The notes below the pieces were generated by a model. That model was not told where the DNA came from. It did not search any database and worked only from the letters and a program-made list of their open reading frames with translations. Shown piece after piece: positions 1 through 36,403 of a DNA stretch of 36,403 nucleotides. A program made the position numbers and the translations under genes. Position 1 is the first letter of the stretch. Each line of letters opens with the position of its first letter. Source of the DNA: a virus; the IMG/VR virus record IMGVR_UViG_3300017968_001557, positions 1 through 36,403 of that record; one strand, given 5' to 3'.

Positions 1-313
1 CATCTTGGTGCCAATCCCAATGCCAGGGTGCTGTTTTGCCCGGCTTAACACAACTGATCCAACTTCTTATGTGTGTTGCACCTACATATTTTTCAAACAG
101 TTGTGTTACACCCGGATCATAATCTTTGTCTGGATAAAAGTTCAACCATTCAATGCTGTTCATGTTGTAGCCAGCGTTCTTTAGATTGTTGAACATGTTT
201 GTTACAGGCGGCACATCCGGCAAGTTTGCACTGCTGTTGTATCCTGCATCAATGTCTAACCAATCTACAAGGTTGTTCCAGTCTATTGTGTTGCATACAC
301 CAATATATTGCAT
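1..313 (-). CDS. 2OG-Fe(II) oxygenase-like protein, C-terminus cut off by window edge
   Basis: An open frame of about 104 codons runs from an ATG at 313 off the left edge. An in-frame stop lies just upstream of the ATG, so this start is the only ATG possible. The visible end reads PGKTAPWHWDWHQD, which fits the Fe-binding HxD of aspartyl/asparaginyl hydroxylase-like 2-oxoglutarate oxygenases and sits in the same context (PG..x..H.D) as the oxygenase at 4161-4850. The distal His and the Arg that would confirm the family lie outside the window. It is divergent from the PP-loop gene, 28 bp away, and a perfect TATAAATA box sits 4 nt in front of its ATG. The family call is inference from a short motif; that the frame is coding is well supported by composition and by the promoter. 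Confidence 0.6.
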   Translation of the reverse strand, partial: MQYIGVCNTIDWNNLVDWLDIDAGYNSSANLPDVPPVTNMFNNLKNAGYNMNSIEWLNFYPDKDYDPGVTQLFEKYVGATHIRSWISCVKPGKTAPWHWDWHQD

Positions 314-317
314 ATGG

Positions 318-325
318 TATTTATA
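318..325 (-). promoter_or_regulatory. T4-type late promoter box (TATAAATA), minus strand
   Basis: Exact match to the T4 late consensus TATAAATA on the minus strand, read toward the truncated oxygenase gene. Only 4 nt separate it from the ATG at 313. Late transcripts of T4 start about 6 nt past the box, so the mRNA would begin at or within the start codon. There is no Shine-Dalgarno sequence between them. Confidence 0.6.
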
Positions 326-329
326 TACC

Positions 330-337
330 TATAAGTA
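330..337 (+). promoter_or_regulatory. T4-type late promoter box (TATAAGTA), plus strand
   Basis: Seven of eight matches to TATAAATA, 4 nt before the ATG at 342, and back to back with the minus-strand box at 318-325. No Shine-Dalgarno sequence lies in front of the ATG. It would serve the plus-strand operon 342-5919. Confidence 0.5.
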
Positions 338-341
338 CAGT

Positions 342-1019
342 ATGATAGATGTTGATCCAAAGTATAAAAAGATAGGCATAAGCATCAGTGGCGGAGCAGA
401 CAGTGCATTACTTGCTTGGATGATTTGCAAACAAAGCAGAGCACAAATGCATTTTGTTTATCAAATCCGCATGTGGAAGACTAGACCGTGGCAAGAATAC
501 TATGCAGATAGAGTTATACGTTGGTTTAGATACAACTTTCCGCATGAGTTTGTAGTACACAAGAACTTTGTGCCGCCTGAAATGGAAGAGCCACACACAG
601 ATTATATCACAGACGAATACGGCCAACAAAAACCAGGCAACAGAATCATACTGCGAGCACACAATGAGTACATTGCACACACTCAAAAACTAGATGCATG
701 GTATGCAGGTGTTACACTAAACCCACCTGTGACACTAGAAGGAGAACTAGAAGACAGAAACACACCTAGTTATGAGAAACATAAAGTTATACACGGTGTA
801 AATGTGCATCATCCTTTTGTGAATCATGCCAAAGATTGGGTGATGAGACAGTACTTGGACAACAACTTGCACGAACTGTTGAGACTTACTCGCAGTTGTG
901 AAGGCGAGTTCGAAGGCATTGATTATACCAACTATCGCTATGGTGAAGATGTATACGAATGCGGCGAGTGTTTTTGGTGTAGAGAAAGAAAATGGGGCTT
1001 GGATAATGCATTCCAGTAA
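342..1019 (+). CDS. QueC-like PP-loop ATPase/ligase
   Basis: 225 aa. Residues 16-21 are SGGADS, the PP-loop that binds ATP pyrophosphate in the N-type ATP pyrophosphatase family. The C-terminus holds Cys186, Cys207, Cys210 and Cys213 with the pattern SC...CGxCxxCxxR, which is the zinc site typical of QueC (7-cyano-7-deazaguanine synthase). QueC converts carboxy-deazaguanine to preQ0 with ATP and ammonia. The ATG at 342 is chosen over an upstream start because the extra N-terminus reads across the divergent promoter and lacks similarity to anything; the PP-loop then sits 16 residues from the N-terminus, as usual. It heads an operon with three rSAM genes and overlaps the next by 14 nt. No QueD, QueE or FolE is in the window, so the substrate may be something other than a deazaguanine. 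PP-loop fold is sure; QueC activity is not. Confidence 0.8.
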   Translation: MIDVDPKYKKIGISISGGADSALLAWMICKQSRAQMHFVYQIRMWKTRPWQEYYADRVIRWFRYNFPHEFVVHKNFVPPEMEEPHTDYITDEYGQQKPGNRIILRAHNEYIAHTQKLDAWYAGVTLNPPVTLEGELEDRNTPSYEKHKVIHGVNVHHPFVNHAKDWVMRQYLDNNLHELLRLTRSCEGEFEGIDYTNYRYGEDVYECGECFWCRERKWGLDNAFQ

Positions 1020-2256
1020 AACATTTTGTATGCATCCTTTCACAGGACTTGCAACAAGAGAAGACGGTGCTATCAAAGTGTGCTGTCGCAGTCAACCTAT
1101 TGGTTGGATACAGAACGAAACACTGGAGCAAGCATGGAACAACGATGCTATGCGCAGTGTAAGAAAGCATGTTCTCAACAATGAGATACCAGATGTATGC
1201 GTACCTTGCTTTGATTTAGAAGCACAAGGCGTAGAAAGTTTAAGACAAAGACATATTCGAGATAGTTTTCCTGATGCTAGAATAAACCTGTACCCAAATG
1301 CATTGGATAAACTTAACGACGACTATACTATGCCATTTGAGTTTCCTACTATTGAGATAAAAATCAATAACTTGTGCAATCTCAAGTGCAGAATGTGCAA
1401 TCCACTGGACAGTACACAATGGAAAGATTGGGAACAAGTAGAAAAGTTTTATGCAGAAGAAGGCAACTACCTAGTAGATGCTGTGCGCAAACTAGGACTA
1501 ACACGAGCACCATACATTGGTCTGTTTGAAGACAGTGCAGAGTTTTGGAGCAACCTTGAAAAACTGTTACCATATTTCCGCAGAGTAGAGTTTGCTGGCG
1601 GGGAGCCACTGATGGATCCTAATCATTACAAGATATTAGACTTATTAGCAACACACGGTGAGAACATAGAACTAAAGTATGCTACAAACGGTACAGTAAC
1701 GGGTATAAAGGGTGGAAGGACAATACACGACTACTGGCCCAAGTTTAAAAACATAGTCGTAAATGTAAGCATAGACGGTCTACACGATGTGTATGAATAC
1801 ATTAGAGGAAATGGTGTGTTTAGTGAAGTAGAAGAAAATATCAAAATCTTCAAGAGCTTTCCTAATGTTAAATATGTTGTAGGTGCTTGTACTGTGCAAG
1901 CAGGCAATGTCATGCAACTGCCCGATATTATTGACTACTTTTTAAACACCATGGGTATTGTGTTTTATTCACACAGAGTAAACTATCCAAATGTGTTAAG
2001 TGCGCAATGTTTGCCTCTGGAATACAAGCAAGTTGTTGTTGACCAATTAACCACAATGAAAGAAATAGTGCCAAAGTATCCTATTATGAGTGTGGATGAT
2101 AGATTATTGCCAATAACACTACAACAAATACAGGATAATATAAACTTTTTGTTGGCTAGAGACTTGAGCGACAAATGGCCACAAACACTGGAGTTCAATC
2201 ATAGACTGGATGCAAGCAGGAATCAAAGAAAGTTTGAGGAAGTATGTTTAGGGTAG
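1006..2256 (+). CDS. Radical SAM enzyme with N-terminal SPASM/twitch-like domain
   Basis: 416 aa from the ATG at 1006, which overlaps the PP-loop gene by 14 nt; a longer reading back to 898 would only overlap it more. The N-terminal 70 residues form a Cys domain (Cys8 in FCMHPF, Cys26-Cys27, Cys65 and Cys68) with the pattern expected for an auxiliary Fe-S cluster site. The rSAM core follows: Cys124, Cys128, Cys131 (CNLKCRMC) would hold the 4Fe-4S cluster that cleaves S-adenosylmethionine, and FAGGEP at about 196-201 is the SAM-binding GGEP motif. This is the family usually named twitch-domain-containing radical SAM protein in marine T4-like phages. Substrate unknown. Its closest counterpart in the window by layout is the gene at 8875-10257. 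Confidence 0.9.
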   Translation: MHSSKTFCMHPFTGLATREDGAIKVCCRSQPIGWIQNETLEQAWNNDAMRSVRKHVLNNEIPDVCVPCFDLEAQGVESLRQRHIRDSFPDARINLYPNALDKLNDDYTMPFEFPTIEIKINNLCNLKCRMCNPLDSTQWKDWEQVEKFYAEEGNYLVDAVRKLGLTRAPYIGLFEDSAEFWSNLEKLLPYFRRVEFAGGEPLMDPNHYKILDLLATHGENIELKYATNGTVTGIKGGRTIHDYWPKFKNIVVNVSIDGLHDVYEYIRGNGVFSEVEENIKIFKSFPNVKYVVGACTVQAGNVMQLPDIIDYFLNTMGIVFYSHRVNYPNVLSAQCLPLEYKQVVVDQLTTMKEIVPKYPIMSVDDRLLPITLQQIQDNINFLLARDLSDKWPQTLEFNHRLDASRNQRKFEEVCLG

Positions 2257-3140
2257 AAAATCGCTGGCCACATTATGCAGACAGTGTGAAAATAGAATGG
2301 AATCTAGGTAAACGCTGTAATCTAGATTGCACATATTGTCCTCCTGAAATACACGACTTGATAAGTCCACACACAAATGCAGGCAAACTATTCGACACTG
2401 TTGACGAGATAAGCAAAATACCAAATGCTAGAATCAGCTTCACAGGTGGAGAACCAACTGTGCATCCTGCTTTTGAAGATTTACTAGAGTATGCAAGACC
2501 CAAGATCAAATGGTTAAGTGTTACAACCAATGGCACAAGGACCACAGAGTTTTATGAACGCATACCTGTAAACTATATTGTGTTCAGTTTACACTTTGAG
2601 GATCCTCAGTGGAGTAAAAGATTATACAATATTATGAACTTTGCAACTGCAACAGAAAGTTTGAAGTTTCCAAAGGATTATCATATTGCACTAATGGCAC
2701 ATCAGGATCATATGAGTGATGTCAAAAAAGCAGCAGCATATCTAACAGGACACGAAATACCATACACAGTTAGAAGAATAAGATGGACAGAAAAGCACGA
2801 TTGGTTTGACGATTTAAAATACAATCAAAATGACTTGGATTGGATAATGCGCAACACTGCAACTGCTCAACCCAATACACTGATAGACCAACACGAACTA
2901 AAGCACGCCAACGATGTAATAAAAGAACATCTAAATCAGTTCGAAGGATGGAACTGTATGGCAGGTATAGAAAGCCTAATGATAAACTGGGACGGTGAAG
3001 TACACAGAGCCACTTGTAGAGTAGGTGGAAGTTTGGGCAATATATACAATAACACATTTAAACTACCAGAGGAGCCTGTTGTTTGCACACGCAAGTGGTG
3101 TACTTGTGCCGCAGACATTAATATAACAAAATGGAAGTAG
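2244..3140 (+). CDS. Radical SAM enzyme with C-terminal SPASM-like Cys domain (TKW type)
   Basis: 298 aa. The rSAM cluster motif is at Cys25, Cys29, Cys32 (CNLDCTYC), with FTGGEP at about 66-71. The C-terminal domain carries Cys238, Cys258, Cys281, Cys286 and Cys288 and starts with the EGWNC motif, followed by a GEVxxxxC step like that in SPASM domains. The protein ends in TKWK, a tail shared with the minus-strand paralogue at 7949-8878 (ATKWTF), so the two are taken as a pair. It overlaps the previous gene by 13 nt and the next by 10 nt, so it is surely co-translated with them. Substrate unknown. Confidence 0.9.
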   Translation: MFRVENRWPHYADSVKIEWNLGKRCNLDCTYCPPEIHDLISPHTNAGKLFDTVDEISKIPNARISFTGGEPTVHPAFEDLLEYARPKIKWLSVTTNGTRTTEFYERIPVNYIVFSLHFEDPQWSKRLYNIMNFATATESLKFPKDYHIALMAHQDHMSDVKKAAAYLTGHEIPYTVRRIRWTEKHDWFDDLKYNQNDLDWIMRNTATAQPNTLIDQHELKHANDVIKEHLNQFEGWNCMAGIESLMINWDGEVHRATCRVGGSLGNIYNNTFKLPEEPVVCTRKWCTCAADINITKWK

Positions 3141-4192
3141 AAGCAATAAAACTAGCCAAACCCGAACCCATGACAGTTACATGGGATATAGGGCGCCGTT
3201 GCAACTTTGACTGTACTTACTGCGAAAGCAATAGACACAACACATACAGTGCACCTACAAGCTGGGAAGAACTGTTGCACACATATGAGTTTGTTAAAAA
3301 CTACACAACGATGTACAACCAACCAAATGCAAACATCAACTTTACGGGCGGTGAACCAACTGTCAATCCTAGATTTTGGGACTTTGTACAACACATAAAA
3401 GATACCAGTGACTTTACAGTAGGACTTACCAGTAATGGCACATGGCCAGAAAAACACATAGACGCTATCAAACAAAACATTGTGGGCGTTACATTGAGTT
3501 ATCATGCAGAAGCAAAACACTTCAGCAAACAAAGAACCATAGACAATGCTCGATTGTTGAAAGACAACGGTGTATGGCTAACAGTTAATGTAATGATGCA
3601 CACAGACCATTGGGCAGAATGTGTAGAAACAGTTGACATTTTGCGAGAATATGGTATAATAGTATTTCCTACTATTATTGGAGACGGTAACTTGGGCACA
3701 ACAGAGTGGTTCAAAGACGGCGAAGGTGTATTGCGTAGAACAAGTCATCCTTACACGCAAGAACAGCAAGCATGGTTTTTTGACTACCACGGTATTGATG
3801 CAGACACACAGGAACAAATATTAAGTGGCAATCAAATGCCACGAGGTTGTTGTGGTAACAGAGACATACTGGGCAAGTGCAACAACTGTTGGAGCAAGAT
3901 CAGTGCTGTAAACACAAACTTCAAAGGTTGGTATTGCAGTGTAAACAAACACTTTTTACACATAGACCAACACACACAAAAAGTGTATCATCATCAGACT
4001 TGCAAAGCCAAGTTTGAAGGCAGAGGTGCAATAGGCAGTTTACGCAACACAGATGGTATACTCAACTATGTGCTGGAAAACCAAGATAGAACTATTGTGT
4101 GTCCAAACAGTAGGTGCGGATGTGGCATGTGTGTGCCCAAAGCACAATCAAGGAGCGAATATGAAAGCATTACCAGACCTACCACTGTATGA
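3131..4192 (+). CDS. Radical SAM enzyme with extended C-terminal Cys domain (CPKA type)
   Basis: 353 aa. The rSAM motif is Cys24, Cys28, Cys31 (CNFDCTYC) and FTGGEP lies at about 71-76. The last 110 residues are Cys-rich: a CCG...C..C group, then GWYCSVNKHFLH, and finally CGCGMCVPKA. This whole tail matches the minus-strand gene at 6939-7961 (GWHCSVDKHFLY and CWCGVCAPKA) closely enough that the two are clear paralogues. Two auxiliary clusters are plausible from the Cys count, but that is inference. The oxygenase gene starts inside its 3' end (32 nt overlap). Confidence 0.9.
   Translation: MEVEAIKLAKPEPMTVTWDIGRRCNFDCTYCESNRHNTYSAPTSWEELLHTYEFVKNYTTMYNQPNANINFTGGEPTVNPRFWDFVQHIKDTSDFTVGLTSNGTWPEKHIDAIKQNIVGVTLSYHAEAKHFSKQRTIDNARLLKDNGVWLTVNVMMHTDHWAECVETVDILREYGIIVFPTIIGDGNLGTTEWFKDGEGVLRRTSHPYTQEQQAWFFDYHGIDADTQEQILSGNQMPRGCCGNRDILGKCNNCWSKISAVNTNFKGWYCSVNKHFLHIDQHTQKVYHHQTCKAKFEGRGAIGSLRNTDGILNYVLENQDRTIVCPNSRCGCGMCVPKAQSRSEYESITRPTTV
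4150..4155 (+). promoter_or_regulatory. Shine-Dalgarno AAGGAG that fixes the oxygenase start
   Basis: AAGGAG lies 5 nt before the ATG at 4161, inside the 3' end of the preceding rSAM gene. It supports a 229-residue oxygenase rather than a longer reading from 4053. Confidence 0.75.
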
Positions 4193-4850
4193 TCAAGTGA
4201 CTTGGATATTCCAAGAAAGCAACTTTGATTACATAGAACTGGATTATCCTATGCTGAATATCAACCAGTTCAAAGCAGAAGCAGAACTTGCAGATGATTA
4301 TTATGTAGATCACAGAGACGAAAGCACAGGCGAAGGCTCACACCAAGGGTGGCAGGCTTGCACACTGTACGGCATAGACACAGACAAAACCAATCACTGG
4401 TGGGTGTACGATTACGAACTGCCTCCTACACACGATTGGACAGAACTTGGCAACTTGTGTCAGTACATCAAAAACTTTTGGTTGCAGTTTCCTGCAGAGT
4501 TTATATACAGAAGTAGATTTATGAAACTTGGTGCAGGTGGTATGATAGACACACACAACGACAATCCAGGTGACATAGATTTAAGTGCATGGCACACACT
4601 GCAAATACCAATCAACACTGCAATCAATCATCCTGTAGGATGTGAGATGCGTGTAGAAAACACTGTTGTTCCATTTGCTGACGGAAAACAGTTTTTGGTA
4701 AACATTTTCAAAGATCACAATGTGCATAATCCAACTGACACAGATAGAATACACAATATCACACATGTTATTCCTGGCAGTATGCACACACTATTCGCAA
4801 ATCTTGTTGTAAGGAGTTATAAGAAGCAATATGATAAAGTATCCAGGTAA
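4161..4850 (+). CDS. 2OG-Fe(II) oxygenase, aspartyl/asparaginyl hydroxylase-like
   Basis: 229 aa. The HxD iron motif is His132-Asn-Asp134 in the context GGMIDTHNDN, and the distal part reads HNVHN...DRIHNITHV, offering His186 or His189 as third iron ligand and Arg196 as a 2-oxoglutarate ligand. This is the layout of aspartyl/asparaginyl beta-hydroxylase-type enzymes, which hydroxylate a side chain or small molecule using 2-oxoglutarate and O2. The start is set by a good Shine-Dalgarno site. It sits at the end of the rSAM part of the plus operon, so a substrate shared with, or following, the rSAM enzymes is a reasonable guess. Fold call firm, substrate unknown. Confidence 0.75.
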   Translation: MKALPDLPLYDQVTWIFQESNFDYIELDYPMLNINQFKAEAELADDYYVDHRDESTGEGSHQGWQACTLYGIDTDKTNHWWVYDYELPPTHDWTELGNLCQYIKNFWLQFPAEFIYRSRFMKLGAGGMIDTHNDNPGDIDLSAWHTLQIPINTAINHPVGCEMRVENTVVPFADGKQFLVNIFKDHNVHNPTDTDRIHNITHVIPGSMHTLFANLVVRSYKKQYDKVSR

Positions 4851-5919
4851 GTTTCACAGCAGAGAAGACTTTTGTGTTGTTATTGTAGACGATACTCACA
4901 AGTACTCTGGCATTACAAAAGAATATGTTAAAAATCAAGCAGATTATACAATACAGAACTGTGTAGGTATGAACTTTGATGTGTATGTTACAAGAGATGA
5001 AGAACATACACTTGCTCAGTTGGACTACGAAAAAGCTGTTGTTATAAGTGCTGGCACAGAGTTTTTACACGGCGAAGATTTTTTTGATTCAATAAAAGGT
5101 GATTATTATCTGCTAGGACACCTTTTAGACATGGGAGATGCATATTTTCATTTACATGAACAATGCTATGTCATTAATTTAAAAATGTTAGACACAGAAA
5201 TCGGACAAACAGAACACTGTACATATAACAGACAAGTAATACCTGTAAAAAGTGACGAAAACATTCATGACGATTATACTCCTTTATGGATAGACACTGG
5301 ATATAAGTTTTATAATTATCGACACAAACTACATGGATGGAAAGTTATTAGCCATGGTATTAATAACGGACATAAGATGTATGCATTTAACGAGAAACAA
5401 CGTAACTCAAAAAACTACATTTATCCAAACGGCACTGGCATAGATTATTTGCATAAAAGATATCATTACTCTATTACAGATTTAGTTTACAAAGAAAATA
5501 CTGGTAGTGACAACTTACCAGACAGGGCAAGGAATTGTTTGGTTGCTGTTTTGCCTGCAAGCGGCAATATGTATGAGTACATAGGCAGACCTGATACTCA
5601 TTACAAGTTTTTTGATCATTCACCTAAAGCAATAGAATACATTAAAGAAAAAACAAGTCATTTGAGTGCAGAATATCACGTTATTGATGTTATAGCTAAC
5701 ACAGAAGACTTTATCGAAATGATAGGATTTAACGGAGGACTTACATATATCGAAATGAGTAATGTTTTTTGTTTCGAATGCACTACTCCATTCTATAGCA
5801 CAGAATATAGAAAACAAAAAGAACAGAAAATTATTGAGTTTGCAGATAATATTGGAGCAATGGTACACTTTGATCAACGAGCAGGAGATCTTAACTTGTT
5901 ACCTTATTGGCACTACTAA
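4831..5919 (+). CDS. Protein of unknown function, last gene of the plus operon
   Basis: 362 aa, not recognised. It starts in a 20-nt overlap with the oxygenase. The first half contains DVYVTRDEE and alternating hydrophobic strands that could be a degenerate nucleotide-sugar binding fold, but there is no clear DxD motif. The last 130 residues (ASGNMYEYIG, FFDHSPKAIEYIKEK, HVIDV, YIEMSNVF) look like the strand-helix pattern of a class I methyltransferase-like Rossmann domain without a classic glycine-rich motif I. A two-domain protein is therefore likely. Its 3' end overlaps the convergent rSAM gene by 29 nt. It is part of the rSAM operon by spacing. Confidence 0.8.
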   Translation: MIKYPGKFHSREDFCVVIVDDTHKYSGITKEYVKNQADYTIQNCVGMNFDVYVTRDEEHTLAQLDYEKAVVISAGTEFLHGEDFFDSIKGDYYLLGHLLDMGDAYFHLHEQCYVINLKMLDTEIGQTEHCTYNRQVIPVKSDENIHDDYTPLWIDTGYKFYNYRHKLHGWKVISHGINNGHKMYAFNEKQRNSKNYIYPNGTGIDYLHKRYHYSITDLVYKENTGSDNLPDRARNCLVAVLPASGNMYEYIGRPDTHYKFFDHSPKAIEYIKEKTSHLSAEYHVIDVIANTEDFIEMIGFNGGLTYIEMSNVFCFECTTPFYSTEYRKQKEQKIIEFADNIGAMVHFDQRAGDLNLLPYWHY

Positions 5920-6952
5920 TTTGTTCACTTGGGGATACAAGTTTATCCCCACAAGTCCTAGCACAAGTATACAGTTTATTAATAGTCCAGTATTTTTGCC
6001 AAACGTTTTGATATTCTTTTCCGTTTACTATTTGTTTAATATCTTTTTCTAAAACATTTGTATTACCAAGATCTGCTAATAACTCCTTATACTGAGATTC
6101 AATATGTAATCGTATATCATCTAACTTAGGATTTTCATAAGGCTGATAAGGAATACTTGCCAAGAAACAACACGGAAAAAGGTTTTTATGGGCATCAATA
6201 TAAACTTCTTTAGCATGTTTTGAATAACAAGAAATATTTGTATTGTCAACAAAATCTTGAATGTTGTTTATCTCATTGTCTGATAATTGAATATTATTTG
6301 CCTGTGAGCTAGGATATAAAAAATATTGAAAACGTATTTTACTGTCAAATACTGCAAAACTATCATCGAAAGCAAACCTACTACTGTGCTTCAAATAAAA
6401 ATCTGAAAATCCATATGCTTTACTAAGTTTTTTTGCTTCAGTAATCTGATGTTCGTTATGTTTAAATGCTAAGAAACTCCATATAGCGTTACCCCCATTG
6501 AGCATAAAATGTTTTGCATGGGATAACACTCTATCATATGTTGTTCCTATTCTATACATACTGTGTGTATCGCTTAAACCATCTATGCTAAAGATAACTT
6601 TATGTTTTTTTGGTAAGCATGAAACTAAACTTTGCCACCAAGCTGGTGTATGCATACCTCCATTTGTGTGTATTTCCACACTTAGATTGTATTCTTTAAT
6701 ATACTGCAATATTGGTAATATGTCTTTACATATCATTGGATCTCCAAAGTTACCACAAATATAAAAATGTTCTATTGAAGATATAATTTCTTTATGAAAT
6801 ACTTTTTTAAAATCGTGTATCGTCCAATCTGCTATGCTAATACGACTATTTTCCAATCCTCCATGCCAGTTGCGATCGCACATAGGACACGATGCCTGGC
6901 ATCGATTTGTAAGTTCTATATGTACAGTTTTTATTTCTTTAAATGGTATCAT
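5891..6952 (-). CDS. Radical SAM/SPASM-type enzyme with non-canonical GGEP motif
   Basis: 353 aa from the ATG at 6952, chosen because it gives a 14-nt overlap with the upstream gene; an in-frame ATG at 6988 would overlap it by 50 nt. The rSAM motif is Cys18, Cys22, Cys25 (CQASCPMC). The usual GGEP is replaced by GNFGDP, as in a subset of rSAM/SPASM proteins. The C-terminal half has a SPASM-like region (ISCYSKHAKEVYIDAHKNLFPCC, broken here as Cys...Cys-Cys) and a final CARTCG pair. It differs from the other ten rSAM proteins in the window, having a more standard core-then-SPASM layout. Last gene of the minus array; tail-to-tail overlap of 29 nt with the plus operon. Confidence 0.85.
   Translation of the reverse strand: MIPFKEIKTVHIELTNRCQASCPMCDRNWHGGLENSRISIADWTIHDFKKVFHKEIISSIEHFYICGNFGDPMICKDILPILQYIKEYNLSVEIHTNGGMHTPAWWQSLVSCLPKKHKVIFSIDGLSDTHSMYRIGTTYDRVLSHAKHFMLNGGNAIWSFLAFKHNEHQITEAKKLSKAYGFSDFYLKHSSRFAFDDSFAVFDSKIRFQYFLYPSSQANNIQLSDNEINNIQDFVDNTNISCYSKHAKEVYIDAHKNLFPCCFLASIPYQPYENPKLDDIRLHIESQYKELLADLGNTNVLEKDIKQIVNGKEYQNVWQKYWTINKLYTCARTCGDKLVSPSEQISSANKVTS
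5930..5951. terminator. Hairpin downstream of the plus operon, possible terminator
   Basis: TGGGGATA (5930-5937) and TATCCCCA (5944-5951) form a perfect 8-bp stem with a 6-nt loop, 11 nt after the stop at 5919 and inside the 3' end of the convergent rSAM gene. It stands out as a GC-rich palindrome in AT-rich DNA. Neither strand has a U-run behind it, so it is not a textbook intrinsic terminator; it may still halt or protect the 3' end of the plus transcript. Confidence 0.4.
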
Positions 6953-7961
6953 ATAATGCTTTCGTCCTTGCTTTGGGTGCACATACACCGCACCAGCATG
7001 ATTTCTTTTTACACACTATTGTGTCAGTGGTGCCTAGCCTGTCCAATATTTCTTTTGTGTTGTTAAGTGTACCAATAGGACCTATACCACCGTCCCAGTT
7101 CATTCTACAGTCTTTGTTGGTGTAAACCATTTTGCTGTGTTGTTGCACATATAAAAAATGTTTGTCTACACTACAATGCCACCCTTCAAAACGATTTTCA
7201 ACTTTGTCCACAGTGCATCCATCTGCACAAAGTTTTGCTCCACCGCAACAAGCTCTTTTGTCACTGGTGTTAAATCCACGAGTGATTATAGCCAACAATT
7301 TTTTGTTTAACTTGGTAGGAGATTCTCCACGCAGGTATTTTACTTGTTCAGCATTGTAGTTGAATCTAAAATCTAACCAATGATGATCTATTTCTCTCAA
7401 GTGGTAAGGCACATTTGATTTTTTGCACCACTCAACCATAGCTACACATTTTTCCCAATGCTTTGGATGCATCATTATGTTGACTTGAAACTGTTTGTTA
7501 GCAACTTTTAATCCCAATACATTGTGTTTGAAAATCTTTACCTGCTTTGGTTCTGTTTCGGCATGAAAGGTAACAGTGTAGTAATCAATGTACTGCATCA
7601 TTCTATGCCACAGTTTCTTTCCTACAACACCGTTTGTGATAGTGCTCACATTTATATTTTTTCCTGTGTCTTTTATTCTGTAATGCAAGTGTTGAAAAAC
7701 ATTGAGTATACCAGGCTGAAAAAAACTTTCACCACCTTGTATATTGATACCTGCATACTGTTGATCTACAGGCTTTGTGTCTAATATTCTACTGGTATAT
7801 TCAACTATAAAATCAGCAGTGGACAAACAATCCTGCCAGTCAGGATGATCAGTTTTGTTATCATGACCGTCTCCGCAGTAAGAACAATCTAGATTGCACT
7901 TGAGAGTTGTTTCCCATTGCACATCAAACATTTTAGGATTTACAGGTTTTAAAATGTCCAT
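6939..7961 (-). CDS. Radical SAM enzyme with extended C-terminal Cys domain (CPKA type)
   Basis: 340 aa. The rSAM motif is Cys22, Cys26, Cys29 (CNLDCSYC). The SAM-binding motif reads QGGES (about 75-79) instead of GGEP. The C-terminal domain has ACCGGAKLCADGC, then GWHCSVDKHFLY, then CWCGVCAPKA, all lined up with the plus-strand paralogue at 3131-4192. Start supported by GGAG 8 nt before the ATG. It overlaps its upstream neighbour by 13 nt. Probable role: same type of reaction as its paralogue on a related substrate; the substrate cannot be named. Confidence 0.9.
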   Translation of the reverse strand: MDILKPVNPKMFDVQWETTLKCNLDCSYCGDGHDNKTDHPDWQDCLSTADFIVEYTSRILDTKPVDQQYAGINIQGGESFFQPGILNVFQHLHYRIKDTGKNINVSTITNGVVGKKLWHRMMQYIDYYTVTFHAETEPKQVKIFKHNVLGLKVANKQFQVNIMMHPKHWEKCVAMVEWCKKSNVPYHLREIDHHWLDFRFNYNAEQVKYLRGESPTKLNKKLLAIITRGFNTSDKRACCGGAKLCADGCTVDKVENRFEGWHCSVDKHFLYVQQHSKMVYTNKDCRMNWDGGIGPIGTLNNTKEILDRLGTTDTIVCKKKSCWCGVCAPKARTKALYDTI

Positions 7962-8878
7962 TTTGTTGCTCCCATTTCTCCACTACATCCACAGTATGAT
8001 TGCTCACATATCACAGGCTCTGTTCTTGCTGTAAACTTGTTTACAAAATCAGCATCATAAAAGTTACAATCGTATAAATGCTGTTGACAGTTTCCAGTTA
8101 ACGCTCCGTCTCTAAATATTTTTAAAACATCTAATCCAAGATTACAATAAAATCCTACAAAGTTATTGTATCCATTTATGTGAAACCAGTTGTCGTTGTC
8201 AAGTTCTATAGTGTCTGTGTCTGTTTCGACTAATATTCGTGTTTGCGGCACTCGTGCAGCGTTTTTGTACCAATCAAGTTCTGGATACCTTTTAACACTA
8301 TTGCTCAAGTATTCTTTTTGTGCTTCTGTGTATTCTGTAGGACCTATCACAGGCTTTGCTATAACTGTAAACGGATATTCACTATTTGTCAACTGATGTA
8401 CTATATCAACACATTTGTCAAAACACAACGGATCCATCAACACATCTGCATTGCACTCTATATTGTGTTGATACAGTAAATCTAACAATGCTTTGCTATG
8501 CTCAACTTTGGTATATTCGTGATGTATGCTTACATTTACTATGTCAAAACAATCTATATGCCGTTTCCACCAACCGATACTTTTGCTGCCATTGGTGCTT
8601 ATTTGATAAACAACATCAAACTCTGCTTTGAGTTTGTGCATCACAGACGGTAAGCCTTTCCATATAGTAGGTTCGCCGCCGATGAAATACAATATCACAG
8701 GTTTGTTGTAACTGTGTAACAAATGTCTTAAGTTGTTGTAAAAAAGTTCTTCATCTGGCCAAGGCATAGTACCGCTGTTACTGTCAGGAAAACAATAACT
8801 GCATTTGAAATTGCAGAGATTGCCCAACATTATTTCAATGCGTAATCTAGTGCTGTTGTTGGATATCGACTTTATCAT
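7949..8878 (-). CDS. Radical SAM enzyme with C-terminal SPASM-like Cys domain (TKW type)
   Basis: 309 aa. Cys22, Cys26, Cys29 (CNFKCSYC) form the rSAM motif and FIGGEP is at about 65-70. The C-terminal domain runs from VGFYC through a DGALTGNC step to CEQSYCGC and ends in ATKWTF, the same layout and tail as the gene at 2244-3140. Start and stop overlap the neighbours by 4 nt (ATGA with the upstream gene) and 13 nt. Part of the minus array; substrate unknown. Confidence 0.9.
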   Translation of the reverse strand: MIKSISNNSTRLRIEIMLGNLCNFKCSYCFPDSNSGTMPWPDEELFYNNLRHLLHSYNKPVILYFIGGEPTIWKGLPSVMHKLKAEFDVVYQISTNGSKSIGWWKRHIDCFDIVNVSIHHEYTKVEHSKALLDLLYQHNIECNADVLMDPLCFDKCVDIVHQLTNSEYPFTVIAKPVIGPTEYTEAQKEYLSNSVKRYPELDWYKNAARVPQTRILVETDTDTIELDNDNWFHINGYNNFVGFYCNLGLDVLKIFRDGALTGNCQQHLYDCNFYDADFVNKFTARTEPVICEQSYCGCSGEMGATKWTF

Positions 8879-10257
8879 AACAAATGTGCAAGTTCAGGAA
8901 ATACATCCCGTGCATTTACTCCTCTTATTGCATCTAGTTTGTTTACATACTCTTTGAAGCCTGGCAACAAATGACTGTTGTCCTGTGCATCCATGTGATT
9001 TAGTATTGCTTCCCAACGGCGCCAACCATATGGATTCTGTTCCCAAAACACAGGATCCTTTGTGTAAAAGTCGTACAAGTAACTTTTGAACTTGGCAAAC
9101 AAATCTCTTATTTCTGCTTTGTCCTCTTTGGGCAATATTTGTATACTCATAAATGTTGGAATATACAGCAAATGCATGTTTATTAAGCCGCCGCCTGCTC
9201 TAACACCCCTAATCATTTCAGTGTTTACTTTGCTGAAGTTTTGTGTGTTTTTCCAATGTATAAAATCAGGCAAATGCTTGATATTGAATATTTGTATAGC
9301 AGTGGCAATGCTTGGACGAATGTTGTCAGGTGTGCGATCCAACATGTGCAAGTTGCGTTCTACAGTTGCCCAATCTGTTGGGTACCTAATGTAGTTGTTT
9401 CTAGGGCCAGCAGCATCAATACTTACACCCACTTTTACTAGATCAAAGTGTTTCCAAAGTTCGATAAGATCCTCGTCTACAAGAATACCGTTGGTGTTGT
9501 ATCGCAATCTAATATGTGTATTATGCCCACTGCGTACTATTTCTTCAATAAACTTTTTGTGCTCTGCAATCATTAATGGCTCGCCACCTGCAAAGTACAC
9601 TTCCTTCAAGTTGGGTATTTGCTTGTACAACTGTTCCCAGAATATTTCATTTTCATGCCACTTGTTGTTGAAAGCAGCTTTGTCCCATTGCATTTGTCGC
9701 TTTACTTCAGGATCTTCCAGTTGTGGTTCTAGCACTTTCCAGTCTTTTACCCACTTACTGCTGTCATGAGGTGAACACATTACACACTTGATATTACATG
9801 TGTGTCCTAATCGCAAATCCAAGTATTGCAGTTCTTCTTTATAACTACCATCTTTGTCTGTTTCGTTGAGCAGTTCTTCTACATTGAGTCCACGCTCCAT
9901 CCATGTTCCTGTTTCCCATAGGCGTTTGCTAACAACACCCTGCGACTCTTCGGCAAAGCACTTGGTACAACTTGCAGGCACTGCACCTTCCATCATGGTT
10001 GTGCGCACACTTTTCATGTAATCACTGTTCCACGCTTGCATAGGTGTGACAGTGTTGAAGTTGATAGGATCACCGTTTTCTTGTTTGACTAATCCTACTG
10101 TGTGATCCGATCCTGCACCACTAGCATTAGCACTGCAACACAATCTCATGTCTCCGTTGGGTCTTGTTGCCATGTGTATCCACGGCAATGCACAAAATGT
10201 TGGAGTGGTTTTTTCAGCAATAGTGTTTTGCACCATTGCAATCAAGTCTTTGTTCAT
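8875..10257 (-). CDS. Radical SAM enzyme with N-terminal SPASM/twitch-like domain
   Basis: 460 aa. N-terminal Cys domain: Cys22 in FCALPWIHM, Cys40-Cys41 after a PNG turn, then Cys97 and Cys100 (ASCTKC), with the conserved QAWNSD and R...G..P..C..C spacing. The rSAM core follows with Cys154, Cys158, Cys161 (CNIKCVMC) and FAGGEP at about 222-227. It is the long rSAM enzyme that opens the minus array, as the gene at 1006-2256 opens the rSAM part of the plus array. GGAG lies just before the ATG; the start overlaps the methyltransferase gene by 4 nt. The C-terminal 150 residues carry no Cys motif and may hold the substrate-binding part. Confidence 0.9.
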   Translation of the reverse strand: MNKDLIAMVQNTIAEKTTPTFCALPWIHMATRPNGDMRLCCSANASGAGSDHTVGLVKQENGDPINFNTVTPMQAWNSDYMKSVRTTMMEGAVPASCTKCFAEESQGVVSKRLWETGTWMERGLNVEELLNETDKDGSYKEELQYLDLRLGHTCNIKCVMCSPHDSSKWVKDWKVLEPQLEDPEVKRQMQWDKAAFNNKWHENEIFWEQLYKQIPNLKEVYFAGGEPLMIAEHKKFIEEIVRSGHNTHIRLRYNTNGILVDEDLIELWKHFDLVKVGVSIDAAGPRNNYIRYPTDWATVERNLHMLDRTPDNIRPSIATAIQIFNIKHLPDFIHWKNTQNFSKVNTEMIRGVRAGGGLINMHLLYIPTFMSIQILPKEDKAEIRDLFAKFKSYLYDFYTKDPVFWEQNPYGWRRWEAILNHMDAQDNSHLLPGFKEYVNKLDAIRGVNARDVFPELAHLL

Positions 10258-10859
10258 TTTTCTCCAATCAAAAGGAATCGATTGTATAAAGGCAGTTCTA
10301 AAGTGTCATGCTGTTTTATATATCTAAGTTTACTATGTTCATAAAAATCTACTACATTGGCAAAGCATCTAATGTGTTCAGGCAAGTCATAATAGTTATT
10401 GCTTTGTAGAACTATTAAACTAGTCGAAGGCACTTTAGATAACCATTTATCATACTGTTCTTGACTAATATGTTCTGTGCTTGTATTAATAACAACATCA
10501 GGATCAAACTCATATTCATATTCACACATATCAGCAGTAATAGCATTAAACTTGCCTGACATTTCTTGTCTTTTACAAATCATATTTGCAGTTTCTACGC
10601 AACTTGAATCAATGTCTACACTGCGAATGTCATTTATTTTCATATTGCTGTTAAATAACAAACTTGCAAGCACGCCATTCCAGCCGCCATGTATTACTAT
10701 ATTGAGAGGTTTGTCGGGTACATGTTTAGATAACTGGTTTACAAGCCATACTTTGCTTTTGAGTTGTCCTTTCCAAAAACTTTCAAGCACACCAAAGTGG
10801 TTTTCACTGTTGCGTATTGCATCCATCCAAAATGCAACATCATCTAAATCTACCAACAT
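10254..10859 (-). CDS. Class I SAM-dependent methyltransferase-like protein
   Basis: 201 aa. A Rossmann pattern is visible: NIVIHGGWNGVLASLLF (motif I, about 53-69), IRSVDIDSSCVETA with the acidic residue Asp82 that would hold the ribose of S-adenosylmethionine, then FNAITADMCEYEY and DVVINTSTEHIS as post-I strands. Motif I is GGWNG rather than GxGxG. The TSTEHIS segment resembles small phage methyltransferases rather than DNA methylases; no DPPY or PC motif is present. It sits between the first glycosyltransferase-like gene (10-nt overlap) and the rSAM array (4-nt overlap). Likely target: a small molecule, sugar or protein; not further defined. Confidence 0.7.
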   Translation of the reverse strand: MLVDLDDVAFWMDAIRNSENHFGVLESFWKGQLKSKVWLVNQLSKHVPDKPLNIVIHGGWNGVLASLLFNSNMKINDIRSVDIDSSCVETANMICKRQEMSGKFNAITADMCEYEYEFDPDVVINTSTEHISQEQYDKWLSKVPSTSLIVLQSNNYYDLPEHIRCFANVVDFYEHSKLRYIKQHDTLELPLYNRFLLIGEK

Positions 10860-11977
10860 GTTTTAACCATTTGTTTTTGTATTCTTAAAAAATGTTCTAA
10901 GTTGTGTTTACGTATATCTTTAGTTAGATGTATCATTGTGGCTCTATCATATTTCATCATTGCTTCTTTCAACGCATCAATTGCACTAAACAATCTTGTA
11001 TTTTCGTCTTCAGAATCATAGCTTTCGTTTATTATACACGAAAATGTTTTAAAGCCAAGTTTTTTTAGATATTGTAATGTATTTTTTGGACCTATCACTA
11101 TAAACGCTTGTTTACAAACAATGGGCTTCCACATCTTTTCACTTAAAAATATATGATAATGTTTTTGATGTACTTCATGATAATGTGTTTCAGTCACTAT
11201 ATTTAAAAAACAATCTTCATATATTTCTCTATTGTAATCATGCGGGCGACAACCTTGAGAAAAGTCTGTTGTATCGATGTTTAAAGGTAACTTTTTCCAA
11301 AGTTCAGTTGTTTGTTCTTTTAATATTTGTTTATGTTTATCGCTATAGTTTTGACTATAAGGAAATAAAAGTTGTTCAGGTGTTAGTTTATTTGTATCTC
11401 TTTCGTAGTGATTGTCTAAGCAACTTACTCTGCCGTATTGTAACATGTTTAAATGATTCAAGTAGGCAACAGTTTGCATACGATGAGCTCGTGGACGATT
11501 ATTTAGACAACAAAAAAAGTTATGTTTTCTTATTAGATGAATATCGTCTAATGGCTGATCATAATAGTTGTCGTATACTCTATGATACCATTCAGGATAA
11601 TAAAATACTTCAAATGTTTTTTTAAGTTTCTTTTCACGCAACCAACGATTATATTCAGCTTCTGCTTGATATAAACCTGTAGCAAAATATATCTTATTAA
11701 TACAATCATATTTTTGTGTGCATTCATAAAGTTTTGGAAAATATCTAAGTGCATATCCTTCTAATACATCGGAAAACAAAACATAAACATCTTTGTTGTT
11801 TTTTGCTTCTTGTATTTTATCCTCACAGTTGAATATATTTGCAATAGGAACTATAAAGAAATATTTTCCACTAGGATTAGCTAACCATTCACTGTATTTT
11901 TTTGTGTGTAAGTTAAATGGCTCAATGTATCTTGTGTGTTTTACATCACAGTAGTTTAGTTGATTATTTGTTTCCAA
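10850..11977 (-). CDS. Glycosyltransferase-like protein (SEKxxxP family), TTG start
   Basis: 375 aa. The start is TTG at 11977: an in-frame stop lies just upstream and no ATG occurs in the first hundred or so codons. The C-terminal part reads SEKMWKPI, KQAFIVIGP, LKKLGFKTF, NESYD. This block is shared with the genes at 12869-13933 and 17156-18487 and resembles the donor-binding half of GT-B/fucosyltransferase-type enzymes (E-K-x-x-x-P then PF-x-x-x-G). The middle holds NFFCCLNNRPRAHR, similar to the acceptor-side strand in such proteins. Assignment as a glycosyltransferase is inference from this pattern. Overlaps the epimerase by 22 nt. Confidence 0.6.
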   Translation of the reverse strand: METNNQLNYCDVKHTRYIEPFNLHTKKYSEWLANPSGKYFFIVPIANIFNCEDKIQEAKNNKDVYVLFSDVLEGYALRYFPKLYECTQKYDCINKIYFATGLYQAEAEYNRWLREKKLKKTFEVFYYPEWYHRVYDNYYDQPLDDIHLIRKHNFFCCLNNRPRAHRMQTVAYLNHLNMLQYGRVSCLDNHYERDTNKLTPEQLLFPYSQNYSDKHKQILKEQTTELWKKLPLNIDTTDFSQGCRPHDYNREIYEDCFLNIVTETHYHEVHQKHYHIFLSEKMWKPIVCKQAFIVIGPKNTLQYLKKLGFKTFSCIINESYDSEDENTRLFSAIDALKEAMMKYDRATMIHLTKDIRKHNLEHFLRIQKQMVKTCW

Positions 11978-12867
11978 TGATGAATGGTCCTATCTATTCC
12001 TTCTTCGTAGGTAATTTTAGGTGCCCATCCCGTAACTTCGGTGATTTTATTATGATTACTGTTTAGCCACCAAATCTCTCCGTGACGAGGATCTTTTGTA
12101 TCCCAATTGATTTGTCCAGTCCATTCTAGTTGTTCTGCAATATATTCTGCACAATGTCTAATCTTCCGTGGGTCGTCTGGACCAATAGTAAATATGTTGC
12201 CTTTGACTTTATCGCCGTTTGTAATAACTGCCATCCATGCATCAAGCAAATCTTCAATGTAAATAAAGTTTCTGTATGGTTCGGCATAACCTAGATTACA
12301 AGTATCACCTTTGAGCATTTGACTAATGATTTGTTCTGTTACGAAGAAATCATTGTCTTTACGACCATATGCATTAGTTTGTCTAAAACTTGCCCAGTTT
12401 AATCCATATGCTCTTTCTGCATATTCTAAATACTTTTCACAACCATACTTAGCAACTGCATATGGTGCATTAGGATGAGGGGTAGTGTTTTCGTCAAATG
12501 CAACACTATTTACATATGTGCCAGTTTGTTCTACCTCGTCACTAATAGGTTGCCATCCATAAACTTCCATTGTGCTTGCAAACACAAAATATGGCATAGG
12601 ATCAACAGCTCTACATGCTTCGATAAGATTTACTGTTCCTACGTAGTTTACTTCACTAAAACTTACCTGCTCATAAAAACTTTTTTGTACTTCTGTGCGA
12701 GCAGCCAAGTGTACAACAATATCGGGTTTGATTTCTTTTACCTCTTGCTGTACTCCTGTATGATGTGTAAGATCACTTTTTAGTTCAAATACTTCTCCGA
12801 TTGTTTTCAATCTTGGCAACAAATGCTGCCCAATAAATCCGCTAGATCCTGTTAGTAATATTCTCAT
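11956..12867 (-). CDS. NAD-dependent sugar-nucleotide epimerase/dehydratase (SDR family)
   Basis: 303 aa, the normal length for extended short-chain dehydrogenases acting on nucleotide sugars. The N-terminus LLTGSSGFIG has the GxxGxxG dinucleotide motif (Gly7, Gly10, Gly13). HLAA lies at about 53-56, the catalytic Ser/Thr in FASTMEVYG at about 98-99, and the YxxxK pair is Tyr136 and Lys140. Enzymes of this group change the sugar of GDP-, UDP- or dTDP-hexoses at C3, C4, C5 or C6. It lies between two glycosyltransferase-like genes, which fits supply of an activated sugar. Which sugar cannot be told. Gap of 1 nt to the upstream gene. Confidence 0.88.
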   Translation of the reverse strand: MRILLTGSSGFIGQHLLPRLKTIGEVFELKSDLTHHTGVQQEVKEIKPDIVVHLAARTEVQKSFYEQVSFSEVNYVGTVNLIEACRAVDPMPYFVFASTMEVYGWQPISDEVEQTGTYVNSVAFDENTTPHPNAPYAVAKYGCEKYLEYAERAYGLNWASFRQTNAYGRKDNDFFVTEQIISQMLKGDTCNLGYAEPYRNFIYIEDLLDAWMAVITNGDKVKGNIFTIGPDDPRKIRHCAEYIAEQLEWTGQINWDTKDPRHGEIWWLNSNHNKITEVTGWAPKITYEEGIDRTIHHWKQIIN

Positions 12868-12868
12868 G

Positions 12869-13933
12869 TTAACTTTTTAAAAACTCCATTAATGGCTCAT
12901 AACTATTTACACATTCTAAATATGTTAAAAGCTGTTTGTGGTTATCAATATTTTCAATACAAAACTTTTCAAACCCTTCAGGAACAAACTTTTTTGTTTT
13001 TAAATGATCTAAAAAAACTTCAAAGTTGTATTCTGCTGCATCTTTTGTAAGTTTGTGTAACTCTTGTTTATCAATAAGACAAAAGTCATGTACTTGTTGA
13101 ATAAACATTTCGCATCTTTTTTCGTCATCTTCTATTTTATCAAACTTATAGTCAATAACATTATCAAATAACTTAAAACCTATATTTTTTAAATATCTAT
13201 GCGTGTAAGGAACACCCCAAACAATAAACGGACGAGTATGATAGATTGCCATATATGTTTTTTCTGTTAAAAACAGACAGTTTAGATTACTTTCACTTAT
13301 TATGCTAAAAACACTGTTCTTAAACTCTTTTGGAGGTACGAATATATCGCACATACCGTTGTCTTGTTTAAAATCGCTGTCAAACTCTAAGTTTTTAGGT
13401 TCCCAGTATTCAAAATCCCATAATGTATGATAATCTTCGTAATCAAACTCATGCCAACTAATATACCCGTAATCAAACAAACCTTTTCCAAAAAGTTTGT
13501 CAATGAACATACAGCGCCACCAATGGGGACGTCCATTCATTGATACAAAATGTTTCTTCAGAATATCTGCTTCAGGCTTCTGAGGATAAATGCCAAACTT
13601 GCTTCTATACGCTATTCTATGTCCAAAATAATTAGGCCAATGCTTGATATTAAAATCTATATGCTGATATCTAGTATTAAGTTGTTTATCCATAACTGCA
13701 CCATAATACGCATTTAATTTAATATTTTTCCTTTCGGCAAACTTTAAAGTTTCATCTACAGTGTCACGATCGCCGCCTAAAAGCACAGGTTCCCACTCTT
13801 CGGGTCCTACTATAGTTATTTCTTTGGTTCGAGGATGACGTAATGCTTTTTCGACAGGTTCTGGACCGTCAGGCCCCCAAGCATAAAACACATATCTACC
13901 AGTATTGTCATGATGGTTCTCTAGTTCATACAT
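12869..13933 (-). CDS. Glycosyltransferase-like protein (SEKxxxP family)
   Basis: 354 aa from the ATG at 13933; an in-frame ATG at 13954 and GTG at 13963 are alternatives, but both would start inside the divergent gene. The signature block is SESNLNCLFLTEKTYMAI, RPFIVWGVP, LKNIGFKLFDN, the same as in the genes at 10850-11977 and 17156-18487. The upstream half has NGRPHWWRCMFIDKL, the acceptor-side equivalent. It is taken as a glycosyltransferase-like protein with moderate confidence. The start lies 5 nt behind a late-promoter-like box on the minus strand and has no Shine-Dalgarno site. Confidence 0.6.
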   Translation of the reverse strand: MYELENHHDNTGRYVFYAWGPDGPEPVEKALRHPRTKEITIVGPEEWEPVLLGGDRDTVDETLKFAERKNIKLNAYYGAVMDKQLNTRYQHIDFNIKHWPNYFGHRIAYRSKFGIYPQKPEADILKKHFVSMNGRPHWWRCMFIDKLFGKGLFDYGYISWHEFDYEDYHTLWDFEYWEPKNLEFDSDFKQDNGMCDIFVPPKEFKNSVFSIISESNLNCLFLTEKTYMAIYHTRPFIVWGVPYTHRYLKNIGFKLFDNVIDYKFDKIEDDEKRCEMFIQQVHDFCLIDKQELHKLTKDAAEYNFEVFLDHLKTKKFVPEGFEKFCIENIDNHKQLLTYLECVNSYEPLMEFLKS

Positions 13934-13946
13934 AAATATACTTATG
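13931..13946. promoter_or_regulatory. Palindromic bidirectional late promoter containing both start codons
   Basis: CATAAATATACTTATG reads CATAAGTATATTTATG on the other strand. Each strand carries a late box (CATAAATA, 7/8 match to TATAAATA; CATAAGTA, 6/8) and each box ends 5 nt before a start codon. The CAT of one box is the complement of the ATG of the other gene. Neither gene has a Shine-Dalgarno site here. Confidence 0.45.
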
Positions 13947-14543
13947 TTTGACATAGTTAACACATTTGAAAACAGAATAGCTGATTTTTTTGGTGCACCT
14001 TATGCAGTGAGCACAGATTGTTGTACACATGCTGTTGAACTATGTTTACGTTATAAACAAGTAAATCAAGCAAAATGTCCTAAAAATACTTACTTGAGCA
14101 TTCCTATGACCTTTAGTAAACTTAATATAAAATGGAACTTTGCAAAAGATAGATGGAAAGAATATTATTATATTACTGATGAAATAATAGATGCTGCAAC
14201 TATGTGGCGACAGTATAGTTATATACCGGGTACCTTTATGTGTATCAGCTTTCAATACAAAAAACATTTGAGTTTAGGCAGAGGTGGTGTAATATTATTA
14301 GACAATAAAGAGGATAGAGATGCTCTTATTAAACTAGGTTATGACGGGCGTCATAGAGATGCACCATGGGCTGAACAAGATATTTCAACTATGGGATATC
14401 ATTATTATATGACTCCAGAAACTGCACAACTAGGTTTAGATAAACTATCTGACGCAATAAGTACCTTACCAAAAATTTGGGGCACAGAAGACTATCCAGA
14501 TTTAACTAAACTCCATATCTTCAAAAACATAAATATTTCTTGA
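13944..14543 (+). CDS. Compact DegT/DnrJ/EryC1/StrS-type aminotransferase-like protein
   Basis: 199 aa, about half the usual 360-400 aa. The family features kept are FFGAPYAVSTDCCTHAVELCL (the conserved A..v.sgt.Al.l.l start), IIDAA with Asp83 in the place of the pyridoxal-phosphate N1 ligand, SFQYKKHLSLGRGG with Lys107 as the likely Schiff-base lysine, and MTPETAQLGLDKL near the end. So the core cofactor site is there, but loops and the C-terminal domain are missing. Family members transfer an amino group from Glu to a keto-sugar bound to a nucleotide. It could be a minimal working enzyme or a degraded one. It is a single plus gene between minus genes and overlaps the next by 42 nt. Confidence 0.65.
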   Translation: MFDIVNTFENRIADFFGAPYAVSTDCCTHAVELCLRYKQVNQAKCPKNTYLSIPMTFSKLNIKWNFAKDRWKEYYYITDEIIDAATMWRQYSYIPGTFMCISFQYKKHLSLGRGGVILLDNKEDRDALIKLGYDGRHRDAPWAEQDISTMGYHYYMTPETAQLGLDKLSDAISTLPKIWGTEDYPDLTKLHIFKNINIS

Positions 14544-15314
14544 ATACTTTTTAATATCTTGAAAATCATCACGTAAATAAAGATTGCGATGTATAAAATC
14601 ATATACTTTGTCTAAGTCTTCCTTAATCTTATTTTCTAATACAAAATCGACAATAAAATGTTGCATAAGTGTAAAACGATCTTCAGTTTTAGATCTTAAC
14701 TCTAGTCCTAAACTTGGATAAATCCAATCTCTAACTTTTTGCAAATGACCTAGTATATCAGGATGACTATCTTGTAGTGTACCAAAAGGTTTATTAGTTT
14801 CAAACATATGCCAATCTATGTGAGGTATTTCTTTTGAATAAAAATCTTTAAGCAAGTTATAGTGTTCTGATTCGTCGTATATTAGTGCTGCTTCATTATT
14901 ATATGGAGTAAAACTATGCCCTTGCCAAATAATATTATCCTTGTACAACTTATTAACTGTAATAATAGCAGTCATATTTTTTACAAGATCGTTTTGCATA
15001 CTCCAGTGATTTTTGAGCCAACTACGGTTATCGTATCTACAACCAGCATTAAACACACTACCTTCTGCTTGCCAACGTCCGTCGATAAATCTGTCTTCTC
15101 TACTAAAACTGGTCCATAAAATCATTATTTTGTCTTCGGGCTGAAACTTGTATTTTATATCTGCCTCGATAATCCTATGATGTATTCCAACATTTCCTAA
15201 ACCAGGCAATGCTAAATTGTAGTGTTCTGCTTCTTGATCATATGCAACAATGTTTGCCCAAGTTGGCCACATGTAGCTAGTAAAACTGCAACCAAAAGTG
15301 AATAATCTACCCAT
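14502..15314 (-). CDS. SGNH/GDSL-hydrolase-like protein
   Basis: 270 aa. It opens with FTFGCSFTS, where Ser10 would be the nucleophile (block I), has LPGLGNVGIHH (block II Gly/Asn region at about 37-46), WTSFSRED as block III, and ends with DSHPDILGH giving Asp182 and His184 as the acid and base of block V. SGNH enzymes remove acyl or other ester groups, often from sugars. AAGGA precedes the ATG at 15314, behind a TATAAATA box. It is one of three such genes in 5 kb. The 3' end overlaps the aminotransferase gene by 42 nt. Activity is inferred from motif order. Confidence 0.65.
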   Translation of the reverse strand: MGRLFTFGCSFTSYMWPTWANIVAYDQEAEHYNLALPGLGNVGIHHRIIEADIKYKFQPEDKIMILWTSFSREDRFIDGRWQAEGSVFNAGCRYDNRSWLKNHWSMQNDLVKNMTAIITVNKLYKDNIIWQGHSFTPYNNEAALIYDESEHYNLLKDFYSKEIPHIDWHMFETNKPFGTLQDSHPDILGHLQKVRDWIYPSLGLELRSKTEDRFTLMQHFIVDFVLENKIKEDLDKVYDFIHRNLYLRDDFQDIKKYSRNIYVFEDMEFS

Positions 15315-15322
15315 ATATAATC

Positions 15323-15330
15323 CTTAAATA
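15323..15330 (+). promoter_or_regulatory. Late-promoter-like box for the amidinotransferase gene
   Basis: CTTAAATA (6/8 match to TATAAATA), 4 nt before the ATG at 15335; no Shine-Dalgarno site. The geometry (box, 4 nt, ATG) is the same as at 330-342. Confidence 0.35.
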
Positions 15331-15334
15331 TAGT

Positions 15335-16342
15335 ATGAATATTTATAGCACTAATGAGTGGGATCCACTAAAGAAGGTTGTAGTTGGCGTAGCCGATTAT
15401 TGCCGTATTCCCGAAATGGATATAAGTTTACGTTGTATCAACTATGCAGACAAAAAAGATGTAAGCGATATCAAGGCTGGTTTATATCCAGATCAAGTTG
15501 TAGAAGAAAGCAACGAAGATCTTGAGACGTTTGTAAAATTTTTAGAAGGTGAAGGCGTTGAAGTTGTAAGACCTAAACGTACACCAGATGTTGAATATTA
15601 CAACTATTGCCCACGTGATACTGTATTTGTTCATGGCCAAAAACTACTTGCTGCCCCTATGAGTTTAACAGCAAGAACCAACGAGTTTCATCACATGCTC
15701 CCTCACATAGCAGGTGTTAATATGTCTCATCGGATTGATCGAACTAACCTGTACGATGAAACTTGTGTAGGCGATCCTGATCGTCTTGCCCTCACTGAAG
15801 TAGCACCTTGTTTTGACGCTGCTAATGCTATACGTGCAAATGATGACATTTTGTACTTGGTCAGCAATAGTGGTAACAAAGCAGGTGCTGCATATTTACA
15901 AGATTTTATTAATAAACCAAGATACGATTTTATGGAACCAGGAGATGTACGTGTGCACAGACTTGAAAATGTGTATAGTTACATGCATATAGATAGCACC
16001 GTTGCTTTCCTTCGTGAAGGACTGCTTTTAGCTAATCCAAGTCGTATTAAAGACAAAGATGTTTTACCTGCTCCTTTTAACGATTGGGATATTATTTGGG
16101 CACCAGACCCTGTTGATGCTGGACACTATCCAGGACTATGTAATAGTAGTATATGGACGTGGAATGTTAACTTGTTTAGTGTTAATCCAAACTTGGTTGT
16201 ATTAGAAGAACATCAAGAGCCAACTCGTAAAGCATTAGAAGCACATGGAATAGAATGTGCTATGCTACCATTGCGTCATGCTAGAACACTAGGTGGGTGT
16301 TTTCATTGTTGCACACTAGATCTTGTTCGTGAAGTCGGGTAA
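15335..16342 (+). CDS. Amidinotransferase (glycine/inosamine amidinotransferase family)
   Basis: 335 aa, the right length for the family. Key motifs: NEWDPLKKVVVG at the N-terminus, CPRDT (Asp95), CFDAANAIR (Asp161), HIDSTVAFL (His218, Asp220) and LGGCFHCCTLDLVR with Cys325 as nucleophile after His324. The Asp/His/Cys set is the catalytic triad of the pentein fold used by glycine amidinotransferase and by StrB1-type enzymes. They move the amidino group from arginine to an amine (glycine, or an aminocyclitol in streptomycin biosynthesis). All catalytic residues are in place, so it should be active. Acceptor unknown; with an aminotransferase and sugar enzymes next door an amino-sugar acceptor is plausible. 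Overlaps the convergent gene by 27 nt. Confidence 0.9.
   Translation: MNIYSTNEWDPLKKVVVGVADYCRIPEMDISLRCINYADKKDVSDIKAGLYPDQVVEESNEDLETFVKFLEGEGVEVVRPKRTPDVEYYNYCPRDTVFVHGQKLLAAPMSLTARTNEFHHMLPHIAGVNMSHRIDRTNLYDETCVGDPDRLALTEVAPCFDAANAIRANDDILYLVSNSGNKAGAAYLQDFINKPRYDFMEPGDVRVHRLENVYSYMHIDSTVAFLREGLLLANPSRIKDKDVLPAPFNDWDIIWAPDPVDAGHYPGLCNSSIWTWNVNLFSVNPNLVVLEEHQEPTRKALEAHGIECAMLPLRHARTLGGCFHCCTLDLVREVG
15340..15347 (-). promoter_or_regulatory. T4-type late promoter box (TATAAATA) for the SGNH gene
   Basis: Exact TATAAATA on the minus strand, 25 nt before the ATG at 15314, with AAGGA in the leader. The box lies inside the first codons of the divergent amidinotransferase gene. Confidence 0.6.
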
Positions 16343-17104
16343 ATCTAACAACGGTAAAATTTTATTAGCAGTTTCTTGATGCCACTCGATGCCATCATGC
16401 ATTAGGTCTCTTGCTTTCATACTACCATTTTTACATCTAATAGGCCAAACTTGATAAGGACTTCTAAGTATAGGTTGATAATCCATTTCCCATGTGAAGT
16501 TAAGCACAGGAACACCAACACTTTTCCATAACAGATTAAAATGATCAAACCACAAACGATTGTTCCAGATACACTCACCCTCGTCCATAATATATCTTCG
16601 TCTATACCATTTGCCATCAATACCGTTATCTTCGGCCATATCTTTAAAACCGAAATGATCATCTTTATTTAGAACAAAACTTTTTCTTGTATGTGCAGGC
16701 CACTGAACAATAACTAGGTGTGGAATAGGAAATCCGTTTTTAATCCATTGTGATGCTTGATAACATGCTACATCGCAACCTGTTCCTTGTGCTGCTGCGT
16801 TATATACATCTGTACATCTTGCTTCGGCTACTTTCCAAGACCATGTGTCTTCGTGACGTAATCCAACACCTTCGGTATAACTACAACCAAATGTCATCAT
16901 AAACCCAGGACTCAAATCTTTTAAAGATTTTGTCCTATGCCCAAATTCATTAAACTTATATTCGATAGGAAGATTTGCCCATTCCCATTCTGGGTTTCTT
17001 TCACACTCTTTTTTAAACGCTTCTTCTTCTTCTGGACCCATAAATGCCATAGTTTGATTTATACGCTCAGGATTTATCAACAAACCGTTATCATGTACTT
17101 CCAT
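16316..17104 (-). CDS. SGNH/GDSL-hydrolase-like protein
   Basis: 262 aa. MTFGCSYTEGVGL at about 69-81 is block I with the candidate nucleophile Ser; AAAQGTGCDVACYQA is the block II region; IVQWPAHTRKSF corresponds to block III; DLMHDGIEWHQETA near the C-terminus may supply the Asp/His pair, though the spacing differs from the usual DxxH. A 70-residue N-terminal extension has no known motif. AGGAA lies 7 nt before the ATG. It converges with the amidinotransferase (27-nt overlap) and diverges from the gene at 17156, with late-promoter-like boxes between. Confidence 0.6.
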   Translation of the reverse strand: MEVHDNGLLINPERINQTMAFMGPEEEEAFKKECERNPEWEWANLPIEYKFNEFGHRTKSLKDLSPGFMMTFGCSYTEGVGLRHEDTWSWKVAEARCTDVYNAAAQGTGCDVACYQASQWIKNGFPIPHLVIVQWPAHTRKSFVLNKDDHFGFKDMAEDNGIDGKWYRRRYIMDEGECIWNNRLWFDHFNLLWKSVGVPVLNFTWEMDYQPILRSPYQVWPIRCKNGSMKARDLMHDGIEWHQETANKILPLLDLPDFTNKI

Positions 17105-17114
17105 AAAATGTTCC

Positions 17115-17122
17115 TATAAATA
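17115..17122 (+). promoter_or_regulatory. T4-type late promoter box (TATAAATA), plus strand
   Basis: Exact TATAAATA 33 nt before the TTG at 17156, with AAAGGA at 17141-17146 in the leader. A weaker minus-strand box (ATTAAATA, 17130-17137) faces the SGNH gene at 17104. Confidence 0.6.
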
Positions 17123-17155
17123 TCTAATATATTTAATGCTAAAGGATACAAAAAC

Positions 17156-18487
17156 TTGTCAAACTGGTTTATGGGAATATATTTTAGACCAAAAAATAAT
17201 CTTTTGCCCGAACTTATTGGAAGTAATGGCGAAAGACGATCTATGCAAGATATCAGCAAAATAGAACAACTTGTCGATTTAATACGAGAATCAAATATAA
17301 CTGACAGTAGTCATCCTATTGCTGTATTCAACGGTACACACACTATTGACTATTTAGATAGTTTGATTATCACCGAACAACATAGAAAAATATTAGCAAG
17401 TAAAACTTTAGGATTTTATTTTTATGAACCTCTTACACACTACAAATACAATCCTGAAAAATACAAACAACCTCATATATTAAAAATAGACAACTCACCC
17501 GACGAACTTAAAGATATTAGAGCATACGAACTCGACAGTTTAAACGAATGGGCAGGGCGTCATGGATTTGAAAATGTAAACGTATATTGCACAGATTATA
17601 AATGTTGGGAATATTATCAACCAAAATATCCAAATCTAAAACTATTGTCTATGGACCTTTTTGTTGAATGGTGGACATGTCATGTAAAACTTAGAGACAG
17701 AAAAAACTTTATCCAAAATAGAGAAGAAATGCCTCCTGAGTTTTTTCCCGAAAAAATACAAAAAAAGTTTTGGAGCGGAGCATGGCGTTATGATCCAAGT
17801 AGACATTTTATCACTGCGTTTTTAGCAGGAAAAAATATGATAGATACTAACAATGTTAGTTTTTATTTTGGAATGACAAATGAAGACATGAAACGTAGAA
17901 TGTGGTTTTCTTGGAAAGAGTTTGAACTGCGTCATCCAACACTATCTAAAACATTACTGCTAGGCAATGATATATTGCAACAAAAAGTTCCACTAAGTTT
18001 TGCTGTCAATAACCCTACAAAAAAAGGACCAAATGATAGTATAGAACCAGAAGACGCAGGCGGCAACGCAAGAACTACGCACGATCCTACAGATACATAT
18101 TTTGAAAGTTTTTGTGCTATTGTGCAAGAAAGTCGTGTTACACAACCATGGCCTAACATAAGTGAAAAAACACTCAATGCTATCAAAAGTTACAGACCAT
18201 TTTTATTGTGCGGGGCACCAGGTGTTTTGCAAATGCTTAAAGATATGGGATTTAAAACATTTGACAAGTATTGGCCAGAAGATTATGATGATATTATAAG
18301 CAACAAAGATAGACTTGCAAGGATATGCGAAACAATTGAATACATAGATTCATTTACAATCGAAGAAATGAGGCTTATGTATGAGGATATGGAAGAAATA
18401 CTAGTACACAATCATAATCAAATAAAACTGATACCAGACTTTTACAACAGAATAAATGCGGAACTAGGTGAAATAATCATCGAATAG
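17156..18487 (+). CDS. Glycosyltransferase-like protein (SEKxxxP family), probable TTG start
   Basis: 443 aa from a TTG at 17156, which has AAAGGA 9 nt upstream; an ATG five codons in (17171) is the alternative. The C-terminal block NISEKTLNAIKSYRPFLLCG, LKDMGFKTFDKYW matches the genes at 10850-11977 and 12869-13933, so the three are paralogues. The N-terminal half (IAVFNGTHTIDYLDSL, GFYFYEPLTHY) is distinct and may define a different acceptor. Glycosyltransferase assignment is by pattern only. Single plus gene with its own late box; it overlaps the convergent SGNH gene by 24 nt. Confidence 0.6.
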   Translation: MSNWFMGIYFRPKNNLLPELIGSNGERRSMQDISKIEQLVDLIRESNITDSSHPIAVFNGTHTIDYLDSLIITEQHRKILASKTLGFYFYEPLTHYKYNPEKYKQPHILKIDNSPDELKDIRAYELDSLNEWAGRHGFENVNVYCTDYKCWEYYQPKYPNLKLLSMDLFVEWWTCHVKLRDRKNFIQNREEMPPEFFPEKIQKKFWSGAWRYDPSRHFITAFLAGKNMIDTNNVSFYFGMTNEDMKRRMWFSWKEFELRHPTLSKTLLLGNDILQQKVPLSFAVNNPTKKGPNDSIEPEDAGGNARTTHDPTDTYFESFCAIVQESRVTQPWPNISEKTLNAIKSYRPFLLCGAPGVLQMLKDMGFKTFDKYWPEDYDDIISNKDRLARICETIEYIDSFTIEEMRLMYEDMEEILVHNHNQIKLIPDFYNRINAELGEIIIE

Positions 18488-19222
18488 TTTATCTGCCCAG
18501 TATTGGTGTGCATCTTCTTTATGGTGCCAATACTTTTGTCCGCTAATATCAAACCCGCGGCTCTTGCAATGTTCCCAAAAACTTTCTTCTGGCTTATCAA
18601 AGTTTTTAAATCTAGTCCTATCGACTTTGTTTCTATAAAACTGATATCTGCCTCCTATTTTACAGGCTTGGAAAGCATTTGCAAAAATAAACTGAGCTCC
18701 GATATTTTGTATATTTGCCTGTGTTTGTATAATATTCAAATATCTTTGCACATACCAATGCGTAGAATTATAAAATAAATGTTTACGTAGAACTTTTTGA
18801 TTATTGTTAAACTTTCTTGGAAATAGCTTACTACTATGATCATGATGCACATGACCTGATTGCTTATCAGGTGTATAATCTACATAATCATATACATCAT
18901 TTGCACTATCATCAGGTGTATCATAAAACATTTCTGTTCTATGTTCTCCTGTCCAATGTATAAGAAACAGTGTATTTTTTGCACGTCTAGGATTATCTAA
19001 TATATAAAATAAAGTTGTTCTTGCAATATAATCGTTGCTTGCACCAGGCACACTTAGATCAACTTTGGATACTCCTAGCCTATTAGCAAACTTTGCTCCA
19101 AAAGATCTTTTCCTGTTTTCTGGGTGATCTCCTAGTCCACTTCTAAATATTTCACTACCTGCAGAATGACTACACCCGTTTATTAGTAAGTTTGTAAATT
19201 TGTAGTTAGACAAACTGGCCAT
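18464..19222 (-). CDS. SGNH/GDSL-hydrolase-like protein
   Basis: 252 aa. LLINGCSHSAGSEI has the block I Ser; VPGASNDYIARTT is a good block II (Gly-x-Ser-Asn); LIHWTGEHR is in the block III place; KEDAHQYWADKLF at the C-terminus gives Asp and His for block V. Third member of the family in the window. The ATG at 19222 has AGGAG only one base away, so a TTG three codons in is a possible true start. It overlaps the kinase-like gene by about 40 nt. Substrate unknown; deacylation of a glycan would fit the context. Confidence 0.6.
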   Translation of the reverse strand: MASLSNYKFTNLLINGCSHSAGSEIFRSGLGDHPENRKRSFGAKFANRLGVSKVDLSVPGASNDYIARTTLFYILDNPRRAKNTLFLIHWTGEHRTEMFYDTPDDSANDVYDYVDYTPDKQSGHVHHDHSSKLFPRKFNNNQKVLRKHLFYNSTHWYVQRYLNIIQTQANIQNIGAQFIFANAFQACKIGGRYQFYRNKVDRTRFKNFDKPEESFWEHCKSRGFDISGQKYWHHKEDAHQYWADKLFDDYFT

Positions 19223-19833
19223 TCTCCTCTATTATTTTTAATAACTTCAATATACATATCTTTGAGATTTACTAATCCGTCAGTTGTATGTCTTTCATAA
19301 TAAAACTTGTTGATATTACCTAAAATAACTTCAATTTTATCCATATGGATATAAGGAGAGTTTAAACTAGCACATGCATAAAAATCATGTATGCGTACAT
19401 TATCATTATCATCTAAATATGCATTATGAGGATAAAAGTTCATTTTAATCATATTATGTTTTTCTAATGCATCAAGAACATCATTTACTTTATTTGTGTA
19501 ATCATTCTTCCATTTGGCTTTTTCTATTAAATGATTTAAACTTGTATCATACCATTTGAAAAATATCAGTTGTTTCTTTTTATCGATATCAATAATCTCT
19601 GGAGCAAACTTTTCTTTTTGAACATGCTCTAGCCATTTGCATTCATTTTCAAAAAAGAAATCGATATGCGCTTGGGTATATCCTGCTCTATCAAAAAAGT
19701 ATCTGCGATCATATTGATATTGCATACAAAATATGCTTTTATTTGGACTAATGCGAGGAACATAAACAATGTTAGGACGTACCATTCCTCTGTTTTGATA
19801 CTTATAAAATATTTGCCATTCTTCTATATTCAT
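19183..19833 (-). CDS. Kinase-fold protein, possibly inactive
   Basis: 216 aa. The segment KMNFYPHNAYLDDNDNVRIHDF is laid out like the catalytic and metal loops of aminoglycoside phosphotransferase/choline kinase-type enzymes (HGDLHPGN...vrviDF, written here as two pieces around NVR). The Asn of PHN and the Asp of HDF are kept, while the catalytic Asp position reads Asn. LIFFKWYDTSLNHLIEKAKW upstream looks like the hinge region. No clear nucleotide-binding Lys can be picked. It may phosphorylate a sugar or be a binding-only relative. It starts in an ATGA overlap with the rSAM gene upstream. Confidence 0.5.
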   Translation of the reverse strand: MNIEEWQIFYKYQNRGMVRPNIVYVPRISPNKSIFCMQYQYDRRYFFDRAGYTQAHIDFFFENECKWLEHVQKEKFAPEIIDIDKKKQLIFFKWYDTSLNHLIEKAKWKNDYTNKVNDVLDALEKHNMIKMNFYPHNAYLDDNDNVRIHDFYACASLNSPYIHMDKIEVILGNINKFYYERHTTDGLVNLKDMYIEVIKNNRGEWPVCLTTNLQTY

Positions 19834-20792
19834 AATCGTTCTTTTGGTATAATAATATCAGTTCCGCAATGACAATGCTCTTTACTACATATAACAGGTC
19901 TTGTAGTAAATTGCAAGTTTTTTTGTAAAATATTACCATGATTTCGTCCTACACCACAACTTGCACTGCTGATTTCCCCTCTAGGATTAATAAACAGTGC
20001 ATCATCTACAAAACATTTCCATCCTTTAAAAAAGTTTTGTCTAGCAGCAATAATCTTGTTACTGTTAATAGGTTCAATAGTATCAGTATAATGTGCCATG
20101 CTTACAGCTTTGTTTGGATTGTAAGGCTTGGGAAGTTTTTCAACAGTTTCAAACTGTGCTTCTTCTAAAAACTTTACTTTTTCAGGATCACTGTACTCCC
20201 AAGGTCCTGCATTCACACTCATTTCATCAAACAGAGGTGTCCATTCTAAGTTATAGTTTGGTACTTCTTCTCTTACCCGATTTCCAAACTCAACAATCTC
20301 CCAAAAGCGTTCTTCGTGCATCAGCATTTTTGTACACAAATAGTTTACTTTGTCGCACAAAAACTTTGCATTTTCAATATATCTATCTTTTTTACTGAAC
20401 TCAATATGAAAACTTGCAATAATATCATCAAATAAATGATGATGTTGTTGCCAATATTTTACAGGACGAGATAAGTTTGTATTAACACTAACTGTTAGAG
20501 TATCTCCTAACCAGTCTTTTAAATATTCTGTAAGAGGAATAAAGTTTTCCCAATGAGTAGGTTCGCCGCCACTATAGAATATTTTAAAATATTTGTAACC
20601 TTTATCTTTGTACGTTTGAAATATTTTTGTTACATTTTCAATATACTGATCTAGATTACCATTGTTTCTTACATCGCCTGCCCAGTTACCAGGATTGCAA
20701 TATGTACATTGAAAGTTACAAAAGTTGTTGACTTGCCAAGTAATACATGCGTAAGGCTCTGCCATTGGAGTGATTTTGAGTAACTTAGACAT
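19830..20792 (-). CDS. Radical SAM enzyme with C-terminal SPASM-like Cys domain
   Basis: 320 aa. rSAM motif Cys25, Cys29, Cys32 (CNFQCTYC); YSGGEP at about 73-78. The C-terminal domain starts at KGWKC, continues with FINPRGEISSASC, a typical SPASM step, and closes with CSKEHCHCG. It is of the same short type as the genes at 2244-3140 and 7949-8878 but lacks the TKW tail. Last rSAM gene of the third array; overlaps its neighbours by 4 and 8 nt. Substrate unknown. Confidence 0.9.
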   Translation of the reverse strand: MSKLLKITPMAEPYACITWQVNNFCNFQCTYCNPGNWAGDVRNNGNLDQYIENVTKIFQTYKDKGYKYFKIFYSGGEPTHWENFIPLTEYLKDWLGDTLTVSVNTNLSRPVKYWQQHHHLFDDIIASFHIEFSKKDRYIENAKFLCDKVNYLCTKMLMHEERFWEIVEFGNRVREEVPNYNLEWTPLFDEMSVNAGPWEYSDPEKVKFLEEAQFETVEKLPKPYNPNKAVSMAHYTDTIEPINSNKIIAARQNFFKGWKCFVDDALFINPRGEISSASCGVGRNHGNILQKNLQFTTRPVICSKEHCHCGTDIIIPKERL

Positions 20793-22068
20793 AACTTCTT
20801 AACCACTCCATTTCAGGAAATGTACTCCAAAAATCTTCACCTCTGTATTGATCGAGACGATGATTGTTTTCAAAAAACTGTTTAAGTTTATCTTCGTTGA
20901 GTGTGCCTGCATTAAAAAACTGTATTACACTATCAATTTTGCCTATTACATCTTTGATTATTTCAGGTTTTGCAACTGCTCTATCTTTGATTTTATCAAA
21001 TGCCCAGGCTTTGTAATCGATATATTTTGCACGTAACTCTTGTTTGTAATGTTCGGGTATATAATCAACACGCATAAAGTCAGGCCCAGTAAGCATGTTT
21101 AATCTACAATTCTCAATATCAACAAGTCCTCTTTCAACCCAATCCATATGGAAATCGGGCCAGTTCCAAACATTATATAAACTTATGGTAGGAGTTAACT
21201 CAAAATGCACATGAGGAACTTCTTCCATCATCTGTAAACGGTTCTGTTCGATTACATTCCAATCTGTGCCGTGTCTACTGTATTCTGCTCTTGCACCATT
21301 ACAATCCAAACTTGCACTAACATGTATATCTCTAAACTGTTTCCAATACTCAAGTATACTTTTACGTTTGTACTTGAAGTTACTAAAGTTAGTTGTGTAG
21401 CGTAAAGCTACATCTGTTTTGTTAGTTTCAAGCCACTTGTCTAGTATTTTGTAATGTTCTTCGGTGATAAGTGCTTCACCTCCAGCAAAATATACTTCTT
21501 CACAGTCTGGCAAATATTTTTGCAAGTCTTCCCAGAAGTTATTTTGTTTTGCAATATTAATAATAATCTCGCCGTCGTTATTAAGAATATTTGCAACTTC
21601 ATGTTTACCATATAACTCGCCATGTTCTTTAGCATGTAAACTACTAAGTTCTGGTCCACAACTACGACATTTCATATTACATATATTGCTAAAGCGTACA
21701 TCAAGGTATACCATACGCATTTCATCAATACTACCATCATCGTTGGTTTGTCTTACAAGATCAAAATGCTTGTCTCCATACCAATGATTGTGATTTTTCC
21801 GTAATGTCCACACATATGTTCTATCTTCTAACTCATAGCAACGTCTACAACAATCTAAACGTTCTCCATTAAGCATTGCAAGACGTAGTTCTTTATACCT
21901 GTCACTATTCCAGGCTTCTTCGATACTACTTTGTTTAAGATTTGCAAATGGTTGATCACTGTCAGCAATACAACAAGGCATAACTCTTCCGTCAGGCCAG
22001 GCATGCATATGAATCCATGGCAATATACAAAATGCCTTGTTTTCTTTTAATAAATGTTCTTTATCCAT
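20785..22068 (-). CDS. Radical SAM enzyme with N-terminal SPASM/twitch-like domain, GGEA variant
   Basis: 427 aa. N-terminal Cys domain: Cys14 (FCILPWIHM), Cys32-Cys33 after PDGRVM, and Cys73/74 with Cys77 (CCRRC). rSAM motif Cys130, Cys134, Cys137 (CNMKCRSC). The SAM-binding motif is FAGGEA (about 194-199), with Ala for the usual Pro. The closest relative in the window is the next gene upstream (22061-23290), with which it shares spacing and the YxDVRFSNIC approach to the cluster. Overlap of 8 nt on both sides indicates translational coupling. Confidence 0.9.
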   Translation of the reverse strand: MDKEHLLKENKAFCILPWIHMHAWPDGRVMPCCIADSDQPFANLKQSSIEEAWNSDRYKELRLAMLNGERLDCCRRCYELEDRTYVWTLRKNHNHWYGDKHFDLVRQTNDDGSIDEMRMVYLDVRFSNICNMKCRSCGPELSSLHAKEHGELYGKHEVANILNNDGEIIINIAKQNNFWEDLQKYLPDCEEVYFAGGEALITEEHYKILDKWLETNKTDVALRYTTNFSNFKYKRKSILEYWKQFRDIHVSASLDCNGARAEYSRHGTDWNVIEQNRLQMMEEVPHVHFELTPTISLYNVWNWPDFHMDWVERGLVDIENCRLNMLTGPDFMRVDYIPEHYKQELRAKYIDYKAWAFDKIKDRAVAKPEIIKDVIGKIDSVIQFFNAGTLNEDKLKQFFENNHRLDQYRGEDFWSTFPEMEWLRSYV

Positions 22069-23290
22069 CCATCATCTCCGCAAGTTCTGGAAAGGTTTTA
22101 CAAAAATCTTCGTTGCGTATTTCGTCACGTCTTTGTATATGATGTTGAAACTGTTCTTTTTGTTCGTCCCATGTATCTTGCTCATTTGCAAAACTTACTG
22201 CATCTTTGACGTGTAAAGCAGGCCACCAGTTATCGTTTTGCATAAAGTTATATAACTTTTGATTATTGCTATTCCCGATTTCTTTAAGATTTTTTGGCAT
22301 TGCATGGGCACAAAAATAACTAGGTGTAATAGCCCTATATATACTAATACTATCTTTATGTCTAAATAAATCTTTTTCCATTAGGTATGTAAAGAAATCT
22401 GCTAGTGTTCTATAGTTAAATACGCTCAATACAGTGTTAAACTGATAATCAATAAAATCTAAGTTTCTAATACTTTTTAGATTTTCTTCAACTACTCCCC
22501 AGTCTGTTCCATGTCGCAAGTATTCAGCACGTTTACCGTAATGATCTAAACTGGCACTGATTTCAACTTTTTTAAATCGGCTCCATAAATCTAGAACATC
22601 ATATTTCTTATATTTAAAGTTACTCATGTTTGTGTTGTAACGTAATGTGATTTGTTTGTTATAACCACCTTCGATCATGGCTTCTAATATTTGATAATGT
22701 TCATCAGTGATTAAGGGTTCGCCGCCTGCAAAATATGCCATATCCATATGACAAACTTGTGACTTGATTTCTTCTAAAAGTTTTCCACTAGAATCTGCAT
22801 GATTTATAATCCTATAGTTAGGCGGAACATGATCGTGCTGTTTCATTTCTTGTGCCCACTGACTGCTAAATTCTGCTCCACATGTTCTACATTTAAAGTT
22901 ACAAATATTACTGAAACGGACATCAAAGTATCTCATTTTAAACTCAGGTACAGTTCCGTCTTCTTGTGTAGTAGGAACAACTTCGTCAAAATATTTGCTA
23001 AAGTTTTCCAAACTATAAGTTCTAAAACTAAAAGGTGAACTTTTCTCATGTTTGTAACAATATTCACAAATACTACTTTTTTCATCATTGAGCATACGCA
23101 AACGCAGTTCACGCATCAAATCATCGTTGAATATTTCAGACAAAGGTTTATTTTTTACATTATCAAACGGATCTGTATAATCACTGCTACAACAAGGATA
23201 TACATCTCCTTTTGGCGTAACATTCATATGTATCCACGGAAACATACAAAACGTTTTACTGTTCAATAACTTTTCTTTATCAAAATCCAT
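22061..23290 (-). CDS. Radical SAM enzyme with N-terminal SPASM/twitch-like domain
   Basis: 409 aa from the ATG at 23290, chosen over a start at 23320 because it leaves an 11-nt overlap with the upstream gene and begins MDFDKEKLL, like its neighbour's MDKEHLL. Cys domain: Cys15 (FCMFPWIHM), Cys33-Cys34, Cys75 and Cys78. rSAM motif Cys130, Cys134, Cys137 (CNFKCRTC); FAGGEP at about 187-192. The cluster positions are identical to those of the downstream gene, so the two are recent tandem duplicates by the standards of this region. Substrate unknown. Confidence 0.9.
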   Translation of the reverse strand: MDFDKEKLLNSKTFCMFPWIHMNVTPKGDVYPCCSSDYTDPFDNVKNKPLSEIFNDDLMRELRLRMLNDEKSSICEYCYKHEKSSPFSFRTYSLENFSKYFDEVVPTTQEDGTVPEFKMRYFDVRFSNICNFKCRTCGAEFSSQWAQEMKQHDHVPPNYRIINHADSSGKLLEEIKSQVCHMDMAYFAGGEPLITDEHYQILEAMIEGGYNKQITLRYNTNMSNFKYKKYDVLDLWSRFKKVEISASLDHYGKRAEYLRHGTDWGVVEENLKSIRNLDFIDYQFNTVLSVFNYRTLADFFTYLMEKDLFRHKDSISIYRAITPSYFCAHAMPKNLKEIGNSNNQKLYNFMQNDNWWPALHVKDAVSFANEQDTWDEQKEQFQHHIQRRDEIRNEDFCKTFPELAEMMDG

Positions 23291-24662
23291 TAGCTTCCTT
23301 ACACAACTCAAAAAAGTCATTCATTTCAGGAAAGGTAGCTTCAAAGTCAAGATTACGTCTGCGATCTTGTTCTTTAAAAAAGTTCCAAAAGTCTCTACGT
23401 CCTTCTCTAACTCTATCAGGTGTGTATTGAGTAGTTTTCATATAATCAACTACCCTGCGAAACTTTTCATACTCTAGTTCACTAAAATGATGTTTACTAC
23501 CTTCTTGCACATTATCTTTGATAAACTGTAAATGCTTTTCCATGTAAGGTAAGTATTGTTCTTTGGGCAAAATATTTATATCATATTGCAAAGGTTCTTT
23601 TAGATATGGTGTATCGAAATGTATTCTTTGCCATCTACCACTGTTAACATCGTTGTATTTACGGCGCCATTCTAACATTTTTTCAAGTAGTGTTTCAAAT
23701 GTTGTTACACTAAAAAGACTAAACGTAATCATAAATGTCACCGGTGCAGTTGTATTGCGCATAAAGTAATCTAGGTTACGTTCAAAAACTTCAATATCTA
23801 ATCCGTCACGAATATACTCTGCACGATTGCCCCAAGTATCAATACTGCTAAAAAGTTTAAATGCTTTGATTTTATTTTGGCTTAATAAACTATTAACATT
23901 ATCGGTAAACTTTTCAAGTTGTTTTTCTTTACCGCCTAAGTTACTGTTTACATTAAGTTCAAGATGCGGCTTTGGATCCTTTTCAAGTTCATCAAACAAC
24001 CTGTATGTGCTTTTTTGTATTGTAGGCTCTCCGCCAGTAACACGCAAAATGTTCAGTGTCTTGCTAACTTCGGGCCACCATTTCCACCAAGCACGTAAAT
24101 AAGGGTTGCGATCTTCTTCGTATACACGGAACCAATCAATATCATTTCTGTGATTTTTAACCATATCATACGGACCGTGCTGTCGTATTTCGTTATAATA
24201 TCTACTGCTGGCTTTCGGGTGACAATACCCACAACGGAAGTTGCATTCGTTACCAAACGAAATCTCAATGTATTCAGGATTAACATTAAAGTCCCAAGGA
24301 TTAAACTTTACTTCTTGTAATCTTTCTTCGCTGTAAATACTACCACTACGTATATGTCGATCACTAATATAATCGTCGCCCATGTTTTCAATATTCCAGC
24401 AATAGTTACAACCATTGCATTGTTTGCCTTCTAACATCTCTCTGCGTTCTTGCTTTTTTTGCTTTGTATTATGTAACGCACTAGGATTGGTTAGGAGCTC
24501 GTCAACATCAATCTGATGCGGAGCAGGGTGATAACAACTGTGTGTTTCACCTGTTTGCAAATATATTGTTGTATGGTACCATTTTGCAAAACAAAATGTA
24601 GGTGAAAAATGCCGTGTAGTAATAGCATTAATACTTTTTAACTTGTCTGTGTTTTCTGACAT
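23280..24662 (-). CDS. Radical SAM enzyme with divergent N-terminal twitch-like domain
   Basis: 460 aa. The N-terminal Cys domain is variant: Cys24 (FCFAKWYHT), only one Cys at the usual pair (Cys43 in SCYHP), then three Cys at 82, 85 and 88 (CNGCNYC). rSAM motif Cys140, Cys144, Cys147 (CNFRCGYC); VTGGEP at about 208-213. It is the most divergent of the five long enzymes and opens the third array. Its C-terminal FEATFPEM matches the FPE segment near the end of the other long enzymes. One nucleotide separates it from the glycosyltransferase gene upstream. Confidence 0.9.
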   Translation of the reverse strand: MSENTDKLKSINAITTRHFSPTFCFAKWYHTTIYLQTGETHSCYHPAPHQIDVDELLTNPSALHNTKQKKQERREMLEGKQCNGCNYCWNIENMGDDYISDRHIRSGSIYSEERLQEVKFNPWDFNVNPEYIEISFGNECNFRCGYCHPKASSRYYNEIRQHGPYDMVKNHRNDIDWFRVYEEDRNPYLRAWWKWWPEVSKTLNILRVTGGEPTIQKSTYRLFDELEKDPKPHLELNVNSNLGGKEKQLEKFTDNVNSLLSQNKIKAFKLFSSIDTWGNRAEYIRDGLDIEVFERNLDYFMRNTTAPVTFMITFSLFSVTTFETLLEKMLEWRRKYNDVNSGRWQRIHFDTPYLKEPLQYDINILPKEQYLPYMEKHLQFIKDNVQEGSKHHFSELEYEKFRRVVDYMKTTQYTPDRVREGRRDFWNFFKEQDRRRNLDFEATFPEMNDFFELCKEANGF

Positions 24663-24663
24663 A

Positions 24664-25581
24664 TTATCTCTTTGCTGTTCTAGGCGGATTGGTGTATACA
24701 GTTTTAAAGAACAAACTTTGATTGCCGTTTAATGGCTCAGCAGCAATAGGCAACTCAAGTTCTTCGATCAACTTGTATCCAAGTTCTTGTGATTGTTGAT
24801 CAATATCCGAAATATCTTTATTATCCCAATATTCATTTAACCAATCAAAGTCACGCACATTTACAAAGTCCCAATCAGTACACATAGTTTTATACAAGCC
24901 TTCTCTTGCACCATAGGTTGCCCAATCACCGTTTTCAACATCTGCACCTACCATTAACCAAACATATAATCTATGCAAGTTCTTCCAATGATTCTTCTGA
25001 AACTCTTCTACTGTCGGCTTTAGTCCTCTATCAAGTGCCATCTTTACACCTTCACGAAAACCTGCTCTCCATGCTTGTTGAGGAGATCCGTTATTCATTA
25101 TTTCACTATAACAACCATTCATCTGAATGTATTCAATATCCCAACAAAAATCAACTTGTGCATGTGCATTATTAGGATCAGCATTTTCGTGAGTACGCAT
25201 GGTTAATACTTTTTGCTTAGGCCAGCATTTGATACCACCGTTGCCATACTCTAATCCGTTGATTGTGTTTTTTGCACTCCAACTGATTACACATTCATCT
25301 AAACTAACATTTTTATTCCAATGTCCATCTTCGTGATCATCTAAATTAAAACTTTTTGTTAAGAAGTCAGGATTAATAATATTATCACCGTCAACTGTAA
25401 TAAATCTATCAGATTCTGATAACTCAGCACAGGCTTTGTGTGCTGCATCGCTACCTTTAACACCATGTACTCTTTTTGCCCAAGGAATCTTTTTGCACAA
25501 GTCTGCATAGTTCTTTTCAGCATTTGGCTCATCATAGCTTAGGTAAATTATATCATAATCTAATACCCTAAATTCAGTCAT
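24664..25581 (-). CDS. GT-A type glycosyltransferase-like protein
   Basis: 305 aa. The N-terminal 70 residues read IIYLSYDEPN, KRVHGVKGSDAAHKAC, FITVDGDNIINPDF: the strand-helix pattern of a family-2-like nucleotide-sugar binding domain, with Asp64-Gly-Asp66 as the metal-binding DxD. The rest (NGGIKCWPK, CWDIEY, TYGAREGLYKTM) is as expected for acceptor side but not assigned further. Related proteins are common in marine T4-like phages. It lies just upstream of the third rSAM array and overlaps the unknown gene at 25578 by 4 nt. Confidence 0.7.
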   Translation of the reverse strand: MTEFRVLDYDIIYLSYDEPNAEKNYADLCKKIPWAKRVHGVKGSDAAHKACAELSESDRFITVDGDNIINPDFLTKSFNLDDHEDGHWNKNVSLDECVISWSAKNTINGLEYGNGGIKCWPKQKVLTMRTHENADPNNAHAQVDFCWDIEYIQMNGCYSEIMNNGSPQQAWRAGFREGVKMALDRGLKPTVEEFQKNHWKNLHRLYVWLMVGADVENGDWATYGAREGLYKTMCTDWDFVNVRDFDWLNEYWDNKDISDIDQQSQELGYKLIEELELPIAAEPLNGNQSLFFKTVYTNPPRTAKR

Positions 25582-26150
25582 AGTAATACCTCGTGATAAT
25601 AACTTTCTAGTCTCTTAGAAGTATACACGCTAAACCCGTCAGGGTCAAGTTCTAAATCGCTGTCAAAGTCAATAGAATAATCACCTGTAATCACACTAGA
25701 AATGTCAATAGTAAAAAAACGATGTAAATGATTTGGATTATTTTTACGTGTAATACTAAAACCCATTACTTGGTTAAAGTTTAAGTTATTTTTTCTAAAG
25801 TTTTCGCATATTTCTTCTGCAACTGTAAATGTCCATTTTTTATTTTTTATGTCTTGTGTTACAGTTAAGTCTGGATTGTTTTTTGTTCTAGGAAGTTTAA
25901 ATATTTGATCATTGATATTTGGCATGTAGTTATCTTCATTATAGATATGTTTTAGAACATGCTTTTTTTGATCACTATCAAATATAACTAGATAATGTCT
26001 AAACTGCTCTTTACCTGTGATTAATGTTTCCACATCACTAGGCTCTACTTTGATGTAGTTTGCATCAGTAGGTTCTCTGTTGTAAATACCTAAGAGTGTG
26101 CCATTTTCATCAAATGACACATATTTGTCAACATTTACAAATACGCTCAT
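25578..26150 (-). CDS. Protein of unknown function
   Basis: 190 aa, not recognised. No Cys motif, signal peptide or membrane segment. It begins VNVDKYVSFDENGTLLGIYN and is rich in Asp, Asn and beta-type residues, with an ITRKNNPNHLHRFFTID stretch in the second half; this could be a small beta-sandwich or a structural/assembly protein. ATGA overlaps on both sides place it firmly in the operon between two glycosyltransferases. Confidence 0.75.
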   Translation of the reverse strand: MSVFVNVDKYVSFDENGTLLGIYNREPTDANYIKVEPSDVETLITGKEQFRHYLVIFDSDQKKHVLKHIYNEDNYMPNINDQIFKLPRTKNNPDLTVTQDIKNKKWTFTVAEEICENFRKNNLNFNQVMGFSITRKNNPNHLHRFFTIDISSVITGDYSIDFDSDLELDPDGFSVYTSKRLESYYHEVLL

Positions 26151-26977
26151 GCTATTCCTTTTTCAAATATCTCAACTATTTCGTCAGTAAGGAAGTCTTT
26201 TTCAGTATAATGAAAAACACCAGATTGTTTGTAGTTACCAATAAACAAGTCGCAATCGTTATCTAAATACACGCCAACTTTATCTTGCCATGTCTCGGTC
26301 TTAATATCCCACCAATCTTGTCCGTGCAACTTCATGTGTGTAATATTAGGAAAACTTGTATTACTAGTTACTTGTTTATCAATGTTAAGCAACTTTACAG
26401 CAATAGCACAACTTACATCCATACTTGGAAACTTCTGAAAGTATTTACCTCCTGCAAACTGTCCATAAAACATCTCCCAGTTATTCATTATCATTTCTAG
26501 TAGTTTAAAAAACTTATGCGAAAAGTCACACTTTTTAAAATAATATAATGCACAATAAATATCAGGAAGTTGATGTGTTCTAAATGATTGCCTGTAGTAG
26601 TTAGTTGTGTATTTTGTTCCTCTGTAAGTTTTTACATTTGATGTAAAATACAAATCTTTCTTTTCTAAAAAGTTCCACCAGTGTTCAATATTTTCTAAAA
26701 CTAATACATCTGTGTCTAATACAAATGTTTTATCAAACGGTGTAGCATGATACACTTTCCATCTGTGTTCAGCACTAAATCTAGATTCAGTTTCGCTATA
26801 CCACGGAATATCTACAATCTCATCAAATACTGCTTTTTGTTTTGCACTTACTTCATCATTTGTAATCAAACAGATATTTGCATTTTTATTATATCGTTTA
26901 ATACTACATGCAGCAAGATAGGCTTGCTTTATATAATCACTGTTTTTATTTTCTGCTAACATAGTAAAGTTAGGCAT
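26147..26977 (-). CDS. GT8-like glycosyltransferase
   Basis: 276 aa from the ATG at 26977; a TTG two codons upstream is less likely. The N-terminus FTMLAENKNSDYIKQAYLAACSI, then NICLITND, and FVLDTDVLVLENIEHWW with Asp88-Thr-Asp90 give the GT-A fold with a DxD motif as in family 8 retaining enzymes. A late HMKLHGQDWW could be the second metal-binding His site. The next gene upstream is a paralogue with the same layout. It presumably adds a hexose from UDP-sugar to an unknown acceptor. Overlaps neighbours by 4 and 8 nt. Confidence 0.75.
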   Translation of the reverse strand: MPNFTMLAENKNSDYIKQAYLAACSIKRYNKNANICLITNDEVSAKQKAVFDEIVDIPWYSETESRFSAEHRWKVYHATPFDKTFVLDTDVLVLENIEHWWNFLEKKDLYFTSNVKTYRGTKYTTNYYRQSFRTHQLPDIYCALYYFKKCDFSHKFFKLLEMIMNNWEMFYGQFAGGKYFQKFPSMDVSCAIAVKLLNIDKQVTSNTSFPNITHMKLHGQDWWDIKTETWQDKVGVYLDNDCDLFIGNYKQSGVFHYTEKDFLTDEIVEIFEKGIA

Positions 26978-27815
26978 TATCAATAATCCTATTCAAACTG
27001 TACTTGTTTATAACATGCACATTACTACCTTTTATTCTTAAAGGAGTATATTCGTTACTTTCATTTCTTTTTTGAACTAAAAACAAAAAGTTGTCTTCTC
27101 GTAAATCTAAAAGTACGTCTTTGTCAGTGCAATAATACATTGTTCCTGGCATTTTACCTGCAAAGTTATTATCTGTAAATCCATTCATAATATGTATTGC
27201 AATACTAAATGCATGATCATTTCTAAATACATTTGTATTTAATTTGTATAGATTTCTGTAATGTGCATAATGATCTTGTATGTGCGATACTAAATCAAAA
27301 AATATTTTATTTTGCTCAGTCTTTCTAAAAAATACACAAGTTGCCCAATAAAACTTTGGTCCTATTTCGCTTATATATGTAAACTCGTTAGGATCTCTCC
27401 ACCCTGCAAAATCATAAGCAGAATCATATATCAAAAAATCTTTAGATTGGTTAAAACAATTTTTAAAAATATTATTAGATACTACAAAATCAGTGTCTAG
27501 TAATAATGTTTCTTCATATGGTGTTAAATCATATACACTACTACGATTTCCATTTTTAAACTCTAGTTGTTTTTTTGAAAAAATACCATCAAAATATTTT
27601 TTGTAACTATACTTTTTATCATTGTCAATCTCAATAACTTTATCAAATACATCTATATCTTTTGGATAAGTTTTGTGTAGATATTCAATGTTATCAGTGA
27701 TCAATGTTGTGGGCAAGTTTAAATACTTGCTTATACGTTTTGCAAGAAAAACTGCTTGTTTAATATAGTCGATTTCGGTATTATTTCTAGCTATAAGTAC
27801 AACACCTTGACTCAT
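26970..27815 (-). CDS. GT8-like glycosyltransferase, paralogue of its downstream neighbour
   Basis: 281 aa. It starts VVLIARNNTEIDYIKQAVFLAKRI and has TTLITDN, then TLLLDTDFVVSNN with Asp107-Thr-Asp109, aligned by eye to the gene at 26147-26977. The segments FYWATCVFFRKTE and NDHAFSIAIHIMNG match the CALYYFKK and DVSCAIAVKLLN segments of the paralogue. It is probably a product of tandem duplication. An ATGA overlap joins it to the small gene upstream. Confidence 0.72.
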   Translation of the reverse strand: MSQGVVLIARNNTEIDYIKQAVFLAKRISKYLNLPTTLITDNIEYLHKTYPKDIDVFDKVIEIDNDKKYSYKKYFDGIFSKKQLEFKNGNRSSVYDLTPYEETLLLDTDFVVSNNIFKNCFNQSKDFLIYDSAYDFAGWRDPNEFTYISEIGPKFYWATCVFFRKTEQNKIFFDLVSHIQDHYAHYRNLYKLNTNVFRNDHAFSIAIHIMNGFTDNNFAGKMPGTMYYCTDKDVLLDLREDNFLFLVQKRNESNEYTPLRIKGSNVHVINKYSLNRIIDNA

Positions 27816-28159
27816 ACTTCAATAATACCTTCAACTGTTCTGTTTACTTTTAACTTGTTATATTCTGTAATATACTTGTTTGCAGCTTTTGTGTAAACAT
27901 TAACCATTTCATTAGCAAACTTTTTTAAATCTTCAATATGAATAGGAATATCATTATCATCAATAATCACAGTTTCTTCTTGCCCTAGTGCTAATAAACT
28001 TTGACAAAAACTTACAAGTCCAGGAGTTACTGTAAACTGCCCACCATTACAAAAATGTAATAGATCATCTTGATATTGTTCTTTTAAAACTCTTTTTGTA
28101 TTGTCTAAAGTAATCATATAGTTACTGAAGTCAAGAGCTTTTTCTAGTCTTTCATCCAT
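27812..28159 (-). CDS. Small conserved-looking protein of unknown function, first gene of operon
   Basis: 115 aa, not recognised with certainty. MDERLEKALDFSNYMITLDNTK, then a mostly helical remainder with one VIIDDNDIPIHIEDLKKF beta-turn, no Cys motif. The overall look is that of a small cytoplasmic phage protein known from marine T4-like genomes near the tail genes, but the function is open. It has AAGGAG 7 nt before the ATG and a sigma70-like promoter, so it is the first gene of the minus transcript that continues into the glycosyltransferases and rSAM array. Confidence 0.75.
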   Translation of the reverse strand: MDERLEKALDFSNYMITLDNTKRVLKEQYQDDLLHFCNGGQFTVTPGLVSFCQSLLALGQEETVIIDDNDIPIHIEDLKKFANEMVNVYTKAANKYITEYNKLKVNRTVEGIIEV

Positions 28160-28166
28160 TGAAGAA

Positions 28167-28172
28167 CTCCTT
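28167..28172 (-). promoter_or_regulatory. Shine-Dalgarno AAGGAG before the gene at 27812-28159
   Basis: AAGGAG on the minus strand, 7 nt before the ATG at 28159; near-ideal strength and spacing. Confidence 0.75.
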
Positions 28173-28179
28173 TTAAATT

Positions 28180-28208
28180 ATTATATATTAGTGAAAACAA
28201 AAAGTCAA
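28180..28208 (-). promoter_or_regulatory. Sigma70-type promoter on the minus strand
   Basis: -35 TTGACT (28203-28208), a 17-bp spacer and -10 TATAAT (28180-28185), followed by the Shine-Dalgarno site and ATG of the 115-aa gene. The spacer is optimal, the -10 box perfect and the -35 box has five of six matches. It sits in a 52-nt gap after the structural genes. It would let unmodified host RNA polymerase transcribe the 28159-to-19183 operon independently of the late promoters used for virion genes. Confidence 0.7.
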
Positions 28209-28211
28209 GTT

Positions 28212-29231
28212 TTATGTAGGAGGAGTACTTAAATCTTGAGAAATGTTTGTGCTTGTAGACATTGTGGGTGCTGTAAGACTACAAGCTGTATAGTTTACTG
28301 CATTAACTGTAAAACTACTATTTGGTGTACTAGTACGAACATTGCTTGTTAGTGTTCCTGTTACAGTTTCGTCAATAGGATCATTAACTCCGCCGATCCC
28401 TTGACCACCTTCACCAACATCGCCGTCATTAAACTCGATTCTAAATCTTACAGCAGTGGTACCATCTAAACGTGCAGATATTGTATAATCGTTATCTGCG
28501 TATACGCCACTACCTGTTTTTGTAAAAATAATCTGATAGTTCGAAGTTAGATCATCAAAACCGCTGTTTAATGCTGGTGTACCACTTGATGCAGTTGTTG
28601 CATATTTGTCAAAATCAATAGTTGCCATTGCAGACAGCATACTTGCCCAATCTGTGCCTTTTGCACCACTTGAACCTGTTAGACTTGCATCAAACTTGAT
28701 AGATCCACCTGCATTGAAGAAAAATGCTCTTTGTGATGCATTAGTCCATGTTACAGTCATTACATGATAAACACTTTGTACTTCGCTTGCTCCGCCCCAT
28801 TGAGTAGTTCTTTGGCTAGTTTCTGGAGAACTAATATCAAAGTTAGGAGGGGGATAACCTGTTACTTCATCATCAAAGTTTTGTATTGTTGTCACAGCAT
28901 TAATATAGTCATTAAATCCCATTAACGTACCATCTGTGATAGCTGTTTTAGTACCAGTAGATGTATTAAAGTTGAAACTAGTATCTGCGCCGATAGTGTT
29001 TCCTGCACTAACAGCAGCTATAGTAGCATCTAAAGCACCAGTTTGATGTACTGAAACTTTTTGTATATCAATATATAAATCAAATAGTTGGTCCTCGGTA
29101 ACGCTGTCAACTGTAGCAGATACGTTGCTACTAGTTGCACTCTGGCCCCACAAAGCAACCAAAATACCAGTTACATTAGTACGCATACTATTGTAATCAG
29201 TTGCTAAGATTTTTCCGCCAGTTGCTACCAA
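28212..29231 (-). CDS. Virion structural protein, paralogue of its upstream neighbour; TTG start
   Basis: 339 aa. The start is TTG at 29231 with AAGGAG (29239-29244) 7 nt upstream, so the non-ATG start is well supported. No Cys-based enzyme motif; the protein is rich in Ser, Thr, Gly and Asn. Blocks shared with the gene at 29276-30163 are TTQWGGASEVQSV, FFNAGGSIKF, ASLTG, TKTGSGVYADNDYT, EFNDGD and PIDETVTGTLTS. This is typical of decorated or appended tail/capsid proteins of marine T4-like phages. The Gly-rich GDVGEGGQGIGG loop lies before the last domain. Exact position in the virion unknown. Confidence 0.7.
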   Translation of the reverse strand: MVATGGKILATDYNSMRTNVTGILVALWGQSATSSNVSATVDSVTEDQLFDLYIDIQKVSVHQTGALDATIAAVSAGNTIGADTSFNFNTSTGTKTAITDGTLMGFNDYINAVTTIQNFDDEVTGYPPPNFDISSPETSQRTTQWGGASEVQSVYHVMTVTWTNASQRAFFFNAGGSIKFDASLTGSSGAKGTDWASMLSAMATIDFDKYATTASSGTPALNSGFDDLTSNYQIIFTKTGSGVYADNDYTISARLDGTTAVRFRIEFNDGDVGEGGQGIGGVNDPIDETVTGTLTSNVRTSTPNSSFTVNAVNYTACSLTAPTMSTSTNISQDLSTPPT

Positions 29232-29238
29232 AACTATT

Positions 29239-29279
29239 CTCCTTTGTACATTTATTACATATTAAAACAGTTTTGTCAA
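29239..29279 (-). promoter_or_regulatory. Leader of the TTG-start structural gene: weak promoter and strong ribosome site
   Basis: TTGACA (29274-29279) overlaps the stop of the preceding gene and is followed by AT-rich DNA with AATAAATG, a 6/8 match to the late box. No good -10 hexamer lies at 17 bp, so the promoter is weak or late-type. AAGGAG at 29239-29244 precedes the TTG at 29231. Confidence 0.35.
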
Positions 29280-30163
29280 GCTAAAGATGTTGTTGTATTA
29301 TATATTGGAGTGGCTACCTCAACATACGAACCTGTTGCTCTAAGTTGACTTACAGAACTTGTAAGTGTGCCAGTTACTGATTCGTCTATAGGACCATGGC
29401 CGCCAGCACCGCTGCCTGCTGCATCATCATTAAATTCTGCAACAAATGTAATCACTGCTCCATTTGCTTTTGCTTTAAGTGTATAGTCATTATCGACATA
29501 TACACCACTACCTGTTTTTATAAGTAAAGTTTGATACGATGTTGTTAAATCAAAGTTTCCTAATCCAGAACTAGTGCCGCTATCAGCAGTAGTATTTTGC
29601 GATGTAACTTTTATTGTACCTAGAGCAGACAGCATACCGTTCCATTCTGTGTATTTAGAACCTGTGCCACCAGTTAAACTAGCAGTCAAACGTATTTCTC
29701 CGCCACTATTAAAAAAATGTCTTCTATGATCTTCTGAATTAAATGTAACTGTAAAATGATGCTCTACACTTTGCACTTCAGAAGTGCCGCCCCAGTTTGT
29801 TGTTCTTTGAGTAGTAAGTTTATCTTCTGCACTTGCTTGTGTTGTTGCAAATATAAGAGCAGCGTCATTTAAAATGTTTGTCGATTGAGTTTCATACTGT
29901 GCATACACTGCATCAGTGATATCTTCTTGGGCTACTACATTAGACAAAGTAGGTGCAGCACCTGTTTGGTGCACTCTAGCATTAGTCATATCTGATTTTA
30001 AGTTTGTCATATGAAAAGCATTCACAGTATCTGAGGTTGATACTGCTGAACTATTCAGTGTTTGTCCATATCCATATGTACCTGAACCATTTCCGTAAAC
30101 TAGAGCAACCTTTGCTTGCATTTGGTTGTACCTAGTTACTGTGATTATTTCTCCTACTGCCAT
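29276..30163 (-). CDS. Virion structural protein, tandem paralogue
   Basis: 295 aa. It carries the same blocks as the next gene: TTNWGGTSEVQSV, FFNSGGEIRL, ASLTGG, IKTGSGVYVDNDYT, EFNDDA, PIDESVTGTLTS. Both begin with a short Gly/Ile/Thr-containing segment (GEIITVTRYNQMQ here, GKILATDYNSMR there). No enzymatic motif. It has its own TATAAATA late promoter, and AAGGAA lies before the ATG. Late expression fits a virion role. A tandem duplication is inferred from the alignment by eye. Confidence 0.75.
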   Translation of the reverse strand: MAVGEIITVTRYNQMQAKVALVYGNGSGTYGYGQTLNSSAVSTSDTVNAFHMTNLKSDMTNARVHQTGAAPTLSNVVAQEDITDAVYAQYETQSTNILNDAALIFATTQASAEDKLTTQRTTNWGGTSEVQSVEHHFTVTFNSEDHRRHFFNSGGEIRLTASLTGGTGSKYTEWNGMLSALGTIKVTSQNTTADSGTSSGLGNFDLTTSYQTLLIKTGSGVYVDNDYTLKAKANGAVITFVAEFNDDAAGSGAGGHGPIDESVTGTLTSSVSQLRATGSYVEVATPIYNTTTSLA

Positions 30164-30181
30164 ATCATTCCTTTACTAGGG

Positions 30182-30189
30182 TATTTATA
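30182..30189 (-). promoter_or_regulatory. T4-type late promoter box (TATAAATA)
   Basis: Exact TATAAATA, 18 nt before the ATG at 30163, with AAGGAA in the leader; it overlaps the stop codon of the preceding tail gene. Spacing is that of a normal T4 late promoter with a short leader. Confidence 0.75.
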
Positions 30190-31753
30190 CCTGTAGTAAT
30201 ACCTCAACTAATTTCTCTTCTTGAGCTGTATTTGATTCTAAAGCTACACCTACAACTGTGTCAGTAGGAATAGTAGATGCAGTGCCATCTGACCAACCGT
30301 AAAGTTTTTGTCCTTTTCCTACCGGAAATACAACTTTAACAGGAACACGACCTTTTAATGCAATAGGCTGTCCATCACAATCTTCATTCATAAGGTAAGC
30401 AGGTTTTTCACTTATAACACCAACTGCTACACCCCCAAGTTGATATGGCTCAATCTCAAACTTGTTGTTTTTGCCAACCATCATAACTGTTCCTACCGGG
30501 TGCTCTACACCTTCTTCTACTGTGTACTTTTCTGCAAGGTCAGCATATCGAGCTTTTGTTGCAGTACCAGTGAAAACATTTGCTGTAATGTTTCCGCTGC
30601 CATCACGTGCAGCAATAGTATTTGGTGTTGCAGCAGTTGCAGCACTTCTGTTTGTACCACCTACTGATAATGTATCAGCAGCAGTCGCTTGACCAGTAAA
30701 TGTTGTTGCGTGTACATTTAAAAACTTGTTTGTGCTTTTACCTAATGTATAAGTTGAGTTTCCAAATGGATAAAAATGAGTATTTGTAAGTGTAGCAATA
30801 GTTGTGCTTGCACCACTTGATAAAAACTCAAGCATATTATGATCTAACTCTAGCACAGGAGTGTCTCCTGTTACGCCGTCACCGCTTGGATCTCCTGCCT
30901 GTCTAATACGCATTGTAATATCTGCATTATCAGTACCTACTGTAAATCCTTGATCTGGAAACTGTGCAGCAGTTGCACCTGATCTAAAATCTAAAGACGC
31001 TGTTTTAACATATTCATTTTCTGCGTGATATACACCAGAACCGTCAACTAGACCATTAGCTGCGGCTGCTGTTCCCCAAAAATAATGATCCGATGTATAT
31101 GTGTTACCGTCAGATGCTGCACCAAATAATGTGATACCTTTTTTGATTGTAGGAAATACACCAGCAGTTTTTAGTTCACCTGTGGCAGTTTTTATTTCTG
31201 CAGGTATTTCTGTTTGTAATGTATTAACAGCAGGAACAAAATCATTGTTAGGACTAATAATAGATACGATTTTATTGTTTGTTACGGCTGCAATCACTGA
31301 TTTAGCTACACCTGTACTGTCTTCAAAGATTGTAAAACTTTGCATAGAAGTTGTACCTGTGCCTGCTTTTTGCGGTCCAATCAATACCCAAGTGTTAGAT
31401 TCATTTAAACCATAAAGCTGATCAGTTGTTGTATTCCACCATAAATCACCTTCTGCTCTACTAGTTGGAGTAGCAGCGGCTACCTCGGCACCACCTGTAC
31501 CTTTCCATTGTGTACCATCATAAACTTTCAGTCTATTACCACTGTTGTCAAACCATAGTTGACCAGTAATAGGTTTTGTTGGTGCAGCAGTTCCTGAAAA
31601 GTTTTCCAATAAAAACAAAAAGTTTTCGTTTTGTGCTTCACCATATCCTGAATAGTTTTTACCTATCAGTTTTAAATCTGTTGTTTGATCAACTGTTCCG
31701 TCTTCAACACTTGTAAGAACAGTTCCATTGAATCTATTAATTGTATATGCCAT
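30185..31753 (-). CDS. Tail fibre-like protein with C-terminal G2-peptidase-like domain
   Basis: 522 aa. The N-terminal 150 residues (TVDQTTDLKLIGKNYSGYG, ENFLFLLENF, GQLWFDNSGNRLKVYDGTQW, GDLWWNTTTDQLYG, WVLIGP) repeat the module of the two upstream genes; it probably attaches or trimerises the fibre. The middle is beta-rich (LGKSTNKFLNVHATTFTG). The C-terminus ARYADLAEKYTVEEG, HPVGTVMMVG, VGVISEKPAYLMN is like the intramolecular peptidase/chaperone domain at the ends of tail fibres; no catalytic Ser could be picked by eye. A weak late box (GGTAAATA, 31780-31787) precedes it. Likely role: tail fibre or adhesin. Confidence 0.8.
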   Translation of the reverse strand: MAYTINRFNGTVLTSVEDGTVDQTTDLKLIGKNYSGYGEAQNENFLFLLENFSGTAAPTKPITGQLWFDNSGNRLKVYDGTQWKGTGGAEVAAATPTSRAEGDLWWNTTTDQLYGLNESNTWVLIGPQKAGTGTTSMQSFTIFEDSTGVAKSVIAAVTNNKIVSIISPNNDFVPAVNTLQTEIPAEIKTATGELKTAGVFPTIKKGITLFGAASDGNTYTSDHYFWGTAAAANGLVDGSGVYHAENEYVKTASLDFRSGATAAQFPDQGFTVGTDNADITMRIRQAGDPSGDGVTGDTPVLELDHNMLEFLSSGASTTIATLTNTHFYPFGNSTYTLGKSTNKFLNVHATTFTGQATAADTLSVGGTNRSAATAATPNTIAARDGSGNITANVFTGTATKARYADLAEKYTVEEGVEHPVGTVMMVGKNNKFEIEPYQLGGVAVGVISEKPAYLMNEDCDGQPIALKGRVPVKVVFPVGKGQKLYGWSDGTASTIPTDTVVGVALESNTAQEEKLVEVLLQV

Positions 31754-31803
31754 AGTTACCTAACCTTGTTATGTTTATGTATTTACCAGTTATACGCTGG
31801 AAA

Positions 31804-33633
31804 CTATAAATCCGTATCAAACTCCCATTGCTGAGCACCGTTTACTACAAATCTTTTTAATGTTCGTGTTACTGTGAGTGTAACAGTTTGGTTTGTTTGT
31901 TCAGCAAATGCAACGTCTTGTAAAACACTTTGGTTTTCAACGCCGTTTTTGTCAACTGTAACAAAACTTTTTGTAAGTCCATCGCCTGCGTCATAAGCGT
32001 ATGTACCACTATAACTAGTACAATGCACTTTACAATATACTCCAGGGTTTTTTGTTATAGCTGGAAATAAATCTTCAATAACATCAGCTATTTGTACGTC
32101 TGTTAATCCTGTTGTATCTAAAGAAAATGCTTCGTCACGTTCTAATGATGCATTATCAACATATTCTTTTGTTGCAGCAGTGTTTGGATCATCGCTAACA
32201 TCTGGTGTTCCTACATTAAGTAACTTGTTTTCATTTGTAAATGTAATATCGCCGCCGATTGTAAGAGTTAAAGGAGTAGCCATTGTCAATGTACTACTGT
32301 TAAAAGTAAAGTTATCAACTGTAAGTTCTGTTAATGTACCAATCTGTGTTATGCCTAATGCACTAGTAACACTTGTTGCAAGTGCAGTTGATGATAGCAC
32401 TTCAGATCCGCCTATTTTATAATGATATCCAGAAGGTAAATCTATGTAGGCATGTGGAGTCCAAGCGTCAGTTGCATTTTTCCAAGTCCAAGACTTTGTA
32501 TTAGATTCGTAACCTTCAGGACCGCCGCGAATAACAATACCTGCGTCATCAATAGCAGCACTATCAGGATATGTACTACTATCATCTGCAACTGCCAACT
32601 CAATCTGATGATCTTCAAGTTGTAGTGTTTGTGTAGAAATATATGTAGTGTCACCTTGAACTGTTAGGTCGCCTGTAACTCTCATATCTCCAGCAAAATC
32701 AAAATCATATTCTGGAGTTGAAGTTTTAAATCCTAATCTAAACACATCATTGTCTATAAAAATAGCATCTGTTGGTACATTAGATCTTGTAACTTGTAAC
32801 GCTAAATCATCTGTATTAGAAGTAGATCGTAATACAACCTTATTGGTTTCAGCTTTTAGTAATATTTCTAGATTTGGTCCAACTTTTAAACCTTCAATGT
32901 TGGTAACTTGCAATCTTGCTGAAACTTCTTGAGTACTAGTTGATGCTTTTATTAAAAAATCATTAGGGACAAAAGTAGTAGTACCGTCGCTCAACTTTGT
33001 TGTGCTATCTGCGTTTCCATAAAAAGAAAAATCACTAAGTGCAGTTGCAATCGTGATACCCGATTTAATAGCCGTTGTAAATCCTGTGAGTTTTGTAAGA
33101 TTGTCAGTTGTTGAAGCAGCAGTAAATGCTTCTCTACTGATCAACATTGCAGGTTGGTTTCCAATCTTGTAAATCGTTACAGTTTTTCTTTGTCCAAATC
33201 TGTCAACTAATGTTACTGGTTCAACTCCTGTGTAGCCCTGTGTGCTTGTATACGTAGGTCCTGCAAGTATTACATCTACACCATCACTAAAATACATTTG
33301 TTGATTTGCACTATCAATCCAAATATCGCCTGCAAGCATTGTAGGTTGACTTGCTCCAAGAACTGTAGTGTCTGTATTTCTAAATCTTGTGCCGTCAAAT
33401 ACTTTTAAACGTCCATCGCTTGTATCGTACCATATTTGTCCACGTAGTGGATTATCAGGTTCGGCTGCATTGGCAAAGTTCTCCAATATCTTGACAAAGT
33501 TTTCATTCATAACTTCGCCATAACTTGTGGTATTTCTACCTATAAGTGTTACATCTATGGAATCTGAATCTATTTTACCATCTACAAGATCTACAAGTAA
33601 TGTACCGTCTGTTTTGTTTATTTTATAACTCAT
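31804..33633 (-). CDS. Tail fibre-like protein, paralogue
   Basis: 609 aa. It opens with the shared N-terminal module: DVTLIGRNTTSYGEVMNENF, ILENFANAAEPDNPLRGQIWY, GRLKVFDGTRF, GDIWIDSANQQMYF, VILAGP. The middle has regular beta-type repeats with SGYHYKIGGSEVLS and NLTVQG/DLTVQGDTT-like segments seen in phage fibres, and the last 100 residues are unlike those of its paralogues. A GCAGGAG site lies 6 nt before the ATG at 33633. 12 nt separate it from the upstream gene. Fibre role inferred from the module and position. Confidence 0.8.
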   Translation of the reverse strand: MSYKINKTDGTLLVDLVDGKIDSDSIDVTLIGRNTTSYGEVMNENFVKILENFANAAEPDNPLRGQIWYDTSDGRLKVFDGTRFRNTDTTVLGASQPTMLAGDIWIDSANQQMYFSDGVDVILAGPTYTSTQGYTGVEPVTLVDRFGQRKTVTIYKIGNQPAMLISREAFTAASTTDNLTKLTGFTTAIKSGITIATALSDFSFYGNADSTTKLSDGTTTFVPNDFLIKASTSTQEVSARLQVTNIEGLKVGPNLEILLKAETNKVVLRSTSNTDDLALQVTRSNVPTDAIFIDNDVFRLGFKTSTPEYDFDFAGDMRVTGDLTVQGDTTYISTQTLQLEDHQIELAVADDSSTYPDSAAIDDAGIVIRGGPEGYESNTKSWTWKNATDAWTPHAYIDLPSGYHYKIGGSEVLSSTALATSVTSALGITQIGTLTELTVDNFTFNSSTLTMATPLTLTIGGDITFTNENKLLNVGTPDVSDDPNTAATKEYVDNASLERDEAFSLDTTGLTDVQIADVIEDLFPAITKNPGVYCKVHCTSYSGTYAYDAGDGLTKSFVTVDKNGVENQSVLQDVAFAEQTNQTVTLTVTRTLKRFVVNGAQQWEFDTDL

Positions 33634-33645
33634 ATTTACTCCTGC

Positions 33646-35712
33646 TTATGTAGATGGTCCAATGTACATGATATAGTTCATTACAACACTAGGACTAGTA
33701 ACCTTAAACTTGGTACCAACCTCTTGATTGACATTGTCAATATTTTCTGTTGTGAATGTTACATCTTCAACACCGCCTGTCCTGTCTATTCCGTACCCTG
33801 CTGTATTTCCTAACAAGTTGTTAGCTGCGGCACCAGTGTCTGATCCATCGCCTGCATTTGTCATTGCTAGGTATTGATTTGCTGCATCACCTTCTAAACT
33901 GTGTTCGTGATTTGGAAGCTGATCCTTTGTAATCCAATCACTTTCTTGACCTGCTGTTGTGCCCATCACACTTGAAGCACCAAACGAATCACTTTCGCTT
34001 GCTTTATCATATACACGGTTTGTATCGATATAAGATACATCGTCAGGAACATGACCTAAAACATATCTACCTCTTAAATCTGGAACTTTAAAATAGAGTG
34101 CACTCGAGGGTGCTCCATATGTATCTCCAATCAAATCATAAAGTGATTGATAGTTTGCTTTTACAAGTTCCTGTCCGTGACATAACACCCAAAGAACTTC
34201 TGATGCTGGAAGTTCCTCTGCTGCATATGGCATAATCATGCCTAGTGTAAAAGTTGGAACTGTGCTTACTAAAGTTGATTGCTTGACTCTTTTAATGTCT
34301 GTGCCTCTGGCAATCAATATATCGTCTGTGCCTTCGATAGTAGTTGATAACGATTGTCCAGTGATAAATGCCTCACTAACAGTTGTTACAAACTCTTTTG
34401 TGCTAGTTCCGCTGCCGTCAAATGTAAACTCTGGTGCAGTAACATGACCCGACATTCTAAATGTAGTAGGACTAGCTAGTTTTCCTGCAGAGGCACTTGT
34501 ACCACTTATGTTACCGTTAACTGTACCAGTAAGATTACCAACAAAGTTATTTGCATACACATTATTATATTTTAAAGTAGTTGTACCTAAGTTATAAGAA
34601 AGATTATCTTTTGGGGTAATGTTTTTTGCTACAAGACTTTCTGCAACATCTAAACTTCCGCCTAGATACATGTTTTGACTTACTCCAAGTCCTCCTGACA
34701 CAACTAGTGCACCAGTGCTAAAACTTGTGCTACCGTTACCACTATTAACTTTCAAAGTACCACTTACTTGAGCATTGCCTGTAACATCTAATGCCTCTTG
34801 AGGTGCTTCGTTTGCAATACCTACTTTTCTGTCTGGTGTGATACGTATTGCAGTGCGCACAGTTCCTGAATCATTAGTTTTAAAATCTAATGCACCATCC
34901 GTTGCTGTATGTCTAATTTGTGCTGTGCTACCTGTGATACTTAATCTTAGTAGACCATTTTCTCCAATAGACAAACCAGTATTATCAATTATGTTTTGTG
35001 ATTTTGTAAAGTTATTTGTAATGTCTTTTCTTGCAAAAGTAGCTGCTGAAATATTGCTATTTGAAATAACTAGATTTTCTGCTGCTGTTGCAACACCATA
35101 AAGTTTTGCATCGTTTGCAAGATTTATACCTTTTTTAAGAACATTTGAAACAGGAAATCCTGTTTCGGCCTTTTTTAAACTAAACTCAGTTTGTGCAGTG
35201 ATTGCAACTGGAACATTGTTTACTCTGTCAATAACTACATTTTCAGTAATATTTGTAGAGTTTATAACTTCTTCAAACCTTGCACCAGTACTAGCACCTT
35301 CGCTATAGTCTGGACCAACTAAAATATAACCACTGCCTGTATAAACATAAACTTGACTATTTGCAGTATCAACCCAAATATCTCCAATAGTGCTAGAACT
35401 TGCTTCTGGTTCACTAGTTGCTTTTTTGATGCCTCCGGCACTTACCCACACTGCACCATCATATACTTTTAGTTGATCAACACCTGTTGTATTATCATAC
35501 CATAGTTGCCCTTCAACAGGATTGCTAGGGCTTGATGCGTTAGCAAAGTTCTCTAGCATTTGAAGAAGATTTGTATTTAACAGTTCGCCAAAGTCGCTAA
35601 AGTTTCTACCTATTAATGTAATAGATGTTTCATCACTGTTTGTGGAGTTGTCATCGACAGTTATTGCTCCTTTGTTGGTGAAATCTGTAAATCTTACTTC
35701 ATAGCCTGCCAT
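33646..35712 (-). CDS. Tail fibre protein with phage tail collar domain
   Basis: 688 aa. N-terminal module as in the other two (SITLIGRNFSDFGELLNTN, LENFANASSPSNPVEGQLWY, DQLKVYDGAVW, GDIWVDTANSQVYVY). The collar domain lies at about 490-560: GMIMPYAAEELP, WVLCHGQELVKANYQSLYDLIG, FKVPDLRGRYVLG, typical of the short-tail-fibre/gp12-like collar. LPNHEHSLEGD downstream gives an HxH that may bind metal in the trimeric tip, as in T4 receptor-binding fibres. It is the most likely receptor-binding fibre of the window. GAGGGG lies in front of the ATG. Confidence 0.88.
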   Translation of the reverse strand: MAGYEVRFTDFTNKGAITVDDNSTNSDETSITLIGRNFSDFGELLNTNLLQMLENFANASSPSNPVEGQLWYDNTTGVDQLKVYDGAVWVSAGGIKKATSEPEASSSTIGDIWVDTANSQVYVYTGSGYILVGPDYSEGASTGARFEEVINSTNITENVVIDRVNNVPVAITAQTEFSLKKAETGFPVSNVLKKGINLANDAKLYGVATAAENLVISNSNISAATFARKDITNNFTKSQNIIDNTGLSIGENGLLRLSITGSTAQIRHTATDGALDFKTNDSGTVRTAIRITPDRKVGIANEAPQEALDVTGNAQVSGTLKVNSGNGSTSFSTGALVVSGGLGVSQNMYLGGSLDVAESLVAKNITPKDNLSYNLGTTTLKYNNVYANNFVGNLTGTVNGNISGTSASAGKLASPTTFRMSGHVTAPEFTFDGSGTSTKEFVTTVSEAFITGQSLSTTIEGTDDILIARGTDIKRVKQSTLVSTVPTFTLGMIMPYAAEELPASEVLWVLCHGQELVKANYQSLYDLIGDTYGAPSSALYFKVPDLRGRYVLGHVPDDVSYIDTNRVYDKASESDSFGASSVMGTTAGQESDWITKDQLPNHEHSLEGDAANQYLAMTNAGDGSDTGAAANNLLGNTAGYGIDRTGGVEDVTFTTENIDNVNQEVGTKFKVTSPSVVMNYIMYIGPST

Positions 35713-35715
35713 TTT

Positions 35716-36327
35716 TTACCCCTCGTTAAATCCACTCAAACTTTGTACACGCACAGTATAATCGATTTGTATCAGTCTGTTTAAACTTTTTTGTACTGGG
35801 TGGAAGATGACATGAGTAATCAATCTGCCTGTGCCACTAGAGCTATAACTTTTTAATCCTAACTCGTCAAACACATATATACCATCTTGATTTGCTGATG
35901 TATCAAATGCGTCCTGACCTTCTGGCTCACCATAATCTAAAAGACATGTGACTAAAATATCAGTATAGTTGGTTCCGCTAACATGTCTTATTTCGGTTTT
36001 GTTTCTAGTTGGATCAACATTGTTTACACTTCTATCATCAACAACTTTGTCAAATGTTTGATTATATAAAGTTGCATTTGTTCCGGTGCTATTAGGAGTT
36101 AGATATGTAATAATACCTGTTGGATCAACACTAGTACCGCCATTGCCAAAACTCATACTATTGATAAAGCCTTGTCCTTGATTGGCTAGACTTTCTGCTA
36201 AGGCTATACTCATGTTTTCGTAGTGAATAGCATTTCTTTTATTCACATATACATCGCCCGATTCTGGATCATGTATTTTTATGTGTCCTTCAACATGTAT
36301 GCCGTTAATATCTTTTAAATCATTCAT
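35716..36327 (-). CDS. Virion structural protein (tail/baseplate-associated)
   Basis: 203 aa. INGIHVEGHIKIHDPESGDVYVN near the start and GLKSYSSSGTGRLITHVIF near the end are beta-rich; SFGNGGTSVDPTGIITYLTP looks like a conserved turn region. No enzyme motif. The family is familiar from marine T4-like phages, just before the fibre genes; a baseplate or fibre-attachment role is inferred from position. The ATG at 36327 is preferred although the frame stays open to the right edge, because no ATG, GTG or TTG lies upstream and a late promoter box with a 19-nt leader ends in front of it. 3 nt separate it from the collar gene. Confidence 0.72.
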   Translation of the reverse strand: MNDLKDINGIHVEGHIKIHDPESGDVYVNKRNAIHYENMSIALAESLANQGQGFINSMSFGNGGTSVDPTGIITYLTPNSTGTNATLYNQTFDKVVDDRSVNNVDPTRNKTEIRHVSGTNYTDILVTCLLDYGEPEGQDAFDTSANQDGIYVFDELGLKSYSSSGTGRLITHVIFHPVQKSLNRLIQIDYTVRVQSLSGFNEG

Positions 36328-36346
36328 CTGTTTGTACCTTATACTG

Positions 36347-36354
36347 TATTTATT
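36347..36354 (-). promoter_or_regulatory. T4-type late promoter box (AATAAATA)
   Basis: Seven of eight matches to TATAAATA, 19 nt before the ATG at 36327, with AAGGTA in the leader; it overlaps the stop of the gene at the edge. Likely promoter for the structural genes 36327-31804. Confidence 0.6.
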
Positions 36355-36403
36355 TAGGTAAGCTAATAGTTGCTCTACGCAAGAATTTAGATATTGGATT
36401 GTC
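36350..36403 (-). CDS. C-terminal end of an edge-truncated gene
   Basis: The last 17 codons of a minus-strand frame (DNPISKFLRRATISLPK, then TAA at 36350-36352). Its position before the structural genes and the normal gap to the next ATG suggest a real gene end, most likely another tail/baseplate gene. Another frame is also open to the edge, so this is tentative. Confidence 0.3.
   Translation of the reverse strand, partial: DNPISKFLRRATISLPK

Follow-up and report, generated by a model that had tools for sequence, protein, structure and literature searches.

A tail-fibre locus that continues into glycosyltransferase-like and radical SAM genes in a group of large T4-like phages

Related loci in described phages

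Pelagimyophage host-recognition clusters hold glycosyltransferases, of which GT8 is the most represented family, and can include radical SAM cassettes; the available part of PMC7029224 ties GT8 mainly to LPS synthesis and proposes that the enzymes remodel the host surface, for example to exclude competing phages. The locus described here lies on a virus record of 36,403 nt (IMGVR_UViG_3300017968_001557; the whole stretch is called the window), and it resembles those pelagimyophage and cyanomyophage clusters in being T4-like and in placing fibres beside glycosyltransferases, with radical SAM cassettes in some of them. The clusters appear in the same part of that paper as large, nonsyntenic, variable islands, whereas the window and its relatives keep a core of about ten genes in order, with g203 at its head, whose family also occurs in phages of the PA5oct, Atu_ph07 and 121Q kinds. 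The pelagimyophage cluster is defined by its position between VrlC and gp14, and neither flank was recognised in the window. A gene of about 4,590 aa lies upstream.

The tail locus of PA5oct (NC_071039) has in common with the locus of this phage group the wedge genes, a giant virion gene, a g203 homologue, tandem fibres with a common N-terminal module and a homologue of the S genes that follow the fibres. These homologues are all marked ESI-MS/MS in the GenBank record, which we read as detection in PA5oct virions. PA5oct differs in having two fibres and one S gene, with no GT8-like, u305GT or PF04055 match on its record. The GT8-like and u305GT profiles also found no match on 121Q, and as both phages have module fibres, module fibres and S proteins do not need these enzymes. 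Sinorhizobium phage Phosso and Agrobacterium phage Atu_ph07 have a g203 homologue, a module fibre and radical SAM genes close behind, but they carry one fibre each, their records gave no GT8-like or u305GT match and no S was found; one radical SAM gene in each matches a window gene, at only about 25% identity. The many radical SAM genes of the window are paralleled in the T4-like marine genome TARA_ERS488813_N000010, which has 12, and the available part of PMC5332604 draws no link from them to tail fibres. Among the literature matches listed, mainly openly readable papers and including the available parts of PMC7029224, PMC5332604 and PMC6892783, we found no report of radical SAM enzymes modifying fibres.

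Fibre genes and their exchanged ends

The original prediction covered positions 28,212 to 36,327; its coordinates and strands are correct, and all six genes there are on the minus strand (Table 1). It also held that three fibre genes share an N-terminal module and differ behind it, and pairwise BLASTP bears this out, with a module of about 130 residues (F688/F609, E 8e-32; F688/F522, 1.8e-28; F609/F522, 1.6e-29) and strong similarity that stops at about residues 126-135, being weak beyond. The module is not unique to the window, since it stands next behind a g203 homologue in a jumbo-phage family that includes PA5oct gp358/359, Atu_ph07, Phosso and 121Q gp577. F688 belongs in addition to the T4 short-tail-fibre/Collar family (PF07484, 52.1 bits against a gathering score of 24), and the profile search gave no Collar match in F609 or F522. 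The middle part of the fibres matches Bdellovibrio bd2133 (8ond) at E 4.5e-9, over a shared segment of only about 95 profile positions. The g203 product is probably a virion protein too, by analogy with its ESI-MS/MS-marked PA5oct homologue.

Table 1. Features of the locus and of the adjoining enzyme island
Feature	Position	Strand	Description
g203	35716..36327	-	conserved protein at head of fibre block; phrog_11259 7.8e-69
F688 (slot F1)	33646..35712	-	fibre with N-module and C-terminal Collar domain
F688 N-module	35308..35712	-	about aa 1-135
F688 Collar domain	34063..34242	-	Collar PF07484 6.3e-14, aa 491-550
F609 (slot F2)	31804..33633	-	fibre with N-module
F609 N-module	33250..33633	-	about aa 1-128
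F522 (slot F3)	30185..31753	-	fibre with N-module and exchangeable C-terminal domain
F522 N-module	31370..31753	-	about aa 1-128
F522 C-terminal domain, exchanged	30185..30571	-	about aa 395-522; RYADLAEKY at aa 402; by AU test and decoupled distances
TATAAATA	30182..30189	-	18 nt before S295; overlaps F522 end
S295	29276..30163	-	S family; paralogue of S339; model pLDDT 92
S339	28212..29231	-	second S-family protein
h115	27812..28159	-	small conserved protein
GT281	26970..27815	-	glycogenin-like (GT8-type) predicted glycosyltransferase; LDTD at aa 106
GT278	26147..26983	-	glycogenin-like (GT8-type) predicted glycosyltransferase; LDTD at aa 89
u190	25578..26150	-	fast-evolving; 27-76% identity to five orthologues
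u305GT	24664..25581	-	GT-A-fold, glycosyltransferase-like; VDGDN at aa 63
rSAM11	23280..24662	-	twitch radical SAM, first of enzyme island; NF033640 307.5 bits, cut-off 170
rSAM10, rSAM9, rSAM8	19830..23320	-	radical SAM genes, same co-oriented run as rSAM11
kin216 (working label, no Pfam match) and DUF6071 protein	18464..19833	-	end of co-oriented run starting at g203
rest of enzyme island	189..18487	.	7 more radical SAM genes, QueC-like, Asp/Asn-hydroxylase-like, epimerase, partial DegT-like and uncharacterised genes

The duplication of fibre genes that had been proposed is upheld, yet it is ancient: the N-modules of slots F1, F2 and F3 form one clade each, with 17 rows per clade (support 90/99, 98/94 and 100/99), and this tree shows that the fibre duplications predate the phage group. 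In the same tree 121Q sits on a long branch. Three fibres were present at 44 of the 44 h115-anchored loci bounded by g203, from the best 80 loci of at least 600 matches, and the class of the C-terminal end follows the slot (with queries from the window only, F1 in 45/45, F3 in 45/45 and F2 in 39/45, the other six having no match). Recent duplication or shuffling between paralogues is ruled out for the sampled loci by the old clades and the slot-bound ends. The proposed swapping of receptor-binding ends accordingly fails between paralogues, where none was found among the sampled loci, and stands between phages for F3, together with the addition of an F3-type fibre.

In AU tests g203, F1, F2 and the remainder of F3 do not reject a single tree (p 0.06 to 0.24); the three fibre slots themselves supplied this fibre tree, which leaves g203 as the only independent test. 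The F3 C-terminus is rejected against both the fibre tree (p 9e-6) and the enzyme tree (p 4e-5). Across the 85-row set, non-redundant at 95% identity in F3, 12 of 3569 pairs combine a C-terminus of at least 85% identity with a middle of at most 50%, and seven of the 3569 are of the reverse kind (middle at least 70%, C-terminus at most 65%); in the pair L114/L012 the middle and C-terminus are 26% and 90% identical, and in L183/L199 83% and 54%. Tree tests and decoupled distances together show that the last 120-140 residues or so of F3 have been exchanged between phages, with the junction near RYADLAEKY. Even without a link to the enzymes, an array that keeps its three fibres and trades chiefly the end of F3 marks where the fibres of these large phages evolve.

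S genes and the enzyme genes behind them

S295 and S339, predicted to have most of their length in common, are 40% identical across 302 residues (E 7e-50). The family is homologous to PA5oct gp360 (30% identity over 265 residues) and so is not confined to the window; the ESI-MS/MS mark of that homologue suggests that the S proteins of this group are probably virion proteins. Foldseek gave no PDB match below 1e-3 for the S fold, nor did the sequence profile match the PDB; the best VIA hit, at Z 7.0, may reflect merely a common arrangement, and three phage proteins in BFVD that match the fold are without known function. Ahead of the first S gene stands TATAAATA, the T4 late-promoter motif. It was found there in 39/84 loci versus 0/84 in control windows; the exact motif is absent before S in the other 45/84, and two of the longer contigs (G006 and G009) have no exact copy before S. 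The 84 loci comprise 79 of the best 80 h115-anchored loci (L006 left out) and five from the first scan. Across the whole window the motif is at chance frequency (5 found against 5.27 expected). A relative encodes a late sigma factor (phrog_12791, 3.5e-79).

That the fibre and S genes adjoin modification-type enzymes was also borne out. Among relatives, all of them in an uncultured phage group, the order after the fibres is near-fixed: one to three S genes, h115, two glycogenin-like genes, u190, the GT-A-fold gene and, in most cases, a twitch radical SAM gene. Gaps along the run in the window are at most 52 nt, too short to hold a gene of its own for a precursor peptide, and a protein substrate would therefore probably be among the few virion genes of the same operon, or outside the window. 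The joint profile of GT281 and GT278 matches glycogenin (3.8e-5, positions 3-113 of 275), and this similarity with the DxD motif makes them predicted glycosyltransferases, although no Pfam GT family matched. For u305GT, Foldseek ranked SunS/ThuS best (6.2e-5), while among 50 VIA rows at Z 8.0-9.6 SunS/ThuS were not top; the u190 profile gave a single, chance-level match in the PDB (E 0.25). All eleven radical SAM genes of the window contain CxxxCxxC. PF04055 scores above its cut-off in six, below it in four and not at all in rSAM9; six of the 11 were scanned with NF033640 (N_Twi_rSAM), and five, including rSAM9 and rSAM11, scored above cut-off. The genes rSAM4, rSAM5 and rSAM8 were assigned by motif and sub-threshold matches. 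Farther along are the QueC-like gene (E 2.4e-4, 21.1 bits against a cut-off of 22), sugar-pathway genes (epimerase PF01370, 5.8e-39, and the partial DegT match) and a phrog_25854 gene, presumably amidinotransferase-like.

Conservation was followed in scans anchored on g203 and h115, each covering the best 80 loci of at least 600 matches and hence near relatives (g203 identity at least 75%), with some contigs shared between scans; the HMMs were built from this phage group, and ORFs were called mechanically, so that start codons can be wrong. Among the g203-anchored loci that were long enough, S was present in 58/59 and a GT8-like gene within 10 kb in 48/55. Four of the remaining seven have the pair further on, one (L154) has the first residues of a GT8-like gene at the contig end, and another (L151) ends before the glycogenin-like genes, leaving L206, which has the three fibres but lacks S, h115 and GT, as the only clear absence among the 55. 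A relative of h115 is encoded in 512 of the 600 viral-contig matches listed (of at least 600 in total). In the rSAM11-anchored scan of close relatives, u305GT was present in 34/34, preceded by u190 or the contig start; S was found in 30/34 and an F gene in 28/34, the four loci without S starting inside the operon. The cargo behind rSAM11 differs between relatives. In the g203- and h115-anchored loci the profile missed some u190 genes, and in L108 and L110 a single additional ORF separates S from h115.

Possible roles of the enzyme genes

Our tentative reading, to which we give slightly less than an even chance, is that the locus is the distal end of a baseplate/tail-fibre operon in a large T4-like phage, running unbroken into an enzyme island whose enzymes modify virion adhesion proteins. 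The shared N-module would dock every fibre to one kind of baseplate site and the differing ends would bind different surface targets, while the transferases and the radical SAM enzymes, produced late alongside the S proteins, would act before assembly, on S proteins first and fibres second, so that the adhesins would bear chemical features invisible in their sequence. Virion-protein modification is the leading reading but unproven, and it names candidate substrates only, among which the S proteins rank no lower than the fibres. Gene order, late-promoter motif and the absence of a gap for a precursor gene make the positional case for an enzyme link stronger than the original prediction knew, and we count in favour of modification the different radical SAM genes that Phosso and Atu_ph07 carry close behind their own module fibres. 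A more specific form, which we consider possible but rather doubtful, is a viral system for diversifying adhesins after translation: on a late-expressed line co-transcribed with the adhesin genes, glycosyltransferases and as many as about 25 radical SAM enzymes would modify S and fibre proteins, varying chemistry rather than sequence. Should fibres or S proteins be substrates at all, adhesin presentation could change without change in adhesin sequence, and sequence-based host-range prediction would miss it.

Contrary to the original prediction, composition does not help to single out substrates. The Ser/Thr/Asn content is 0.25-0.28 in the window fibres and 0.32-0.33 in the S proteins, but the PA5oct homologues, which lack these enzymes, have Ser plus Thr contents (fibres 0.194 and 0.238; S 0.222) in line with the group means (F1 0.195, F2 0.202, F3 0.179; S 0.220). 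The window's own S proteins, at 0.251 and 0.263, are above their group mean. The 121Q module fibre has 0.169, and the Phosso and Atu_ph07 fibres, with radical SAM neighbours, are poorer (0.14-0.15; 0.142 and 0.147). Phylogeny gives no support to co-evolution, since fibre and enzyme genes have no common tree and neither do the enzyme genes: AU tests rejected GT and rS both against the fibre tree (2.6e-7 and 2e-66) and against the enzyme tree (7e-12 and 1.8e-5). Distance correlations, which are descriptive because pairwise distances are not independent, hinted that S follows the enzymes more closely than the fibres follow them, but AU tests did not uphold this: S gave a better fit to the fibre tree than to the enzyme tree, and both trees rejected it.

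A competing explanation, possible but less likely than not, is that the enzymes alter the polysaccharide on the host surface, perhaps as a way of shutting out competing phages, and that the fibres merely share a host-recognition cluster with them. Exclusion of superinfecting phages is as a rule an early function, whereas this unit stands with virion genes behind a late-promoter motif in 39 of the 84 loci; eleven radical SAM genes are hard to square with a simple glycan, and remodelling does not require a near-fixed order with S and h115. On its side are the sugar-pathway genes of the window and the argument made for glycosyltransferases of host-recognition clusters in the available part of PMC7029224. 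We think it improbable that the end of the fibre operon is simply a place where insertions of late cargo are tolerated, with enzymes that act on nucleic acid or produce some unrelated small molecule. The variable genes behind rSAM11, the discordant fibre and enzyme trees and the hint of small-molecule chemistry from the QueC-like and phrog_25854 genes would suit such cargo, but h115, the two GT8-like genes, u190 and u305GT are kept behind S in almost every sampled locus of sufficient length, which mere cargo would not lead one to expect. A recent, actively shuffling fibre array, as originally proposed, is very improbable; exchange of the F3 C-terminus between phages and the presence in 4/80 g203-anchored loci (best 80 of at least 600 matches) of a fourth fibre, of F3 type but essentially unrelated at its end, agree with it, but the three old clades, the slot-bound end classes and the compatibility of g203, F1, F2 and the remainder of F3 with one tree, of which only g203 is independent, do not.

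Searches with tblastn at 1e-5 found no cultured phage with h115, rSAM11 or u305GT. Bacterial genomes gave six u305GT loci: four (L207, L208, L209 and L211) are the same phage operon in metagenome bins, L212 is a distant partial match, and L210 holds a u305GT-MT201-radical SAM cassette with no fibres in its 12 kb.

Fibre number and the exchange of fibre ends

The N-terminal module first noted in the three fibres of the window, F688, F609 and F522 (slots F1, F2 and F3, respectively), is common to all three and about 130 residues long, and the S-family genes S295 and S339 are paralogues, as had been proposed. A C-terminal Collar domain is found in F688 only among the three, the middle part of the fibres is similar to the Bdellovibrio protein bd2133, and the GenBank record of phage PA5oct tags its homologues of g203 (the conserved protein heading the fibre block), two module fibres and one S protein all as ESI-MS/MS. 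Relatives were drawn from two scans, anchored on the conserved protein h115 and on g203, with the best 80 loci of at least 600 matches taken in each. Exactly three module fibres are present in all 44 of the best 80 h115-anchored loci that are bounded by g203, and where at least one module fibre is in view (n=74) there are two S genes in 62 loci and one in 12. Three consecutive fibres are likewise found in 68 of the best 80 g203-anchored loci, four of these 68 having a fourth further on; the contig end is the cause of the two, one or no fibres in 11 of the 80, and in L144 F1 is apparently split. The N-module tree (n=56) contains one clade each for F1 (90/99), F2 (98/94) and F3 (100/99), and with window-only queries the C-terminal class equals the slot in all 129 classable fibres of 135, the remaining six being F2 without a match. 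The triplet is thus an inherited set and, in the loci sampled, not a recent tandem array.

The swapping of receptor-binding ends put forward in the original prediction is real, but it runs from phage to phage and mainly through one slot, F3. AU tests against the fibre tree, which was built from F1, F2 and F3, do not reject F1 (p 0.06), F2 (0.11), the first 380 residues of F3 (0.24) or g203 (0.07), of which only g203 is an independent test, since the fibres themselves built that tree. The last ~140 residues of F3 reject both the fibre tree (9e-6) and the enzyme tree (4e-5). Across 85 non-redundant loci, the correlation with the rest (rho) is 0.44-0.70 for the early F3 blocks and drops to 0.14-0.24 from about residue 327 onward, and in example pairs the switch point lies between residues 391 and 421, adjoined by RYADLAEKY at residue 402. 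F2 also has a single weak block (rho 0.24-0.25 at residue 407). The fourth fibre of L153, L154, L172 and L190 comes as an insert together with three small genes, of which one weakly matches 2OG-Fe(II) oxygenases; in those three of the four fibres that were examined, the N-module is nearest F3 and the end matches counterparts, once also 21 residues of an F2.

Gene order and the late-promoter motif

In this 36.4 kb fragment the fibre block runs on one strand, with spacing of -41 to +52 nt, as g203, F688, F609, F522, S295, S339, h115, GT281, GT278, u190, u305GT, rSAM11, rSAM10, rSAM9, rSAM8, kin216 and DUF6071, and 52 nt is the maximum gap across the whole window. Gene names are working labels, with no Pfam match behind kin216 or the glycosyltransferase (GT) reading of u443, u364 and u375. 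On one relative's contig the block is preceded by T4-like baseplate wedge genes, a hub gene and a late sigma factor, with a gene of ~4,590 residues between wedge and g203.

In 39 of 84 loci the 60 nt ahead of the first S gene contain TATAAATA, taken here as the core motif of T4 late promoters; windows placed farther upstream contain it in 0 of 84. The motif also occurs before F3 (9/84), h115 (2/75) and unlabelled plus-strand ORFs (2/43), and was absent before all tested g203, F1, F2, second S, GT, u190, u305GT and radical SAM genes. Its frequency across the window is at chance level; what is conserved is its position. Of the longer contigs, G003, G004, G005 and G010 have it ahead of the S295 orthologue, and G006 and G009 do not. 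The same four contigs and the window also carry a copy 25-33 nt upstream of u443GT. A further copy lies 25 nt upstream of SGNH270 in the window and in G003, G004 and G005; in G010 the SGNH270 start, which was called mechanically, places the motif just within the gene. The S-to-rSAM11 unit is thus probably transcribed late with the virion genes, at least in motif-bearing loci.

Positions of features in the window and in relatives' loci
Sequence	Position	Strand	Feature
Window	36327-18464		g203 to DUF6071, all on one strand
Window	937-24662		Eleven radical SAM genes
Window	17115-17122	+	TATAAATA, 33 nt before u443GT, same position in relatives
Window	15340-15347	-	TATAAATA, 25 nt before SGNH270, same position in relatives
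Window	15335-16342		Gene with phrog_25854 match, presumably amidinotransferase-like
Window	13944-14543		DegT-like aminotransferase match
Window	4155-4850		Asp/Asn beta-hydroxylase-like gene, PF05118 4.1e-9
L153	15907-17342		Three small genes between extra F3-type fibre and F3 (also L154, L172, L190)
L206	10467-12074	-	Fibre-like gene with Mtd N-terminal domain in place of S/GT unit

The enzymes behind the fibres and their proposed targets

Coupling was counted from g203, an anchor whose choice assumes nothing about the enzymes. Among its best 80 loci, S follows the fibres in 58 of 59 of sufficient length, and 48 of 55 have a GT8-like gene no farther than 10 kb away; among the seven others, L153, L172, L190 and L182 carry the pair farther along the contig, L154 runs out inside the first GT8-like gene, L151 stops, and in L206 none was found on 19.7 kb. 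All 34 rSAM11 loci found by scanning close relatives have the gene behind this operon. GT281 and GT278 both contain LDTD and match glycogenin (3.8e-5), and u305GT has a GT-A fold whose top Foldseek matches are peptide S-glycosyltransferases, although in VIA these rank level with many GT-A enzymes. CxxxCxxC is intact in all 11 radical SAM genes, and five of six scanned against NCBIfam are twitch-type. PF04055 matches are more numerous in relatives: two fragments of 77 and 64 kb carry 25 and 21 of them, respectively, and 16 contigs above 100 kb carry 3-21 each. Identity stays at 78-88% for the G005 and G010 orthologues of rSAM11, Amidino, Epim, rSAM1 and rSAM7, with fibres down to 44-51%; for u375GT, u364GT, u362, rSAM6 and SGNH262, also in the island, divergence equals or exceeds that of the fibres.

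The likeliest reading is that these probably late enzymes modify virion adhesion proteins. It is favoured by the near-fixed gene order together with the late-promoter motif, by intergenic spacing too short to fit a separate precursor gene, and by phages Phosso and Atu_ph07, which hold their own, different radical SAM genes at the equivalent position. A serious rival is that the host surface is modified instead of the virion, which is the view taken for similar clusters in PMC7029224. Against virion modification stand the PA5oct-type phages, which do without these enzymes, the ordinary amino-acid composition, AU tests in which the enzyme genes fit neither the fibre tree nor one common tree, the exact promoter motif missing in 45 of 84 loci, and the one relative, L206, without the unit.

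Clusters that combine fibre genes with glycosyltransferases and radical SAM cassettes (PMC7029224) are already published, as is a marine phage genome containing 12 radical SAM genes (PMC5332604). Among the papers listed in our literature searches we found no description of the three-fibre/S/h115/GT/GT/u190/GT core, of its late-promoter motif or of its single exchangeable end.

The contig of L206 carries the fibre triplet without an S or GT unit. The DegT-like gene (199 aa) is a fragment or a divergent protein, its match covering part of a 360-position profile. A second cassette, in which MT201 and radical SAM genes follow a paralogue of u305GT, is present in L094, L209, L210 and others, recurring downstream or without fibres in view. 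The fibre-to-enzyme operon of the window is also found in L207, L208, L209 and L211, on contigs (one of 335 kb) assigned to metagenome bins of Neomarinimicrobiota and Rickettsiales; these contigs probably belong to misbinned phage, or else they hint at the host.
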